Shown here piece after piece: positions 1-64,000 of a stretch of 64,000 bases of DNA. Below the pieces are notes generated by a model. The model was not told the DNA's origin. It saw only the letters and a list, made by a program, of their open reading frames with translations, and did not search any database. Position 1 is the first letter of the stretch. Every line of letters starts with the position of its first letter. The position numbers were made by a program, and so were the translations under genes. This stretch comes from Micromonospora sp. HM5-17. Its GTDB lineage: Bacteria; Actinomycetota; Actinomycetes; Mycobacteriales; Micromonosporaceae. Where the stretch lies: contig NZ_RJWA01000002.1 in NCBI RefSeq assembly GCF_003762835.1, forward strand, positions 744,001 through 808,000, written 5' to 3'.

Positions 1-240
1 ATCTCACCGGTGCCGGACACCGGCCCGCTGCGTCGTGACCTCCTGGCCCGGCTCGCCGGGCTCGACGGCGCCACGGTGGCCGAGCTGCGGCACTTCGCCG
101 CCGAACGGACCGTCTACCGGGCCGGTGACGTGGTGCGGGTGCTCGACGACCTACTGGCTGCCGGGGTGGTCGACCGGGACCCGGCCGCCGGCCGCCTCTC
201 CGGCGAGGTCGTCATCCGGCTACGGCGACAGGACGGCTGA
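1..240 (+). CDS. C-terminal part of an unknown protein, open at the left edge
   Basis: The frame is open from base 1 (ATC TCA CCG GTG) to a TGA at 238-240, so only the last 79 or so residues are visible. The visible part is helical and looks like a winged-helix fold (DLLARLAGLDGATVAELRHF, then VVRVLDDLLAAGVVDRD and a basic end VVIRLRR). This is typical of a DNA-binding or C-terminal accessory domain, but no family can be assigned. The GTG at 10 is not necessarily the start. It is followed by about 260 bp without a gene before the SDR gene. Confidence 0.5.
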   Translation: MSPVPDTGPLRRDLLARLAGLDGATVAELRHFAAERTVYRAGDVVRVLDDLLAAGVVDRDPAAGRLSGEVVIRLRRQDG

Positions 241-499
241 CCCCGGTCCGGTGGGCTCGGGCCGGGTTGACGTCGCGTCCGGCGGCGCCACCCCCCGCGG
301 TCCGAGCCAGCAGGCCGGAGCAGGGGCGGCGGCAGCGCGGACGAGGACGGGCAGCCTCGGCGGTGACCGCATCGCGGTGTCGGTGGCGCACCGGCCGGGC
401 TTGGGTGGCCGCCCGGGCGGGGCGCCGGCATACAGTTGCGAACGTCACTCGGATCCGACGTCGTCGCGGCGGCGTCGGCCGCCCACGAGGGAGGCGTCC

Positions 500-1276
500 A
501 TGTCCGGGCTGTTCGCGGTCGACGGCAAGGCGGTGTTGGTCACCGGCGGGACCCGAGGAATCGGCCTCATGATCGCCCAGGGTTTCGTCGAGGCCGGGGC
601 ACACGTGATCGTCTCCTCCCGCAAGCCGGACGTCTGCGCGGCGGTGGCCGAGCGCCTCTCCGCGCTCGGCCGGTGCGAGGCGATACCCGCCGACATCTCG
701 ACCGCCGCGGGGGCGAGTCGGCTCGCCGAGGCGGTGCTCGATCGGGTTCCGGCACTGGACGTCCTGGTCAACAACGCCGGCGCGACCTGGGGGGCACCGC
801 TTGAGGCGTACCCGGAGAGCGCCTTCGACAAGCTCTGGGCGATCAACGTCAAGGCGGTCTTCCAGCTGACCACCGCGCTGCTGCCGGCGTTGCGGGCGTC
901 GGCCAGCGCCGACGATCCGGCTCGCGTGATCAACATCGGCTCGATCGACGGGATCCGGGTGCCCTGGATGGAGGTGTACGCGTACTCGGCGACCAAGGCC
1001 GCCGTCCACATGTTGACCCGCAGCCTCGCCCACCAGCTCGCGCCCGAGCACATCACGGTGAACGCGATCGCCCCGGGACCCTTCGAGAGCAAGATGACCG
1101 CCTTCGCGTTGGAGGATCCGGCCACCCGGGCAACGATCGAGCACCAGGTACCGCTCGGGCGGATCGGCCGGCCGGACGACATGGCCGGGGCGGCGATCTA
1201 TCTGGCGTCGCGGGCGGGGTCGTATCTGACCGGAGCGATCATTCCGGTCGATGGCGGGATTACCGCGCACGGCTGA
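500..1276 (+). CDS. SDR family NAD(P)-dependent oxidoreductase
   Basis: A 258-residue classical short-chain dehydrogenase/reductase of normal length. The nucleotide-binding motif TGGTRGIG is at residues 15-22, NNAG at 91-94, and the catalytic Tyr162/Lys166 lie in YAYSATK. The C-terminus ends in PVDGGITAHG, as in FabG-like and gluconate-5-dehydrogenase-like members. The ATG at 500 is chosen because GAGGGAGG at 487-494 is well spaced; the open frame extends much further upstream but with composition unlike coding sequence. The substrate cannot be told from sequence. It converges with ssgB across a perfect hairpin at 1409-1439. Confidence 0.9.
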   Translation: MSGLFAVDGKAVLVTGGTRGIGLMIAQGFVEAGAHVIVSSRKPDVCAAVAERLSALGRCEAIPADISTAAGASRLAEAVLDRVPALDVLVNNAGATWGAPLEAYPESAFDKLWAINVKAVFQLTTALLPALRASASADDPARVINIGSIDGIRVPWMEVYAYSATKAAVHMLTRSLAHQLAPEHITVNAIAPGPFESKMTAFALEDPATRATIEHQVPLGRIGRPDDMAGAAIYLASRAGSYLTGAIIPVDGGITAHG

Positions 1277-1408
1277 CCCGAGGCTCCGGCCGGGTCGGAT
1301 CAGGACATCCGGGGGCTGGACGGCCGAACGGGGGCGGCCGGGCGGTGGAGGATCGAAACAGGGGGCGATTCGCGTCCCGGACGTGACACCGGACCGGTAG
1401 AAACAGGG

Positions 1409-1439
1409 CGCCGCGCGGACTCGGCAGGTCCGCGCGGCG
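1409..1439. terminator. Perfect 12-bp hairpin between convergent genes
   Basis: CGCCGCGCGGAC and GTCCGCGCGGCG form a 12-bp perfect stem with a 7-nt loop (1421-1427). It lies between the convergent SDR gene (ends 1276) and ssgB (ends 1474). On the minus strand it is followed by CCCTGTTTC, so it most likely ends ssgB transcription; no long U-tract is present, as is usual in high-GC actinobacteria. Confidence 0.65.
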
Positions 1440-1473
1440 TGGTCGGTACTACGGAGTGTGCTTCCGGCGCGCC

Positions 1474-1905
1474 TCAGCGCCCGGCGAGCAGACGGTTGAC
1501 GGCGGTGTCGACGTCGAGGTGGTCCCCTTCCCGACCGCGGGGCACCACCACGTATGTCCGGCGCAGGAACCTCACCAGGACGCTCCGAGGCACCTCGAAC
1601 AGTGCGTTACCGTCGGGTGACGAGAGCGCGAGAGCGACGAAGTCCCCGCGGGGCGTTGCCCAGGGCCAGACCCGGACGTCGCCGATCCCGGCCGGCTCGT
1701 CCAGCCCGGTGACGAGCAGTTCCCGCGCGAAGGACCAGCTGACGGCCTCGCCGCCGGCGGATTCCGCGTGGAACAGGACATGGACCGCGTACGGGTCGGC
1801 TGGGTCGTAGCGCAGGCTGGCGCGCACGGGCAGAGCCGTGGCGTCAGGTGCAACGAGCCTTAACGACGTCTCGACCTCGACCGTGGTTGGTCGGATGACA
1901 CTCAT
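1474..1905 (-). CDS. ssgB: SsgB-like sporulation/cell-division protein (SsgA family)
   Basis: A 143-residue protein of the SsgA-like family, found only in morphologically complex actinobacteria. SsgB helps place FtsZ at sporulation septa. It has the family pattern throughout: an N-terminal strand (TTVEVETSLRLV), a central RYDPADPYAVHVLFH block, SWSFARELL, and a C-terminal PRSVLVRFLRRTYVVVPRGRE segment. The length matches SsgB rather than longer SsgA-like proteins. The ATG at 1905 is preceded by GGGGGGAGAA in good position; upstream in-frame sequence to 1959 is not conserved-looking. It converges with the SDR gene and diverges from the PGPGW protein gene with a 449-bp gap. Confidence 0.88.
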   Translation of the reverse strand: MSVIRPTTVEVETSLRLVAPDATALPVRASLRYDPADPYAVHVLFHAESAGGEAVSWSFARELLVTGLDEPAGIGDVRVWPWATPRGDFVALALSSPDGNALFEVPRSVLVRFLRRTYVVVPRGREGDHLDVDTAVNRLLAGR

Positions 1906-2354
1906 GGACGTTCTCCCCCCGGCACCGCTGCGGGACGTATGTGCCCCGCCCTTTCCCATCCTCAGCTGCTACTCATGGTTACGCTCCGCCATACGCTGAT
2001 ATCACCCAGTAGTGGGAAGGGGTTTCGTAGTCGCGGATCGAAATCGAATCTTTATGTAGGATGTCCGGTTCTACCCAGGTACGGATCCCTGCCCGACGAC
2101 GCCAGGTGGTTCAGTCGTCGACTTACTCCGGTAACGTCCAGTCGTCCTGTTGGGTGACGGCCCGGGCCGCGCTGGGGGGTGAAATGCCGACCAATCCATC
2201 CTCAATGGAGACAGCGCCCGCGACGGGGGCGAGGACGGCGGCCGGGCTCCGCACCGATACGGCAGGGACGGGCAAGGAGCGGAGGTACGACGTGCCGGAG
2301 GGCGAGCGCGTCCCACGGGGGGATCGGTCGGCAGACTCGCGAGAGGAGTGTGCG
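1906..2354. other. Divergent intergenic region, ssgB / PGPGW protein
   Basis: About 450 bp between two divergent start codons. The part near 1960-2060 is noticeably richer in A+T than the surroundings (for example TATCACCCAGTAGTGGGAA and TCTTTATGTAGGATG), which fits promoters in both directions. No conserved RNA structure or credible small gene was recognised. The part from 2165 to 2354 is open in the downstream frame but begins with low-quality sequence and lacks a ribosome site until 2341. Confidence 0.45.
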
Positions 2355-2807
2355 ATGGGGGAGTCCGTCACCGGTGGTGAGTCGGTGATGACCGCCACCA
2401 GCCCTGACCCGCCGTTGCGGTGGCGGCGGATCCGTACCGCCCTGCAGATCGTTCGGGCCAACCCGACGGGCCGGTTCACCCTCAGGGTCATGGTGGCGCT
2501 CGCCGGTGCCGTCGTCGTCCTGCTCGGCCTCGCCCTGATCCCCCTGCCCGGCCCCGGCTGGTTGATCGTGATCGGTGGTTTGGGTATCTGGGCGGTGGAG
2601 TTCCACTGGGCCAAGAGGCTGTTGGGCTTTACCCGGCGGCATGTGCAGGCCTGGGCACGCTGGGTACGCGGTCAGTCGCTTCTGGTGAGAATGGTCATCG
2701 GCTCGGTCGGTCTCGTCTTCGTCGCCGTGGTGGTCTGGTTCTCACTGCGGGTCAGCCTGGGCATCGATGTCGTCGCCCGGATCATGACCTACCTCGCGAC
2801 GCACTGA
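2355..2807 (+). CDS. PGPGW-motif transmembrane protein (TIGR02611 family)
   Basis: A 150-residue membrane protein of the actinobacterial TIGR02611/PGPGW family, of unknown function. After a 30-residue polar N-terminus there are three hydrophobic segments: FTLRVMVALAGAVVVLLGLA, the PLPGPGWLIVIGGLGIWAV segment that carries the defining PGPGW turn, and VRMVIGSVGLVFVAVVVWF. Between the second and third lies a basic amphipathic stretch (FHWAKRLLGFTRRHVQ). ATG 2355 is chosen for GAGAGGAG at 2341-2348. It is followed 50 bp later by tRNA-Val on the same strand. Confidence 0.8.
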   Translation: MGESVTGGESVMTATSPDPPLRWRRIRTALQIVRANPTGRFTLRVMVALAGAVVVLLGLALIPLPGPGWLIVIGGLGIWAVEFHWAKRLLGFTRRHVQAWARWVRGQSLLVRMVIGSVGLVFVAVVVWFSLRVSLGIDVVARIMTYLATH

Positions 2808-2857
2808 CCCCAAAGATGCGCGACGTCCGGCCGATCAGGTACAGTCGTCGGCGCTGA

Positions 2858-2932
2858 GGGCGATTAGCTCAGCGGGAGAGCGCTTCGTTCACACCGAAGA
2901 GGTCACTGGTTCGATCCCAGTATCGCCCACCA
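2858..2932 (+). tRNA. tRNA-Val (anticodon CAC), CCA encoded
   Basis: A complete cloverleaf can be folded. The acceptor stem is GGGCGAT with ATCGCCC, the D-arm GCTC/GAGC, the anticodon stem CTTCG/CGAAG with loop TTCACAC (anticodon CAC, reads GUG Val), and the T-arm ACTGG-TTCGATC-CCAGT. Discriminator A2929 is followed by an encoded CCA (2930-2932). The presence of an integrase remnant 57 bp downstream suggests the 3' half served as an attachment site for an integrative element. Confidence 0.97.
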
Positions 2933-2947
2933 TCCATATAACAAGCT

Positions 2948-2973
2948 CAAGGCCCCCCAAGTGAGGGGCCTTG
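2948..2973 (+). terminator. Terminator hairpin behind tRNA-Val
   Basis: CAAGGCCCC (2948-2956) pairs perfectly with GGGGCCTTG (2965-2973) across an 8-nt loop, 16 bp after the tRNA CCA. It is a good candidate for tRNA transcript termination. Confidence 0.7.
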
Positions 2974-2988
2974 ACTCGTTCCTGAGGG

Positions 2989-3078
2989 CTACTTGGTGGC
3001 CGGAGGCAGCGAGAAGGCAGCAAACGACTTGAGCACCCTCTGTCCCGCTCGGCCGTCGAGTGGGTGTAGCGGTTCAAT
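2989..3078 (-). pseudogene. C-terminal remnant of a tyrosine recombinase (integrase), frameshifted
   Basis: On the minus strand one frame reads NRYTHSTAERDR and a second frame continues LKSFAAFSLPPATK before a TAG at 2989-2991. Read together they give the typical tail of actinobacterial phage-type integrases (the active-site tyrosine context Y-T-H-S followed by a short basic/hydrophobic tail). The switch of frame within about 10 codons shows at least one indel, and nothing of the catalytic domain remains upstream, where unrelated plus-strand sequence begins at about 3080. The position, just downstream of tRNA-Val, is where such integrases insert. Inference from motif recall. Confidence 0.6.
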
Positions 3079-3093
3079 GGCGTCGTGTACTCC

Positions 3094-3207
3094 ATGCGTC
3101 TCGTCCACCAGGCCGTCACCCGCGCCGGACTCGCCGCCGACGCCCGCGACCTGATCGACGGCATGGAGCACTTCACCCACACCCCCGCCAACGCCCTGCC
3201 GCGATAG
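3094..3207 (+). pseudogene. Short 3' fragment of an unrecognised gene
   Basis: A 37-codon plus-strand piece (MRLVHQAVTRAGLAADARDL then ending ANALPR) with good coding-like composition, ending in TAG at 3205-3207. It abuts the integrase remnant on its left and lies 15 bp upstream of the GNAT gene. It looks like the tail of a longer, helical protein whose front has been lost. It could also be a small intact gene; no family recognised. Confidence 0.3.
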
Positions 3208-3222
3208 GTCAGGATTGACCGC

Positions 3223-3777
3223 GTGTACCCGATCGACCCCATCCCCGGCCGCCTGATCACCCTCCGCGAGTTCCGCCACGACGACGTCCCCGACGCCCAC
3301 GCGATCGTCGGCGACGACCGGGTGACCCGGTGGCTGTCCTTCGACAGCCGCGACCGAGACCAGGCCGCCGCGATGATCGACGGCGCCATCCAGCGTGCCG
3401 AGGCCGAACCCCGGACCGAGTACTACCTCGCGGTCGCCGACCACACCGATCGGATGATCGGCTTCGCCCGACTCGGCCTCACCGGACACCAGGCGGCCAA
3501 GCTCGGGTACGCCATCCACGCCGACCACTGGGGCCACGGCTACGCCACCGACGCCGCCGGCACCCTCGTCGCCTACGGCTTCACCACCCTCGGCCTGCAC
3601 CGCATCACCGCCGCCATCGGCCCGGAGAACGCCGCCTCCATCGCCGTGGTGAAGAGGCTTGGCATGCGGTACGAGGGTCGACTGCGCGACCACGTCTTCA
3701 CCAACGGCGCCTGGCGAGACTCCCTGCTCTACTCCCTCCTCGCCCACGAATGGCCCACCACCCCGACCCAGGCGTAG
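3223..3777 (+). CDS. GNAT family N-acetyltransferase (RimJ/RimL-like)
   Basis: A 184-residue acetyltransferase of the ribosomal-protein/small-molecule RimJ/RimL type. It starts with the usual GRLITLREFRHDDVPDAHAIV, has the acetyl-CoA-binding region YAIHADHWGHGYATDAAGTL (equivalent to the R/Q-x-x-G-x-G/A loop) around residues 90-110, and the NAASIAVVKRLGMRYEGR motif near 142-160, which is typical of this subfamily. The GTG at 3223 gives the correct family N-terminus, although no strong ribosome site is seen. It is the only gene between 2.95 and 8.3 kb that looks complete, so it may be a surviving cargo gene of the decayed region. Confidence 0.85.
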   Translation: MYPIDPIPGRLITLREFRHDDVPDAHAIVGDDRVTRWLSFDSRDRDQAAAMIDGAIQRAEAEPRTEYYLAVADHTDRMIGFARLGLTGHQAAKLGYAIHADHWGHGYATDAAGTLVAYGFTTLGLHRITAAIGPENAASIAVVKRLGMRYEGRLRDHVFTNGAWRDSLLYSLLAHEWPTTPTQA

Positions 3778-4071
3778 GCAGCTCCACGCTGGTCGGTCGC
3801 TCAACCTGACACGGCAGGATCACCACTCGTCGAGCGTCCGTGGCACTCGGACATACGCGGACACAGCCGCGCCCCGGACCACAGCCCCGCCGCACACCCC
3901 AACACCACACCCATCCCGCGAGCAAGCCGAGGCAGGGCTGCACCGCCGCCGACAACGCGTCCGGGTGCGGCGACCGCCGCACGATCGGGGAGAAGCGGCG
4001 ATCGTGGACGGACACGTCGCGCGCGAAGCGAGGTGACGGCCCCGCTGCTGATGGTCATGCAGCCCGGCGGG
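3778..4071. other. Non-coding spacer in the decayed region
   Basis: About 290 bp of GC-rich sequence between the GNAT gene and the SDR tail. Frames are open on both strands, but the translations are compositionally poor (Pro/Thr/His/Arg-rich) and no motif was recognised. I see no gene, RNA or repeat here. Confidence 0.4.
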
Positions 4072-4197
4072 CTACGCGCGCCCGAGCAACTGCTCCGACC
4101 GCTCCCACAGTCCACGCGCCAGCGCCGCGTCCAACGCGAGCCTGTTGACCCGTCCTGGCCTGCGCTTGACGTAGAACTCACCGGACTGCCAGTCCAC
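4072..4197 (-). pseudogene. C-terminal fragment of an SDR-type oxidoreductase
   Basis: The minus-strand frame ending in a stop at 4072 reads VDWQSGEFYVKRRPGRVN and ends ALARGLWERSEQLLGRA. This resembles the last 40 or so residues of actinobacterial short-chain dehydrogenases of the retinol-dehydrogenase-like group, where a similar DxxxGxxYxxxxPG...LWxxSExL tail occurs. Upstream (minus-strand sense) the frame runs into the antisense of the methyltransferase remnant, so the body of the gene is gone. Assignment rests on recall and is moderate at best. Confidence 0.45.
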
Positions 4198-4975
4198 CCC
4201 CGCCTGGCTGCTGGCCAGCCCGGGTATGACGACCGGGTCACGGTCGTACGGGCCGACGCGCAGCAGGGCCTGCCCGGGTACGGCGAGTTCGCAGCGATCA
4301 TCGTTACGGTCGGTGCCTGGGACATCTCTCCGGCCTGGCTGGACCAGCTGGCACGCAACGGGACGCTGGTTGTGCCGTTGCGGATGGGTGGAGTCACCCG
4401 CTCCGTCGCGTTCCACCGAGACGGCGATCACCTGGTGAGCGAGAGCGCCGAGGTATGCGGTTTTGTGCCTATGCAGGGCGGCGGGCAGCACCAGGAGCGG
4501 GTCGTCGAGCTGCCGGACGCGAATGGCCATCATGTCCAGCTTCGGTTCGACGAAGCCGTGCCCGAGGGTATCGACCGGCTCGACGGGGTGCTGGCGACCG
4601 GCCGCACCGAGGTGTGGTCGGGTGTCACGATCCCGCACGGGACGTCGTTCGCCGACTTGCATCTGTGGAATGCCGGCTACCTGCCTGGGTTCTGCCAGGT
4701 TATCGCCGAGGATGGAACAGAGTTGGCCGCCGAGCGTGGGCAGTGGTTCCCCTACGGAGTTGTGCGGGAGGACTCGTTCGCCTATCTCGCGGTCCGTCCC
4801 GCCCTGCGGGGTGCGGGCGTGGAGTTCGGGGCGCGCGCCTACGGCCGACACGGTGAGCGGCCCGCGACGGCGATGGTCGAGCAGATTCGGGAGTGGGACC
4901 GCACAGCCGGCCCGCCCCGACGATCGGCTACTGGCCAACCGGCAGTGATGACTCGTCGCTGCCGCCACCGGCGAA
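4195..4975 (+). pseudogene. Protein-L-isoaspartate methyltransferase-like gene (FxLD-system type), 5'-truncated and frameshifted
   Basis: The plus frame from about 4195 reads a PCMT-like methyltransferase core: GYDDRVTVVRAD, then IIVTVGAWDISPAWLDQL, LVVPLRMGGVTRSVAF and CGFVPMQG. After this comes the C-terminal domain of the actinobacterial methyltransferase, FxLD system family. The SAM-binding motif I (normally E-x-G-x-G-x-x) is missing because the gene begins inside the Rossmann fold. At about 4900 the frame must shift by one base to continue into APTIGYWPTGSDDSSLP, the usual C-terminal motif of the family. After about 4970 the sequence is antisense of the ATPase gene. It is not expected to be functional. 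Intact members modify ribosomal peptides or occur with lanthipeptide genes; no precursor is seen here. Confidence 0.7.
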
Positions 4976-7645
4976 CCTCGGCGAGCGGGACCGTTTCGAG
5001 TGGCCGGCCCTGCCGGGCGGCGACCGTGGTCAGCACCTCTCTCACCCGGTCGATGCCCAGTGCGGGCGTGCCGGTGACGACGGCGAGCCGGTAGTCCGCT
5101 CCGGCCAGGTGTGTCTTGCCCGCGCCGGTCGGGCTGGTTCTCCGGTCCCCGATCAGGCGGGTCAGGTCGTCGTCGGTCAGCGGCGAGCGTCGCGGGGTGG
5201 ACGTGGCGCCGGCGGCCAGGGGAATCCGGCTCGTCCGCGGGTTGTACTCGTACGGCAGCTCGAAGTGGTCGGGAGCCTCGCGCAGCTCCTGGTCCAGTGA
5301 GTTCTTGGTGCCGAGGAGCGCGATCACGTTCGGCGACCGGATCCCGTACCTGTCGCCGCTGCGGTGCAGGATGCCGAGGCCGACCAGCTCGTCGAGGTAG
5401 CCCATGAACTCCTTGAGCATCAGGACGTCGCTCGAGAACGCCTTCGGCCACGAGATGCCGCAGTACTCCCGAAGGTCCTCGGCGCTGAACACGGCCTCGG
5501 CCGCGCTGCCGATGCTCAGCAGTGCGACGACGAGCGCGATGACGCGGTAGCGGGCGTCCAGGTTGATGGTCCACCGGAACCGCTGTGCGATCAGCTCGCG
5601 CACCTTGCGGTCGGCGTACACCCCGTCTGTCGTCGCTGGTGATCAACCTGCGGCCGGGACGCTTGACGACCCTGCCACGAAGGTGGTCGATGAGCGCCTC
5701 GCAGAAGATCTGCACGAGGCTGGCCTGGTAGTTGGTGAGCGCGGCGATCCGCCACACGAGTTCGTCGGACTCGAACGCGTACCCCATCGCCCGCAACGGG
5801 TCCACCACGAGCTTGCGCACCTCGGCGGGGCGCAGCGGCCCGATCAGGGTGTCCGCCCCGCCGTGCGCCACCGGCGTGTTGGGCGAGTCGTGGAAGCGCT
5901 GCACCTGGTGGAGGCCGGCGAAGACCGGCTTGAAGCGTCGATCCGACGCCTCCATCAGGCTCTTCAGCCGCTGCAACGTCCGGAACTGGCCGACCCCGGG
6001 CTCCCCCTGCTTCGCGTCCGCGGTCAGGAACATGTCGGCCTCGTCCAGCAGCAGGAGCAACCGGTTGGCCTCGTCCCGCATCAGCCAGTCGCGGATGAAC
6101 CGCACCACCCGATCCGGTCCCGCGTTGGGTGGGCAGGTGTCCGGGAGGACGCCCAGCTCCTTCAGCGGGCGGATCAGCGCGTTCCACAACTCCTCGGTGC
6201 TGCGTGCCTCGCCGATCGATTCGGACTTCAGGTCCAGGTACAGCGCCACCCGGTGCCGCTGTCGGTTCGGGCCCGGCGGGTCGGTGAAGAGTTTCTCGAT
6301 GCGCCGCAGCAGTGCCGACTTGCCCAACTGCCGGCCGCCGTAGACGAACATCGACCCGGTCGGCGACTCGACGTCGGCCCGCTCCTTCTCCCGACCGACG
6401 AACACCTCGCTCGGTACGTCGCCCCCGGCGAAGGGCGTGTACGGATTGACCGCCGTGAACGGCAGCGTGACCCGCTGGGTCAGCCGGAACCCCGGCTCCT
6501 CCCGGGTCGCCAGCCAGCCGACGACCGCCTCGTCGATCACCAGCGCCGCCGAGCCCTTCCCCGGGTTGGCCACGCTCTGCTGCCGCAGCTGCAGGCGCTG
6601 CTCCACGGTGAGCGTGCCGAAGTAGAGGATCAGGTTGGCCTGGGCCCGCCGGCGTTCCGAGACGAGCTCCAGCAGGCGGCTCGGGGCCGCCCGCTCGAAC
6701 ATCAGGATCACGGTGTACCGGCCGTTGGCCTGGGTGCCGAACTGCGGCACGTACGAGCGGTCCAACGGCTGGGCCCGTACCTCGTAGACGAGCATCCGGG
6801 TACGTGGTGCGTCGGTCTGGTCGAGGACGTTGTTGCTCGTCGGCACCAGTCCCAGCATCCGCAGCACGTCCGCGAGCGCCCGGCGGAACTCCCCGTCGTT
6901 GCGGCGCCGCTGGTGCTGCGGCTGGTGCAGTGCCCGCCACGCGTCCAGCCCCTCGCGCAGGATGCCCTGGGCCGGCTCGCCTCGTTCCGCGGCGGCGAGC
7001 ACCGCCGCGAGCGCGCCTCCAGTTCGGGCCGCTGCCCGGGGGCGGCGTTCGCCGCGGCTGCCGCCGCCCGTTCCACGACCGCCGGAAAGAACTCGTCGAA
7101 GTCGTCGCTACGCTGGGCGTCCTCCTCGGGCGGCAGCTCGCTCCCGCTCGCCAGCAGCGTGACGAACTCCTCGGCGGTGACCTCGTCGCCGCGGTCGAGC
7201 AGGGTGCGGATGCGCGCCCGGTCCGCCGGGGTCGGATCCAGCCGGTTGAGCCGGAAGACCAGCTTCTCGCGGTATTGGGCCAGCTCCCGCTGGGCGTCCG
7301 CGACCACCTCGGCCAGCGCCCCGCGGCGCAGGTCGTAGCGTTCGTGGGGCACGGTGCGCAGGGCGTCGAGCCGGCCGTGCAGCTCCCGGGCGGCCTCGTC
7401 CAGCCCCACCGAACGGAGCTTGGCGATCGCCGCCTCGGCCTTCTGCACCACGGCGACGTGTTCCCGCGCCAGCCGCTCGGTCGCCCGCAGGCACTGCGCC
7501 TCCAACGCGTCGAACTGCTCCTGGTCGACCTCGCCCAACAGTTCCCGCGCGGCGGCCACGTTGCCGCGGTCCAGATGACCCTCGACCGCCTCCGGCACGG
7601 AGCGCCCGCGCAACACCGGGAGCAGGTGCTCCGGCCGCAGCTCGC
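4960..7645 (-). pseudogene. Large P-loop (STAND/AAA-like) ATPase, truncated and with two frameshifts
   Basis: Three minus-strand frames join into one protein of about 890 residues. Segment 1 (about 7645-7010) is a charged helical region. A frame change at about 7003-7015 leads to segment 2, with a ligand- or substrate-binding-like part (FGTLTVEQRLQLRQQS, KGSAALVIDEAVVGWLA). This continues into an NTPase domain with FVGREKE, Walker A GGRQLGKSALL and Walker B RLLLLLDEADMF. A second shift at a GGGG run near 5630 leads to segment 3, a winged-helix-like end (YLDELVGLGILHRSGDRYGI). Both ends abut other broken genes. Large ATPases of this architecture are common in actinobacterial accessory and defence islands; the function is not established. 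Confidence 0.7.
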
Positions 7646-8259
7646 CGAGATCCGTCTCCTGGTCCGGGCGTACCGGGAGGAGAGCTTCCCCGCCACCATC
7701 GTCCGCCCCTCGCACACGTACGACCGGACGCTGGTGCCGTTCGACGGCGGCTGGACCGTGGTGGACCGGATGCGGCGGGGAAAGGAGATCGTGGTGCACG
7801 GCGACGGCACCTCGCTCTGGACCCTCACCCACCACACCGACTTCGCCCGTGGGCTGATCCCGCTGCTCGGCCACCCGGCCGCGGTCGGCGACGTCTTCCA
7901 CATCGCCTCGGACGAGGTGCTGACCTGGAACCAGATCGCCGAGACGCTGGCGGCGGCGGCCGGGACGACGGCCCGGATCGTGCACGTGCCCTCCGACGCG
8001 ATCGCCGCCGAGGATGCCGACTGGGGTGCCGCGTTGCTCGGCGACAAGGCCCACTCGATGATCTTCGACAACGCCAAGCTGCGTCGGCTGGTCCCGGACT
8101 TCGCGGCGACCGTCCCGTTCCACCAGGGTGCCCGAGAGATCGTCGCCTGGTACGACGCCGACCCGGCCCGGCAGCGGGTCGACGCCCCGCCTCGACGCCG
8201 TCATGGACCGTCTCGTGGCGCGGTATCGGGTCCGCCGCCAGCCGGCCGCGGCGGGGTGA
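7645..8259 (+). pseudogene. NAD-dependent epimerase/dehydratase, C-terminal part with frameshift
   Basis: From about 7660 the plus strand reads the C-terminal two thirds of an extended SDR: AYREESFPATIVRPSHTYDR, DRMRRGKEIVVHGDGTSLW, HHTDFARGLIPLLGHP and KAHSMIFDNAKLRRLVPDF. The N-terminal NAD-binding glycine motif and catalytic YxxxK are absent. At about 8187-8190 an extra C shifts the frame; in the corrected frame the natural end LDAVMDRLVARYRVRRQPAA is read to a TGA at 8257-8259. The piece starts exactly where the ATPase gene on the other strand is cut, which marks a recombination junction near 7645. Confidence 0.75.
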
Positions 8260-8509
8260 GCGGGGCGGGCTTCGGGGGGAATCGGTCACCCCCCCCGGCG
8301 GCCCGCCCGGCCGGTGGCTCCCGCCGTGTCGTACCCCGGGGCAAGAATCCCCGCGTGATGTTGCTCGCCACGCGCCCCGAGCAGGCCGGACGCTCCCCGG
8401 ACCTGATCACAGGAGTGGGTACGCTCGCTACCGGCGCGGGGCCCGGCGCCCGACGGCCAGCGGCGCCGACCCGGCGGCGCACCACCGGCAACCCTGGGAG
8501 TTCACCTCG

Positions 8510-10567
8510 TTGACTGCACAGCCTGACATCCTGTACGGCGCCGACGACCTCACCCACCTCGAGGGGCTGGACGCGGTCCGGAAGCGCCCCGGCATGTACA
8601 TCGGGTCGACCGACAGCCGTGGCGTGGGTCACCTCCTCAACGAGATCGTGGACAACGCCACGGACGAGGGTGTCGCCGGTCACGCCAGCCGGATCGAGGT
8701 CACCCTGCACGCCGACGGCTCGGTGCAGGTCGACGACGACGGTCGGGGGATCCCCACCGACGTCCACGCCAGGTCCGGGCTCTCCGGGGTCGAGCTGGTG
8801 CTGACCCGGCTGCACGCCGGCGGCAAGTTCGGCGGCTCCGGCTACAAGACCTCCGGGGGCCTGCACGGGGTCGGCGCCTCCGCGGTCAACGCCCTCTCCC
8901 GCCGGTTCGACGTCACCGTCCGGCGGGACGGCGCGATCCACCAGATGTCGTTCCAGCACGGCGTACCGGGGATCTTCGACGGCCCCGGGCCGCAGGCGGC
9001 CTTCACCCCGCACCCGGGGCTGCGCCGGGTGGGCAGGATGACGCGGGGTGAGTCCACCGGCACCTCCGTGCGGTACTGGCACGACGCCCGCTACTTCGAG
9101 GCCGGCGCCGCGCTGGACGTCGAGGCGGTGCGGACGAAGCTGCGACACACCGCGTTCCTGGTCCCCGGTGTGACCTACGTGCTGCGGGACGCCACCGGCG
9201 GGTCGATCAGCGTCGAGACGTTCCACTTCCCGAACGGCCTGGTCGACATGGTCGACTTTCTCGCCCCGGCCGGCGAGCGGCCGGTTTCCGGGACCCTGCT
9301 GGTCACCGGTACCGGGACCTACCGGGAGAACGCCGCCGACGCCAACGGGGTGATGCGCAGCAACGTCGAACGGCGGGCCGAGGTCGAGATCGCGTTCCGC
9401 TGGGGAACCGGCTACGAGCGTACGGTCGAGTGCTTCACCAACACCATCCGTAACGCGCACGGCGGCACCCACCGGAAGGGTTTCGAGCGGGGGGTCGTCC
9501 GCGCCCTGACCGACGCCATCCGCAACGCCCGCGGCCTGCTGAAGCCGAAGGAGGATCTGCCGATTCTCGACGACGTGTTGGAGGGCGTCACCGCCGTCGT
9601 CCACGTGCGGATCCCGGAGCCGCAGTTCACCTCGCAGACCAAGGACGAGCTCTCCACGGCCCCGGTGACCAAGGTGGTGCAGACGCTCGTCGAGCAGCAC
9701 CTGAAGGCCTGGCTGGAGGACCGCAGGACCCGGGCCGAGGCCCGGACGGTCCTCCAGAAGGTCGTCGACGCGGCCCGGGTCCGGCTCACCCAGAAGCAGC
9801 AGAAGGACGCCGCCCGGCGCAAGACCGCGCTGGAGGGCGCGTCGATGCCGGCGAAGTTGGTCGACTGCCGCTCGACCGGGGTCGACCGCAGCGAACTCTT
9901 CATCGTCGAGGGGGACAGCGCCCTCGGCACCGCCCGGCTGGCCCGCTCCTCGGAGTACCAGGCCCTGCTGCCGATCCGCGGCAAGATCCTCAACGTGCAG
10001 AAGGCCACCCTGCAGCAGGTGCTCGACAACGCCGAGTGCTCGGCGATCATTCAGGTCCTCGGCGCCGGTTCGGGGCGCACCTTCGACCTGTCCGCCCTGC
10101 GGTACGGCCGAGTCCTGATCATGGCCGACGCCGACGTCGACGGCTCCCACATCCGGACTCTGCTGATCACGCTCTTCGCGAAGTACATGCGTCCGGTGAT
10201 CGAGGCGGGTCGGCTGTACGCGGCCGTCCCGCCGCTGCACAAGATCACTACCAGGGGCAAGAACCCGGAGACCATCTACACCTACACCCAGGCGGAGATG
10301 CTGAGCACGGTCGCCCGGCTGGAGCAGGCGGGCAAGCAGGTGGTGACCCCGGTGCCGCGGTTCAAGGGCCTCGGTGAGATGGACGCCGACGAGCTCTGGG
10401 AGACCACCATGAACCCGGCCACCCGGGCGGTCCGGCGGATCACCCTGGGCGACGCGGAGGCGGCCGAGGCGGTCCTCGAGCTTCTGATGGGCGAGAAGGT
10501 CGAACCCCGGAAGAACTGGCTGATCGAATCGGCCAACCGGGTTGACCAGGAGGCGATCGACGCCTGA
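8510..10567 (+). CDS. parE: Type IIA DNA topoisomerase B subunit (ParE/GyrB-like)
   Basis: A 685-residue ATPase subunit. GHKL ATP-binding motifs [11 protein letters not shown] (about 45-55), DDGRGIP (about 78-84) and [14 protein letters not shown] (about 118-131) are followed by a transducer domain. The TOPRIM domain has EGDSALG (about 467-473) and DADVDGSH (about 541-548), which bind Mg2+ at the cleavage site, and the C-terminal domain ends in the conserved [21 protein letters not shown]. Start is the TTG at 8510 with GGGAG upstream. It lies 71 bp ahead of the A subunit in one operon. Topoisomerase IV-like is preferred over gyrase because actinobacterial gyrBA sits near dnaA/oriC and streptomycetes have a separate ParE/ParC pair; that choice is inference. 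Confidence 0.9.
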
Positions 10568-10638
10568 GGCGCGTCGGTCGCAGGGACGACAGCGGCGCCG
10601 GGGGCCCGGCGCCAGGCGAGGGAAGAGAGCGCGAAGCC

Positions 10639-13600
10639 ATGGCACGCCGTACGGGCAACAGGTCGACGGTGGACCTCTCCGCCTTCGATCGGGCGGGGGC
10701 GCGGGTCACCGACAACCCGCTGGCCACCGAGGTCGAGGACTCCTACCTGGAGTACGCCTTCTCGGTGATCCACTCCCGTGCGCTTCCCGACGCGCGGGAC
10801 GGCCTCAAGCCGGTGCACCGGCGCATTCTCTACTCGATGAGCGAGCAGGGCTACCGGCCCGACCGTCCGCACGTCAAGTCCGCCAGGGTCGTCGGTGACG
10901 TGATGGGTAAGTACCATCCGCACGGCGACGCCGCCATCTACGACGCCATGGTCCGGCTTGCCCAAAACTTCTCGCTCAACGCCCCACTCATCGACGGGCA
11001 CGGTAACTTCGGCTCCCCGGACGACGGGCCGGCGGCCGCGCGCTACTGCGTGGTGGGTGACACCCGGATTCGTCTCGCCGATGGCTCCAGCCCTCGTATC
11101 GCGGACCTGGTCGACCTGCCCGCCAATGCGGAGCGGGACGCCGATTTTGAGGTTCTGGACAAGGACGGCAAAGCGGTTCGGGTTAACCGGGTCTTCAACT
11201 CCGGCGTTCACCCGACTATCCGGATCACCACGACGTCGGGATACTCGCTCCGCGGTAGCGAGAATCACCTGGTGCTCTGCCTCGAGAACCCGATGGGCGT
11301 ACCGCTGTTCCAGTGGCGGCGGCTTGACGAGATCCAGCCGGGGACGGTGGTCTGCATCGCCCGCAACGCATGGTCCGAGGTTGTGCCGACGGCCCGGGAG
11401 TACAACCTTGGGATACTGGCCGGCGCCTGGGTCTCCGGAGGTTGGGCGAGCGACAGCCGGGCCGGCTTCAACAACACCGACGAACACTTCTTCTCCGAGG
11501 TCTTACACGCGTACGACGAAATCGTCGGGGGTGCCCGCTCCGTATCGGAACGGCATGCCCGGCGTGACCGGAAGCGCGTCCTGGAGCTGGACGTCCAGGA
11601 GTTCTCCGGAGGGATGGACGCGTTCCGGGCCAGTCCGCTGGCGGAACTGATTGGGCACCAGGCGCGCGAGAAGTTTGTTCCGGGGTTCGTCTGGTCGGGG
11701 GGCTGGGGTGTCAAACGCGCCTTCCTCATGGCCATCTTCGAGGGCGACGGCGGGGTGCGGGTCGCCAACGACAGCCTCACCATCCAGTACACGACCTACA
11801 GTGAGCGGCTGGGCCAGGAACTCCAGGAGCTGCTGGCCGAGTTCGGGGTGATCGCCTGCCGGCGCCGGTACACCCGGCCCGGTGGCTCGGTCGAACACCG
11901 CCTGGTGATCTCCGGGCTCCGTAACATCAAGGCGTACGCCCAGCGGGTCGGGTTTCTTCGCACCAAGCAGGCCGTGTTGCAGAAACTGCTGCGTCACGCG
12001 CCGCTGCGCCCCCACCGCCTCTCGCGGGACCACGTCCCCTTCGTCGCCGACTATGTGCGCGGTGCGCTTGAGTTCGGCCGTCGGGGGAGCGGGCGGAAGT
12101 GGCTCACCGTCCACAACTTCGACCGCATGGAGCGGTGGGAGACGGAACGGGCGCGGATCATCGACTGGGTGAAGGATCCGGAGGTCCTCGCCACGATTCT
12201 GCCGATCATGGATTCGGGGTACCGATTCGAGACGGTCTCCGAGGTTGTTCCAGCCGAGCCGGCCGAGGTGTACTCCGTTCGGGTGGAGTCCGAAGATCAT
12301 TCCTTCCTGGCCGGTGCCTTCGTCAACCACAACACCGAGGCGCGGATGTCGCGGGAGGCGATGCTGCTGGTCGGGGAGCTCGGCGAGGGGACGGTCGACT
12401 TTCGGCCGAACTACGACGGGTCGCTGACCGAGCCGACGGTGCTGCCGGCGGCCTTCCCGAACCTGCTCGTCAACGGCACCTCCGGGATCGCGGTCGGGAT
12501 GGCGACCAACATGATCCCGCACAACCTCGCCGAGGTGGTCCAGGCCGCCCGCTGGCTGATCGACCACCCGGACGCCTCGCTGGACGAGCTGATGCGGTTC
12601 GTTCCCGGCCCGGACCTGCCAACCGGCGGCCTGCTGCTCGGCCTCGACGAGGTGCGCAAGGCGTACCAGACCGGGCGGGGCGTGGTCCGGATGCGGGCCC
12701 GGGTCGAGATCGGGCCGCTGGAGGGGAGCCGGGGCCGGCAGGCGATCACGGTGGTCGAGCTGCCGTACGGGGTCGGTGCCGAGAAGGTTATCGAGGCGAT
12801 CACCGACGAGGCGCGCGGCAAGCTGATCACCTCCGGTCCGCGTAAGGGCCAGCGGCAGCCCGCCCGGCTGCAGGGCATCGCCGACGTCAAGGACCTCACC
12901 GACCGGGAGAACGGCACCCGGCTGGTCATCGAGTGCAAGGTCGGGGTCAACCCGCAGGCGCTGCTGGCCGACCTCTACCGGCTCACCCCACTGGAGCAGT
13001 CGTTCGGTGTCAACAACCTGGTCCTGGTGGACGGGCAGCCGCAGACCCTCGGCCTCAAGGAACTCCTCGAGGTCTTCCTCCGGCACCGGTACGACGTCGT
13101 GACCCGCCGGACGACGTTCCGGCGGACCAAGCGACAGGACCGGCTACACCTGGTCGACGGCCTGCTGATGGCGCTGCTCGACATCGACGAGGTGGTCCGG
13201 CTGATCCGGGGCAGCGAGAACGCCCAGGCTGCCAAGGACGCCCTGATGGCGCAGTTCGGGCTCTCCGAGATCCAGGCCGGCTACATCCTGGACACCCCGC
13301 TGCGGCGGCTCACCAAGTTCGACCGGCTGGAACTGGAGGTGGAGCGGGACCGACTCCGTGAGGAGATCGCCGCGCTGACCGAGATCCTGGAGGACGAGCG
13401 GGTGCTCCGGAAGGTGGTCTCCGAGGAGCTGGCGGCGGTCGCCAGGGAGTTCGGCCGGGAACGCCGGACCACCCTGATCGACGGCGACCTCAGGGAGGTG
13501 CTGGCCGCCTCCGCGTCGGCCGGCCCGTTGGAGGTGGCGGACGATCCCTGTGAGGTGATCCTCTCCGCGACCGGGCTGGTCGCCCGGACGGCCGCGGAGT

Positions 13601-14451
13601 CCGAGGAGACCCCCGAGGGCCGTCGGCGCAACGGCCGGACCAAGCACGACGCGGTCCGGGCCGTCGTTCCGGCCACCGCACGCGGGCAGGTGCTGCTGAT
13701 CACGAGCGCGGGGCGGGCCTTCAAGACGGACGTGCTGCCGCTGCCGGTGCTGCCGGAGCAGTCCGGCACGGTCTCGCTCAGCGGCGGGATGGCCACCGCC
13801 GAGTTGGTGCCGCTGGAACCGGGGGAGCGGGTGGTCGGTCTGGCGCCGTTCGGCGAGCGGGGTGCCGGTTCGCCCGGCCTGGCCCTGGGCACCCGGCAGG
13901 GCGTGGTGAAGGTCTGTGCACCGGAGTGGCCGGTCCGGGCCGACGAGTTCGAGGTGATCAGCCTCCGGGACGGCGACGAGGTGGTCGGGGCGACCTGGCT
14001 GGTCGACGGCACCGAGACCCTGGCCTTCGTCTCGTCCGCCGCCTCGCTGCTGCGCTTCCCGGCCTCCCTGGTCCGGCCGCAGGGTCTTCGGGGCGGCGGC
14101 ATGGCCGGAATCAACCTCGGTGCCGGCGCCGAGGTGATCTTCTTTGGGGCGGTTCGCGCGGACGAGCCGGAGCAGGGTGAGCCGATGGTGGTCACCTCCA
14201 CCGGCAGCGGGGTGAAGGTGAGCCCGTTCTCGCTCTATCCGGCGAAGGGTCGGGCGACCGGCGGCGTCCGGGCCCAGCGCTTCCTCAAGGGTGAGTCCCG
14301 GCTCGTGGTCGCCTGGATCGGGCCGCGCCCGGTCGGGGTGACCAAGCGGGGTGATCCGGTGCGGCTTCCCGACCCGGACCAGCGCCGCGACGGGTCGGGC
14401 GCCGCCATGTTCGGGCCTGATTTCGTGGGGCGGCTCCTCGAGCGAGACTGA
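10639..14451 (+). CDS. parC: Type IIA DNA topoisomerase A subunit (ParC/GyrA-like) with intein
   Basis: A 1270-residue precursor: 136 N-terminal extein residues, a 429-residue intein, then 705 further extein residues, giving an 841-residue mature protein. The N-terminal part holds [14 protein letters not shown] and [21 protein letters not shown] (winged-helix DNA-binding domain). The catalytic tyrosine is residue 136 (11044-11046), and the sequence resumes after the intein with [10 protein letters not shown]. The tower/coiled-coil region and the six-bladed C-terminal propeller follow. No canonical GyrA box (QRRGGKG) is seen; the nearest is [10 protein letters not shown], which favours a ParC-type relaxase/decatenase. 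ATG 10639 follows GGAAGAGAG. It partners parE directly upstream. Confidence 0.9.
11047..12333 (+). mobile_element. Intein with LAGLIDADG homing endonuclease domain, inserted after the active-site Tyr
   Basis: The intein runs from Cys137 (TGC 11047) to Asn565 (AAC 12331-12333), followed by Thr as the +1 nucleophile. Block A is [15 protein letters not shown], block B is GSENHLVLC, block F is [18 protein letters not shown], and block G ends in VNHN. The middle carries two DOD-type motifs: [16 protein letters not shown] and [12 protein letters not shown]. The first motif has Gly where an Asp/Glu is normally needed, so DNA cleavage may be impaired, while all splicing residues look intact. The site equals the well-known GyrA insertion site (between Tyr and Thr of RYTEAR). 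Confidence 0.93.
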
Positions 14452-14525
14452 GCGGACGGCACCGGGTGCCCGGGGCCGACGGTCCCGGTTTCCGCGCCGC
14501 GGGCCGTCCGTCCCGGGCCGCGTCC

Positions 14526-14562
14526 CGGCGGGTCCCGCACGTCGGCCGTGCGGGACCCGCCG
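14526..14562 (+). terminator. Strong 16-bp hairpin after the topoisomerase operon
   Basis: CGGCGGGTCCCGCACG (14526-14541) pairs perfectly with CGTGCGGGACCCGCCG (14547-14562) across the loop TCGGC. It begins 75 bp after the parC stop and 94 bp before the LysR gene. It is an evident operon terminator, though without a U-tract. Confidence 0.8.
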
Positions 14563-14655
14563 TGCCCAGTACCATCGATCGCCATCTCCGGCCGGCGCCC
14601 GGGTTCACCCGGTCGGCGGGGCAAGCGACGTCGACGGTGACGGTGGTGGGGCGAC

Positions 14656-15624
14656 ATGGACGCTCGACAACTGGAGTACTTTCTCGCGGTCGTCGACCAC
14701 GGCGGGTTCAGCCGGGCCGCCAAGGCGATGTTCGTGGCCCAGCCGTCGCTGTCCCAGGCGATCCGCGCCCTCGAACGTGATCTCGGCAGCGAGCTGTTCC
14801 ACCGGATCGGTCGGCGGGTGGTGTTGACCGGTGCCGGTCGCGCCCTGATCGCCCCGGCCCGGCAGGTCGTACGCGGGCTCGAACTGGCCCGGGCGACGGT
14901 CGCCGCGGTGCAGGACCTCCGGTCCGGCCGGGTCGAGATCGCGGCGATGCCGTCCGCCACGGTCGAGCCGCTCTCCACCGTGGTACGGCGGTTCACCGGC
15001 CGGCATCCCGGTGTCTCGGTCCGGATCCGGTCGGCGCCCCGGGCGCACACGGTGCTGGAGATGGTCCGGACCGGGACCGCCGAGATCGGCCTACTGGCCA
15101 GCCGGGACGCTCCCCGGCTCGACACCGTCGCGGTGTATCCCGCCGGCCGGCACCGCCTGGTGCTGGTCACGCCCGGGAACGGCCCCTTTCCGGCCGGGAC
15201 GCCGGTGCGGTACGAGCAGCTCGCCGGCCACCGCCTGATCGTCGGCGAACCGGGGACCGGGATGCGTGACCTGGTGGAGGAGATCCGGGCGGCCGGGATC
15301 GAGGTGACGATCGTGGTCGAGTCGGAGAACCGGGAGGCGTTCCTGCCGCTGGTGCTGGGCGGTGTCGGGCTCGCCGTGGTCGCCGACTCCTGGTCGCGGC
15401 TCGCCCAGCGCTCCGGCGCCCTGGTGTTGGACCTGGAACCCGCGGCGCACCTGGAGGTCGCGTTCGTGACCCGGAAGGCTCCGCTGACGCCGGCCGCCGC
15501 GGCCTTCCTCGCCGCGGCCTCGGCGGTCACCGGCGCGGGCGACGACGCCACGGACGCCCGGAGCCTCGCCGCGTACGTCGGCTCGAACGCCGCCGTGACC
15601 AGCAACGATAGGCGGAGCCTATAA
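14656..15624 (+). CDS. LysR family transcriptional regulator
   Basis: A 322-residue LysR protein: winged HTH at residues 1-60 (LEYFLAVVDHGGFSRAAKAM, AQPSLSQAIRALERDLGSELF), a linker helix, and a two-lobe effector domain from about residue 90. Start ATG 14656 follows GGTGGGG. It sits 110 bp upstream of, and on the same strand as, an SLC13 anion transporter and a tartrate-dehydrogenase-like gene. It is therefore probably their activator, responding to a dicarboxylate or hydroxy-acid; the ligand is inferred from the neighbours only. The stop TAA lies in CTATAAGTATC, an unusually A+T-rich spot that could hold the transporter promoter. Confidence 0.88.
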   Translation: MDARQLEYFLAVVDHGGFSRAAKAMFVAQPSLSQAIRALERDLGSELFHRIGRRVVLTGAGRALIAPARQVVRGLELARATVAAVQDLRSGRVEIAAMPSATVEPLSTVVRRFTGRHPGVSVRIRSAPRAHTVLEMVRTGTAEIGLLASRDAPRLDTVAVYPAGRHRLVLVTPGNGPFPAGTPVRYEQLAGHRLIVGEPGTGMRDLVEEIRAAGIEVTIVVESENREAFLPLVLGGVGLAVVADSWSRLAQRSGALVLDLEPAAHLEVAFVTRKAPLTPAAAAFLAAASAVTGAGDDATDARSLAAYVGSNAAVTSNDRRSL

Positions 15625-15734
15625 GTATCGGCGTGATCTCGTCTTGGACCGTCGGCCATCGGGGCTGGTGGAGTCGGTGTTAGCTGCGTCACTACGACGC
15701 CTGTCCCGGCACCGTGGAACCGATGGAGGTTGTC

Positions 15735-17351
15735 GTGGCCATCACCAGCGACACCGGCGGCACTCCGGCCAAGACCGACGTGGAGCGGGCGCTGCTCGGC
15801 GGCGGCACGTACCGCAGTCTCGGGGAGCAGCGGCTCTCCCCGGCCGAGGAGCGTTTCGAACGGGGACGCCGGACGGTGGGGCTCTGGCTCGCCCCGCTGG
15901 TCTCGGTCGTCTTCCTGGCCCTGCCGCTCGACATGCCCGGCAACCAGCAGACCCTGGCCGGCGTCCTGCTCGGCGTGATCGTGCTCTGGGTGACCGAGCC
16001 GGTGCCGATCCCGGTCGGCGGCCTGCTCGGCGTCGCCGCGATCGTCATCCTCGGTGTCGCCCCGGCCGGCGAGGTGCTCAGACCGTTCGGATCATCGACG
16101 GTCTTCACCTTCATCGGGGCCTTCATCCTGGCCCAGGCGATGCTCAAGCACGGGCTTGCCCGGCGGTTCGCGTTCCGGATGCTGTCGTTGCCGGGCGTGG
16201 GCCGGACGACCGGACGGCTGGTCGTCACCTTCGGACTCATCACGTGCGCGCTCTCCGCCTTCGTCTCCAACACCGCGACCGTGGCGATGCTGCTCCCCAC
16301 CGCGCTCGGCATCCTCACCGTGATCGCCAAACTGATGCAGGACCGGGGGATCGCCCGCGCCGACTTCGACCCGACCCGGCTGCGGGTCGGCGTCGCGCTG
16401 ATGCTGATGCTGGCGTACGGGGCCAGCGTCGGCGGGCTGCTCACCCCGGTCGGCACCCCGCCGAACCTGATCGGACGGGACCTGATCGCCGAGGCGACCG
16501 GCGAGCGGATCTCCTTCGCCGAGTGGATGGTGGTGGCGTTCCCGATCTGCGCGCTGATGTTCGTCGCCCTCGCCGCCGTCCTGCTGCTGCTCAACAAGCC
16601 CGAGATCCGGCGCATCGAGGGGGTCGCCGAGTACGTCGCCGGCGAGCGCGCCGCGCTCGGTCCACTCTCCCGCGCCGAGCGCAACACCCTGATCGCGTTC
16701 ACGGTGACCGTGGTGCTGTGGATCACCCCCGGTGTGGTGGCGCTGCTCTGGGGCAGCGACTCCACCCAGTACGAGTGGGTCAGTGGACGGCTCAACGAGG
16801 GGATCGTGGCCGTGCTCGGCGCCTCCCTGCTGTTCCTGCTCCCGACCGACTGGGGCGCCCGGCAGTACACGCTGAACTGGAGCGACGCCGCCCGGATCGA
16901 CTGGGGCACGGTCCTGCTCTTCGGCACCGGCATCATCTTCGGATCGCTGCTGGAGGCGAGCGGGCTGGCCAAGACGATCGGCGACGGCAGCGCGGGCCTG
17001 CTCGGCCTGACCAGCGTCTTCGCGATCACCGCGTTCGCCGTGCTGCTGGCGATCGTCATCTCCGAGACGACCAGCAACACCGCGGCCGCGGCGGTGGTCG
17101 TACCGATCGTCATCCCGGTCGCGGTCGCCGCCGGGGTCAACCCGTTCGTACCCGCGCTCGCGGCGACGTTCGCGGCGTCGTTCGGATTCATGCTGCCGGT
17201 CTCGACTCCGCAGAACGCGGTGGTCTACGGCTCCGGCGTCGTACCGATCACCAGGATGATCCGCTCCGGTTTCTCCTTCGACATCCTGGGCGCGATCCTG
17301 ATCCTGCTGCTCCTGCCGCTGATGGCCGCCGTCGTCGGGCTGGGCGGCTGA
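15735..17351 (+). CDS. SLC13/DASS family anion:Na+ symporter
   Basis: A 538-residue membrane carrier of the divalent-anion:sodium symporter family, which takes up C4-dicarboxylates, citrate or sulfate. It has a polar N-terminus and about 12 hydrophobic segments. The two diagnostic SNT motifs are present: SNTATVAMLLP (about 178-188) and ETTSNTAAAAVVVPI (about 444-458). It also has VGTPPN in the first inverted repeat and PVSTPQNAVVYGSG in the second. GTG 15735 is chosen over the ATG at 15714 because GGAGG lies at 15725-15729. It overlaps the next start by one base (TGATG), so the pair is translationally coupled. Substrate is probably a dicarboxylate, given the dehydrogenase partner. Confidence 0.88.
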   Translation: MAITSDTGGTPAKTDVERALLGGGTYRSLGEQRLSPAEERFERGRRTVGLWLAPLVSVVFLALPLDMPGNQQTLAGVLLGVIVLWVTEPVPIPVGGLLGVAAIVILGVAPAGEVLRPFGSSTVFTFIGAFILAQAMLKHGLARRFAFRMLSLPGVGRTTGRLVVTFGLITCALSAFVSNTATVAMLLPTALGILTVIAKLMQDRGIARADFDPTRLRVGVALMLMLAYGASVGGLLTPVGTPPNLIGRDLIAEATGERISFAEWMVVAFPICALMFVALAAVLLLLNKPEIRRIEGVAEYVAGERAALGPLSRAERNTLIAFTVTVVLWITPGVVALLWGSDSTQYEWVSGRLNEGIVAVLGASLLFLLPTDWGARQYTLNWSDAARIDWGTVLLFGTGIIFGSLLEASGLAKTIGDGSAGLLGLTSVFAITAFAVLLAIVISETTSNTAAAAVVVPIVIPVAVAAGVNPFVPALAATFAASFGFMLPVSTPQNAVVYGSGVVPITRMIRSGFSFDILGAILILLLLPLMAAVVGLGG

Positions 17352-18427
17352 TGACGACGCGGGGGACCGACGGGATGGTCCAGCGGATCGCGGTCATTCC
17401 CGGCGACGGGATCGGCGTCGAGGTGGTGGCGGCGGCCCGGCGTGTCCTGGCCGCGGTCGCGGAGCGGCACCACCTCGCGCTCGCCTACGACGAGTACGAC
17501 TGGTCCTGCCAGCGCTACCTGGCCGAGGGCGCGATGATGCCGCCCGACGGCCTGGCGCGGCTGCGGTCGGCGGACGCCATCCTGCTCGGCGCCGTGGGCT
17601 GGCCCGGGGTGCCCGACCACGTCTCGCTGTGGGGGTTGCTCATCCCGATCCGCCGGACCTTCCGGCAGTACGTCAACCTGCGCCCGATCCGGGTCTTCCC
17701 GGGCGTGCCGAGTCCGGTGCGTGACGCCCGGCCGGGCGAGGTCGACCTGGTGGTGGTCCGGGAGAACGTCGAGGGGGAGTACAGCGAGATCGGTGGGCGC
17801 TTCGGCCGGGGCTTCCCGGAGGAGCAGGCGGTGCAGGAGTCGGTCTTCACGCGCGTCGGGGTGAGCCGGATCGTCGACTACGCCTTCGCGCTCGCCCGCA
17901 CCCGCCGGTCGTACGTCACGTCGGCGACGAAGTCGAACGGGATCGTGCACACCATGCCGTTCTGGGACGAGGTCGTCGCGGAGCGGGCCGCCGGCTACCC
18001 CGACGTCCGCTGGGACGCCGAGCACATCGACGCGCTCGCCGCCAAGCTGGTGCTCCAACCCGAGCGGTTCGACGTCATCGTCGGCTCCAACCTGTTCGGC
18101 GACATCCTCAGTGACCTGGCGGCGGCGGTGGCCGGCAGCATCGGCATCGCGCCGTCGGCGAACCTGGACCCGACCCGAACCTTCCCCTCGATGTTCGAGC
18201 CGGTGCACGGCTCGGCACCGGACATCGCGGGTCGGGGGATCGCGAACCCGTTCGGCGCGATCTGGTCGGCGGCCATGATGCTCGACCACCTCGGGCACCC
18301 GGCGGCGGCGGCCGACGTCATGGCGGCGCTCGAGTCGGCGCTGCGCGACCCGGCCACCCGGACCCCGGATCTCGGTGGCACCGCCGGCACCCGGGAGGCC
18401 ACCGAGGCGGTGATCGATCGGCTGTGA
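17351..18427 (+). CDS. Tartrate dehydrogenase / isopropylmalate-dehydrogenase family enzyme
   Basis: A 358-residue NAD-dependent beta-decarboxylating hydroxyacid dehydrogenase. It shows IAVIPGDGIGVEVV at the N-terminus, the metal/substrate motif VRENVEGEYSEIGGRF (about 137-152), the catalytic Lys region TSATKSNG, the Mg2+-binding VGSNLFGDILSDLAAAVAGSIGIAPSAN, and EPVHGSAPDIAGRGIANPFG. The ENVEGEY...GG pattern and absence of leucine-pathway neighbours favour the tartrate/D-malate dehydrogenase (TtuC-like) branch over LeuB. The start overlaps the transporter stop by one base. With the transporter it forms an uptake-plus-oxidation module for a hydroxylated dicarboxylate. Confidence 0.85.
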   Translation: MTTRGTDGMVQRIAVIPGDGIGVEVVAAARRVLAAVAERHHLALAYDEYDWSCQRYLAEGAMMPPDGLARLRSADAILLGAVGWPGVPDHVSLWGLLIPIRRTFRQYVNLRPIRVFPGVPSPVRDARPGEVDLVVVRENVEGEYSEIGGRFGRGFPEEQAVQESVFTRVGVSRIVDYAFALARTRRSYVTSATKSNGIVHTMPFWDEVVAERAAGYPDVRWDAEHIDALAAKLVLQPERFDVIVGSNLFGDILSDLAAAVAGSIGIAPSANLDPTRTFPSMFEPVHGSAPDIAGRGIANPFGAIWSAAMMLDHLGHPAAAADVMAALESALRDPATRTPDLGGTAGTREATEAVIDRL

Positions 18428-18494
18428 GGGCGCGTCCCGGCCGCTCGTGGCCGTCGGGGCCGGCCGGGCGCCATCGCCGGGCCACCCCGGCCGG

Positions 18495-18965
18495 TCAGCG
18501 GGGGCGCTCCGGGTCGGTGACGTCCGCGACGGTGGCGCCGAGCACCCGGACCGCCTCGTCGGCGTCCAGCAGGATCGCGACGCCGCGTTCGCCCGCGCCG
18601 AGGCTGATGCGGCGGTTCCGGATCCGCTCGTCGGCGACGACCGGCCACGCGGTCCGGGCGCCGAACGGGGTGATCGTGCCCCGTTCGTAGCCGGTCACCG
18701 ACCTCGCCTCGTCGGCGTCGGGCAGCGAGAGTCGGTTGACGCCGAGCAGCGCGCGCAGCTTGGGCCAGGAGATGACCCGGTCGCCGGGGACGAGGACGAA
18801 GACGAAGTCGTCCGCGCTCCGGCGGACGACGATGGTCTTCACCACGTCCGGCACCGCGATCCCGAGCGCCCGGGCCGCCTCGGGAAGGCTCCGGACGGGT
18901 TCGTGCCGGACCACCTGGTGCGGGACTCCGGCCGAGGTCAACGCCGCGATGGCCGTACTCGACAT
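18495..18965 (-). CDS. YbaK/EbsC family aminoacyl-tRNA deacylase
   Basis: A 156-residue single-domain member of the YbaK/ProX editing family, which hydrolyses mischarged aminoacyl-tRNA in trans (Cys-tRNA-Pro, Ala-tRNA-Pro). Seen are the N-terminal HQVVRHEPVRSLPEAARALG, the invariant lysine in VVKTIVVRR, FVFVLVPGDRVI, and the closing GERGVAILLDADEAVRVLGA. The conserved glycine-rich GTITPFG loop is also present. It is downstream of, and on the same strand as, the decarboxylase gene, 33 bp away, but functional linkage is unlikely. Exact tRNA specificity cannot be read from sequence. Confidence 0.85.
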   Translation of the reverse strand: MSSTAIAALTSAGVPHQVVRHEPVRSLPEAARALGIAVPDVVKTIVVRRSADDFVFVLVPGDRVISWPKLRALLGVNRLSLPDADEARSVTGYERGTITPFGARTAWPVVADERIRNRRISLGAGERGVAILLDADEAVRVLGATVADVTDPERPR

Positions 18966-18998
18966 GGCTGCACGGTACCGCCCGGCTCCGGTGTCTCC

Positions 18999-20600
18999 TC
19001 AGAGCAGGGGGGCGACGTCACGGGTGATGGGGACGGCCAGCACGGTGGGGCCGTCCCCGTGCAGCGCGACCCGGAAGGCCTCGCGGAAGTCGTCCAGCGA
19101 GTCGAGCTGGTGCGCGGTGCAGCCGTAGCCACGGGCGATGGTGGCGACGTCCAGGCCCGGCAGCTCCAGGCCGGGCACCCCGGGTGTGTCCTCCAGGGCG
19201 GCGAAGGCCTTGAGCACCCCGTACTGCTCGTTCACCGGCACCACGATGACCACCGGCAGTCGGTGCTGCGCGGCGGTCCAGAGCGCCTGGGGGGAGTACT
19301 GGAACGAGCCGTCGCCGATCACGGCGATCACCGGCCGGTGCTGCCCGGTGTCCCGCTGGGCGAGCGCGATGCCGACCGCCGCCGGCAGCGCGAAGCCGAG
19401 ACCGCCGCTGGCCATCTTGAAGTACGACGCGGGACGGGTGATGGTCAGCTGCCGGTGCAGGGCGCTGAGGTTTGAGGGGGTCTCCGGCACCAGGACGCCG
19501 TCCGCCGGCCATTCGGCGGCGAGGGCGGCGAAGAGGGCCTCCGGGGAGAGCGCGGCGGCGGGGCCGGGGGTCGGCGGAGCGGGCCGGGGCGCCGGCGGCT
19601 GCCGGTCGGTCGCCGGCAGTTGCGCGGTCAGGGCGGCGCAGGCGAGCCCGACGTCACCGACCACGCAGTCGCCGACGGGTGCCCGGGCCGCCTCGTCCGG
19701 GTCGTCGGTGAGGTGCAGCAGGCGTGTGCCGGGGGGCAGATAGCCGTGCTCGCCGGGGACGTACGGGTAGTAGCGGAAGACGGGGGCGCCGACCACCAGG
19801 ACGAGGTCGTGCCCGACGAGCTTCTCGGCGAGCGGGCCGATCGCCGGGGGCAGCAGCCCCTGGAACTGCGGATGGTCCTGGGGAAAGCCGACCCGGTCCG
19901 CGAACGGCGGCTGCCAGACGGGGGCGCACAGCCGCTCGGCGAGGGCGACGGCCTCGGCCCAGCTTCCGCTGCGGTCGATCCCGGCGCCGCACACCAGCAT
20001 CGGGTTCCGGCTGGCCGCGATGAGCCCGGCAAACCGGGCGAGCGCGTCGGGATCGGGCGCGACCCGGGTGCTCACCCGGCGCGGCGCGGGCGTGTACAGG
20101 GCCGGCTCGTCCCAGTCGTCGAGCGGGAGGGAGAGATAGACCGGACCGGCGGGCGGTTGGACGGCCGTCGCGTGGGCCCGCAGGAACGCGTCGGGAATGT
20201 CCTGGGCGCGCAGCGGCTCGTGGCTCCACTTGACGTACGGCTCCGGCAGGAGGGTCGGCCGCAGGTTCGTGAGCATCGGCTCGAACAGACTCATCGTCCG
20301 GGTCTGCTGCCCCGCGGTGACGATCATCGGCGTCTTGTTGTGCCAGGCGGTGACGAGGCTGCCCATCCCGTTCCCGGTGCCCGGCGCGGTGTGCAGGTTG
20401 ACGTGCACCGGCCGCCCGCTCGCCTGGGCGTACCCGTCGGCCATCGCCACCGCGGAGGCCTCCTGGAGGGCGAGGACGTACGTGAAGTCGGTCGGAAAGT
20501 CCTTCAGGAACGGCTCCTCGGTCGAGCCGGGGTTGCCGAAGACGGTGGTCATGCCGAGGGAGCGGAGCAGCTCGTAGGTCGCTTCGTGCACCGTTGTCAT
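18999..20600 (-). CDS. mdlC: Benzoylformate decarboxylase-like ThDP enzyme
   Basis: A 533-residue thiamine-diphosphate decarboxylase of normal length. The N-terminal PYR domain contains GNPGSTEEP (Ser26, Glu28), Glu47 and NLHTAPGTG (His70), which coincide with the numbering of catalytic residues of Pseudomonas putida benzoylformate decarboxylase. The C-terminal PP domain has the ThDP/Mg motif GDGSFQYSPQAL through VPVNEQY (about 426-455). In the middle region VFRYYPYVPG has Tyr278 where the Pseudomonas enzyme has the catalytic His281, so activity or specificity may differ. It likely decarboxylates an aromatic or branched 2-oxo acid to the aldehyde. ATG 20600; no mandelate genes are adjacent. 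Confidence 0.82.
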   Translation of the reverse strand: MTTVHEATYELLRSLGMTTVFGNPGSTEEPFLKDFPTDFTYVLALQEASAVAMADGYAQASGRPVHVNLHTAPGTGNGMGSLVTAWHNKTPMIVTAGQQTRTMSLFEPMLTNLRPTLLPEPYVKWSHEPLRAQDIPDAFLRAHATAVQPPAGPVYLSLPLDDWDEPALYTPAPRRVSTRVAPDPDALARFAGLIAASRNPMLVCGAGIDRSGSWAEAVALAERLCAPVWQPPFADRVGFPQDHPQFQGLLPPAIGPLAEKLVGHDLVLVVGAPVFRYYPYVPGEHGYLPPGTRLLHLTDDPDEAARAPVGDCVVGDVGLACAALTAQLPATDRQPPAPRPAPPTPGPAAALSPEALFAALAAEWPADGVLVPETPSNLSALHRQLTITRPASYFKMASGGLGFALPAAVGIALAQRDTGQHRPVIAVIGDGSFQYSPQALWTAAQHRLPVVIVVPVNEQYGVLKAFAALEDTPGVPGLELPGLDVATIARGYGCTAHQLDSLDDFREAFRVALHGDGPTVLAVPITRDVAPLL

Positions 20601-20875
20601 CGAAACGTACCCCCTGGGTTTCTCGTCCCGCCGCCGGACCGGCCTCGGCGTGACCGACCAACCGGAATATTTCCGTCATACCGTACGCGTACATGATCAT
20701 GCTGGTTTATTCGGTCCGCCGGGCGCGCGCTCCGGGCCGGCCCCCGGAGCGGCCAATTCGCGGTCCTGGTCACTGTTTTGCCTGGTGAGAGGGGTTGGCA
20801 ACGGCGGAGGTGGGCCAGTAGTGTCGGCCCGTCTGGTCCGGCCCCCTGGTCGCCAACCGCGGTGACACCGGAGCA
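20601..20875. other. Divergent intergenic region upstream of the riboswitch
   Basis: About 275 bp between mdlC (minus) and the c-di-AMP aptamer (plus). An A+T-rich spot at 20665-20715 (AATATTTCCGTCAT, CATGATCATGCTGGTTTATT) is the likely promoter region for mdlC and perhaps for the riboswitch transcript. CATGATCATG contains a small palindrome. No gene is visible. Confidence 0.4.
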
Positions 20876-21010
20876 GACCCGCCGAGTCGTATTGTGACGA
20901 GCCGGGGACCCACAGTTATCTGGGGTGAATCCGCGGGCCACCCGTCCGCGGTAGGGCGGCCTTCCCGCCCGAATCCGTCAGCTAACCCGGTAGGCGGCGC
21001 AGGAAGGAGT
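20876..21010 (+). promoter_or_regulatory. Cyclic-di-AMP riboswitch (ydaO/yuaA leader)
   Basis: The plus strand carries the conserved blocks of the ydaO/yuaA aptamer in order: GCCGGGGACCCAC (20901-20913), TGGGGTGAATCCGC (20921-20934), GGTAGGGCGG, CGCCCGAATCCGTCAGCTAACCC (20967-20989, covering the conserved GAAUCCGUCAGCUAACCC-type element) and TAGGCGGCGCAGGAAGGAG at the 3' end. In actinobacteria this class senses c-di-AMP and controls genes for cell-wall hydrolases and potassium/osmolyte handling. The next long gene is a secreted C39-like peptidase starting 502 bp downstream. Boundaries are approximate. Confidence 0.88.
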
Positions 21011-21511
21011 ACGTGTTCGTGCCGCACCACCTGGGCCGTGGCCCATCCCCCCAGCCACCACAGGACGCCGCGTCCGGAACCCGGCCCGGCCTGCCCGTAC
21101 CGGGCCGACCCGTCCGGGTGACGCTCTCGACCCCGAGACCGCGGACGTCCTGACGCCCGGCGGGCACCAGCACGCGCCGACCCGGGCCGCCCGGGACTCG
21201 GGCTCGGCCGGGAGCGGCGAGCGCGGGGCACCGGACCATCCGCCCCGGGGCCGTTAGCGTCCGCCGCGGGTCCCGATCGGCAGCCGAAACGGGCGCGGTT
21301 CTGCCGCGGACGTTTCCGCCGCCGCGAATGCCGCGGCCGAGTGCCGACAATTCCGCCGCGCGTGCGCGTCGCCTCGGCAGGGTCGATCAGAACGACAATT
21401 CCCGCGCCCGTGAACGCGGCGTATCGACGCGTTCTCGACCGTGGACAGAAACAGCGGGTCGTCAATCGCGTCCAGGACCGACGACCCGCATTTCCCCCCT
21501 GGAGGATCATC
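21011..21511 (+). promoter_or_regulatory. Long leader between riboswitch and peptidase gene, with hairpin
   Basis: Immediately after the aptamer a possible 46-codon ORF begins at GTG 21013 (MFVPHHLGRGPSPQPPQDAA..., TGA 21151-21153), using the aptamer's own AGGAAGGAG as a ribosome site; coding status uncertain. At the far end a perfect 10-bp inverted repeat, GCGGGTCGTC (21454-21463) with GACGACCCGC (21480-21489), lies only 12 bp before the GGAGGA ribosome site of the peptidase gene and could terminate transcription or occlude initiation. The middle is GC-rich with no other feature recognised. Confidence 0.5.
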
Positions 21512-22372
21512 GTGAAGCACGGCATCAACCAGCGACTGCGACATGCCCTCTCCGGCCGGCGGCACCGGACCGTCCTCGCCGCCGCGGCGGTGCTCGCCGC
21601 CGCGGCGACCGGCAGCGGCGTCGCCCTGTCGGTGGCTCAGCAGCCCGAGGCCGCGGGTGGTGCCGACACCGTCGCCGTGGCGGAGCTCGGCCAGTCCCTC
21701 ACCGCCGGTGGCGCCGGCGGCGGCGCGCCGACGGCCGCGCCCGAGACGACGGCACCCAGCACCGCCGCGGCGGCGCCCCCGACCAGGACCGCGACCGCCA
21801 CGCCGTCCCCGACGAGGGCGAAGGAGAGCCCGAAGAAGGCCGAGGAGCCGCCGGCGCCGCCGGAGTCGAAGCTGCTGGACTACACGTTCCAGGCCCAGAC
21901 CACCTACTACTACTGCGGCCCCGCCGCGACCCGGATCGCGCTCTCGGTCCGGGACGCGCAGCTGAGCCAGGACGAGCTGGCCAGCCGGCTCGGTACCACG
22001 GTCAACGGCACGAACTCGGCCGAGGACACCACCCGGGTCCTGAACAGCGTCACCAGGTCGAACTTCTACCGGACCACCGCGATTCCCGGCCCGTCCGCGA
22101 CCCGGGCCCAGATGGACAGGCTGCAGGCGGACGTCGTACACGCGATCAGCAACGGGTACGCGGTCGTGGCGAACATCGCCGGGTCGGCCACCGACATCGC
22201 CGGTGGCTGGCACAGCTATCCGGGCGGTCACTACCTGACCGTGGTCGGGTACCGCGACGACGGTCGTACGGTCAAGATCGCTGATCCCGCGATCCCGGGC
22301 GAGGACAGCTACTACTGGATGACCACCATCGACCTGGCGAACTGGATCGCCACCCGGGGCTACTCCGCCTGA
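21512..22372 (+). CDS. Secreted C39-like cysteine peptidase
   Basis: A 286-residue exported protein. Residues 1-45 form a signal peptide with a basic start (MKHGINQRLRHALSGRRHR) and an Ala-rich core. A Thr/Pro/Ala-rich linker (about 60-115) follows, then a C39-like papain-fold domain. The catalytic cysteine is in YYYCGPAATRIAL, the histidine in GGHYLTVVGYR, and the acidic/Asn partner in KIADPAIPGEDSYYWM. Such domains cleave peptides or cell-wall crosslinks outside the cell. GTG 21512 is used because GGAGGA lies at 21501-21506. The upstream c-di-AMP riboswitch suggests control by wall or osmotic state. Confidence 0.82.
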   Translation: MKHGINQRLRHALSGRRHRTVLAAAAVLAAAATGSGVALSVAQQPEAAGGADTVAVAELGQSLTAGGAGGGAPTAAPETTAPSTAAAAPPTRTATATPSPTRAKESPKKAEEPPAPPESKLLDYTFQAQTTYYYCGPAATRIALSVRDAQLSQDELASRLGTTVNGTNSAEDTTRVLNSVTRSNFYRTTAIPGPSATRAQMDRLQADVVHAISNGYAVVANIAGSATDIAGGWHSYPGGHYLTVVGYRDDGRTVKIADPAIPGEDSYYWMTTIDLANWIATRGYSA

Positions 22373-22443
22373 CGTCCCGTCCACCGGCACGCCCGGTCCA
22401 CCGACAACCCGCCGGCCGGCCCGGCACCTCCCCGCCACCGGCC

Positions 22444-22482
22444 CCACTCCGCCCGGTCGACACGCTCGGCCGGGCGGAGTGG
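22444..22482. terminator. 13-bp bidirectional terminator hairpin
   Basis: CCACTCCGCCCGG (22444-22456) pairs perfectly with CCGGGCGGAGTGG (22470-22482) across a 13-nt loop. It lies between the convergent peptidase gene (ends 22372) and the GNAT gene (ends 22494), and can serve both. Confidence 0.7.
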
Positions 22483-22493
22483 CCGGTGTGGCG

Positions 22494-23273
22494 TCAGGCC
22501 GGGCCGAAGCTGAACTCGGCGTACTCGGCGACCGGCGTGAAGCCGAGGCGTCGGTACAGCGCGATCGCCGGGGCGTTGTCCGCCCTGACGTTCAGGGTCA
22601 CCCAGCGGACGGTTCCGAGCAGTCGTCGGCAGAGCGCCGCCACCGCCGAGGTGGCCAGACCCTGACCCCGCACCGCCGGATGGGTGGTCACGTTGCCCAG
22701 CGCGCACACCCCGTAGGTCGGGGACCAGACGTGCACCCCGGCCACCGCCAGCAGCTCACCGGCGCGGCGGATCCCGACGTACTGTCCGGTCTGGACCATC
22801 CGCTCGTCGAACCAGTTACCGGGATAGGCGGCCTCGTAGAGCGCGGTCATCGCCGGCACGTCGGCGGTGGTGAGCACCTCACCCGCCGGGACCACCCGGT
22901 CGAGCCGATCGGGGTCGGTGAGCGCCATCTTCAGGTGTGCGCCGTGCGGGCGTACCGGGAAGTGCGCCGCCAGGATCGCCTCGGCACCCGGCGAGAGGTG
23001 GGCGTCGAACGCGCGGGGCAGGAGCGGGACCAGCGCCGTCAGCAGGTCGGTCAGGCCCCGCGGGGAGCGGTCCAGCGCCAGCAGCGTGGGGGTGCCGCCG
23101 CCGTGGTAGACCAGCGCCACCCGCTCGCCGTGCCGGTACCAGGTCGTGTACGGCCAGTAGAAGTCGTCGAGGTCGCCGAGTTCGTACGCGTGCAGCTCGG
23201 GGTCCCGGCCGAGCAGGGCGGCGAGTTCCTTTCGGTCGTGGCTGGTCCTGATCACCGTCACGGGCAAGATCAT
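22494..23273 (-). CDS. GNAT family N-acetyltransferase
   Basis: A 259-residue protein with a C-terminal GNAT fold. The acetyl-CoA motif appears in NVTTHPAVRGQGLATSAVAALC (V-x-x-x-R-G-x-G-x-A, about 190-210), followed by VTLNVRADNAPAIALYRRLGF. The N-terminal 110 residues form a second, GNAT-like but degenerate lobe (ELHAYELGDLDDFYWPYTTWYR), a layout common in actinobacterial paired-GNAT proteins of unknown substrate. Translation starts at ATG 23273, right next to the terminator of the ABC operon, so it has its own or a read-through promoter. No substrate can be inferred. Confidence 0.82.
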   Translation of the reverse strand: MILPVTVIRTSHDRKELAALLGRDPELHAYELGDLDDFYWPYTTWYRHGERVALVYHGGGTPTLLALDRSPRGLTDLLTALVPLLPRAFDAHLSPGAEAILAAHFPVRPHGAHLKMALTDPDRLDRVVPAGEVLTTADVPAMTALYEAAYPGNWFDERMVQTGQYVGIRRAGELLAVAGVHVWSPTYGVCALGNVTTHPAVRGQGLATSAVAALCRRLLGTVRWVTLNVRADNAPAIALYRRLGFTPVAEYAEFSFGPA

Positions 23274-23275
23274 GG

Positions 23276-23308
23276 CACGGGCGCCGCCGGAGGCCGGCGG
23301 CGCCCGTG
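23276..23308 (-). terminator. 15-bp hairpin ending the ABC exporter operon
   Basis: CACGGGCGCCGCCGG (23276-23290) pairs with CCGGCGGCGCCCGTG (23294-23308) with a 3-nt loop. It follows the ATPase stop (23323, minus strand) by 14 bp and precedes the GNAT start at 23273, which fits termination of the exporter operon. Confidence 0.7.
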
Positions 23309-23322
23309 TGCGTCCCTCCGGG

Positions 23323-24144
23323 CTAGGACCGGTTCATGAACTTCTCGTACTCCGGGACCACCTCGTCGGTCGGGCCGTCCGCCCGGATCACCCCGGACTC
23401 CAGCCAGATGGACCGTTCGCAGGTGTCCCGGATCGACGCGATCGCGTGGCTCACCAGGAACACGGTGCCGGCCTCGGCCCGCAGCTCGCGGACCCGCTGC
23501 TCGCTGCGGCGCCGGAACCGGGCGTCGCCGGTGGCGAGCGCCTCGTCGATCAGCAGGACGTCGTGCTTCTTGGCCGCCGCGATGGAGAAGCGCAGCCGGG
23601 CCGCCATACCCGAGGAGTACGTCCGCATCGGCAGCGAGCTGAAGTCGCCCCGGTCGTTGATCCCGGAGAACTTGATGATCTCGGGGGTGAGCTGGCGCAC
23701 CTGGGCCGGGCTCATCCCCATCGCCAGGCAGCCGAGCACGACGTTCCGCTCGCCGGAGAGGTCGTTCATCAGCGCCGCGTTCACGCCGAGCAGCGAGGGC
23801 TGCCCCTGGGTGTAGATCGCACCCCGGGTGGCCGGCAGCAGTCCGGCGATCGCCCGCAGCAGGGTGGACTTGCCGGAGCCGTTGCTGCCCAGCAGGCCGA
23901 TCGCCTCTCCCCGGTACGCGGTGAAGCTCACGCCCTTGACCGCGTGCACCTCGCGGACCGTCGGCGGCTTGGCGCCGAGCAGCAGCCGCCGCAGTGCGGC
24001 GACCGGGCTGTTGGTGCCGGCGGCGGCGCCCTTGTGCACCCGGTAGACGATGTGCACGTCATCCACGATGACCGTGGGGATCCGGGCCCCGTTGGCGGCG
24101 GTGGTCGCCGAGGCAGCGGTGCCGGCGGTGATCAGCTCAGCCAC
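23323..24144 (-). CDS. ABC transporter ATPase, polysaccharide/teichoic acid export (Wzt/TagH type)
   Basis: A 273-residue ABC ATPase of the O-antigen/teichoic acid exporter class. Walker A is GLLGSNGSGKSTLL (about 83-96), the signature is MRTYSSGMAARLRFSIA, Walker B is VLLIDEALATGD, and the H-loop is VSHAIASI. The N-terminal linker VDDVHIVYRVHKG...LRRLL is the usual extension of this subfamily, and the C-terminus ends without a carbohydrate-binding domain, so it is TagH/Wzt-short type. GTG 24144 overlaps the permease stop by 8 bp (GTGGCTGA), indicating coupling. Exports a lipid-linked glycan across the membrane, probably the product of the adjacent polysaccharide genes. Confidence 0.9.
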   Translation of the reverse strand: MAELITAGTAASATTAANGARIPTVIVDDVHIVYRVHKGAAAGTNSPVAALRRLLLGAKPPTVREVHAVKGVSFTAYRGEAIGLLGSNGSGKSTLLRAIAGLLPATRGAIYTQGQPSLLGVNAALMNDLSGERNVVLGCLAMGMSPAQVRQLTPEIIKFSGINDRGDFSSLPMRTYSSGMAARLRFSIAAAKKHDVLLIDEALATGDARFRRRSEQRVRELRAEAGTVFLVSHAIASIRDTCERSIWLESGVIRADGPTDEVVPEYEKFMNRS

Positions 24145-25033
24145 GTCCGTACTCCTTCTCGCCGCGCCAGAAGTAGACGAACCCGACGACGCCGACCAGC
24201 AGCGCCCAGCCCAGGCCGAGGAGCCAGGACTCGGTCGCCGGGGCGGTCACCGGGGCGCTCTCCATGAGGGCGTGCCGCATCAGCTCGATGTAGACCAGCA
24301 GGGGGTTCAGCTGTACGAGTTGGGCCGCCCAGTCCGGCAGATGCTTCTCGAAGTTGTCGACGCTGTAGAGCACGCCGGACGCGTACATCCAGGTCCGCAT
24401 CACGAACGGGACGACCTGCTTCAGGTCTGTGGCCTTTGAACCGAGCCGGGCCAGCGCCATGGCGAGCCCGGCGTTGAAGATCGCCTGGAGCACGATGGCC
24501 GGGATGACCAGCAGCCACTCGATGGTGAGCGGCTCCCCGTCGAGCAGCACGATGCCGGCGAGCACCACGATCGAGGCGAGCAGGTGCTGGAACTGGGTCA
24601 GGGTGACCGCGATCGGCAGGCTGGCCCGGGGGAAGTGCAGCGCCCGGATCAGCCCGAGGTTGCCGCTGATCGCCTGGACTCCGCCGCTGACCACCGCCTG
24701 GGTGAAGGTGAAGACGAAGAGTCCGGTGCAGAGATAGGCGATGAAGTTGCTGACGCCGTCCTGGGTGTTCAGGATGATGCCGAAGATCAGGTAGTAGACC
24801 GCGGCGTTGGTCAGCGGGGTCAGCACCTGCCACAGGCGGCCGAGCCGGGCGTTGCTGAACGAGGCCACCAGCTTGGCGTTGGCGTAGGCCGAGATGAAGT
24901 GCCGGTAGGACCAGAGCTGTCGAACGTAACTGGGGAGGCTGGGTCTCGCTCCGGCCGAGGTGAGACCGTACCGGGCGGCGAGTTGGGCGCCGGTCAGTCC
25001 GGAATCGGGGTCGGCTACCGCCGAGGTGGCCAT
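24137..25033 (-). CDS. ABC-2 type permease, polysaccharide export (Wzm/TagG type)
   Basis: A 298-residue integral membrane protein with about six hydrophobic segments (for example TNAAVYYLIFGIIL, FIAYLCTGLFVFTFTQAVV, LLASIVVLAGIVLL, WLLVIPAIVLQAIFNAGLAMALARL, SWLLGLGWALLVGVVGFVYFW). The N-terminal amphipathic region (YVRQLWSYRHFISAYANAKL) is typical of TagG/Wzm permeases. It is the first gene of a two-gene minus-strand operon with the ATPase. ATG 25033 is preceded by GGAGCG. It diverges from a TetR gene 161 bp away. Confidence 0.88.
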   Translation of the reverse strand: MATSAVADPDSGLTGAQLAARYGLTSAGARPSLPSYVRQLWSYRHFISAYANAKLVASFSNARLGRLWQVLTPLTNAAVYYLIFGIILNTQDGVSNFIAYLCTGLFVFTFTQAVVSGGVQAISGNLGLIRALHFPRASLPIAVTLTQFQHLLASIVVLAGIVLLDGEPLTIEWLLVIPAIVLQAIFNAGLAMALARLGSKATDLKQVVPFVMRTWMYASGVLYSVDNFEKHLPDWAAQLVQLNPLLVYIELMRHALMESAPVTAPATESWLLGLGWALLVGVVGFVYFWRGEKEYGRG

Positions 25034-25194
25034 AGCAAGGCGCTCCGATCTGTGCGGGCGGGAAGGTGCGCGCGACTACGGCGACCGGGTGGCCGGGGGG
25101 AGCCGTGGCGCACCAGTCGGTTATCGCTCCGTGGCAACGTAGTCCATCGTACGTCGGGACGCAACCGTACCGTCGTCGCGCTATATTGGCCCCC

Positions 25195-25857
25195 GTGGCG
25201 ACCGACAACCGGCGGGTTCCAGCGGGGGCGGCGGTGCTCCGAGGAGAGATCACCGACGCCATCCGCCAGGCCGTGATGCAGGAACTCGCCGCGGTGGGCT
25301 ACGGACGGCTGTCGATCGAAGCCGTCGCGCGCCGGGCCGGGGTCGGCAAGACCGCGATCTATCGGCGGTGGAGTTCGAAGCTGGAGATGGTCCTGGAGAT
25401 CGTCTCCCGGGTCGCCGGGCAAAGCCTACCGTTACCGGACACCGGCACCCTACAGGGAGACCTCGAAATACTCCTCCGCATCGTGGCGCGGGCGCTTCGC
25501 CACCCGTTGGCCTCGCAGATCATCCCTGATCTGCTCGCCGAGGCGGCTCGCAACCCGCGGATCGCGCAGACCCTCCAGGAGTCCCTACGGGTGAACCAGC
25601 GCGACGTCGGCAACCAGGTGATCGGCCGCGCGGTCGACCGGGGCGAGCTGCCGCCCGGGACGGATCCCGACGCCGCGGTCGACCTCATCGTCGGTCCGAT
25701 CTACTGGCGGCTGGCGGTCGCCCGTACGCCCCTCCCGGACGACCACCTGCCCAGAATGGCGGCGAGCGTCGCGAGCGCACTCGGCGCGGGCCCGCCCACC
25801 GGCCCCGGCAGGTCGGCCGCCGCCGACGGCGCCGCCACCCTTCCCACGCCCCGCTGA
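25195..25857 (+). CDS. TetR family transcriptional regulator, probably from a leaderless mRNA
   Basis: A 220-residue TetR protein. The N-terminal HTH is LSIEAVARRAGVGKTAIYRRWSSKLEMV at about residues 40-68, followed by an all-helical ligand domain with the TetR_C pattern DLLAEAARNPRIAQTLQESL. The GTG at 25195 has no ribosome site, but TATATT at 25182-25187 is an excellent -10 element placed so that transcription would start at or next to the GTG. It diverges from the ABC exporter operon and could control it; the DNA target is not evident. Confidence 0.82.
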   Translation: MATDNRRVPAGAAVLRGEITDAIRQAVMQELAAVGYGRLSIEAVARRAGVGKTAIYRRWSSKLEMVLEIVSRVAGQSLPLPDTGTLQGDLEILLRIVARALRHPLASQIIPDLLAEAARNPRIAQTLQESLRVNQRDVGNQVIGRAVDRGELPPGTDPDAAVDLIVGPIYWRLAVARTPLPDDHLPRMAASVASALGAGPPTGPGRSAAADGAATLPTPR

Positions 25858-26018
25858 CGGACGGCCCGGCGCATCTCTCCCGCCTCGGCCGGTCCCCTGG
25901 CCGTTCGGCGGTTGTCACCTCGCCAGCACCGCATGTTCGGCCGGGACCCACCAACTAGCAACCTGACCGGGCTAGCGTCGCTTGCTCCCAAGCGACCCCT
26001 CAGCCACGGAGGATGCCC

Positions 26019-27128
26019 ATGACCGGGCCGAACGCAGACCTGATTCCGCCTGCGAGACCCGTCATCGGAGACGCCGAGATCGACGCTGCCGTCCGGGTGC
26101 TCCGGAGCGGCCGGGTGGTGCAGGGTCCGGAGGTGGCGGCGTTCGAGGAGGAGTTCTCCGAGCTGGTCGCCGGGCGGCACTGCGTCGCCGTCAACTCCGG
26201 CACCTCCGCCCTCCACCTGACCCTGATGGCCCTGGGCATCGGCCCCGGTGACGAGGTGGTGGTGCCGTCGTTCTCCTTCGCCGCCAGCGCCAACGCGGTA
26301 CGCCTGGTCGGCGCCGAACCGGTCTTCGCCGACATCGAGCCCGGTAGCTTCTGCCTGGATCCGGAGGCGGTCGCGGCGGCCGTCACGCCCCGGACCGCCG
26401 CGATCATGCCGGTTCACCTCTATGGTCACCCGGCCGCCATGGACCGGCTGATGCCGGTCGCCGAGCGACACGGCCTCGCCGTCGTCGAGGACGCCTGCCA
26501 GGCGCACGGGGCGGCGCTCGCCGGCACCCCGGTGGGCGCCTTCGGCGTCGCCGGCTGTTTCAGCTTCTATCCGACGAAGAACATGCACGCCCTGGAGGGC
26601 GGCATGATCAGCACGAGCGATCCCGCACTCGCCCGGACCCTGCGGCTGCTGCGCAACCAGGGCATGGAACAGCGGTACGCCAACGAGATCGTCGGCGCGA
26701 ACATGCGACTCACCGACGTGGCGGCGGCGATCGGCCGGGTCCAGCTGCGGCGGCTGCCGGAGTGGACCGAGCAGCGGCGGGCGAACGCCAAGTTTCTCGA
26801 CGCCCAGATCACCGGCGCGATCACCCCGCCGGTCGCCGACGCCGCCCGGCACGTCTACCACCAGTACACGATCCGGGTCACCGGCGACCGGGACGCCGCC
26901 CAGCGGCGCCTGCGGGAGCAGGGGGTGGGGAGCGCGGTGTACTACCCGACCCCGATCCACCGGCTCCGGCCGTACCTCGGCGAGGACGGGCAGCCCGGAC
27001 CGTGGGACCTGCCGGAGACCGAGCGGGCGGCCCGGGAGGTGCTCTCGCTGCCGGTCCACCCGTTGCTGACCCAGCCGGAGCTGGAGCGGATCGCCGAGGC
27101 CGTGAACGCGCTGGCGGTGGCCCGATGA
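26019..27128 (+). CDS. DegT/DnrJ/EryC1 family sugar aminotransferase
   Basis: A 369-residue PLP-dependent nucleotide-sugar aminotransferase. Key segments are VNSGTSALHLTLMALGI, DEVVVPSFSFAASANAV, VEDACQAHGA and the PLP-binding lysine in CFSFYPTKNMHALEGG, then YHQYTIRV and a C-terminal AVYYPTPIHRL. It resembles WbpE/WlbC enzymes that aminate the 3-keto sugar made by a MocA-type dehydrogenase, and the next gene, overlapping by 4 bp (ATGA), is just such a dehydrogenase. ATG 26019 is chosen over 26013 because ACGGAGG ends at 26012. The pair probably forms a 3-amino sugar nucleotide. Confidence 0.88.
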   Translation: MTGPNADLIPPARPVIGDAEIDAAVRVLRSGRVVQGPEVAAFEEEFSELVAGRHCVAVNSGTSALHLTLMALGIGPGDEVVVPSFSFAASANAVRLVGAEPVFADIEPGSFCLDPEAVAAAVTPRTAAIMPVHLYGHPAAMDRLMPVAERHGLAVVEDACQAHGAALAGTPVGAFGVAGCFSFYPTKNMHALEGGMISTSDPALARTLRLLRNQGMEQRYANEIVGANMRLTDVAAAIGRVQLRRLPEWTEQRRANAKFLDAQITGAITPPVADAARHVYHQYTIRVTGDRDAAQRRLREQGVGSAVYYPTPIHRLRPYLGEDGQPGPWDLPETERAAREVLSLPVHPLLTQPELERIAEAVNALAVAR

Positions 27129-28129
27129 GCGGCGGTGCGCCCCGGCTGCGGGCCGGACTGATCGGCCTGGGCGCGATGGGCCGCAACCACGCCCGGGTGC
27201 TCTCCCAGCTCGACGGGGTCGAACTGGTCGGCGTGGTCGACCCGGCCGGCGACCCCACCGACACCCTCCGGGTGCCGGTCTTCGGCGCGGTTGCCGAGCT
27301 GCTGGCCCTGAAGCCCGACTACGCGGTGGTGGCCTGCCCGACCGCCCTGCACGAGGAGATCGGGCTGGAACTGGCGGCAGCCGGGGTCTGCGCGCTGATC
27401 GAGAAACCACTCGCGCCGTCCGTCGAGGCGGCGACCCGGCTGGTCCAGGCGTTCGAGGCGGCCGGGCTGGTCGCCGGTGTCGGACACATCGAGCGGTACA
27501 ACCCGGCACTGCAGAGCCTGCGGACCCGGCTGGAGGCGGGCGAGCTGGGCGACGTCTACCAGGTGGTGACGCGACGGCAGGGGCCGTACCCGCACCGGAT
27601 CGCGGACGTGGGCGTGGTGATGGATCTCGCCACCCACGACATCGACCTGACCGCGTGGGTGACCGGTCAGGAGTACGTCTCCGTCGCCGCCCGGACGGTC
27701 TCGCGCAGCGGGCGGGTGCACGAGGACATGGTGGCCGTGGTCGGCCAGCTCGCCGACGGCACGATGGTCAACCACCTGGTCAACTGGCTCAGCCCGCTCA
27801 AGGAGCGGTCGACGGTGATCACCGGCGCCCGGGGCTGCTTCGTGGCGGACACCCTCACCGCCGACCTCACCTTCTACGCCAACGGGGCGATCGACACCGA
27901 GTGGGAGGCGCTGCGGACTTTCCGGGGGGTCGCCGAGGGCGACATGGTGCGGTACGCCATCCCGAAGCGGGAGCCGCTGCTGGTCGAACACGAGCGGTTC
28001 CGGGACGCGGTCGAGGGCAAGGAGAGCGACATCGTGACGTTGCGACAGGCCCTGCGGACGGTGGAGGTCTCCGCCGCGGTGCTGCACTCGGCGGGCGAGG
28101 GCAGCACGGTGGAGCTGCGGCGCGGCTGA
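27125..28129 (+). CDS. Gfo/Idh/MocA family sugar dehydrogenase (WlbA/WbpB-like)
   Basis: A 334-residue NAD(P)-dependent oxidoreductase. The Rossmann motif is GLIGLGAMGRNHARVL (residues 11-26), the EKPLAPS motif follows at about 98, and GHIERYNPAL and DLATHDIDLTAWVTG form the catalytic region. It shares the length and the GHIERYNPA segment with UDP-sugar 3-dehydrogenases of the WlbA type, which create the keto group used by the preceding aminotransferase. ATG 27125 overlaps the DegT stop by 4 bp, so both are co-translated. It faces a convergent hypothetical gene across a hairpin. Confidence 0.85.
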   Translation: MSGGAPRLRAGLIGLGAMGRNHARVLSQLDGVELVGVVDPAGDPTDTLRVPVFGAVAELLALKPDYAVVACPTALHEEIGLELAAAGVCALIEKPLAPSVEAATRLVQAFEAAGLVAGVGHIERYNPALQSLRTRLEAGELGDVYQVVTRRQGPYPHRIADVGVVMDLATHDIDLTAWVTGQEYVSVAARTVSRSGRVHEDMVAVVGQLADGTMVNHLVNWLSPLKERSTVITGARGCFVADTLTADLTFYANGAIDTEWEALRTFRGVAEGDMVRYAIPKREPLLVEHERFRDAVEGKESDIVTLRQALRTVEVSAAVLHSAGEGSTVELRRG

Positions 28130-28139
28130 TCCCCGGCCA

Positions 28140-28176
28140 GCGCGGGGCTTCACCGGCGACCGGCGGAGCCCCGCGC
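28140..28176. terminator. Hairpin between convergent MocA and half-GT genes
   Basis: GCGCGGGGCT (28140-28149) pairs with AGCCCCGCGC (28167-28176) across 17 nt, between genes ending at 28129 (plus) and 28186 (minus). Confidence 0.6.
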
Positions 28177-28185
28177 GCGGGTCGC

Positions 28186-28785
28186 TCAGAGATCGAGTGA
28201 GGTGGTCGCGACCGCCGTGGGATGGCGGCGGGCCAACCGCGCGGCGAGCGTGACGGCGTCGAGGTCGCAGGCGACGATCCGGTTGATCGGGCACTGGTCG
28301 AGCGCACGTACCTCCGGACGGAACATCCCGGCCAGGAGGAGGGGACGGACCATCCGGTAGGCGGGGTGGAGGATCCGCCCGTACAGGAGCTCGGAGAACC
28401 GCTGTTGACCGGAGGTGACCGCGGAGACCACCCGTCCGGCGGGCCGGTCCGATCGTCCGCCGGTTGCCGCCCTCACCAGGGCGGAGACCGCGCCGGGGAG
28501 CCGGAAGGCGAGCAGCCGCTGGAGCCGGTACGCGGGATGCCGGTCCTCCGGACGACGCGGGTGGTGGATGCGCGGTGGAGGGCTGAGGTCCAGGTCGCGC
28601 CAGACGTCGCTGGCCAGCACGAAGAGGTGCAGCTCGGCGCCGTCGGCGCAGAGACGTCGGGCCAACGCCACCACGCGTTCCGAGGGCCGAGCCTTCATCG
28701 ACACCAGGATCGTCCCCGCTGGTCCGGCCGGCGTTGCGGAACGGCGCTGCGACGGGGTTCCACGACCATCTGTCTGTGTTGTCAA
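28186..28785 (-). CDS. Short glycosyltransferase-like protein (N-terminal GT-B half), paralogue A
   Basis: A 199-residue protein without a clear family. It begins like the N-terminal Rossmann domain of a GT-B enzyme (GTILVSMKARPSERVVALARRLCADGAELHLFVL) and ends with RIVACDLDAVTLAARLARRH and VATTSLDL, where a full GT4 enzyme would have its D-x-H/D motif before the inter-domain linker. No nucleotide-sugar-binding C-terminal half follows. Two similar short proteins lie at 34649-35203 and 36618-37145. The start is TTG 28785 with GGAGGG upstream. It is the last gene of a minus-strand operon after WecB-like epimerase and a GT4. Function unknown; a glycosyltransferase partner subunit is possible. 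Confidence 0.6.
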   Translation of the reverse strand: MTTQTDGRGTPSQRRSATPAGPAGTILVSMKARPSERVVALARRLCADGAELHLFVLASDVWRDLDLSPPPRIHHPRRPEDRHPAYRLQRLLAFRLPGAVSALVRAATGGRSDRPAGRVVSAVTSGQQRFSELLYGRILHPAYRMVRPLLLAGMFRPEVRALDQCPINRIVACDLDAVTLAARLARRHPTAVATTSLDL

Positions 28786-28819
28786 GGGCTGTCACCCTCC
28801 ACCAGCGGGCCGGGACGGG

Positions 28820-30181
28820 TCAGCGGGGCGCGCCGGCCCCGCGTGTGGAGCGACGCCGCCCGACCAGCGTCCGCAGCGTCGCCTCGAGCGGCTCCAGGAC
28901 GGTGTGTCGGGTGTACGCCTCGGCATGCCGCCGCGCCGCCGCCCGCAGCTCGGGGTCCCGAGCGCGGGCCAGCTTCCCGGCGGCCATCATCGACCGGGCG
29001 ATCCGCTCCGGGTCCAGGCTGTCCGGGTTGCACCAGAGGGGATATCCGCGCAGGACCTCGGCGGCGGCGATCCCCGGGGCGTGCACCGAGACGATGGGAC
29101 GCCCGGTCGCCATGTACTCGAAGATCTTTCCGGAGGTCACGTATCGGGCGCCGCCCGCCAGGAAGACCAGGACATCGCTCTCGGCGTAGGCCCGGGAGAC
29201 GTCGGTCTTCGCCACCGGGCCGCGATACCGCAGTCCCGGGTCGACGGCCGGTGCGGACGGGTCGGCGTCGAGGCCGAGCCGGCGTCGCAGGATCCCCTCG
29301 GCCCCCCGGGAGAACCCCAGATGGCCGTGGATGTGCAGCTCCGCGTCGGCCAGCTCGGGATGGCCTCGGGCGATCCGGAACGCCTCGACCATCGTCTCCA
29401 CCGGCTGGGCGGCGGTGACGGTGCCGACGTAGCTGAACCGGAGGGCCGGGGTGGTCGGGACCGGGTCGGCCTCGGTCAGCAGGTCCGGGTCCCAGCCGTT
29501 CGGCACGACCAGCATCCGGTCGGCCACGTCCGGGTACCGCTCGGCGTGCCAGCCGCGCAGCGCCTCGTTGACGAAGACCGCCGCGGCGGCGTCGCCCAGG
29601 ACCCGGCGTTCCCAGGTCCACGCGGGATGGTCGGGCGGGTAGGCGGGCCGCTCCGCGAACAGGTCCAGCGTCCAGGAGTCCCGGTAGTCGACGACGTACG
29701 GTACGCCGGTCAGCCGGTGGAACAGCCAGGCGGCCGCGAAGGCGGAGAAGGGGTTGCCGGTGGCGAGGACGACGTCGAAGCGGCGTCGTGCGTGGAGCCG
29801 CAGCGCCCGGCCGACGGCGTCGAGTCCCCACGAGGAGTAGTGCTCCGGGAAGATCCGTTGTCCGGCGTCGTAGAGCCGTGCGGCGAGGACGGGCATCGTG
29901 CGGCGGAACCGACTGAACCGGCGGATGTCCCGTTCCCACCGAAAGGTGCTCAGCCGCGGCCGCTCGACCCGGATCCGTGGGTCCACGGTGTCGAGCAGGG
30001 CGTCGTCCGCCGATCCCGCGACCTCCTGCAGGAACCGCGGCGGGGCGGCGAAGACGGTGACGTCCCAGCCGCGGGCTACCAGGTGGTTGGCGGTGGCCCG
30101 GGCCCGGTAGACGCCGCTGGCGCGGGACGGAGGGAAGTAGAACGACAGGTAGAGCACCCGGGGCGGGCGGCGGGGGCGCAC
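28820..30181 (-). CDS. Glycosyltransferase family 4-like protein, copy 1
   Basis: A 453-residue GT-B glycosyltransferase. It opens with VLYLSFYFPPSRASGVYRA, has DVVLATGNPF and the acceptor-domain core VPYVVDYRDSWTLDLF, then donor-domain segments LRFSYVGTVTAAQP, YRGPVAKTDVSRAYAESDVLVFLAGG and TSGKIFEYMATGRPIVSV (the E-x7-E-like loop of GT4). It is a close paralogue of the gene at 35206-36600; the first motif and many others are identical. GTG 30181 follows GGGGAGGAGAG. It is 20 bp downstream of the WecB-like gene, on the same strand. Donor and acceptor sugars are unknown. Confidence 0.85.
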   Translation of the reverse strand: MRPRRPPRVLYLSFYFPPSRASGVYRARATANHLVARGWDVTVFAAPPRFLQEVAGSADDALLDTVDPRIRVERPRLSTFRWERDIRRFSRFRRTMPVLAARLYDAGQRIFPEHYSSWGLDAVGRALRLHARRRFDVVLATGNPFSAFAAAWLFHRLTGVPYVVDYRDSWTLDLFAERPAYPPDHPAWTWERRVLGDAAAAVFVNEALRGWHAERYPDVADRMLVVPNGWDPDLLTEADPVPTTPALRFSYVGTVTAAQPVETMVEAFRIARGHPELADAELHIHGHLGFSRGAEGILRRRLGLDADPSAPAVDPGLRYRGPVAKTDVSRAYAESDVLVFLAGGARYVTSGKIFEYMATGRPIVSVHAPGIAAAEVLRGYPLWCNPDSLDPERIARSMMAAGKLARARDPELRAAARRHAEAYTRHTVLEPLEATLRTLVGRRRSTRGAGAPR

Positions 30182-30201
30182 GGCTCTCCTCCCCGAGCCG
30201 G

Positions 30202-31305
30202 TCAGTCGCGGCGGGGGACCGTGAGCCAGCGCTCGAGGGTCTCGACGACGCGTTCGGCCGCCCGGCCGTCGCCGAAGGGGGTGCTGGTCGGGGTCTGGGG
30301 TGCGGCCCGGGTGGCGGTGGCGACCCACTCCGCCGCACCCAGCCGAGCCGGATCGGGAACCAGCCGGTTCCATCCGCCGTCCAGGGTCTCCGACCACTCC
30401 GTCTCCGACCGAAGGGTGGTGCAGGGCCGTCCAAGCAGGTACGCCTCCTTCTGGAGGCCACCGGAGTCGGTCACCACGCCCACCGAGCCGAGGACCGCGG
30501 CGACCATGGCGGCGTAGCCGACCGGGCGTCCGACGTGCACGGCCCCCTGGGCGAGCTTCAGGCCCTGCGCCTCGGCGCGCGCCAGCAGCCGGGGGTGCGC
30601 GAGGAGGGCCACCGGGAGCGGAAGGGCGGCGAGGGCCTCGACGAGCGACGCCAGCCGCTCGGGGTCGTCGGTGTTCTCGGCCCGGTGCAGCGTCGCGAGC
30701 AGGTACGGCTGGTCGGGGTCGACGCCGCTGGGCAGGTCGGGACGCGGATGCGCGCCCGCGAGCACGCCGTCGCGGACGCGGAGGCAGACGTCGACCATCA
30801 CGTCGCCCGTCACGACGGCCCGGTCGGCGAGCCCCTCCCGGGTGAGGTGCCGCAGCGCGTCCTCGGTCGGCGCGAGCAACAGGTCCGCGGCGTGGTCGGT
30901 GAGCACCCGGTTGTGCTCCTCCGGCATGCGTCGGTTGAACGAGCGTAGTCCGGCTTCCAGGTGCGCCACCCGGATGTGCTGCTTGACCGCGGCGACGGCG
31001 CCGGCCAGCGTCGAGTTCGTGTCGCCGTACACCAGCACCCAGTCCGGTCGCTCGGCCTCGAACACCGGATCGATCGCCGCGAGGATGCGGCCGGTCTGCA
31101 CGCCGTGGCTGCCGGAGCCGACCCCGAGGTGGACGTCGGGGTCGGGGATGCCCAGCCCGGAGAAGAACACGTCGGACAGGTTGACGTCGTAGTGCTGGCC
31201 GGTGTGCACGATCACGTGCCGGTGATCGGTTCGGGCGAACGCCGCCGCGACCGGTGCGAGCTTGACCAGCTGGGGGCGTGCTCCGACGACGCTGACTACC
31301 TTCAC
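30202..31305 (-). CDS. wecB: UDP-N-acetylglucosamine 2-epimerase (WecB/WbpI-like)
   Basis: A 367-residue non-hydrolysing UDP-HexNAc 2-epimerase. It has VVSVVGARPQLVKLAPV at the start, VHTGQHYDVNLSD, VYGDTNSTLAGAVAA, HLEAGLRSFNRRMPEEHNRVLTDH (active-site residues), TLHRAEN, and VVTDSGGLQKEAYLLGRPC. The family length is normal. It converts UDP-GlcNAc (or a 2,3-diacetamido derivative) to the manno epimer. GTG 31305 with GGGAGCC upstream gives the proper N-terminus; a 54-residue upstream extension has no family likeness. It is first in the operon with the GT4 and half-GT genes and diverges from the GT gene at 31690. Confidence 0.9.
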   Translation of the reverse strand: MKVVSVVGARPQLVKLAPVAAAFARTDHRHVIVHTGQHYDVNLSDVFFSGLGIPDPDVHLGVGSGSHGVQTGRILAAIDPVFEAERPDWVLVYGDTNSTLAGAVAAVKQHIRVAHLEAGLRSFNRRMPEEHNRVLTDHAADLLLAPTEDALRHLTREGLADRAVVTGDVMVDVCLRVRDGVLAGAHPRPDLPSGVDPDQPYLLATLHRAENTDDPERLASLVEALAALPLPVALLAHPRLLARAEAQGLKLAQGAVHVGRPVGYAAMVAAVLGSVGVVTDSGGLQKEAYLLGRPCTTLRSETEWSETLDGGWNRLVPDPARLGAAEWVATATRAAPQTPTSTPFGDGRAAERVVETLERWLTVPRRD

Positions 31306-31689
31306 TGTGCTGGCTCCCGGAGTGTCGTGACTCGTGGCGGCGGAATGAGGGCAGAATCGCGCGCGTTCGTCATGCCGCCCAGATCCTTTCCTGGCGGCAA
31401 CACAATACGTCATGCCGGGGCGGGTCGGTGGGTGCCGGGTCTTTTCTTCCGGGCCCGTTTGTTCCATTTTCCCTATACCGACAGATGTCTATACTGCCTG
31501 TTCCTTTGCTGTATGTCATCGTGGTCGAGGGTGTTGGTGGCCGGCCGTGGAACAGAAGTCAAACAATGAGAGAACTGTCATGTAATTGCGAAGGAATTGT
31601 GGCCGAACTGCCTTGATGGCATCGGTGGTTACCGTAAACTCGCCGGGTCTTCGCCGGAGTCGCCTAGGGGAGAGGCAGTAACAGCCATC
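31306..31689. promoter_or_regulatory. A+T-rich divergent promoter region between wecB and the GT operon
   Basis: A 384-bp gap between divergent starts. The segment 31440-31640 is distinctly A+T-rich for this genome (for example CCATTTTCCCTATACCG, GTCTATACTGCC, CAAACAATGAGAGAACTG), fitting promoters or regulator binding for both arms of the polysaccharide locus. No RNA structure or gene was recognised. Confidence 0.5.
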
Positions 31690-33315
31690 ATGGACGTGAA
31701 CGGTGCCGCCGCGACGCGGCGCGCTCGGGGCCGGATCGTCATGCTGGTCGACAACGGCGTCCGGGGCGACTCCCGGGTGCAGAAGACCGCCCGCTCCGCT
31801 GCCGAGGCCGGCTGGGAGGTGATCCTGCTCGGCAGGCAGACGGACCCGGCCGAGAGCTCCTTCCGGCTCGGCGACGCCGAGGTGCGGTTGCTTCCCGTCC
31901 CGACCGACGTCAACTACCCGTCGCTGTTCCGGCGACGCTCCCTGCGCCGGCCGCTCGCGTACCCGGCGGGTAGCCGGCACCTCAACTACCGGCTGGCCTC
32001 GGTGCAGGCCTGGCGCGCGGACCTGGTGGCGCGGTCCGCCGCGCTCCGGACCGGGTCGACCGGTGGTCTGGCCGGGCTGGTCGGGCGGGGGCGGATCGCC
32101 GTCGGCCGGGCCGCCGCGACGCTGCTGGACAAGTGGGTACGGTTCCGGGCCCGCGAGACCCGCCGGCTGCGTGAGGTGCGGCAGAGCCCGGACAGCCTGC
32201 TCAACCGGATACCCGTCGCCTTCTGGACCACCGTGATGGGCGACCGTAGCTGGCGCCGGCTCGACCCCTCGCTCTGGAGTTGGGAGCTGGCCTACGGCAG
32301 GGTCATCGACCAGCTGGAGCCCGACCTCATCCACGCACACGACGTCAAGATGATCGGTGTCGGCGCCCGGGCCGCGCTGCGGGCTCGGGCCAGGGGCCGG
32401 CCGGTGCGGTTCGTCTGGGACGCCCACGAGTACGTGCCCGGGCTGCGGCCCCTCGCGGCGTGGTGGCTGCCGGCCCAGGTCGCCCACGAACGCGAGTACG
32501 CCCGGTACGCCGACGCGGTGGTCACCGTCTCGACCGCCCTGGCCGACCTGCTCCGCGCCGACCACAAGTTGCCCGAACAGCCGACGGTGGTGATGAACGC
32601 GCCGGTGACGAGACTGTCCGAGGAGGAGCTGGCCGCGCCGGTTCCGGACCTGCGGGCGTTGTGTGGGATCGACCGGGACACCCCCCTGCTGGCGTACTCG
32701 GGCGGGATCAATCCGGTCCGGGGTGTCGACCTGGTCGTCGAGGCGCTTCCCAGCCTGCCGGGGGTGCACGTGGCGATGCTGTCGCTGCATCCGTCCGGCA
32801 GGAACAAGCCCGCGGACGAGTTGTACGAGCGGGCCGAGCGGCTCGGCGTCGCGGACCGGGTCCACCTGCTGCCGTACGTACCGCACTGGCAGGTGTCGAG
32901 GGTGTTGGCGGCGGCTGACGCGGCGGTGAGCCCGCTGCACCACCTGCCGAACCACGAGATCGCGTTGAGCAACAAGTTCTTCGAGTACTCCCACGCCCGG
33001 CTGCCGCTGGTGGTCAGTGATGTCCGGACCATGTCGGAGGTCGTGCGGTCGACGGGGCAGGGCGAGGTGTTCCGGGCCCAGGACCTGGCTGACTTCGTCC
33101 GGGCGGTGAAGCTCGTGCTCGCCGATCCGGAACGGTACCGGGCCGCGTACGACCGGCCCGGCCTGCTCGAGGAGTGGAGCTGGGAGGCCCAGGCCGAGAT
33201 CCTCGACCGGCTGTACGCCCGTCTGCTGCCGCAGGCCCCGCCCCGGCAGCACCCCGGGGTCGGGGACCCGGGGAGCGCCGTGTCCGGTCCGGCGATGGCG
33301 GCGACCGGGGCGTGA
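31690..33315 (+). CDS. Glycosyltransferase family 4 protein, long form
   Basis: A 541-residue GT-B glycosyltransferase, longer than usual because of a 110-residue insertion (about 95-205, with RARETRRLREVRQSPDSLLNRI) between strands of the N-terminal domain. Seen are MLVDNGVRGDSRVQKTARSA at the start, LIHAHDVKMIGVGARAAL, the acceptor motif FVWDAHEYVPG, PLLAYSGGINPVRGVDLV at the donor-domain start, and ALSNKFFEYSHARLPLVVSD as the GT4 nucleotide-sugar loop. ATG 31690 follows GGGGAGAGG. It heads a plus-strand series of polysaccharide genes. Specificity unknown. Confidence 0.85.
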   Translation: MDVNGAAATRRARGRIVMLVDNGVRGDSRVQKTARSAAEAGWEVILLGRQTDPAESSFRLGDAEVRLLPVPTDVNYPSLFRRRSLRRPLAYPAGSRHLNYRLASVQAWRADLVARSAALRTGSTGGLAGLVGRGRIAVGRAAATLLDKWVRFRARETRRLREVRQSPDSLLNRIPVAFWTTVMGDRSWRRLDPSLWSWELAYGRVIDQLEPDLIHAHDVKMIGVGARAALRARARGRPVRFVWDAHEYVPGLRPLAAWWLPAQVAHEREYARYADAVVTVSTALADLLRADHKLPEQPTVVMNAPVTRLSEEELAAPVPDLRALCGIDRDTPLLAYSGGINPVRGVDLVVEALPSLPGVHVAMLSLHPSGRNKPADELYERAERLGVADRVHLLPYVPHWQVSRVLAAADAAVSPLHHLPNHEIALSNKFFEYSHARLPLVVSDVRTMSEVVRSTGQGEVFRAQDLADFVRAVKLVLADPERYRAAYDRPGLLEEWSWEAQAEILDRLYARLLPQAPPRQHPGVGDPGSAVSGPAMAATGA

Positions 33316-33404
33316 CCCGGGATCGTCACCCGGCCGGACGTGCCGTCGCGCCGCCGGCCGGCAGCCCTGACGACCACAGGACGAGCACGGACAAGGAGAC
33401 TCGG

Positions 33405-34652
33405 ATGCCCCCTCGTCGGGATGTGGCGGTCATCACGCCCTGGTACCCGACCCGGCAGACGCCGTTCGGTGGCGCGTTCGTACGGGCCATGGTGGCGGCG
33501 ACCGCCTCGGCGCGCGATCGGGCCACCGTGTACCACGTTGACGGCTGGGGTGCGCACGTCGGTCCGCGGCAGGATCACGCCATCGCCCGGGCGCACCGGT
33601 CGCTGCTGACCCACGCCCTCCGGGAGACCACCACGGTGACGGGAGCACGGCTGTGCTACGTCCCGGTGCCGGTGCGGGTCGGCATCTCCTTCGCCGAGTT
33701 GGCGACCCGGTACGCGGAGGCCCTGCACGTCGCGCTGGACGGCCGGCGCATCGACGCGCCGGTGGTGCACGCGCACGTGGGCCTGCGGGGTGGCTGGACG
33801 GCACTGCAGAACGCGCGCCCCGACGCCCGGGTCTTCGTGACGGAACACTCGACCTTCCTGCCCAGCGTCCTCGCCGAACCCGACTCCCGGGCGATGTACG
33901 ACGAGGTGATCCACCGGGCCACCGGCTTCTTCGTGGTGGGCGAGACGTTGCGCGCCATCCTGGTCTCGGCGTTTCCGCACCACGCCGACCGCATCGGGAT
34001 CATGCCGAATCCGGTGGACTTCGGCCCCGTGCGGTCCGACCCGGTCACCCGGCTACGCCGCTGGCTCTTCGTGGGCTCGCTCAGCGACCGCAAGGGCGTG
34101 GCCCTGCTTCTCGACGCGTTCGCCCGGTGCCGGGCCGACGAGCCCGACCTCACGCTGACATTCGTGGGCGAGGGGAGGCTGCGGGCCACGTTGGCGGCGC
34201 GGGCAGACGCGCTGGGCGTGGCGGAGGCGGTCACCTTCGTCGGCTCGGTCATGCCCGACCGGGCGCTGGAGCTGATGCGGGAGCACGACCTTCTGATCCA
34301 TCCCAGCCGGCTGGAGACCTTCGGGATGACCGTGGTGGAGGCGGTCGCCGCCGGCATGCCGGTGCTGGTGACCCGGTGCGGCGGGCCGGAGGAGACGCTG
34401 GCCGGGATCGAGGACGCCGCCGGTGGGCTGATCGACGTCGACGACGACCCGGAGACCATCGCCGCCGGCTACCGGCGGCTCCGGGACCGCTTCCCCGACG
34501 GCGTCGACCTGGCGTACGCCCGTGCGGTGCTCGCTGACCGGTACGGGTACGACGCGGTGGCGGCGGCTCATCGGCGGATCTGGTTTCCCGATGCCAGCGA
34601 TACGGTGGCGACGGTGCGGGCGGGGCTCGGCACCGGCGATGTGGGGGAGTGA
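33405..34652 (+). CDS. Glycosyltransferase family 4 protein
   Basis: A 415-residue GT4 enzyme. The N-terminal domain begins VAVITPWYPTRQTPFGGAFVRAM with the Gly-Gly loop, VVHAHVGLRGGWTAL follows, then FVTEHSTFLPS. The donor domain contains RWLFVGSLSDRKGVALLL, LTFVGEGRLR and the family signature SRLETFGMTVVEAVAAGMPVLVTRCGGPEE (E-x7-E). ATG 33405 is placed by AAGGAG at 33393-33398. The stop overlaps the next start by 4 bp (GTGA), so it is coupled to the half-GT at 34649. It probably adds a sugar during assembly of the repeat unit. Confidence 0.88.
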   Translation: MPPRRDVAVITPWYPTRQTPFGGAFVRAMVAATASARDRATVYHVDGWGAHVGPRQDHAIARAHRSLLTHALRETTTVTGARLCYVPVPVRVGISFAELATRYAEALHVALDGRRIDAPVVHAHVGLRGGWTALQNARPDARVFVTEHSTFLPSVLAEPDSRAMYDEVIHRATGFFVVGETLRAILVSAFPHHADRIGIMPNPVDFGPVRSDPVTRLRRWLFVGSLSDRKGVALLLDAFARCRADEPDLTLTFVGEGRLRATLAARADALGVAEAVTFVGSVMPDRALELMREHDLLIHPSRLETFGMTVVEAVAAGMPVLVTRCGGPEETLAGIEDAAGGLIDVDDDPETIAAGYRRLRDRFPDGVDLAYARAVLADRYGYDAVAAAHRRIWFPDASDTVATVRAGLGTGDVGE

Positions 34653-35203
34653 CCGTGCGGGTGTTGTTCCTCGCGCTCGGCGGCAACCGGGCACGGGCCG
34701 CGGTGGAGGAGTCGGCGCAGGTGGTCGCCGTCGGCGGCCGCCCGGTGGTGCTCGTCGACACTCTCCGGCCCTGGCGACGGATGAGCTTCGACCCCGCGGT
34801 CGAGGTCGTCGAGCTGTCCACGCTGGAGTCGACGCGGATGCCGGTCCGGCTGGAACGGGCGGTGCTGTTCACGGTCCCACGCCGACTGTTCCGGGTGGTC
34901 GGCCGTGGCCCGCTGCGTCAACCGGCTCGCCGCGTCTCCGCCAGGTACGAGACCCGCGTGGCCGAGCGGCTGCACCGTCAGGTGGTCCTGCCGATGATCC
35001 GGCCACGGTGGGGCGAGGGGACGTGTCCGGTGCTCCGTCGGTACCTGGCGAAGGGAGGGGACCTGGACGCGATCGTGGTCCTGGATCCGGCCTCGATGCC
35101 GTACGCGGCAGGACTGGTGGCGGGCTACCGGAGCGCCGGTACGAGACCGCCCCGCCTGGCGTTCGGCATCGACCACCTTCTGAGCTTGCGGGACTCCGGG
35201 TAA
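34649..35203 (+). CDS. Short glycosyltransferase-like protein (N-terminal GT-B half), paralogue B
   Basis: A 184-residue protein with an N-terminal Rossmann-like strand-helix-strand (VRVLFLALGGNRARAAVEESAQVVAVGGRPVVLVDT) and an end (LDAIVVLDPASMPYAAGLVA, then LAFGIDHLLSL) that mirrors the tail of the N-terminal domain of GT4 enzymes; no C-terminal domain follows. It is more distant from paralogues A and C than they are from each other. GTG 34649 overlaps the upstream GT stop; GTG 35206 of the next GT lies 2 bp after its stop. The tight packing between two glycosyltransferases suggests a partner role. Function unknown. Confidence 0.55.
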   Translation: MTVRVLFLALGGNRARAAVEESAQVVAVGGRPVVLVDTLRPWRRMSFDPAVEVVELSTLESTRMPVRLERAVLFTVPRRLFRVVGRGPLRQPARRVSARYETRVAERLHRQVVLPMIRPRWGEGTCPVLRRYLAKGGDLDAIVVLDPASMPYAAGLVAGYRSAGTRPPRLAFGIDHLLSLRDSG

Positions 35204-35205
35204 CC

Positions 35206-36600
35206 GTGACCGGCTCGCACGCGTCCCCGCACCGGGAGGCCGAGCCGGCCCGCCGACCGCGGCTGCTCTACCTCTCCTTCTACTTTCCGCCCTCCCGGGC
35301 GAGCGGTGTCTACCGGGCCCGGGCCACCGCGAACCACCTCGCGATCCGCGGCTGGGACGTCACCGCCCTCGCCGCGCCACTCGACTTCCTGCGCGACGTG
35401 CTCGGTTCGCTCGACACCGACCTGGCCGCCACCGTGGATCCCCGCATCCGGGTGGAGCGTCCGCCCCTGCACCGGTTCGCGTGGGAGAAGGACCTGCGCC
35501 GGTACGGGAGGTTCCGTCGGACGTTCCCGCGTTCCGCGCAGAAGCTCTACCAGCTGAGCCAACGACTGGGCTTCCCGGAACACTACGCGTCCTGGGGTCT
35601 CGCCGCGGTGGCGCGAGGGCTTCGGCTGCATCGTCGACGGAGGTTCGACGTCGTGCTGGCGACGGGCAACCCGTTCGCCTCGTTCGGCGCGGCCTGGCTG
35701 TTCCACCGGCTGACCGGCGTACCGTACGTCCTCGACTACCGGGATTCCTGGACCCTCGACCTGTTCACCAACGAGCCCGCCTTTCCACCCGGGCACCCGG
35801 CCTGGCGTTGGGAACGCCGGGTGCTGGCCCGGGCGTCCGGGGTGGTCTTCGTCAACCAGGCGCTGCGGGACTGGCACGCGGAACGCTATCCGGCCGTCGC
35901 GGACCGCATGCTGGTGGTGCCGAACGGCTGGGATCCCGAGCTCATCGCCGCGCCGGTGGACTCCCCGCAGATCGGTGGACCGGGCACCGCGGCGGGGGGC
36001 GCGGACGCCGCCCCGGGCCTGCGCTTCGGCTACCTCGGTACGGTCACCCGGGTCCAGCCGCTGGAGGAACTGGTCGCGGCGTTCCAGCTCGTCCGCGCGC
36101 ACGGTGACCTGACCGACGCGGAGCTGCGGATCCACGGCCACCTCGGCTTCTCCCCGGCCGGCTCCGCGGAGCTGGTGAGCCGGCTCGGACTGACCGGGGA
36201 CACCGGAGTCCGCTACCTCGGCCCGGTGGCGAAGACCGAGGTCCACACGGTGTACGCGGAGACGGACGTCCTGATCTTCCTCGCTGGTGGATCGCGGTAC
36301 GTCACCTCCGGCAAGATCTTCGAATACCTGGCGAGCGGTCGCCCGATCGTTTCCGTGCACGCGCCGGGGATCGCGGCGGAGGAGGTCCTCGCCGGCTATC
36401 CGTTGTGGTTCACGGCCCGGAGCCTGGACCCGGCCGCGGTGGCCCGGTCGATGGTGGCCGCCGCCCGGGCCGCCCGGGAGCTCGAGCCCGAGCAGCGCGC
36501 GGCGGCGCGTCGACACGCCGACCGGTACGCCCGGGAGCTCGTGCTCTCCCCACTGGAGGCGCGGCTTCGCGCCCTGGTCTCCGGCGACCGACGGACGTAG
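35206..36600 (+). CDS. Glycosyltransferase family 4-like protein, copy 2
   Basis: A 464-residue GT-B enzyme, paralogous to the gene at 28820-30181 on the other strand. Shared segments include LYLSFYFPPSRASGVYRA, VVLATGNPFASFGAAWLF, YVLDYRDSWTLDLF, VVPNGWDPEL, HGHLGFSP and TSGKIFEYLASGRPIVSV. The N-terminus is GTG 35206, 2 bp after the preceding stop, and gives a 20-residue polar lead. A 20-residue Gly/Ala-rich insertion (about 255-275) separates the two lobes. It is followed by the short paralogue C in the same order as copy 1 is followed by paralogue A, which points to duplication of a two-gene unit. Confidence 0.85.
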   Translation: MTGSHASPHREAEPARRPRLLYLSFYFPPSRASGVYRARATANHLAIRGWDVTALAAPLDFLRDVLGSLDTDLAATVDPRIRVERPPLHRFAWEKDLRRYGRFRRTFPRSAQKLYQLSQRLGFPEHYASWGLAAVARGLRLHRRRRFDVVLATGNPFASFGAAWLFHRLTGVPYVLDYRDSWTLDLFTNEPAFPPGHPAWRWERRVLARASGVVFVNQALRDWHAERYPAVADRMLVVPNGWDPELIAAPVDSPQIGGPGTAAGGADAAPGLRFGYLGTVTRVQPLEELVAAFQLVRAHGDLTDAELRIHGHLGFSPAGSAELVSRLGLTGDTGVRYLGPVAKTEVHTVYAETDVLIFLAGGSRYVTSGKIFEYLASGRPIVSVHAPGIAAEEVLAGYPLWFTARSLDPAAVARSMVAAARAARELEPEQRAAARRHADRYARELVLSPLEARLRALVSGDRRT

Positions 36601-36617
36601 CGGGTACGGAGGTACGT

Positions 36618-37145
36618 ATGGGCGGCGACGGACGGGACCCGCGGTCCCGGACCATCGTGCTGCTGGCGCTCGCACCCCGGGTGGGGGAGCGGGTCGTCGG
36701 GTACGCCGGACAGCTTGCCGAGCGAGGACGGAACGTCGTGTTGGTCGTGGTGGACGACCAGCGGCGGCCCGGTGCGGAACTCGACCCACGGGTCCGGGTC
36801 GCGTCCCTGCTCCCCGCCGGACGGCGGAGCACACTGCACCTCCTGGAGCGGACGTTCGCCCCGCCCCGGCCCGCCGGTGGCGAGGTGCCGCGCCGTGCGC
36901 ACCCGCGTCTCGTGGCACCGCTGCACCGGGTCGCGGCGATGTGCTACGGCCAGCTCCGGGCACTGGCGCTGGCGCGGCGGGCGCTCCGGACCGTGCCGTG
37001 GCGCGAGCTCGGCGTACCGGCCGCGATCGTCGCCGCGGACCTGGACTCGGTGGTTCTCGGCGTACGGCTGGCGCGGCGACACCCGACGGCGATCGCCACC
37101 TCGGCGCTCGATCCGGAGCTGGGGACCGGGGAGACCCGCGGGTAG
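36618..37145 (+). CDS. Short glycosyltransferase-like protein (N-terminal GT-B half), paralogue C
   Basis: A 175-residue protein. It starts with a Rossmann-like element (TIVLLALAPRVGERVVGYAG, RNVVLVVVDDQ) and ends with IVAADLDSVVLGVRLARRHP and TAIATSALDPEL, closely matching the tail of paralogue A (IVACDLDAVTLAARLARRHP). The C-terminal donor-binding lobe of a full glycosyltransferase is absent, and the next gene is unrelated (GT2), so this is not a recent frameshift. ATG 36618 follows CGGAGG. It follows GT copy 2 by 17 bp. Function unknown; see findings. Confidence 0.6.
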   Translation: MGGDGRDPRSRTIVLLALAPRVGERVVGYAGQLAERGRNVVLVVVDDQRRPGAELDPRVRVASLLPAGRRSTLHLLERTFAPPRPAGGEVPRRAHPRLVAPLHRVAAMCYGQLRALALARRALRTVPWRELGVPAAIVAADLDSVVLGVRLARRHPTAIATSALDPELGTGETRG

Positions 37146-37317
37146 CACGTATCGGTGCGAACCGAACTGCACGATTCGGTACGACGGCCGCGCCGTGCCG
37201 TACACTCGCCGGGGTTCTCGCGTGAGGCGGCCCGTGAGTAAAGGCAGCGGCACAGATCATGGACGTAGTCCGGCCGGTCAGACCGGCGATGGGTGGCGGA
37301 GGCGCGGGGATGTCCGC

Positions 37318-38871
37318 GTGAGCACGCCGGACGTCAGCGTGGTGGTGGTCGTCCACAACGCCATGCCCGATCTCACCAGGTGCCTGAACTCCCTCGTCCG
37401 GCAGAGCATCGGTCGGCACCGACTGGAGATCATCGCGGTGGACGACGGCTCCACCGACACCAGCGGCCGGGAGCTGGACTGGTTCGCCCGGCTGTACCCG
37501 GAGACCGTCCGGGTGATCCACCAGCCCTACTCCGGCGGCGGGCTGGGCGCGCCGAGCAACCGCGCCCTGGAGCAGGCCACCGGACGGTACGTCTTCTTCG
37601 TCGGCGCCACCGACCACCTCGGGCGGGAGGCGCTGGAACGGCTCGTGACGGCGGCCGACGCGTACGGCTCGGACGTGGTGCTCGGGCGGGTGGTGGGCCT
37701 GGACGGCCGGCACATCGACCAGTCCGTCTTCGCCGGCAACGAGATCCAGATTGGGCTCTTCGACTCGGCGTTGCCCTGGTCGCTGTCGAACACCAAGCTC
37801 TTCCGGCGCAGCCTCATCGAGCGTCACCGTCTGCGCTTCCCCGAGGACCTGGTGGTCGCCGGCGACCAGCCGTTCACCTTCGAGGCGTGCCTGCGGGCGG
37901 GCCGGATCTCGGTGCTGGCCGACTACGAGTTCTACTACGCGACCCGCCGGGTCCGGAACGGGCAGCAGGCCGGGCACCTGGACCGACTCCGCAGCGTCGA
38001 GTCGATCATGAATGTGGTGGCCCGGTTGGTGGAGCCGGGCAAGGAGCGGGACCACGTCCTGCTGCGACACTTCAGCTGGGAGGTCGCCCGGCTCGTCGAG
38101 GACGACTTTCTCCGGCTCGACCGTCCCGTCCAGGAGGAGGTGGTGGCCGGGATCCGTACCCTGGCCGACCGCTACCTCACCGACCACATCCGAGCCCAGC
38201 TGGAGATCGAGGCACGGTTGCGGATCTCCACCGCGCAGCGCGGCACGGTCGAGGACGTCATCGCGGTGATCCGGCAGGACGCCGAGCACGGCGTGCCGCC
38301 CACCATCATCGACGGGGTCCGCTGGTACGCGGGCTACCCCGGATTCCGGGACCCCCGGCTCGCCATGCCGGACGAGTGGTTCGACGTCTCGGAGTGCGCG
38401 GCGGACTGGCTCGCCCGGCTGGAGGCGATCGTGGCGACCTGGAACACCTGCCCCGACGGCGAGCGGGCGCTGACGGTCATCGCCCGGACACCCCGCCGGG
38501 ACCTGATCGAGCTCGCCTCCGGGCCGATCGGACTCACCGCCGGCGACATCGTCGGTACCACCCTGGAAACCAACCGCGACAAGGGCGGCACCAACCTGCG
38601 CGTCCAGTTCCGGATCGGGCCGTTTCTCGAGGGCGTCCCGGCCGGCGGACGGCTCTATCCGATCCGCTCCCAGCTGACCGCCTTCGGCTCCGTCGGCAGC
38701 GCGCCGCTGCGGGCGCCGATCCGGCCGCCGGTCTCCCGGCTGATGGCCCGTCGGGGGGCGCGGTTCTACGTGGTCACACCGACGGTGAACCACCGCGGCC
38801 AGTTCGTCATCGCGATTACACCTGTTACTCCCCGGCGCGTCATCCAGAGGTTACGGAGGAAGCGACCGTAG
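37318..38871 (+). CDS. Glycosyltransferase family 2 protein
   Basis: A 517-residue protein with an N-terminal GT-A catalytic domain: VSVVVVVHNAMPDLTRCLNSL, then EIIAVDDGSTD (nucleotide-binding DDGS), GAPSNRALEQATGRYVFFVGATDH (position of the DxD, here GATD), and AGDQPFTFEACLRAG with the ED-like acid. The remaining 250 residues form a helical region and a beta-rich C-terminal part, as in polymer-forming teichoic-acid-type GT2 enzymes. GTG 37318 follows GGCGCGGGGA. It precedes the UDP-sugar dehydrogenase by 16 bp. Probably transfers a hexosamine or similar sugar to a growing wall glycan; specificity inferred only. Confidence 0.83.
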   Translation: MSTPDVSVVVVVHNAMPDLTRCLNSLVRQSIGRHRLEIIAVDDGSTDTSGRELDWFARLYPETVRVIHQPYSGGGLGAPSNRALEQATGRYVFFVGATDHLGREALERLVTAADAYGSDVVLGRVVGLDGRHIDQSVFAGNEIQIGLFDSALPWSLSNTKLFRRSLIERHRLRFPEDLVVAGDQPFTFEACLRAGRISVLADYEFYYATRRVRNGQQAGHLDRLRSVESIMNVVARLVEPGKERDHVLLRHFSWEVARLVEDDFLRLDRPVQEEVVAGIRTLADRYLTDHIRAQLEIEARLRISTAQRGTVEDVIAVIRQDAEHGVPPTIIDGVRWYAGYPGFRDPRLAMPDEWFDVSECAADWLARLEAIVATWNTCPDGERALTVIARTPRRDLIELASGPIGLTAGDIVGTTLETNRDKGGTNLRVQFRIGPFLEGVPAGGRLYPIRSQLTAFGSVGSAPLRAPIRPPVSRLMARRGARFYVVTPTVNHRGQFVIAITPVTPRRVIQRLRRKRP

Positions 38872-38887
38872 GGAGCAGAGTGGCGGC

Positions 38888-40171
38888 ATGAGGATTTGCG
38901 TCGTCGCGCTCGGAAAGATCGGCCTGCCACTCGCGGTACAGTTCGCTGACAAGGGGCACACCGTGCTGGGTGCCGACGTGTCCGAGCGGGTTGTGCAGCT
39001 GGTCAACGACGGCGCCGTACCGTTCCCGGGCGAGACCGACCTGGACGTCAGGCTCAAGGCGGCGGTGGCGGCCGGGCGGCTGCGGGCCACCACCGACACG
39101 ACCGCGGCGGTCGCCGAGTCCGAGGCCGTGGTCGTGGTGGTGCCGCTCGTCGTGGATGCGGACGGGGTGCCCGACTTCGGCGGGATGGACGACGCCACCC
39201 GGGCCATCGCGGCCGGCCTCCGACCGGGCACGCTGGTCAGCTACGAGACCACGCTGCCGGTCGGGACCACCCGCAACCGGTGGGCCCCCATGCTGGAGGA
39301 GGGCTCCGGCCTCACCGTCGGGCGCGACCTCTTCCTGGTGTTCAGCCCGGAGCGGGTACTGACCGGTCGGGTCTTCGCCGACCTGCGTCGCTACCCGAAG
39401 CTCGTCGGCGGGGTGGACGAGGCCTCGGCGCGGCGCGGTGTCGAGTTCTACACGGCGGTGCTGGACTTCGACGAGCGGCCGGACCTCGCCCGGCCCAACG
39501 GGGTCTGGGACCTCGGCTCGGCCGAGGCGTCCGAGCTGGCCAAGCTCGCCGAGACGACGTACCGGGACGTCAACATCGGGCTGGCGAACCAGTTCGCCCG
39601 GTACGCCGACACCGTCGGCGTGGACATCACCGCGGTCATCGAGGCGTGCAACACCCAGCCGTACAGCCACATCCACCAGCCGGGGATCGCGGTCGGCGGA
39701 CACTGCATCCCGGTCTATCCCCGGATGTACCTCTGGAACGACCCGGCGGCAACCGTGGTGCGGGCGGCCCGGGAGGCGAACGCGGCGATGCCGGAGTACG
39801 CCGTGGACCTCCTCGCCGCGGCGGTCGGCGACCTGACCGGGGTCGGGGTGCTGGTGCTCGGCGCGGCGTACCGGGGTGGGGTCAAGGAGACGGCGTTCTC
39901 CGGGGTCTTCCCGACCGTCGACGCGCTTCGGCGCCGGGGCGCCACGCCGTACGTCTCGGATCCGATGTACACGGCCGGCGAGTTGACCGCGCTCGGCCTC
40001 CCCGCGTACGCCGACGAGCCGGTGACCGCGGCGGTGGTCCAGGCCGACCACGCCGAGTACCGGACCCTCGGCTCGGCGGACCTGCCGACCGTACGGGTGT
40101 TGGTGGACGGTCGACGGGTGACCGACCCGGCGCGCTGGCCCGGCGTACGCCGGGTGCTCATCGGCGGCTGA
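38888..40171 (+). CDS. wecC: UDP-N-acetylhexosamine 6-dehydrogenase (WecC/WbpA-like)
   Basis: A 427-residue nucleotide-sugar dehydrogenase. It has MRICVVALGKIGLPLAVQFADKGHTV (NAD-binding), TTLPVGTTRNRW, FSPERVLTGRVFADL, the central-helix block EASELAKLAETTYRDVNIGLANQFA, and the catalytic cysteine in AVGGHCIPVYPRM; LGAAYRGGVKETAFSG is in the C-terminal lobe. The enzyme oxidises C6 of a UDP-HexNAc to the uronic acid in two NAD-dependent steps. With the WecB-like 2-epimerase nearby it could make UDP-ManNAcA, or with DegT, MocA and acetyltransferase genes a diacetamido-uronic acid. Ends a plus-strand gene series; a hairpin lies at 40281-40310. Confidence 0.88.
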   Translation: MRICVVALGKIGLPLAVQFADKGHTVLGADVSERVVQLVNDGAVPFPGETDLDVRLKAAVAAGRLRATTDTTAAVAESEAVVVVVPLVVDADGVPDFGGMDDATRAIAAGLRPGTLVSYETTLPVGTTRNRWAPMLEEGSGLTVGRDLFLVFSPERVLTGRVFADLRRYPKLVGGVDEASARRGVEFYTAVLDFDERPDLARPNGVWDLGSAEASELAKLAETTYRDVNIGLANQFARYADTVGVDITAVIEACNTQPYSHIHQPGIAVGGHCIPVYPRMYLWNDPAATVVRAAREANAAMPEYAVDLLAAAVGDLTGVGVLVLGAAYRGGVKETAFSGVFPTVDALRRRGATPYVSDPMYTAGELTALGLPAYADEPVTAAVVQADHAEYRTLGSADLPTVRVLVDGRRVTDPARWPGVRRVLIGG

Positions 40172-40280
40172 GCCGGCGGCGCGCTCCGGCCACCGCGGTC
40201 CCCGGGCATCCCGGGCCGGTGGTGCGTCGTCCCGCGTCACGGACCGGGCGTCACCGCACGCGTCCCGTGCCGAGCCGGGT

Positions 40281-40310
40281 GCGGGCCGGGTGACGTCCCG
40301 CCCGGCCCGC
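40281..40310. terminator. 10-bp hairpin between convergent genes
   Basis: GCGGGCCGGG (40281-40290) pairs with CCCGGCCCGC (40301-40310) across 10 nt, between the dehydrogenase gene (plus, ends 40171) and the acetyltransferase gene (minus, ends 40330). Confidence 0.6.
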
Positions 40311-40329
40311 GAGGCGGCGCCGGCCGGAC

Positions 40330-40884
40330 TCAGCACCTCCCGGCGTCGACGGCGGGCGGCCGCTCCGGGTCCCGTGAGACCACCTCGCCCCGGGCGTCGA
40401 CCCAGCCCCTCGGCCGGGCGGGGTTGCCGGCGACGAGCTGGTACGGCGCCACGTCCCGGGTGACCACCGAGCCGGCGGCGACCATCGCGTACTCACCGAT
40501 CTCGACGCCGCAGACGATGGTCGCGTTCGCGCCGATCGACGCGCCCCGACGTACCACGGTCGGGGTGATCTGCCAGTCCGGGTTCTGCGCCCGGGGCCGC
40601 AGGTCGTTGGTGAAGACCGCGGACGGGCCGACGAAGACCTCGTCCTCGATCGTCACCCCCTGGTAGACGGAGACGTTGTTCTGGATCTTCACCAGGTCGC
40701 CGATCACCGCGTTCGCGTCCACGTAGACGTTCCGGCCGATCACGCAGCCGGCACCGATCCGGGCGGTGGAGCGGATGTGGGCGAGGTGCCAGATCTTGGT
40801 GCCCGCACCGATCTGGGCACCCGCGTCGACCTCGGCCGACGGGTGGACGAAGACGGTGTCGGGCAGGGAGGGGTTCTCGGTCAT
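40330..40884 (-). CDS. Left-handed beta-helix N-acetyltransferase (WbpD/WlbB-like)
   Basis: A 184-residue hexapeptide-repeat acyltransferase. The parallel beta-helix is visible as repeating [LIV]-G-x4 units: VDAGAQIGAGTKIWHLAHIRSTARIGAGCVIGRNV and on to ANAVIGDLVKIQNNVSVYQGVTIEDEVFVG. The insert loop FTNDLRPRAQNPDWQITPTVVRRGASIGANATI has the conserved Asn-Asp and is followed by the acetyl-CoA-binding coil GEYAMVAAGSVVTRDVAPYQLVAGNPAR. This is the typical architecture of UDP-3-amino-sugar N-acetyltransferases. ATG 40884 is the best start. It provides the acetylation step expected after the DegT aminotransferase. Confidence 0.85.
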   Translation of the reverse strand: MTENPSLPDTVFVHPSAEVDAGAQIGAGTKIWHLAHIRSTARIGAGCVIGRNVYVDANAVIGDLVKIQNNVSVYQGVTIEDEVFVGPSAVFTNDLRPRAQNPDWQITPTVVRRGASIGANATIVCGVEIGEYAMVAAGSVVTRDVAPYQLVAGNPARPRGWVDARGEVVSRDPERPPAVDAGRC

Positions 40885-41112
40885 CGCTCGATTCACGGGT
40901 CGACGGGAGGCGCCCGGGCGTACCGCGGCACCCGGGCCGGTCAGGGCGGCGGCACGGACGATGTCGCCCGGCGCCGCGTACGGAGCGCGACCGGCGTCGC
41001 GGCTCGGGCGAAGCATAGCCGGCCCGGACGCCCCGGTGACCGGTCGAAACGGCGACGAGTCGGCGGCGGGTCGGTGTCGGATCGGTGGCCGGCACGTGTC
41101 CGGGAGGTGTCC

Positions 41113-42867
41113 TCACCCGGGTGGGTGGAGCGGGACCTCCGGCCGGTAGATCCGGAAGGTGGCGATCTCGGTCACCGTCGCCGCCACCTTCCGGTCGCGC
41201 AGCAGGCGCTGGAGCGACGCCTCCGCGGGACCGCCGGCGGCGAGGACGAAGGCCGGGTGCCCGGCCTCCCGGATCTGCCGGGCGTACGGCCGGTAGCGGT
41301 CCTGCCCCGGCCGCAGCCGGTCGTCGAGGACGGCGCAGACGACCCGTTCCCGGGCGTTGAAGACGAGCCGGTTGCAGGTCCAGTACTCGCCGTAGACCCG
41401 GGTCAGGCCCGCCCGGCGCAGCGCGTCGGCGAGCTCGCGGGCCTGCCGTTCCTCGGTGCGGATCGTGCCGATCTGGCCGATCAGCTGTCCGGTTGCGGCG
41501 AGCATCAGCGCCACGAGGAGGGCGAGTACCGCCACGGCGAGGAGCCCGCCCAGCCGGGCGGCGGTCCGGGCCGCGGCGCGACCGGTCCACCGGGCGACCA
41601 GCCAGAGCGGCCAGAGCACCGCAGGAAGCGAGATCTGCAGGATCGACAGGTACCGCGCGCTGGCGAGCGGCGCGGTGGCGGCGAGCGCACTGCGGGCGTA
41701 CGCCGCGAGGGCCAGCACCCCCCCGACGAGGAGGGCGAGCTGCCCGACGTACCGGAGCCGGGCTGCCGCCCGGGAGACGGCGGGACCGTCGCGCGCCTCC
41801 CCGACCGCGGCGTCGCCGTCCGGCCGTACCGGGGCCGCCGTCGGTGGTCGCGTCGCCTCGGGTGTCCCCGTCGCCCCTCGGGGGCGCGTCGCCTCGGGCG
41901 TCCGTGACGGCGATCCGGCCGCCGTGGGGTCGGGGCGGAGCATACCGCGTACGGCCAGCGCCACCGCGGCGAGTACCAGGGCCGGATAGAGTCCGCCCCA
42001 CCACATCTGCTCCGGGGCGCAGCCGTCCGGTGGGCAGAGGCCGGTGGCGAGCGGAATCCCGACCAGCACCGCCCCGTACAGGCGGTCGGTGGCCGTGGTG
42101 ACCACGGCCGCCCCGTCACTGACCTGACGCAGCACCGACACGGAGTCCTGCCCGGCCGGCGCGGTCAGGTTGTCCACGATCAGCGGGGTGACCCCGACCA
42201 GAAACCCACCGACGACCAGCGGCCCGGCCCGGCCGAGCAGGTCCCGCCAGGTGCCGGCCAGCAGCAGCCCGACTGCGGCGATCAGGTACGGCAGCACCAG
42301 CCAGTCGTCCCAGACACACAGCCCGGCCAGCAGGCCGAAGAGGGCGAACCCCCACCACCGGTGTCGGGTGGAGTGCTGCCCGAGGGCGAGGGCGATCAGC
42401 AGCAGGCCGAGCACGGCGGGCTTGATCTCGGGACGCCCCCCGACGGTGGTGATCTGGTCCCGCACCACCCGCTCGGAGCCGAGCGCGAGCAGGCCGACGG
42501 TGGCGGTGGCCAGCCAGGGGGAGTAGAGGCGCCGGGTGAGCCGGTAGCTCAGGTAGACGAAGACCGCGTGGAGCGCGAGCAACGGCAGCCGGAGCAGGGG
42601 CCAGCTCGGGGTGAACAGGGCGAAGAGCGGCGCGGCGAGGTAGCTCTCCACCGTGCCCATGTAGTGCTGACCGTAGAGAAAGATCGGAAACTCCCGGCCG
42701 GCGGCGATGTGCATCGCGGCGAGGCCGAACGTTGCCTCGTCGCTGTTCGATCCCGGCACGGTGAGCAGGATCAGCACCAGGCGGTAGGCGACCCCGAGCA
42801 CCCCGAGACCGAGCGCCACCTGGCCGGGCCGGTCGAGCGACCGGACCCGCCGACCCCCGCGCGGCAT
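41113..42867 (-). CDS. Polytopic GT-C-like glycosyltransferase (GT39/ArnT-like)
   Basis: A 584-residue membrane protein with about 10-12 hydrophobic segments. The first external loop carries the acidic motif SNSDEATFGLAAMHIAAGREFPIFLYGQHYMG, as in lipid-phosphate-sugar-dependent GT-C transferases (D-E after TM1). A low-complexity cytoplasmic insert rich in Pro/Thr/Arg (about 320-375) splits the membrane domain, and a soluble C-terminal domain of about 100 residues (VYGEYWTCNRLVFNARERVVCAVL) follows. ATG 42867 is likely; GTGs at 42873 and 42879 are alternatives. It diverges from the App1-like gene. It probably glycosylates a cell-surface glycan or protein using a polyprenyl-phosphate sugar. 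Confidence 0.72.
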   Translation of the reverse strand: MPRGGRRVRSLDRPGQVALGLGVLGVAYRLVLILLTVPGSNSDEATFGLAAMHIAAGREFPIFLYGQHYMGTVESYLAAPLFALFTPSWPLLRLPLLALHAVFVYLSYRLTRRLYSPWLATATVGLLALGSERVVRDQITTVGGRPEIKPAVLGLLLIALALGQHSTRHRWWGFALFGLLAGLCVWDDWLVLPYLIAAVGLLLAGTWRDLLGRAGPLVVGGFLVGVTPLIVDNLTAPAGQDSVSVLRQVSDGAAVVTTATDRLYGAVLVGIPLATGLCPPDGCAPEQMWWGGLYPALVLAAVALAVRGMLRPDPTAAGSPSRTPEATRPRGATGTPEATRPPTAAPVRPDGDAAVGEARDGPAVSRAAARLRYVGQLALLVGGVLALAAYARSALAATAPLASARYLSILQISLPAVLWPLWLVARWTGRAAARTAARLGGLLAVAVLALLVALMLAATGQLIGQIGTIRTEERQARELADALRRAGLTRVYGEYWTCNRLVFNARERVVCAVLDDRLRPGQDRYRPYARQIREAGHPAFVLAAGGPAEASLQRLLRDRKVAATVTEIATFRIYRPEVPLHPPG

Positions 42868-42997
42868 CGCCACCGACACGACCAACGCCCCCGTCGTCGC
42901 CCCGCCTCGGAGTCTGTCACAGCCGACCCGGCTCGCGGCCTGGATCGGCGCAGTCCGCCGGCGTATCGGCTGGTCACGAGCGAGAAGTGGATCTGTC

Positions 42998-44086
42998 GTG
43001 ACCGGGCCGGCGGCGCTGTGGCAGGGTGTCATGGTGTCGCTGATTCCCGCCGGTCCGGCGCCCGCGCCGCGGCTGCACCGAGCGGCCCGGATCGAAGATG
43101 CGGTACACCAGTTCCTCGCACGTCGACTCGGGCAGGGCGGCTGGGACGTCACGCTCGTCCCGTACGCCGGCTACGGCGCGCCCGGCTGGGTCCGGGTGCT
43201 GGGCCGGGTGCTGCTGACCCGGCTGCGCCGCCGACCCCGCCGGCGGCCCGAGAAGCTGCGGGGCTGGCGGAGCTTTGCCACGTTGCCGGTGCAGCACGCC
43301 CCGGTCGTGATCGAGGCGGGCGGCACCCGACACGAGGCCCGGGCCGACCGGAGCGGCTTCGTCGACCTCGTCGTCGACGCCGAACTGGACCCGGGCTGGC
43401 AGAGCGTACGGCTGACCAGCCCCGGGGCCGAGCCGGTCGACGCGCCGGTCCGGATCGTCGACCCGACGCTGCGGTTCGGCATCGTCTCGGACATCGACGA
43501 CACGGTGATGGTCACCGCCCTGCCCCGGCCACTGCTCGCCGCCTGGAACACCTTCGTCCTCGACGAACACGCCCGGATGGCGGTTCCGGGAATGGCGGTC
43601 CTCTTCGAACGGTTGGTCAACGCCCACCCGGGGGCACCGGTGCTCTATCTCTCCACCGGTGCCTGGAACGTCGCCCCGACCCTGACCCGTTTCCTCTCCC
43701 GACACCTCTATCCGGCCGGACCGTTGCTGTTGACGAACTGGGGACCGACGCACGACAGATGGTTCCGCAGCGGACGGGAGCACAAGCGGACGACGCTGGT
43801 TCGGCTGGCCCGGGAGTTCCCGCAGATCCGGTGGCTGTTGATCGGCGACGACGGCCAGCACGACCAGGAGATCTACGCCGAGTTCGCCGCGAAGTACCCG
43901 GACAACGTCGTCGGCGTGCTGATCCGCCGGCTCTCGCCGACCCAGGCGGTGCTGGCGGGGACGTTCCCCGCCCCGGCGGACAGCCCGGACGGCGGTACGG
44001 CCGCCGGGGCGCTGGGCGAGCGGTGGCTGACCGCCCCCGACGGGGCCGGGCTGTGGCGGCTGCTCCGTGAGGCCGAGTTGGTCTGA
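42998..44086 (+). CDS. App1/LNS2-like phosphatidate phosphatase domain protein (DUF2183)
   Basis: A 362-residue protein. The C-terminal HAD-type catalytic domain has the nucleophile motif VSDIDDTVMVT (DxDxT; about 164-174), LYLSTGAWNVAPTLTRFL (motif II Ser/Thr), HKRTTLVRL (motif III Lys) and LIGDDGQHDQEIYAEF (motif IV acids). The N-terminal part (WDVTLVPYAGYGAPGWVRVLGRVLL) is the usual beta-domain of actinobacterial App1-like proteins. Related yeast App1 dephosphorylates phosphatidate; the bacterial substrate is not known. GTG 42998 is chosen by the reading frame; ATG 43031 is an alternative. Confidence 0.83.
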   Translation: MTGPAALWQGVMVSLIPAGPAPAPRLHRAARIEDAVHQFLARRLGQGGWDVTLVPYAGYGAPGWVRVLGRVLLTRLRRRPRRRPEKLRGWRSFATLPVQHAPVVIEAGGTRHEARADRSGFVDLVVDAELDPGWQSVRLTSPGAEPVDAPVRIVDPTLRFGIVSDIDDTVMVTALPRPLLAAWNTFVLDEHARMAVPGMAVLFERLVNAHPGAPVLYLSTGAWNVAPTLTRFLSRHLYPAGPLLLTNWGPTHDRWFRSGREHKRTTLVRLAREFPQIRWLLIGDDGQHDQEIYAEFAAKYPDNVVGVLIRRLSPTQAVLAGTFPAPADSPDGGTAAGALGERWLTAPDGAGLWRLLREAELV

Positions 44087-44137
44087 TCCGGCCGGGTTCG
44101 GGAGCGTCGGCGCGTCGCCGCCTCGGCGGTGCGCGCG

Positions 44138-44512
44138 CTACGCCGACGCGTCGCCGTCAGCCGCGGCCTCCGCCGCCCGGCGGCGGTCTCGGCGGCCCCG
44201 GGCGAGCTCGGTGCCGAGGGCGTCCAGCCGCTGGCTCCAGAACCCTCGGTACCGCTCCAGCCAGCGGTCGATCTCCCGCAGCGGGGTGGGGTCGACCGCG
44301 TAGAGCCGCCGGGTCCCCTCGGCGCGGACCGTGGCGAAGCCGTTCTCCCGGAGCACCCGCAGGTGCTGCGAGACGCCCGGCTGCGAGATCCCGAACTCCT
44401 CCTGGATGACCGCGCTGACCTCGCCGGCGGGCCGCTCGCCGTCGGCCAGCAGCTCCAGGATCCGTCGCCGGACCGGGTCGCCGAGTACGTCGAACGCGTG
44501 CACGGACGCCAT
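44138..44512 (-). CDS. ArsR family transcriptional regulator
   Basis: A 124-residue winged-HTH repressor. It has FDVLGDPVRRRILELLADGERPAGEVSAVIQ and the recognition helix ISQPGVSQHLRVLRENGF, then the wing TVRAEGTRRLYAVDP. The C-terminal tail (LREIDRWLERYRGFWSQRLDALGTEL) is the SRPBCC-associated ArsR type; no metal-binding ELCVCDL motif is present, so it is probably not a metal sensor. A TATATAAG box on the minus strand near 44527-44535 is a good -10 candidate close to the start. It is convergent with the App1-like gene, and no obvious target is adjacent. Confidence 0.85.
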   Translation of the reverse strand: MASVHAFDVLGDPVRRRILELLADGERPAGEVSAVIQEEFGISQPGVSQHLRVLRENGFATVRAEGTRRLYAVDPTPLREIDRWLERYRGFWSQRLDALGTELARGRRDRRRAAEAAADGDASA

Positions 44513-44693
44513 TTTCTCAGCGCGTACTTATATAGGGAAATCCGGTCGAGCGGCTGCCGATCCGCCGCCGGCCCGCGCCACGTCCGCCGGCGCCCCCGAT
44601 TCCCGGACGGCCCCGCCCGCCGATCATCCTGACCCGGGCCGGCTGGCCGCCCGGAGGCGCACGAACGGTGCGGCGCCCGACCCGCCGCGCGCG

Positions 44694-45227
44694 TCACCCG
44701 AGGTGCGACGCTCCCGCGTCATTCGGGGTGTACCGCTGGGCCGGGCCGCAGTAGTCGGGGCGCGGGCTGTCCGAGAGCAGCGAGGCCCGGCAGACCTGGA
44801 CGACGACCGAGTCGATGGGGCCGCGCGCCAGGTCGGCCCGCAGCGCCACCTCGATCGCGATCTGGGTGTTGTCGACCCGGTGCACCACCTCGTCGACCAG
44901 GACGTCCTTGCTGTACGCCGAGTACGTCGCGTAGCTGAACCGCAGGTCGTCGAGGCAGATCCGGCTCGGGTCGTCCCGGGACGGGCGGTCGATCAGGTAC
45001 CCGGTGAGCAGGACGTCGGCCTGGCCCGGTGGCGCGGTGATCGGGCGCCAGTCGAGCAGGCCCTCGGTCTGGCCGTACGGACAGCCGTCGCCCGAGTCGG
45101 CGGCGAAGCGGACGACGGACGCGCGGGTGGTCGCCTCGGCGGCGAACCCGGGGTCGGACGGGGCGGCACCGGCGGCGAGCAGCGCGGCGGCGACGACGGT
45201 TGCCGCCCGGCGAATCGATCGCGGCAT
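44694..45227 (-). CDS. Secreted protein of unknown family with four cysteines
   Basis: A 177-residue exported protein. The signal peptide is MPRSIRRAATVVAAALLAAGAAPSDPGFA with probable cleavage near residue 29-30. The mature part contains four cysteines (SGDGCPYG, SRICLDDL, VQVCRAS, PDYCGPAQ) that could form two disulfides, and beta-strand-rich segments (IAIEVALRADLARGPIDSVVVQVC). ATG 45227 follows GAGGGAAAG. It has 301 bp of its own upstream region with an A+T-rich spot (ACATCGATATGTATTGCG on the minus strand) that may be its promoter. I do not recognise the family. Confidence 0.65.
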   Translation of the reverse strand: MPRSIRRAATVVAAALLAAGAAPSDPGFAAEATTRASVVRFAADSGDGCPYGQTEGLLDWRPITAPPGQADVLLTGYLIDRPSRDDPSRICLDDLRFSYATYSAYSKDVLVDEVVHRVDNTQIAIEVALRADLARGPIDSVVVQVCRASLLSDSPRPDYCGPAQRYTPNDAGASHLG

Positions 45228-45528
45228 GAGCTTTCCCTCTCGGACGGTTTGTGGGGTGGCGGCCCCGGGCGGGCCGGCCGGCCACCTGGGCGGGCCCGGA
45301 CCCGAGCCGGACAACCGCGGATGTCGCGCGCCGCAATACATATCGATGTCTTGTCGAGCCAGCGCGTCTACGACCCGGCCGGTGGGTGGCTGGTTCGGCG
45401 GCGGCATCGCGAGCCGGCGCCCCCCGGACGCACGCGAACTCCAACCCGGGCCGGGCGAACTCCGGCACGACCAGGGCGAAACCCCGGCCCGGGCTGGGAG
45501 AGTCCCTGGCCGGCGCGGTGGGTTGGTC
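45228..45528. other. Intergenic region upstream of the secreted protein gene
   Basis: A 301-bp gap between the secreted-protein start (minus) and the end of the LysE gene (minus). Apart from the promoter-like A+T spot at 45335-45355, it is GC-rich and no gene or structure is recognised. Confidence 0.4.
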
Positions 45529-46170
45529 TCAGCGCTCGATGATCAGGTTGATACCTATCGTGATCATGGTGATCGCGATCAGGCTGTCGAGGACCCGCCA
45601 GGCCAGCGGACGGGCGAAGATCCGGCCGAGCAGGCGGGCGCCGTACCCCAACGCGGTGAACCAGACCAGGCTGGCCAGCGCCGCGCCGGCGCCGAACCAC
45701 CAGCGCCCGACCGGGTCACGGGTGTTGGCGAGCGAGCCGAGCAGCAGGACGGTGTCGAGGTAGACGTGCGGGTTGAGCCAGGTCAGCGCCAGCACGGTCA
45801 GCACCGCGGTACGCAGTGACGCTCCACCGTCGTCGGCCGGGGTCAGCGCCTGGCGACGAAACGCCCGCCGGGCCGCCAGCAGCCCGTAGCCGACGAGAAA
45901 CGCGGCGCCGGCCCAGCGTACGGCGGTGAGCACCACCGGGGCGCGCGCGACGATCAGGCCGATCCCGGTGATGCCGGCCAGGATGAGGACCGCGTCCGAG
46001 GCGGCACAGACGGCGACGATCGGCAGGACGTGCTGAGCCCGGATGCCCTGCCGGAGCACGAAGGCGTTCTGGGCGCCGATCGCCACGATCAGGGAGAGCC
46101 CGACACCGAATCCGGCGACCAGGCCGGAGAGGAGCCCGGCGGGAAGCGGAAGGTTGGCGGAAGCGGTCAC
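45529..46170 (-). CDS. lysE: LysE/ArgO family basic amino acid exporter
   Basis: A 213-residue membrane protein with six hydrophobic segments. The LysE signature near the N-terminus, SLIVAIGAQNAFVLRQGIRAQHVLPIVAVCAASDAVLI, is intact, and the second half has LTWLNPHVYLDTVLLLG, the conserved Asn-Pro-His element. The protein exports L-lysine/L-arginine to avoid toxic accumulation. It is divergent from a LysG-type regulator with a 71-bp gap, the classic lysE-lysG arrangement of Corynebacterium. ATG 46170. Confidence 0.9.
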   Translation of the reverse strand: MTASANLPLPAGLLSGLVAGFGVGLSLIVAIGAQNAFVLRQGIRAQHVLPIVAVCAASDAVLILAGITGIGLIVARAPVVLTAVRWAGAAFLVGYGLLAARRAFRRQALTPADDGGASLRTAVLTVLALTWLNPHVYLDTVLLLGSLANTRDPVGRWWFGAGAALASLVWFTALGYGARLLGRIFARPLAWRVLDSLIAITMITIGINLIIER

Positions 46171-46206
46171 GGGCCGACCCTAAGGATCGGAGCGGGGGCC
46201 ACTCCA

Positions 46207-46232
46207 GCTAATGATTCTTACCTAAGATTAGG
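46207..46232. promoter_or_regulatory. Probable LysG operator between lysE and lysG
   Basis: Inverted repeat CTAAT (46208-46212) ... ATTAG (46227-46231) with 14 bp between, a LysR-type T-N11-A arrangement, in the A+T-rich 71-bp lysE/lysG gap. TAAGAT at 46223-46228 could be a -10 element for lysG. Role inferred from position. Confidence 0.55.
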
Positions 46233-46241
46233 GTTGCTTAT

Positions 46242-47138
46242 GTGGACGTGCAGTTCGAGCAGCTTCGTACCTTCGTCGCGGTGATCGACCAGGGCTCGTT
46301 CGAGGCCGCCGCCCGCCAGTTGCACGTCACCCCCTCCGCGGTCAGCCAGCGGATGAAGGCGCTGGAGACCGCGATCGGCCGGGTGCTCGTCGAGCGCGGC
46401 AAACCGGCCCGGCCCACCCCCTCCGGCGAGGTCGTGCTGCGGCTGGCCCGCCAGGTCGCGCTGTTGGAGCGCGACGTCCTGGACCAGCTCGGCGACGACT
46501 CCACCGCCACGGCGGCCGGGTTCACCCGGATCCCGATCGTGGTCAACGGCGACTCGCTGAACACCTGGGTGCTGCCCGCGCTCGCCGCCGCGGTCCGGGC
46601 CGGGATCTGCGTGGACGTCTACCGGGAGGACCAGGACCACTCCGTGGAACTCCTGCGGCGGGGCACGGTGATGGCCGCGGTCACCTCGGAGGCGCGCCCG
46701 GTGCAGGGCTGTGCGGTTCGCCGGCTCGGCCGGATGCGGTACCGTCCGATGGCCAGCCCGGAGTTCGTCCGGACCTGGCTGCCCGACGGTCCGACGGTCG
46801 CCAACCTGGCCCGGGCGCCGATGCTGGTCTTCGACCGGAAGGACGACCTGCAACACCGCTACCTGCGCCAGCGGACTCGTCAGCCGCTGGACCCGCCCCG
46901 CAGCTACCTGCCCTCCTCCGGGGACTTCCCGGAGGCCATCCGGCTCGGGCTCGGCTGGGGGATGCTGCCGGGCCAGCAGATCGCGCGCTACCAGGACTCC
47001 GGCGCGATCGTCCCCATCGACCCCGACGCGGTCCTCGACGTACCGCTGTACTGGCAGCAGTGGCGGCTCGACTCCCGGCTCCTCACGGCGCTGGCCGACG
47101 CCGTCGCCGCCGCGGCCGCCGCGTCCCTGGAGCGGTAG
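46242..47138 (+). CDS. lysG: LysR-type regulator LysG/ArgP of the lysine/arginine exporter
   Basis: A 298-residue LysR protein of the ArgP/LysG (IciA) subgroup. Its HTH is FEQLRTFVAVIDQGSFEAAARQLHVTPSAVSQRMKALE, followed by the effector domain with VNGDSLNTWVLPAL and DQDHSVELLRRGTVMAAVTSEARPVQGCAVRRLG, both typical of ArgP. It activates the divergent lysE when basic amino acids are high. GTG 46242. A 66-bp internal piece (46661-46726) and the last 33 bp (47110-47142) recur as a deleted copy at 49076-49173. Confidence 0.9.
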   Translation: MDVQFEQLRTFVAVIDQGSFEAAARQLHVTPSAVSQRMKALETAIGRVLVERGKPARPTPSGEVVLRLARQVALLERDVLDQLGDDSTATAAGFTRIPIVVNGDSLNTWVLPALAAAVRAGICVDVYREDQDHSVELLRRGTVMAAVTSEARPVQGCAVRRLGRMRYRPMASPEFVRTWLPDGPTVANLARAPMLVFDRKDDLQHRYLRQRTRQPLDPPRSYLPSSGDFPEAIRLGLGWGMLPGQQIARYQDSGAIVPIDPDAVLDVPLYWQQWRLDSRLLTALADAVAAAAAASLER

Positions 47139-47258
47139 CCCGACCCCTCCGGCCCCGGCCGCCCCGTGTCCGTCACCGGGCCTTCCGGGCCATCCCGGCT
47201 CCCCTCGTCCCGGGGTGGCGCGACCCGTCCCTCGACGTCCGGGGGGCGCGACGGTTCG

Positions 47259-48689
47259 TCAGACGGTGACCCGCTCGCCCGCATCGGGCCGCGTCGCGAA
47301 CGTGCCGGTGCGACTCGCGTTGGCCGCGGTCAGGCAACCGAGAACCGCGACCACCGCGAAGCCGAAGAACAGCAGCTGCGCGGAGCGGGTCGTCGAGGGC
47401 GCGCCGAGGTTCACCAGCACCCCGCCCAGGGCGGAGCTGAAGGCGAGCGCGATCAGCTCGACGGTGTTCGCGCCGGCCGACGCCTTGCCCGCCTCGGCCG
47501 GGTCGTCGGACACGCCCATGGTGGCCACGACCAGGTGGGGAAACGCGATGCCGATTCCGGCGCCCGCGGCCATGAGACCGACAAACCAGGCCCCGACCGC
47601 GAGGAGTCCCGCGTGCTCCCACTGGGTCAGCCCGGCCAGCGTCAGACCGGCGGCGAGCACGGCGGGCCCCAGCGCGCACAGCCGCCGGATCGTCCGCGGG
47701 TCGGAGGCGTTGGCGCTGAACACCATGCTCGTCGACCAGCCCAGCGACACGGCGGCGCCCAGAAAGCCGGCCACCAGCGGCTCCAGCCCTGCCAGCCGCT
47801 GGCCGAACAGCGGGGTGAACGCCTCGGTGGCGGTGCCGGCCGCGAGGACGGCGATGGTCAGGTACAGCCACATCAACGGATTCGCCGCCGAGTACGTCAT
47901 CGCCGGCAGGACCCGTACGGCGGCGCGGCGCTCCCACGCCACGAATCCCGTCAGCAGCACCGCGGCCACCACCCCGGCGCCGGCCAGCTGCCACGGCTGC
48001 TCCAGCAGGCTCGCGACGCTGATGACGGCCGTGGTCGCGGTCAGTAGCGCCAGCGAGACCACCGGCATCGGTTCGCCGGCCGTCGCCCGTTCCGGACGCG
48101 GCAGCACCCGCGACGCGACGACGGCGACGAACGCGCCCACCACGGCGAGCACCACGAACGCGAGTCGCCAGGCGGAGAACTGGGCGAAGACGCCTCCGAT
48201 GGCGGGACCGGCGAGCGTCCCGACGCCCCACATCGCCGAGACCAGGGCGGTCGCCGTGGCCCAGAGCCGTTCCGGCAGCACGGCCTGCACCACCGCGTAG
48301 CCGAGGCCGGCCAGGATCCCGCCACCCACGCCCTGCAGCGCGCGGCCGCACAACAGCACCACCATCGTGGGGCTCACCGCGCACACGACGGTGCCGATGA
48401 CGAAGGGCGCCAGCGCGATCAGGTACGCCCCGGCCGGCCCGCGCCCACCGAGCAACCGGCTGACCAGCATGGAGGAGATCACCGAGGCGATCATGAATAC
48501 CGAGGTGCTCCAGGCATAGAGCCGCTCCCCTCCGATGTCCTCGGTGGCCGTCGGCAGCAGGCTCGTGGTGAGGAAGACGTTGATCGCGTGCAACCCGACC
48601 CCGCCGGCCAGGACGGTGGCGATGCCGACGTGTCCAGGACCGAGCAGGTCACGCCAGCGTCCGCGTGGATTTTCCGCAACAGTGGACAT
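47259..48689 (-). CDS. MFS transporter (DHA2-like drug/efflux pump)
   Basis: A 476-residue major facilitator with about 14 hydrophobic segments, as in the DHA2 drug:H+ family. Features are LTTSLLPTATEDIGG in TM1, LLGGRGPAGAYLIAL between TM2 and TM3, the motif-C-like GVGGGILAGLGYAVVQAVLPERLWATATALVSAMWGVGTLAGPAIGGVFAQ, and GAGIGIAFPHLVVATMGVSD in the second half. ATG 48689 is chosen over 48710. A perfect 9-bp palindromic site lies 14-35 bp upstream of the start and probably binds a repressor encoded elsewhere. Substrate unknown. Confidence 0.85.
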   Translation of the reverse strand: MSTVAENPRGRWRDLLGPGHVGIATVLAGGVGLHAINVFLTTSLLPTATEDIGGERLYAWSTSVFMIASVISSMLVSRLLGGRGPAGAYLIALAPFVIGTVVCAVSPTMVVLLCGRALQGVGGGILAGLGYAVVQAVLPERLWATATALVSAMWGVGTLAGPAIGGVFAQFSAWRLAFVVLAVVGAFVAVVASRVLPRPERATAGEPMPVVSLALLTATTAVISVASLLEQPWQLAGAGVVAAVLLTGFVAWERRAAVRVLPAMTYSAANPLMWLYLTIAVLAAGTATEAFTPLFGQRLAGLEPLVAGFLGAAVSLGWSTSMVFSANASDPRTIRRLCALGPAVLAAGLTLAGLTQWEHAGLLAVGAWFVGLMAAGAGIGIAFPHLVVATMGVSDDPAEAGKASAGANTVELIALAFSSALGGVLVNLGAPSTTRSAQLLFFGFAVVAVLGCLTAANASRTGTFATRPDAGERVTV

Positions 48690-48702
48690 GCGCCGACCGT
48701 AG

Positions 48703-48724
48703 GATCTCAAGAGAACTTGAGATC
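48703..48724 (-). promoter_or_regulatory. Palindromic operator upstream of the MFS gene
   Basis: GATCTCAAG (48703-48711) and CTTGAGATC (48716-48724) form a perfect 9-bp inverted repeat with a 4-bp centre (AGAA), starting 14 bp upstream of the MFS ATG. The shape and A+T content fit a MarR- or HxlR-type repressor site. No such regulator is adjacent. Confidence 0.65.
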
Positions 48725-48757
48725 AATCGAGTGCGTCGGAGGTCACGGGCGACGCCG

Positions 48758-48990
48758 GCGGTGGACCGCCGAACGCCCGGGTGCACCCCGGGGCGAAGGT
48801 GCGCGGCTCGGTGCCGAAAGGGGTGGAGATCGGCCGGCACACGTCGTCCGCAACGCCATCCTCGGCAGGAACGTGCGGGGTACCGGAGGGTACGGCGATC
48901 GGCGTCGAGCCGACGCGGGACCGCGAGCGCGTCGCGGTCTCCGACCATGGGATCGTGGTGATCGACAAGGGGCACCGGGTCGAGGCCTGA
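48758..48990 (+). pseudogene. glgC relic 1: C-terminal piece of ADP-glucose pyrophosphorylase
   Basis: Read across frames, the plus strand gives [21 protein letters not shown], then [11 protein letters not shown], then [20 protein letters not shown] and [13 protein letters not shown] to a TGA at 48988-48990. This is the C-terminal beta-helix end of GlgC (glucose-1-phosphate adenylyltransferase). At least two frameshifts are needed and the catalytic N-terminal domain is missing. It sits behind the MFS promoter on the opposite strand. A second, different glgC relic lies at 52138-52571. Confidence 0.7.
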
Positions 48991-49075
48991 CCCGGTGCGG
49001 CCGCCACGGCCCGCCCGGCGTCGGACCGGTCGGCCCGGGTCCCGCCGCGCTTGGACACGCGGCGGAGCCCGCCCG

Positions 49076-49173
49076 GGCACGGTGATGGCCGCGGTCACCT
49101 CCGAGGCGCGCCCGGTGCAGGGCTGTGCGGTTCGCCGGCTCCGCGGCCGCCGCGTCCCTGGAGCGGTAGCCCG
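49076..49173 (+). pseudogene. Deletion scar: partial copy of lysG
   Basis: Bases 49076-49141 repeat 46661-46726 of lysG with a single mismatch seen (GGAGGCG versus CGAGGCG), and 49141-49173 repeat 47110-47142 (the end of lysG with its TAG) exactly. The 383 bp between these parts in lysG are missing, which destroys the frame. It is therefore a non-functional remnant of a lysG copy lying about 2 kb from the intact gene, with the MFS gene and glgC relic between. Confidence 0.85.
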
Positions 49174-49206
49174 GCCGGTCGTCGCCGCGGGTGCGCGCGT
49201 GCCCGG

Positions 49207-49791
49207 TCAGTCTGGGGCGGACGCGAAGCCGTCGAGCACGGCGGCCACGGTGACCCGCACGGTCCGGTGGACCGGTTCCCCGGAGTCCAGGGCGATGACC
49301 GCCGCGTTGATCACCCCCTGGAGCAGCCGGGCGGCCAGCTCCGGCTGCGGGTGGCCCAGCGTGGTGAGGATCGGTACCGCGCTGGGCATCAGCTCCTGGT
49401 GCAGCTCCCCGATGCGCTGCCGGGCGGCGGCCGACAGCGGCGCCTCGGCGATGGCGTGGGCCAGCCGGTGCCGGGTGTCCCGGGCGGCGGCCAGTTGCGC
49501 CCGGACGAAGGCGACCAGCCGGCCGCGGGGAGTGCGCTCGCGGGCGACGGCCCGCTCGACCCTGGCCGCGACCTGCGGCAGCGCCTCCTCACACAGCGCC
49601 ACCGCCACCTCGTCCCTGGTCCGGAAGTACGAGTAGATGGTGGGGCGGGCCAACCCGGTGCGCTCGGCGAGCGCGCCGAAGGTCAGGGCCGGATAGCCGC
49701 CGGAGAGCAGCAGGTCAGCCGCGGCGGCGAGCAGAGCACCACGCCGGAGGGCGTGGTGCTCCGTCACCGTCGCTGCGTTGATCTTCGGCAT
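49207..49791 (-). CDS. TetR family repressor of the adjacent MMPL transporter
   Basis: A 194-residue TetR protein. The N-terminal HTH is LTFGALAERTGLARPTIYSYFRTRDEVAVALC (about 38-69). The C-terminal domain is all-helical. ATG 49791 (TTG 49794 one codon earlier is possible) lies 10 bp after the MMPL stop on the same strand, so it is the second gene of an MMPL-tetR operon. The likely operator is the perfect repeat CCGACA-CTC-TGTCGG at 51978-51992 upstream of the MMPL gene, giving negative feedback on the pair. Confidence 0.83.
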   Translation of the reverse strand: MPKINAATVTEHHALRRGALLAAAADLLLSGGYPALTFGALAERTGLARPTIYSYFRTRDEVAVALCEEALPQVAARVERAVARERTPRGRLVAFVRAQLAAARDTRHRLAHAIAEAPLSAAARQRIGELHQELMPSAVPILTTLGHPQPELAARLLQGVINAAVIALDSGEPVHRTVRVTVAAVLDGFASAPD

Positions 49792-49801
49792 CAACCGGAT
49801 G

Positions 49802-52571
<2,770 letters not shown>

Positions 52572-52715
52572 GCCGGACCGGCCACCGTGGGCCGGCCGGA
52601 CGTTCCACCGGTCGACCCGCAGCCCGCGTCCGTGAGCGCGCCCGCCCCGCGCGGCGAGGACGCGGCCCGGGGCCCGTCCCGCGGGCCCGTTCCCATGCGA
52701 GGAGAAGGAGGTTCG

Positions 52716-54362
52716 ATGTCGGTCCACGCCCGTGCCGGCCAGCCTGCCCAGCCCGAGGATCTGGTCGACGTGGCACGACTCGTCACCGCGTACTACGCCG
52801 AGCACCCGGACCCGGCCGACCCCGGGCAGCAGGTCACGTTCGGCACCTCGGGTCACCGAGGGTCCAGCCTGCGGTGCGCGTTCAACGAGGACCACATCCT
52901 CGCCATCACCCAGGCGACCTGCGACTACCGGCGACAGCACGGGATCGATGGGCCGTTGTTCCTGGGCCGGGACACCCACGCGCTCTCCGAGCCGGCCGCG
53001 GTGAGCGCGCTGGAGGTGCTCGCCGCGAACGAGGTGACCGTGCTCGTCGACAGCCGGGACGGCTACACCCCGACTCCGGCACTGTCGCGCGCGATCCTCA
53101 GCCACAACGCCGGGCGGAGCAGCGGACTCGCCGACGGTGTGGTGATCACCCCGTCCCACAACCCGCCCACCGACGGCGGGTTCAAGTACAACCCCACCCA
53201 CGGCGGCCCGGCGGACACCGACGCCACCCGGTGGATCCAGGACCGAGCCAACGAGCTGCTGGCCGATGGCCTTCGTGGGGTGCGCCGGATCCCGTACGCC
53301 CGGGCCCGGGCGGCCGAGACGACCGGCCGGTACGACTTCCTCGCCGCCTACGTCGCCGACCTTCCCGCCGCGGTCGACATCGCGGCGATCCGGGCAGCCG
53401 GGGTGCGGATCGGCGCCGACCCGCTCGGTGGGGCCAGCGTGGCGTACTGGGGCGAGATCGCCGAGCGGCACGGGCTCGACCTGACCGTGGTGAACCCGCT
53501 GATCGACCCGACCTGGCGCTTCATGACCCTGGACTGGGACGGCAAGATCCGGATGGACTGCTCCTCTCCGCACGCGATGGCCTCGCTCATCGCGCGCCGG
53601 ACGGACTACCGGGTCGCCACCGGCAACGACGCGGACGCCGACCGGCACGGTGTCGTCACCCCCGACGGCGGGTTGCTGAACCCCAACCACTACCTGGCAG
53701 TCGCGATCGCGTACCTGTTCCGCCACCGCCCCGAGTGGGCCGCCGACGCCGCGGTCGGCAAGACCCTGGTGTCGTCCTCGATGATCGACCGGGTCGCCGC
53801 CGATCTCGGCCGGAGGCTGCTGGAGGTGCCGGTGGGCTTCAAGTGGTTCGTGCCGGGGCTGCTCGACGGCTCGGTCGGCTTCGGCGGCGAGGAGAGCGCC
53901 GGCGCCTCGTTCCTGGCCCGCGACGGCCGGGTCTGGACCACCGACAAGGACGGCATCCTGCTCAGCCTGCTCGCCGCCGAGATCGTCGCGGTGACGGACC
54001 GGTCGCCGAGCGAGCACTACGCCGACCTGGTCGCCCGCTTCGGCGAGCCGGCGTACGCCCGGATCGACGCCCCCGCGACCCGGGAGGAGAAGGCGGTGCT
54101 CGGCCGGCTCTCGCCGGAGCAGGTCACCGCCACCGAGCTGGCCGGCGAGCCGATCACCGGGATCCTGACCACCGCCCCGGGCAACGGTGCCCCCATCGGC
54201 GGCCTGAAGGTCAGTACCGAGTCCGGCTGGTTCGCCGCCCGGCCCTCCGGGACCGAGGACGTCTACAAGATCTACGCCGAGTCGTTCCAGGGCCCGGAGC
54301 ACCTGAGCCGGGTGCAGGAGGAGGCCCAGGCCCTCGTCACCGACGTGCTCAAGGGCGCCTAG
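52716..54362 (+). CDS. pgm: Phosphoglucomutase (alpha-D-glucose phosphate-specific)
   Basis: A 548-residue alpha-D-phosphohexomutase of the GlgX-neighbour/Pgm type. The N-terminal [10 protein letters not shown] is the substrate loop, the phosphoserine site is [19 protein letters not shown] (about 148-166), Mg2+ is bound by [11 protein letters not shown] (about 302-312), the sugar loop is [12 protein letters not shown], and the phosphate loop is [16 protein letters not shown] near the C-terminus. It interconverts glucose-6-P and glucose-1-P, feeding glycogen and UDP-glucose synthesis. ATG 52716 follows GGAGAAGGAGG. Directly preceded by glgC relic 2. Confidence 0.93.
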
Positions 54363-54380
54363 CCGGCCGGCGGTCGGGCT

Positions 54381-54406
54381 GCTCCGGGGCGCCCCACCCC
54401 CGGAGC
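54381..54406. terminator. Hairpin between convergent pgm and mycosin genes
   Basis: GCTCCGGGG (54381-54389) pairs with CCCCGGAGC (54398-54406) across 8 nt, 18 bp after the pgm stop and 41 bp from the mycosin stop. Confidence 0.6.
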
Positions 54407-54447
54407 ACCGGCCGGCCCGAGGCGACCCGGTCCGCCGCCACCCCGGG

Positions 54448-55752
54448 CTAGCGGGGTGGCGGATCGGGCGGTGCCGGCGGGTGCCGATATCCGCCGGTGC
54501 CGTATCCGGGCGGCCCCGGATACCCGCCCGGGACGCGGTGACCGGGTGGGGTGGGCGCCGCACCCGGATACGGGTGACCGACCACGACCGGTGGCGGCGG
54601 GTGCGTCCGGCGGCGTCGGCCGCGGACGAGGAGCCAGCCGAGGACGCCCACCCCGCCGAGCAGGGCCAGGAGGCAGAGCCCTCCGACGACGAAGGCCAGC
54701 GGGCTGAGGGTGATGTCGGTCGGCTGGTCGGCGCCGGGCAGCGCCGCCGCGGGGGGAGTGGCGGCGTCGCCCGCGGGCGGGCTCGCCTCGGCCGTCGGTG
54801 GCGCCTCGGCGGGTTCGACGTCCGCGGTGAGCGCCTCGACGATGTCGAGGACGCCGTAGCCGTACTCGGGGTCGCGGCCGGGCGCGCCCCTGTCGTCCGC
54901 GGTGGCGGTGAGCCGGTGGACGACCTCGGTCGCCGACAGGTCCGGGTACCTCGCCCGGACCAGCGCCGCCGCTCCGGCCACGATCGCGGTGGCGTCGCTG
55001 GTGCCGGTGCCGGCGCGGTAGCCCCCGGTGTTGCTGGTGGAGGCGATGTCGACCCCGGGTGCGGTCAGCACCATCTCCGCGCCGGTCACGCTCACCGACG
55101 CGATCCGGCCGTCCCGTCCGGTGGCGCCGACCGCCACCACGCCCGGATACCGGGCGGGGTAGCCGATGAACTCGTCGTCGGGGCGGTTCCCCACCCCGGC
55201 CACCACGACGACGTCGGCGGCCAACGCGTCCTGCACCGCCTTGCGCAGCGCGGCCGACGAGCCGGCGACCAGTGACAGCGACAGGACCCTGGCGCCACGT
55301 CGGACCCCCTCGGCGATGGCATCCGGCAGATTCCCGGCGTGGCCGACCTTGGACTGCGAGTCGCGGATCGGCAGGATCCTGGCCTCGGGCGCGATGCCGA
55401 GCGCGCCGTCGGCGTTGCCCGGTCCGTGGCCGTGTGCGGCGATCAGGCCGGCCATCGCGGTCCCGTGCCCGTTGGTGTCCTGCTGCCCCCGGGTGTCCGC
55501 GCCGGTCAGGTCCACGCCGGGCAGGACGTTACCGACCAGGTCGCGGTGGTCGGCACGCACCCCGCTGTCGATCACCCCGACGATCACACCCTCGCCCCGG
55601 CTGACCTTGTGTGCCGCGGCGATGTCGAGTGCTCGCAGATGCCACTGTCGATCACGTATCTCGTCCGCGAGCGCCGGGCCGGGTGCCCCCAGACCAGCGG
55701 CGAGCACCCCGACCGCGACCGCCGCGGACCAGCGTCCCAGCCGTCCCCTCAC
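54448..55752 (-). CDS. mycP: Mycosin-like S8 serine protease of an ESX (type VII secretion) locus
   Basis: A 434-residue membrane-anchored subtilisin. The signal peptide is RLGRWSAAVAVGVLAAGLGAPGPALA, then the mycosin N-terminal extension RDRQWHLRALDIAAAHKVSRG. The catalytic Asp is in VIDSGVRADHRDLVG, His in DTNGHGTAMAGLIA, and Ser in GTGTSDATAIVAGAAALV. A C-terminal TM (LAFVVGGLCLLALLGGVGVLGWLLV) follows a Pro/Ala linker, and a proline-rich cytosolic tail ends the protein. GTG 55752 overlaps the stop of the upstream gene by 4 bp. Mycosins process ESX substrates and stabilise the secretion complex. Confidence 0.88.
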   Translation of the reverse strand: MRGRLGRWSAAVAVGVLAAGLGAPGPALADEIRDRQWHLRALDIAAAHKVSRGEGVIVGVIDSGVRADHRDLVGNVLPGVDLTGADTRGQQDTNGHGTAMAGLIAAHGHGPGNADGALGIAPEARILPIRDSQSKVGHAGNLPDAIAEGVRRGARVLSLSLVAGSSAALRKAVQDALAADVVVVAGVGNRPDDEFIGYPARYPGVVAVGATGRDGRIASVSVTGAEMVLTAPGVDIASTSNTGGYRAGTGTSDATAIVAGAAALVRARYPDLSATEVVHRLTATADDRGAPGRDPEYGYGVLDIVEALTADVEPAEAPPTAEASPPAGDAATPPAAALPGADQPTDITLSPLAFVVGGLCLLALLGGVGVLGWLLVRGRRRRTHPPPPVVVGHPYPGAAPTPPGHRVPGGYPGPPGYGTGGYRHPPAPPDPPPR

Positions 55753-57194
55753 CGGTCCTGCCCGATGACTCCGCCTCCGGTGTCGTGCCGGCTGACGCGC
55801 CGGTTCGGCTCGATCGAGGGCGCGACCCCCTCCTCGACCTCCCACGGGTTGTCGGGGTCCCAGCGCCGGTGATCCCGCTCGCCGCCGTCCGACCGGCCCC
55901 GGCGGCCGCCCACCGGGGCGGCACCGCCGACCGCGCCGGCGGCCCCGGCGCGGCCCGTTCCCGCCGCACCGGGCGGTCCGATGACCCCGCCGACCGGATT
56001 CACCCGGGGGGTCCCGCCGCCCACCGGCGTCGGCGGAACACCGCCGACGCCGGTCCCGGGCCGTCCGCCGATCACGCCCCCGGGGGGCAGAACGCCACCG
56101 GAGCCGAGCGAGCCGGGACGGCCGACGCCGCCCGGCACCGGTGGAGCGGGGGGAACACGGCCGGCACCGACACCCCCGCCGCCCCCACCACCGATCGGCG
56201 GTACCGCCGAGATGATCGGCGGGGCACCGAGTCCGGGGCCGGACGCCGTCGGCTGCGGAGTCACCGGCGGCGAGACCGGGGGCGAACCCGGCGTCGGACC
56301 CGGCGTCGGAGCGGTCGGGGGAAGCACGGTGGACAGACTCGGGCCGTCGTCGGTGGGGTACGGCGGCGACGCGGGCTGGTGGGGGAGGACGGTGACCGGC
56401 CCGGGGCCGACGTCCCCCTCGATCTGCCCGGGGCCGACGTCGCCCTCGATCTGTCCGGGACCGGCGTCGTCGGACACCCGGCGGTGGGACGGCGGGTCCA
56501 CCTGTGGGGGTGGGATCGCCCGGTCGTCCGAGCCGTCGCCAATCTCCCGTCCGTCGTCACGTTCGGTCCGCGGCGGAAGGTACTCCGGGGGCGGCTTCAC
56601 CCGTTGCCCACCGTCGCGGGCGGCGCCGTCCAACTGCGCCATCAACGCGTGGGCCTGCCGGTTGAGCGCCTCCTGCCGACCGTCCTCGACGGGCGGCGAG
56701 GTGAAGGCTTCGAAGAGGCCCTCGCCCACCCGGTCGCCGACCGTACGTCCCAGCTCTCCGGCGTACGACTGGCCGATCGCCCCGCCGATCACGCCGGCCT
56801 GTTCGATCTGCTTCTGGTAGTCCGCGAGCCTCTGCTGGTTGCTGACGTACTCCTCGTAGATCGGCTTCAGCTTCGCGCGGGTCAGCTCGATCGCGTTCGC
56901 CACGTGGTTGATCTGGGTGGCGTTGTTCGCGGCGACGGTCGAGGTCTGCTCCGCGGCGGTGATGAGCCGGTCCAGTTCGCCCAGGTAGGCCGCGGAGGCG
57001 GCGTTGCTCTCCGGGGGCCACAGGGCGGCGAGCTGCGCGCGGCAGCTCCGCAGCGTCCGGACGTGCCCGTCGAGCATGCTGGAGGCCCGGTTCCAGGCGG
57101 CGACCTGGTCGCGGCTCGGTTGGAGCTGGCGGTAAGCCGTATCCACCATCTGCCAGAGCTGGACGACGGTGAGAGTGGCGGGACGCTCAGACAC
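55749..57194 (-). CDS. Proline/glycine-rich ESX-associated protein
   Basis: A 481-residue protein. Residues 1-165 are helical (LWQMVDTAYRQLQPSRDQVAAWNRASSML, a TAAEQTSTVAANNATQINHVANAIELTRAKL coil), compatible with the helical-hairpin N-terminal domain of WXG100/PPE-like ESX substrates. The remaining 315 residues are a low-complexity Pro/Gly/Val region, with a 9-residue tandem repeat GPGQIEGDV near residues 250-270. The end is charged (RWDPDNPWEVEEG). The start overlaps the upstream gene by 8 bp and the end overlaps the mycosin gene by 4 bp. It is probably a secreted or surface-exposed ESX partner; specific function unknown. Confidence 0.7.
   Translation of the reverse strand: MSERPATLTVVQLWQMVDTAYRQLQPSRDQVAAWNRASSMLDGHVRTLRSCRAQLAALWPPESNAASAAYLGELDRLITAAEQTSTVAANNATQINHVANAIELTRAKLKPIYEEYVSNQQRLADYQKQIEQAGVIGGAIGQSYAGELGRTVGDRVGEGLFEAFTSPPVEDGRQEALNRQAHALMAQLDGAARDGGQRVKPPPEYLPPRTERDDGREIGDGSDDRAIPPPQVDPPSHRRVSDDAGPGQIEGDVGPGQIEGDVGPGPVTVLPHQPASPPYPTDDGPSLSTVLPPTAPTPGPTPGSPPVSPPVTPQPTASGPGLGAPPIISAVPPIGGGGGGGVGAGRVPPAPPVPGGVGRPGSLGSGGVLPPGGVIGGRPGTGVGGVPPTPVGGGTPRVNPVGGVIGPPGAAGTGRAGAAGAVGGAAPVGGRRGRSDGGERDHRRWDPDNPWEVEEGVAPSIEPNRRVSRHDTGGGVIGQDR
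56400..56460 (-). repeat. 27-bp tandem repeat in the proline-rich ESX protein gene
   Basis: Two nearly identical 27-bp units (56400-56426 and 56427-56453, one visible mismatch C/G) plus a partial third encode GPGQIEGDV repeats. They are in frame, so repeat number could vary without breaking the protein. Confidence 0.7.
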
Positions 57195-57678
57195 CGGCGG
57201 TACCTCCCGACGGAGCCGGCGGGGCGGACGGGGCCGGGGGCTGGGTCGGTCCCAGCGCGTCGTAGACGTCGGTGACCGTGGCCCGGGCCAGGTCGTCGGT
57301 GGTGCGGTAGTTCCGGGCTATCTGCTCGGCGGCACTGGCCATCGCCTGGGTTCCCCGGTCGAGGTTGTAGAGCGAGTCGAGCGTCGCCTGGATGCACTCG
57401 TCGTACCGGTCCCGGAGGTGGTCCCACTCGGCACCCAGAATGCCGGTGCCGATCGTCGCCCCCCGCTCCATGGCGTCGTGCACGGGCGGCACCTGGGTGC
57501 GGTAGCCCTGCCGCAGCTCCTCGCGCATCACCGCGGCTGCCTTGGCGAGGCCATCGATCTCCACGGTGATCTGGTTCATCAGCGCGCCGGCCACGGCGCC
57601 GGCCACCGCGCCGAGGTTGCCGCCCACCGAGGCGGCGACCGCGGCTGCCGCGGCGACCCGTGGGTCGACCTGGCTCAT
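57187..57678 (-). CDS. WXG100-like ESX protein
   Basis: A 163-residue, almost wholly helical protein. The N-terminal half is Ala/Val-rich (VAAAAAVAASVGGNLGAVAGAVAGALMNQITVEIDGLAKAAAVM), the second half has EWDHLRDRYDECIQATLDSLYNLDRGTQAMASAAEQIARNYRTTDDLAR. A classical W-x-G turn is not evident, but the YRTTD segment fits the Y-x3-D/E ESX secretion signal following a helix. ATG 57678 is chosen because GGAGGGGTGGGG precedes it. It is first of three overlapping minus-strand genes with the proline-rich protein and the mycosin, and is likely a secreted ESX partner. Confidence 0.68.
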   Translation of the reverse strand: MSQVDPRVAAAAAVAASVGGNLGAVAGAVAGALMNQITVEIDGLAKAAAVMREELRQGYRTQVPPVHDAMERGATIGTGILGAEWDHLRDRYDECIQATLDSLYNLDRGTQAMASAAEQIARNYRTTDDLARATVTDVYDALGPTQPPAPSAPPAPSGGTAGV

Positions 57679-57799
57679 CCCCACCCCTCCCCACGTGTCA
57701 GCGGACATCAACGTCGCTCATTGTAGCGGACGGGGGTCACATGATTGCTGTCCGAACTCGTTGCCCGTCAGGGTGGGAACGCCGGTCGGCCGGCGCCGC

Positions 57800-58924
57800 T
57801 CACACCCGTTCGAAGTAGGCGCGGACCCGCGACACCACCGTCTCCAGCTGCTCCTCGGTCAGCTCCGGGTAGATCGGCAGGGAGAGGCACTCCCGCGCCC
57901 ACGCCTCGGTCACCGGCAGGTCGCCCGCCCGGTATCCGAGCGCCGCGTACGCCGGCTGGAGGTGCAGCGGGACCGGATAGTGCACCCCCGCACCGATGCC
58001 GGCCTCCCGCAGGTACGCCAGCAGTCCGTCCCGGTGCCGGGTCCGGACCACGAACAGGTGGTACACGCCGCGCCGGTTCGCCGGCTCGACCGGCAGGACC
58101 AGGTCACCGACACCGTCCAGCCTGGACCGGTACGCGGCCGCCAGCTCCCGCCGCCGCTGGTTGCTCTCCCGAAGGGTGGTGAGTTTCGCCGTGAGGACGG
58201 CCGCCTGGAGGGTGTCGAGTCGCGCCGCGTACCCGACGACCAGGTGCTCGTACTTGGTGGCACGCCCGTGGTCGGCCAGCCGGCGGATCGTGTCGGCGAG
58301 CGCCGGATCCGCGGTGGTGACCGCCCCCGCGTCGCCGAACGCCCCCAGGTTCTTGCCCGGGTAGAAGGAGAAGCAGCCAACCCGGCCGTACGCGCCGGCC
58401 CGGACGACCGATCCGTCGGCCCGGACGAACTCGGCACCGTGCGCCTGCGCGGCGTCCTCGATCAGCGGGACCCCGGCGGCCGTGGCGAGGGCCCCGATCG
58501 CGTCCAGGTCGACCGGGAGGCCGTACAGGTGGACCGGGACGACGGCCCGGACCCGGTCGATGACCGCCTTGAGCGCGTCCGGATCCATGCCGCCGGTCTC
58601 GGCGTCGACCTCGACGAAGCGTGGCCGGGCACCGAGCCAGGTCACCGGCTCCGCCGTGGCGGCGAAGGTGTGCGCCGGCAGCGCCACCTCGTCCCCGGGT
58701 CCGACTCCGAGGGCGGCCAGGCTCAGGTGAATGGCGGCGGTACCCGAGGCGACGCCGACGGCGTGCCGGGTGCCGCAGAAGGCGGCGAACGCCGACTCGA
58801 ACTCGCCAACCTCCGGACCGAGGATGAACCGGGTCTCCGCCAGGACCCGCCGGATGGCCGCATCGATCGCGTCGCGGTGCCGGGCGTACGAGGCGGCCAG
58901 GTCGACCAGGGGGATTCGGGGCAT
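57800..58924 (-). CDS. DegT/DnrJ/EryC1 family sugar aminotransferase
   Basis: A 374-residue PLP-dependent aminotransferase: IPLVDLAASYARHRDAIDAAI, FILGPEVGEFESAFAAFCGTRHAVGVASGTAAIHLSL, VALPAHTFAATAEPV, LIEDAAQAHGAEF, the PLP lysine in CFSFYPGKNLGAFGDAGAV, and the C-terminal HYPVPLHLQPAY. It belongs to the same family as the gene at 26019 but is only moderately similar, so it probably acts on another keto sugar (for example 3-amino deoxy-hexose synthesis, as in WlbC/FdtB/DesV). It lies 54 bp downstream of a MocA-type dehydrogenase on the same strand. Confidence 0.88.
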   Translation of the reverse strand: MPRIPLVDLAASYARHRDAIDAAIRRVLAETRFILGPEVGEFESAFAAFCGTRHAVGVASGTAAIHLSLAALGVGPGDEVALPAHTFAATAEPVTWLGARPRFVEVDAETGGMDPDALKAVIDRVRAVVPVHLYGLPVDLDAIGALATAAGVPLIEDAAQAHGAEFVRADGSVVRAGAYGRVGCFSFYPGKNLGAFGDAGAVTTADPALADTIRRLADHGRATKYEHLVVGYAARLDTLQAAVLTAKLTTLRESNQRRRELAAAYRSRLDGVGDLVLPVEPANRRGVYHLFVVRTRHRDGLLAYLREAGIGAGVHYPVPLHLQPAYAALGYRAGDLPVTEAWARECLSLPIYPELTEEQLETVVSRVRAYFERV

Positions 58925-58978
58925 CGCGGGCTCCTGTTCGGTGGGGACGGTGGGTCGGATCCGGCGGACCCGGCGGGC

Positions 58979-60061
58979 TCAGGAGGCGGCGGCCGTCAGG
59001 TCGAGGGACGCGTCGTCGGTGCGGGTCCGGGCGGACCCCGGGATCTCGACCCGCGGCACGGCGACCGCGGCGCCGCCGGCCCGCAGCGAGGCGTCGGCCG
59101 CCTCCAGCACCGCCACGACCCGGGCGCCGTTCCAGCCGTCGGTGCGGGGCCGGGTGCCGGTGCGGACACAGTCGAGGAAGTGGGCGAGCTCCAGAGCGAG
59201 CGGCTCGGCCGTGGAGAGTTCCGGCACGTGCACCGCGCCGTCACGCAGCCGGTACCGTCGGACGCCGGTCCCGTCCGGCTCCACCGGCTCGGCCCCCTTG
59301 TCGAAGACGGTCACGCGTGCCTCGGGCCTCAGGTCGTCGTAGACGAGCATCCGGCGGGTGCCGACCACGGTGGTCCGGCGCGTCTTCGCCGGATCCAGCC
59401 AGCTGACGTGCATGTGCGCGACGACGTCCCCGGGGTAGCCCACGGTGACGAACATGACGTCCTCGACGCCGTCGTGCAGGTATCGTCCGCCCTGGGCGGC
59501 GACCCACCGCGCGTCGGTGCCGAGCAGGTGGTTCGCGATCGAGACGTCGTGCGGCCCGATCGACCAGAACGAGTGCAGGTCGCTCTGGATCCGGCCCAGA
59601 TTGAGTCGCTGCGAGTGCAGGTAGAGGACGTCGCCGAGCTCGCCGGCCCGGATGTACTCACGCATCCACTCCACCGCGGGGACGTACTCGAAGGTGTGGC
59701 CGACCATCAGCACCAACCCTGACCGGTCCGCGGTGTCGGCCAGGGCGACCGCGTCGGCGAGCGACATCGCCAGCGGCTTCTCGACGAAGACGTGCCGGCC
59801 CGCCGCCAGTGCCCGCCGGGCCAACGGCGCGTGGCTCGGCGCCGGGGTGGCGATCAGTACGGCGCCCACCTCGTCATCGCCGAGCAGTGCGTCCAGATCG
59901 TCGGTGACCACGACGTCGGGATAGCGTTTTGTCGCGGCCCGGCGGCGCTCCGGGCTGGCGTCGACCAGGTAACGCCAGCGCGGTCCGGCGAGCCGGGCGA
60001 GATTCCGGGCGAGGTTGGTGCCCCAGTAACCAAAGCCGATCAGGCCGATCTTCGAGGTCAC
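58979..60061 (-). CDS. Gfo/Idh/MocA family sugar dehydrogenase
   Basis: A 360-residue NAD(P)-dependent oxidoreductase. It has IGLIGFGYWGTNLARNLARL (Rossmann), VLIATPAPSHAPLARRALAAGRHVFVEKPLAMS, VGHTFEYVPAVEWMREYI, LNLGRIQSDLHSFWSIGPHDVSIANHLLG (catalytic Lys/His region; here HDVSI), and a C-terminal beta-sheet half. GTG 60061 follows GGGAGACG with slightly long spacing. It is upstream of the DegT gene and likely supplies it with a keto substrate. Related to the gene at 27125 only at family level. Confidence 0.86.
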   Translation of the reverse strand: MTSKIGLIGFGYWGTNLARNLARLAGPRWRYLVDASPERRRAATKRYPDVVVTDDLDALLGDDEVGAVLIATPAPSHAPLARRALAAGRHVFVEKPLAMSLADAVALADTADRSGLVLMVGHTFEYVPAVEWMREYIRAGELGDVLYLHSQRLNLGRIQSDLHSFWSIGPHDVSIANHLLGTDARWVAAQGGRYLHDGVEDVMFVTVGYPGDVVAHMHVSWLDPAKTRRTTVVGTRRMLVYDDLRPEARVTVFDKGAEPVEPDGTGVRRYRLRDGAVHVPELSTAEPLALELAHFLDCVRTGTRPRTDGWNGARVVAVLEAADASLRAGGAAVAVPRVEIPGSARTRTDDASLDLTAAAS

Positions 60062-60385
60062 GATGTCGTCTCCCAGCAGATCGAGGTTCGCGTCGCGAGA
60101 AATCTCCGCGAACCGGGATGGTCGGCTATTGTGGAGGTGCCGACGAGGGCTGTTCCCGCCGACGGACACGAGGATTCCGCCGAAATGCGAGGCCGATTCG
60201 TCGTCCGTCCGGCGAATATGTCGGCGGCAGTTGTCGCCGCTGTTCCTGCGTCACGTCACCGGAATCCTGCTACGCAATCTGCGCGACTCGCCAGCGGGCT
60301 GTCCAGTTCCCGACCTGTCCGGACCCGCCGGGACAGTTCCCGGGGCGGCCCCGACCGGGTTTCCTGAGCCATTTGGACGGTTTGC
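60062..60385. other. Intergenic region between CapD-like and MocA genes
   Basis: A 324-bp gap on the minus-strand side. The right end has an inverted repeat TCCTGAGC (60362-60369) / GCTCAGGA (60384-60391) that overlaps the stop of the CapD-like gene and may be its terminator. The region 60060-60200 is more A+T-rich and probably holds the promoter of the MocA-DegT pair. No gene seen. Confidence 0.45.
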
Positions 60386-62302
60386 TCAGGACGACCGGGA
60401 CGACGACGGCTGGCTGTTCCGGGTGTTCGGCACCAGTGCGCCGGGCCGCTGTTCGTGCTCCGGTTGACCGCAGAGCCAGGCGAGGTGCTCAATCAGTTTC
60501 TCCGGGTCGTCGAACGGGTCCAGGGCGGTCACCTCGGCCGGATTCAGCGCGGGCACCGGGACGTGGGAGATCAGCGGGTGCAGCGGGCGCGCGTCGATTT
60601 CACCGGTGCCGAAAAGCTCCTCGTGGAGCTTCTCGCCGGGCCGGAGCCCGGTGTAGACGATCCGGGCCGGTCCCGGCGCCTGGGCCGCGAGCTGCCGGGC
60701 GACGTCGTCGATCCGGACCGGCTTGCCCATGTCCAGCACCAGCGCCTCACCGTCCCGGCCGATCGCCGCGGCCTGGAGCACCAGGTGCACCGCCTCCTGC
60801 ACGGTCATCAGGTAGCGGGTGACCTCGGGATGGGTGACCGTGATCGGCAGACCCGCCTCGATCTGCGCCCGGAACGCGGTCACCACCGAGCCGCGGCTGC
60901 CGAGGACGTTCCCGAAGCGGACGCTGAGGAACGTGCCGGGGTAGGTGGCGGCGGCGTACGCGGTGAGCCGTTCGGTGATCCGCTTGGAGTAGCCGAGCAC
61001 ACTGACCGGATTCGCGGCCTTGTCGGTGGAGATGTTGACGAACTTCGCCACCCCGCGGCAGGCCTCCAGGACCGCGAGGGTGCCCCAGACGTTGGTCTGC
61101 ACCGCCTCGCCCGGGTGCCGCTGGAGCAGCGGCAGGTGCTTGAGCGCGGCGGCGTGGAAGACGATGTCCGGCCGGCGTTCGGTCATGATCCGGGCGAGCC
61201 GCTCCGCGTCGCGGACGTCGGCGAGGATCAGCTCGGAGCTGTCCAGCAGTGCCCGGCCGGAGAGGGACAGTTGGAGGCTGTGCAGCGCGGACTCGTCCCG
61301 GTCGAGCATCATCAGCTCGGCGGGGTTGGCCCGGGCGATCTGCCGGCACAGCTCCGAGCCGATCGAGCCGCCCGCACCGGTCACCAGAATCCGTCGGCCG
61401 GTGAGTTCCTTGTCGGCCGTCTTCAGGTTCGCCGCCACGTGGCGGCGGCCGAGCAGGTCGTTGATCTCCACGTCGCGGACGTCGGCGACGCTGATCCGGT
61501 GGTCGACCAGCTCCCGGACCGGGGGGAGCACCTTGAAGGCGGCCCCGGCGGCCAGGCTGGCGCTCCGTACCTCGCGGATCAGTTCGGCGTCCGCGTTGGC
61601 GACGGAGAAGATGACCGTGGTGGCCCCGGTCCGGGCGACCGCCTCGGCGATGTCGCCCCGGCCGCCGAGCATCCGGACGCCGTTGAACCGGAGGTGCCGC
61701 TTCGCCGGGTCGTCGTCGAGCAGCCCGACCGGCAGGTAGCGACCCCGCGGGTCGCTCATCATGGCCTGGAGCAGCGCCTGTCCGGCCGAGCCCAGGCCGA
61801 AGAGCAGGACCGGGGTGGCGGAGTGGATGGTGGGGCGCAGGGATCGGTCGCGCTGGTACCGGTAGGCCGCGCGGACGGACAGCATCAGCAACAGGGTCAG
61901 CGCGCCGCCGACGACCGGGGTACTGGCGGGCACCGGCCGGTCCGCCGTGGAGAGCACGACGCCGAGCATGAGCGCGGCGGTGCAGCCGACGGTGCTGGCC
62001 AGGGTGCGGGCCTCCTCCAGACTGCCCAACGGGTGTCGCCCCTGGTGGAGGTGGACGAGCGTGGTCACGCCACAGTGCAGGGCCGCCGCCACCAGGCCCG
62101 CGCCGGCCACGGACAGGACACGATCCGTGGTGAGGGCGAACTCGTACCGGGCCCACGCCGCGGTGAGGAAGCCACCGATCCAGGCCGCGACGTCGGCGGC
62201 GAGCAACAACGCCGTACGCCGACGCGAGTCCGCGCGTCGGCGTACGGGGTGGCTGCCGCTGGGTGCTTCGGTGCGGCCTGGCGCCTCTTCGGTACGTGGC
62301 AT
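60386..62302 (-). CDS. CapD/WbpM-like membrane nucleotide-sugar 4,6-dehydratase
   Basis: A 638-residue polysaccharide biosynthesis protein. Residues 25-145 carry four TM segments (TALLLAADVAAWIGGFLTAAWA, VLSVAGAGLVAAALHCGV, GCTAALMLGVVLS, GGALTLLLMLSV). A first Rossmann domain follows (TPVLLFGLGSAGQALLQ), then a catalytic extended-SDR domain with RRILVTGAGGSIGSELCRQIA, DIVFHAAALKHLPLLQRHP and NISTDKAANPVSVLGYSKRITE. In this family the usual YxxxK tyrosine is replaced by Met/Val-type residues, here SVLGYSK; the acidic DK pair is kept. It probably makes a UDP-4-keto-6-deoxy-HexNAc that starts surface glycan synthesis. Confidence 0.88.
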   Translation of the reverse strand: MPRTEEAPGRTEAPSGSHPVRRRADSRRRTALLLAADVAAWIGGFLTAAWARYEFALTTDRVLSVAGAGLVAAALHCGVTTLVHLHQGRHPLGSLEEARTLASTVGCTAALMLGVVLSTADRPVPASTPVVGGALTLLLMLSVRAAYRYQRDRSLRPTIHSATPVLLFGLGSAGQALLQAMMSDPRGRYLPVGLLDDDPAKRHLRFNGVRMLGGRGDIAEAVARTGATTVIFSVANADAELIREVRSASLAAGAAFKVLPPVRELVDHRISVADVRDVEINDLLGRRHVAANLKTADKELTGRRILVTGAGGSIGSELCRQIARANPAELMMLDRDESALHSLQLSLSGRALLDSSELILADVRDAERLARIMTERRPDIVFHAAALKHLPLLQRHPGEAVQTNVWGTLAVLEACRGVAKFVNISTDKAANPVSVLGYSKRITERLTAYAAATYPGTFLSVRFGNVLGSRGSVVTAFRAQIEAGLPITVTHPEVTRYLMTVQEAVHLVLQAAAIGRDGEALVLDMGKPVRIDDVARQLAAQAPGPARIVYTGLRPGEKLHEELFGTGEIDARPLHPLISHVPVPALNPAEVTALDPFDDPEKLIEHLAWLCGQPEHEQRPGALVPNTRNSQPSSSRSS

Positions 62303-62494
62303 CTGCTGCTCCCTCGTGCGATGTGCGGACCGCAGGCCGTCGAGTGGTGTGGGAACGTCCGGTCACAACACCTATCCGATGGGGGCCGGTCGCCGGGCAG
62401 GTTTCACCTTTTCCACGTCGCGATTTCCCGCGCGTGACCTGACGCCGCCGATGTCGTTTGCATAGCGGGCGGACCAACGGGGTGAGGAGGAAAA

Positions 62495-63439
62495 TTGAAG
62501 ATCGTCGTAACGGGAGGGGCCGGATTTATCGGCTCCAATGTCGTGCGGGCGCTCGTGGAAATGCCGGAGGTCAGCGATATCGTCGTCATTGACGACCTCT
62601 CGACCGGAAGGCTTGACAATGTGGCCGGCCTGCCGACCCGTTTCGTCTGCGGTTCGATTCTCGAATCCGCGCTCCTCGACGACGCGTTCGCCGGCGCCGC
62701 GAGTGTCGTCCATCTGGCCGCGGTGCCCTCCGTCCCGCGCTCCATCGAGGATCCGGTCCGAACCCACCAGGCCAACGCCACCGGCACCCTTACCGTGCTG
62801 GAGGCCGCCCGACGGCATCGGGTGCCGCAGGTCATCCTCGCCTCCTCGTCATCGGTGTACGGCGCCAATCCCGCCCTGCCCAAGCGGGAGAGCCTGCGTC
62901 CGATGCCGCTGAGCCCGTACGCGGTGTCGAAGCTGGCGACCGAGGCGTACGCGGTGGCGTACGCCTCCTGCTACGGCATGGCGGTGCTGCCGTTCCGGTT
63001 CTTCAACGTCTTCGGGCCCGGGCAGGCGGCGAATCACGCCTACGCCGCGGTGGTCCCGGCATTCGTCTCGGCGGCGCTGGACGGGCGTCCGTTGCGGGTC
63101 TTCGGCGACGGCCGGCAGACCCGGGACTTCACCTATGTCGGGAGCGTCGCCTCGGTGCTCGTCGAGGCCGTCCGGCGACGGGTGTCGGCGCCGGACGCCG
63201 TGAACCTCGCCTTCGGCACCCGAACCTCCCTGCTGGGCCTCATCGCTAAACTCGAGGCCGTCCTCGGCCGTTCCGTCGAGGTCGTCCACGAGGCGCCCCG
63301 GCCAGGCGATGTCCGGGACTCGCAGGCGGACTGCACGCGGCTGCGGACGCTGTTCCCCACGGTGAGTCCCTACCCGCTGCGGGTGGGTCTGGAGGCGACC
63401 GTCGCCTGGATGTCTGCCCGCGTCCCCGCCGGACGGTAA
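62495..63439 (+). CDS. NAD-dependent UDP-sugar 4-epimerase/dehydratase
   Basis: A 314-residue extended SDR. MKIVVTGGAGFIGSNVVRALVE is the NAD-binding motif, VVHLAAVPSVPRSIEDP is next, VILASSSSVYGANP precedes the catalytic Tyr/Lys in SPYAVSKLATEAYA (YxxxK), and FRFFNVFGPGQ is the substrate loop. It is of GalE/WbpP length and resembles UDP-GlcNAc/UDP-Glc 4-epimerases. The start is TTG 62495 with a strong GGTGAGGAGG upstream. It diverges from the CapD-like gene and is followed, 10 bp later, by a flippase gene. Confidence 0.87.
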   Translation: MKIVVTGGAGFIGSNVVRALVEMPEVSDIVVIDDLSTGRLDNVAGLPTRFVCGSILESALLDDAFAGAASVVHLAAVPSVPRSIEDPVRTHQANATGTLTVLEAARRHRVPQVILASSSSVYGANPALPKRESLRPMPLSPYAVSKLATEAYAVAYASCYGMAVLPFRFFNVFGPGQAANHAYAAVVPAFVSAALDGRPLRVFGDGRQTRDFTYVGSVASVLVEAVRRRVSAPDAVNLAFGTRTSLLGLIAKLEAVLGRSVEVVHEAPRPGDVRDSQADCTRLRTLFPTVSPYPLRVGLEATVAWMSARVPAGR

Positions 63440-63449
63440 CGCCCGCGAC

Positions 63450-64000
63450 ATGCGTGGTTCAGGGCAGGAGACCGTCGAGCGGCGGACGTCCCCGACCGAT
63501 GATCCGCCGGCCCGGACGCTGCCGGGCGGGGCCGACGGACGTGTCGTCCCGGACCGTAGCCGTCGCCTCGCCTCGGGAATCGTCACGGCGGTGCTGAGCC
63601 GGGGAACCGGAGTGCTGATCCCGCTCGTCCTGGTCCCGGTCACCCTGTCGTATCTCGGCGCGGATCTCTACGGCCTCTGGATGGCGGTGACCGCGCTCAC
63701 CGGCATGGTCGCCTTCGCCGACCTGGGTCTCGGCAACGGGCTGATGACGAAGCTCGCTCCCTGCTACGCGAGCGGGGACACGGAGAAGGCCCGCCGCTAC
63801 ATCTCCAGTGCGTACCTGGTCTTGGTGACGGTCTCCCTGGGGATCTGCGTCCTGCTGTGGCTCGTCTCCACCGTGGTTCCCTGGGCGTCGCTGCTCAACG
63901 CCACCGCGACCGCCGATCCCGCGGACGCCCGGGCGGTCGCCCTGGTCTGCCTGACCGGGTTCGTGCTGAACATCCCCCTCTCGCTGGTGATCCGCGTCCA
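63450..64000 (+). CDS. Polysaccharide flippase (Wzx/MATE-like), truncated at the right edge
   Basis: An open frame from ATG 63450 to the end of the window (183 codons seen). After a 40-residue polar lead (MRGSGQETVERRTSPTDDPP...) come hydrophobic segments VTAVLSRGTGVLIPLVLVPVTLSYLGADLYGLWMAVTALTGMVAFADLGLGNGLMTKL, the hallmark start of polysaccharide-export flippases with the conserved YLG-x-x-x-YGLW and DLGLGNG motifs, and then AYLVLVTVSLGICVLLWLVS. It would flip lipid-linked repeat units across the membrane. It follows the epimerase gene by 10 bp, so it is in the same operon. Confidence 0.88.
   Translation, partial: MRGSGQETVERRTSPTDDPPARTLPGGADGRVVPDRSRRLASGIVTAVLSRGTGVLIPLVLVPVTLSYLGADLYGLWMAVTALTGMVAFADLGLGNGLMTKLAPCYASGDTEKARRYISSAYLVLVTVSLGICVLLWLVSTVVPWASLLNATATADPADARAVALVCLTGFVLNIPLSLVIRV

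Follow-up and report, generated by a model that had tools for sequence, protein, structure and literature searches.

DesVIII and EryCII, auxiliary proteins of macrolide glycosyltransferases (GTs), are dedicated non-catalytic partners beside one GT, with a P450-like fold, GT1 partners and a place in secondary metabolism. PssD/PssE is a split GT of the Alg14/Alg13 and EpsE/EpsF kind. In the GtfA/GtfB system the acceptor is itself a protein, and GtfB has a GT-B fold at full length. The three small proteins described here, called halves A, B and C, resemble DesVIII/EryCII as putative dedicated partners next to one GT, and differ from them in fold, GT class and pathway. They are also like the GtfA/GtfB O-GlcNAc transferase of accessory Sec systems, a system of the inactive-partner type (as outlined in PMC12809243), in being encoded next to a GT4 enzyme, but they appear to correspond to only part of the N-domain (175–199 aa) and their product is presumably a wall polymer. 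In Alg14/Alg13 and the bacterial EpsE/EpsF (as outlined in PMC8993221) a separate protein likewise represents the N-terminal, acceptor-side part of a GT-B enzyme; there, however, the C-half is also separate and two proteins make one enzyme, whereas the scanned neighbours of the halves are complete GT4s.

In the utrA-J teichuronic acid cluster of Streptomyces griseus there are genes proposed to make UDP-ManNAc3NAcA, a TarM-like enzyme and a TarS-like GT2, UtrC, which has been shown to be required; the polymer is attached to wall teichoic acid (PMC13274773). In the description of the cluster there, all ten utr genes have other roles and no half is mentioned. Teichuronic acids are termed poorly characterised in the same source, in which one of them is shown as a receptor for antibacterial toxin particles (2025, PMC13274773). 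The window, a 64,000-nucleotide stretch of the genome of Micromonospora sp. HM5-17, resembles utrA-J in combining putative UDP-ManNAc3NAcA genes with a TarS-like GT2. With the UDP-ManNAc3NAcA pathway as reference (PMC10622841, PMC13274773), the dehydrogenase, oxidase, aminotransferase, acetyltransferase and 2-epimerase gene families and the GT2 are all present, as in a ManNAc3NAcA (utr-type) locus. This gene content suggests a teichuronic-acid-type locus, and the polymer would be an acidic cell-wall polymer containing ManNAc3NAcA. The features are as follows.

23323–25033, minus strand: ABC exporter pair (TagH-like ATPase and ABC-2 permease), family match
26013–27128, plus strand: DegT-type sugar aminotransferase, family match
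27119–28129, plus strand: Gfo/Idh oxidoreductase, UDP-GlcNAc 3-dehydrogenase-like, inside ORF 26762–28129
28186–28785, minus strand: half A, subfamily HA, 199 aa, TTG start; HA profile without window rows, model
28820–30397, minus strand: GTa, a complete GT4 (GTab class) with half A downstream; ORF coordinates, the gene itself probably starting near 30200; Pfam PF13579/PF13439 and PF13692
30202–31467, minus strand: UDP-sugar 2-epimerase (PF02350, wecB model); ORF, true start later
31597–33315, plus strand: GT572, complete GT4 with no half directly after it; ORF, true start later; Pfam
33405–34652, plus strand: GT492, complete GT4, upstream of half B; Pfam PF00534/PF13439; ATG at 33405 chosen, ORF opens at 33174
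34649–35203, plus strand: half B, 184 aa, subfamily HB, starting with GTG in a 4-base overlap with the end of GT492; HB profile, model
35206–36600, plus strand: GTb, a complete GT4 (GTab class) with half C downstream; Pfam matches from the longer ORF 34522–36600
36618–37145, plus strand: half C, subfamily HA, 175 aa, most diverged member; HA profile without window rows
37312–38871, plus strand: TarS-like GT2 (PF00535 and TarS_linker), from the start of the profile match, within ORF 36715–38871
38888–40171, plus strand: UDP-sugar dehydrogenase, family match
40330–41016, minus strand: hexapeptide acetyltransferase, family match

An earlier note on this DNA had described the three short proteins as packed (overlap or less than 40 bp) against full GT4 genes. 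All three reading frames are open, half A lying on the minus strand, and each half is directly downstream of a complete GT4 gene, the gaps being 34, -4 and 17 bases for A, B and C; GTb in turn starts 2 bases after half B. GTa scored 758 bits against the GTab profile, in which GTa itself is included. The tail pattern that had been noticed in A and C (IVA-x-DLD-x-V...RLARRHPTA) is also real, with 72% identity over 29 aa (BLASTP E 5e-11), while the A–B pair is weak on its own (E 0.003) and the B–C pair not significant (E 0.29). At the profile level, a B-type profile (20 sequences) aligned with an A-type profile (16 sequences) over 170 columns (E 2e-19). After removal of the window rows, leaving 14 A-type and 19 B-type rows, the profiles were searched against the 536 window ORFs. 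The A-type profile recovered A at 148 bits (E 8e-45), C at 71 bits (E 2e-21) and B at 46 bits (E 2e-13). With the B-type profile B scored 206 bits, A 38 bits and C, a weak match, 14 bits; besides these three, neither profile matched any of the 536 ORFs at E ≤1. Scores without window rows were 206–207 bits for half B with the HB profile and 71–75 bits for half C with the HA profile.

Sequence comparison places the halves in two related and apparently GT-cognate subfamilies, HA (A and C, with GTab enzymes) and HB (B, with GT492). A quick tree gave separate groups for HA together with the C-terminal fused domains (96), for HB (93) and for the N-terminal fused mini-domains (98), which speaks against one uniform family. 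Half C has the longest end branch (1.63) among the 121 tree rows. Pfam gave no above-threshold match in the 36 members scanned (20 from the HB and 16 from the HA alignment), Glyco_trans_4_4 being matched by one of the 16 HA members at E 0.031, and NCBIfam none above threshold for the three window proteins. Sequence searches of the PDB with both profiles yielded nothing better than E 0.04, and a plasmid search with half B gave no match.

Models of A and B, built on 6-sequence alignments (mean pLDDT 80.6 and 77.8), are Rossmann folds of one domain only, and in these models the two copies share the same fold. Among PDB matches with a probability of at least 0.9 within the top 50, counted by title, all 18 for A and 13 of the 14 for B were GT-B enzymes; no Foldseek match reached E 0.001, the best being 0.013 for B and 0.0038 for A (to an unrelated metal-binding protein), with TM-scores of at most 0.45. 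In hhalign with the -glob option the halves matched columns 1–175 of the GTab N-domain at E of about 1e-5 and a probability of 58–64%; in local mode the values were 2e-4 and 45% for HA, and 6.5e-4 and 27% for HB over 36 columns only. Taken together, the models point, weakly, to a GT-B-type Rossmann fold class for A and B. The earlier suggestion of an N-terminal half of a GT-B enzyme probably holds as regards a likeness to the acceptor-side N-domain, but "half" says too much, as only about the first 175 columns of that domain are covered. The suggestion that all three stop at one structural point stands for A and B, whose models run through their elements in the same order and stop 4 residues (A) and 12 residues (B) past the fifth strand; half C, judged by alignment without window rows, matches A-type positions 13–81 and 107–189 of 195, and so has the same end but lacks a stretch in the middle. 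Pfam found no C-terminal donor-binding domain, where the catalytic residues would lie, in the halves, and the models of A and B end 4–12 residues after strand 5; since that domain is missing a half is not expected to be a normal GT-B enzyme on its own. Net charge per 100 aa is +6.3 for HB and +8.3 for HA, against -0.6 for GTab and -2.7 for GT492, but this is not peculiar to the halves, as the first 175 residues of GT572 (+10.7) are at least as basic. The halves have no transmembrane helix (maximum Kyte-Doolittle values 1.18–1.78).

Standalone homologues next to GT4 genes, which had been proposed as a search target in other actinobacteria, were found, and pairing was counted over 58 loci, 57 of them selected for holding half-type matches. 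Standalone HB immediately follows GT492 in 51 of 54 cases, the exceptions being two at locus ends and one fragment without GT492 (L082). Standalone HA lies directly downstream of GTab in 38 of 41, the other three following a GT572-type GT; HA is paired with GT572-type enzymes in L152–L154. In the 36 loci outside profile building (L127–L162), 26 of 27 HB and 21 of 24 HA were paired as expected. The GT stop and the half start overlap by 4 bases in 35/51 HB and 26/37 HA, with the start nearest the stop taken, a choice that favours small gaps. Copy numbers agree, n(HB) with n(GT492) and n(HA) with n(GTab above 600 bits), in 47/58 loci, at cut-offs set after the scores had been seen; L070 and L071 have one HA more than GTab, and L133 an extra GT492 without a half. 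HB and GTab are themselves neighbours in 37/54.

Half sequence also tracks its own GT more than the operon's other GT. In 31 GT492-HB-GTab-HA operons the partial correlation was 0.81 for HB–GT492 against 0.11 for HB–GTab, and 0.62 for HA–GTab against -0.25 for HA–GT492, in a statistic that ignores shared ancestry and counts L074 three times. HB–HA distances also correlate (0.38; 0/500 permutations as high), and the co-variation could partly reflect linked gene replacement. Neighbourhood, phyletic coincidence (see below), distance co-variation and natural fusions all bear out the earlier idea of a conserved small family paired with full GT4s. The partnership of half and GT appears well supported; its mechanism is more conjectural.

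Neither condition under which the earlier note would have dropped the family idea came about: the models of A and B do not differ in fold, and homologues mostly stand alone, with 95 standalone ORFs (fragments and ORFs truncated at locus ends included) and 18 fusions in the 58 loci. In 16 loci a single ORF joins an N-terminal, HB-like mini-half, a complete GT492-type enzyme and HA, and in two further loci only an N-terminal half domain is fused to a GT492-type enzyme; another family of the class contributes two more fusions (L170, L171). What the fused copies are added to is a complete GT4, not a missing C-terminal half, and both GT4 domains are present in the three fused relatives scanned. The fusion partner of HA is GT492 rather than GTab, and in two of the three-part fusions (L070, L155) the N-terminal domain scores higher with the HA than with the HB profile. 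N-terminal fused mini-domains lack the basic hairpin region that standalone members keep.

The reading that we favour, and consider reasonably probable, is that A, B and C are non-catalytic accessory subunits of the adjacent GT4s in a teichuronic-acid-type cell-wall polymer locus, each cognate to its enzyme, basic, and probably holding an acceptor or a membrane. The accessory-subunit idea of the earlier note is thereby strengthened, with the role itself still putative. Each half would be a minimal, basic copy of the GT-B acceptor-side Rossmann domain, cut after strand 5, with HB (half B) partnering GT492 and HA (halves A and C) partnering GTab enzymes. It would probably be produced through translational coupling, immediately after its GT, and bind that GT one to one; a long basic helical hairpin may dock the enzyme on the membrane, or on the growing acidic polymer, and keep the acceptor end in place for catalysis by the GT. 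In some relatives a single GT492 carries an HB-like domain at one end and HA at the other, which makes it probable that both GT–half pairs belong to one polymerising complex. A bolder version, tentative at best, is a polymerase of four parts, HB, GT492, HA and GTab, in which two GT4s add the alternating sugars of an acidic wall polymer while the acceptor end is handed to and fro by the inert halves; a GT492 with half domains fused at both ends would then be a single-chain version of three of the four parts.

The halves may instead be folding or stability chaperones, needed for a soluble, active GT and making no contact with acceptor or membrane. Cognate pairing and gene overlap would look identical in that case, but two half domains fused to the ends of one complete GT4 suggest a lasting structural part, and the basic hairpin region is kept in standalone members (though absent from the N-terminal fused mini-domains); we regard this as rather unlikely. 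It is improbable that the halves are independent small Rossmann proteins with a ligand of their own (nucleotide sugar, nucleotide or lipid) that regulate the locus. Their fold is of the general Rossmann type, and Foldseek also matched non-GT proteins, one of which has the best E-value for A, yet the halves co-vary with their cognate GT, and among the 58 loci an adjacent upstream GT is lacking only for one fragment and at two locus ends.

Resemblance to an acceptor-side fold would also suit a split enzyme like Alg13/Alg14, in which the half would supply the GT next to it with an acceptor-binding domain for its C-domain, competing with that GT's own N-domain. This is very improbable: the partner GTs of the window, like the scanned fused relatives, have both GT4 domains, other GT492 and GTab copies span nearly the whole profile, and no Alg14 Pfam match was obtained at E ≤0.1 in the 20 HB-alignment and 16 HA-alignment members. 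No standalone C-half is found among the scanned window neighbours, and this absence and the complete GT4 neighbours speak against an Alg13/Alg14-type split enzyme wherever genes were scanned.

The distribution of the halves was assessed in one draw of 200 genomes from the family to which the window belongs, with half-type domains counted at E<1e-5, fused ones included. Half-type domains, the GTab core and the GT492 core all mark the same 40 of the 200 genomes; the genes mostly sit in one cluster, so this co-occurrence is evidence of co-inheritance rather than of contact. A genome of the same genus as the window (G078) has three GT572 genes along with the acetyltransferase, dehydrogenase, TarS-like GT2, epimerase, DegT, Gfo, TetR and ABC genes, but within the 70 kb examined it lacks halves, core GTab (a single GTab of 350 bits) and GT492 (a single match of 37 bits). 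The presence there of sugar, GT2, GT572, regulator and exporter genes without halves, GT492 or core GTab rules out the halves as a fixed part of the sugar pathway or locus. Omega was 0.19–0.34 in seven half comparisons (close relatives, one a fused copy) against 0.09–0.35 in five GT comparisons, and 87 standalone domain matches span nearly the whole profiles. The earlier argument that repetition of the halves goes beyond random truncation is borne out by the omega values and by the 40 genomes. Truncation debris of duplicated GT4 genes is scarcely credible as an explanation, since profile coverage, purifying selection and phyletic coincidence speak against decayed genes and largely refute the idea for A and B, while it may still apply to the strongly diverged half C, with its long end branch and missing middle stretch, and half-type fragments do exist (L082).

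Inert GT partners are known from a few systems. The members of this family amount to less than the N-domain of a GT-B enzyme and come in two versions, each linked mainly with one GT4 class; some relatives have them fused to a complete GT4. In the open-access literature (titles and abstract starts of the matches listed) we recognised nothing on such half proteins. If the accessory-subunit reading is true, annotators should no longer label such genes as truncated enzymes, the half belongs in any reconstitution of these GT4s, and the natural fusion would be a ready construct for structural work on the alternation of two transferases; a four-part polymerase, if true, would be a new architecture for polysaccharide polymerases. 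A scan of genome contigs gave one locus, in Micromonospora thermarum.

Three short ORFs of the window belong to a real, unnamed family of cognate, probably non-catalytic partner proteins of GT4 glycosyltransferases (GTs). They had been described in an earlier note as front halves of GT-B enzymes packed against full GT4 genes, and all three are present:

28186-28785, minus strand: half A, ORF of 199 aa
34649-35203, plus strand: half B, ORF of 184 aa
36618-37145, plus strand: half C, ORF of 175 aa

The upstream gene is in each case complete by Pfam, in agreement with that description, giving the pairs GTa-A, GT492-B and GTb-C (GTa and GTb belong to one class of complete GT4 enzymes, GTab, and GT492 typifies another). 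B overlaps GT492 by four bases, and the distances are 2 bases from B to GTb, 17 from GTb to C and 34 from GTa to A. For all three proteins, Pfam and NCBIfam scans gave nothing above threshold, the best sub-threshold Pfam match being DUF4632 for A (E 0.068). The tail reported to be common to A and C was recovered at 72% identity over 29 residues (E 5e-11), and B is only weakly related to either in pairwise comparison. Profiles of the A/C subfamily (HA) and the B subfamily (HB) can be aligned over 170 columns (E 2e-19). With window rows removed, the HA profile scored A, C and B at 148, 71 and 46 bits, and the HB profile scored B, A and C at 206, 38 and 14 bits, these being the only matches at E <=1 among 536 window ORFs.

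For each match a surrounding region of at most 20 kb was collected, and every stop-to-stop ORF in it was scored with profiles built in this analysis. The 58 loci (the window, L083, L063-L082 and L127-L162) are non-random, as all except the window were picked for a half-type match, yet they were not picked for their GTs. Of 54 standalone HB, 51 lie directly 3' of a GT492 in the same orientation, the exceptions being two at a locus end and one fragment in L082. A standalone HA lies directly 3' of GTab in 38 of 41 (excluding an HA ORF of L076, also behind a GTab, that the scoring had broken into two matches), and the three exceptions, in L152-L154, have an enzyme of a third class, GT572, upstream. 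Among the 36 loci outside profile building, HB follows GT492 in 26/27 (one at a locus end) and HA follows GTab in 21/24. An exact four-base stop/start overlap was counted in 35/51 GT492-HB and 26/37 GTab-HA pairs, with a bias towards small gaps from taking the start codon nearest the stop. The copy number of HB equals that of GT492, and HA that of GTab (>600 bits), in 47 of the 58 loci, a descriptive figure because the cut-offs were chosen after the bimodal scores were seen. Among the eleven unequal loci (L070, L071, L082, L083, L133, L151-L154, L158 and L160), L083 and L160 are cut by locus ends and L151 has a weak N-terminal HB match just under the cut-off. A GTab subfamily scoring 350-433 bits mostly lacks HA, and in L158 and L173 a member of it is paired with an HA match that is weak or partial.

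In L152 (9804-10316), L153 (9843-10424) and L154 (6116-6628), from fragmented genomes of another family, HA sits between the GT572-type enzyme and an ABC exporter; a half can thus go with a third GT class. L082 carries an HB fragment without its GT492 (9177-9536) and L133 carries GT492 pieces without halves (2785-3710), possible remnants of lost copies.

Fusions were also found. In 16 of the 58 loci a single ORF joins, in this order, an N-terminal short half-type domain (mini-half), a complete GT492-type enzyme and HA, and in L161 (9424-10917) and L162 (9572-11065) an HB-type domain is fused N-terminally to GT492 without HA. The fetched regions of the latter two lack GTab. Across these 18 fusions the mini-half is 104-133 aa long without the helical hairpin; its best profile in the three-part fusions is HB in 14 and HA in two (L070, L155), and in the tree the 18 mini-halves cluster together, next to HB. 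In genus g48, the same three-part protein adjoins a split GT492-HB-GTab in L170 and L171, and L172 has the split four-gene order. Since no standalone HA accompanies GTab within the fetched region in 14 of the 16 three-part loci (exceptions L070 and L071), the fusion-borne HA may serve GTab there. By inference, the fusions would bring the two GT-half pairs together in a single assembly.

Among 200 genomes drawn once from the window's family, 40 have the GTab core (E 1e-90), and the identical 40 have the GT492 core (E 1e-60). The B-type profile (E<1e-5, fused copies counted) marked the same 40 among these genomes, in a 300-genome draw whose inclusion of the 200 was deduced from handle numbers; two others (G010, G109) gave only short fragments at about E 1e-4. 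Because these genes are for the most part clustered together, the pattern indicates co-inheritance and not by itself contact. A contrasting genome of the window's genus (G078; L174-L177) has, within 70 kb, the acetyltransferase, dehydrogenase, TarS-like GT2, epimerase, DegT, Gfo, TetR, both ABC genes, three GT572 and one 350-bit GTab, but zero halves, zero core GTab and a best GT492 match of only 37 bits. The halves travel with the GT492 and GTab classes and not with the remainder of the locus; in the G078 locus, with its GTab relative, the set of polymer-building genes may have been replaced naturally. Distance matrices were compared by partial correlation among 31 operons with GT492, HB, GTab and HA (L074 counted three times). 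HB gave 0.81 with GT492 versus 0.11 with GTab, and HA gave 0.62 with GTab versus -0.25 with GT492, with 0, 19, 0 and 500 of 500 permutations as high, respectively. HB and HA correlate at 0.38 when controlled for both GTs (0/500 permutations as high). These statistics ignore shared ancestry.

A and B were modelled with AlphaFold2 on alignments of six sequences (mean pLDDT 77.8 for A, 80.6 for B), and the two models have in common the main-element order strand, helix, strand, strand, two long helices, strand, helix, strand, and B has an additional, low-confidence C-terminal helix. Foldseek gave no match to either model at E <=0.001, and the best E for A was to a metal-binding protein; among the best 50 matches, those with probability >=0.9 were by title GT-B enzymes in 18/18 (A) and 13/14 (B) cases. 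With the -glob flag, hhalign placed HA on columns 1-174 (E 1.4e-5, probability 58%) and HB on columns 1-175 (E 8.7e-6, 64%) of GTab; local alignment gave E 2.2e-4 (45%) and E 6.5e-4 (27%, 36 columns only). GT572 hardly aligned (E 0.005 for HA, 0.2 for HB), and neither was placed on GT492 (E 0.87 and 0.64). The halves are likely, though not proven, to be an acceptor-side GT-B domain, in a piece shorter than the full N-domain.

Having no C-domain, the halves should not bind a donor sugar as GT-B enzymes do. Their charge is basic (+6.3 per 100 residues for HB, +8.3 for HA), whereas that of GTab and GT492 is close to neutral or acidic. The halves may dock to the membrane or to an acidic acceptor, which taken alone is their likeliest job, if a tentative one. 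Two findings caution against over-reading: the GT572 N-domain is equally basic though it is not a half, and the mini-halves of the fusions are missing the hairpin. That the halves are accessory subunits we consider quite probable; the whole statement, accessory GT4 subunits with docking as a conjectured mechanism, is somewhat favoured. Inert GT partners are a kind already known, of which the halves would be a variant.

C has the longest end branch (1.63) among 121 sequences in the tree, lacks a middle stretch when aligned to a profile without window rows and has lost several conserved positions, so that constraint on the GTb-C pair may have relaxed or changed. The end branch of A is also long (0.88).

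Queries with proteins A and B matched 48 and 42 of 200 genomes of the window's family (E <=0.01, many weak), and the B-type profile matched 53/300 (E <=0.001), counting fused copies and some A-type proteins. One relative with a half-type locus is Micromonospora thermarum. In the class, the A-type profile matched 7/295 genomes (the window's own left out), some via weak fragments; 4/246 genomes match in g48, the genus of one class match, and 3/12 in family f67, which has three matches in small fragmented genomes. Across the phylum, protein B found none in 197 other genomes at E 1e-4. Within the reach of these samples and profiles, the halves are largely restricted to the taxonomic family of the window, apart from a few outliers.

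The sugar genes of the window encode a UDP-sugar dehydrogenase, a UDP-GlcNAc 3-dehydrogenase-like oxidoreductase, a DegT aminotransferase, a hexapeptide acetyltransferase and a 2-epimerase, which fit the five UDP-ManNAc3NAcA pathway enzymes (PMC10622841, PMC13274773). The window also has a GT2 of TarS-like type and an ABC exporter resembling TagH. According to PMC13274773, the same gene kinds are proposed to make the wall-teichoic-acid-attached teichuronic acid polymer of S. griseus, and a requirement for UtrC, which is TarS-like, was demonstrated there. Because all ten utr genes are assigned roles other than that of a half in the accessible text of that paper, the halves seem to be part of another set of GTs, with a polymer that is probably similar and whose identity at the window locus we infer. 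Another pair of a DegT aminotransferase and a Gfo/Idh oxidoreductase lies beside a Polysacc_synt_2 (PF02719) protein at 57800-62302 (minus strand), about 17 kb from the main cluster, and is probably a second nucleotide-sugar route. At 10639-14451 (plus strand), the ORF for DNA gyrase subunit A (1270 aa) is interrupted by an intein-like insert that contains a LAGLIDADG domain.
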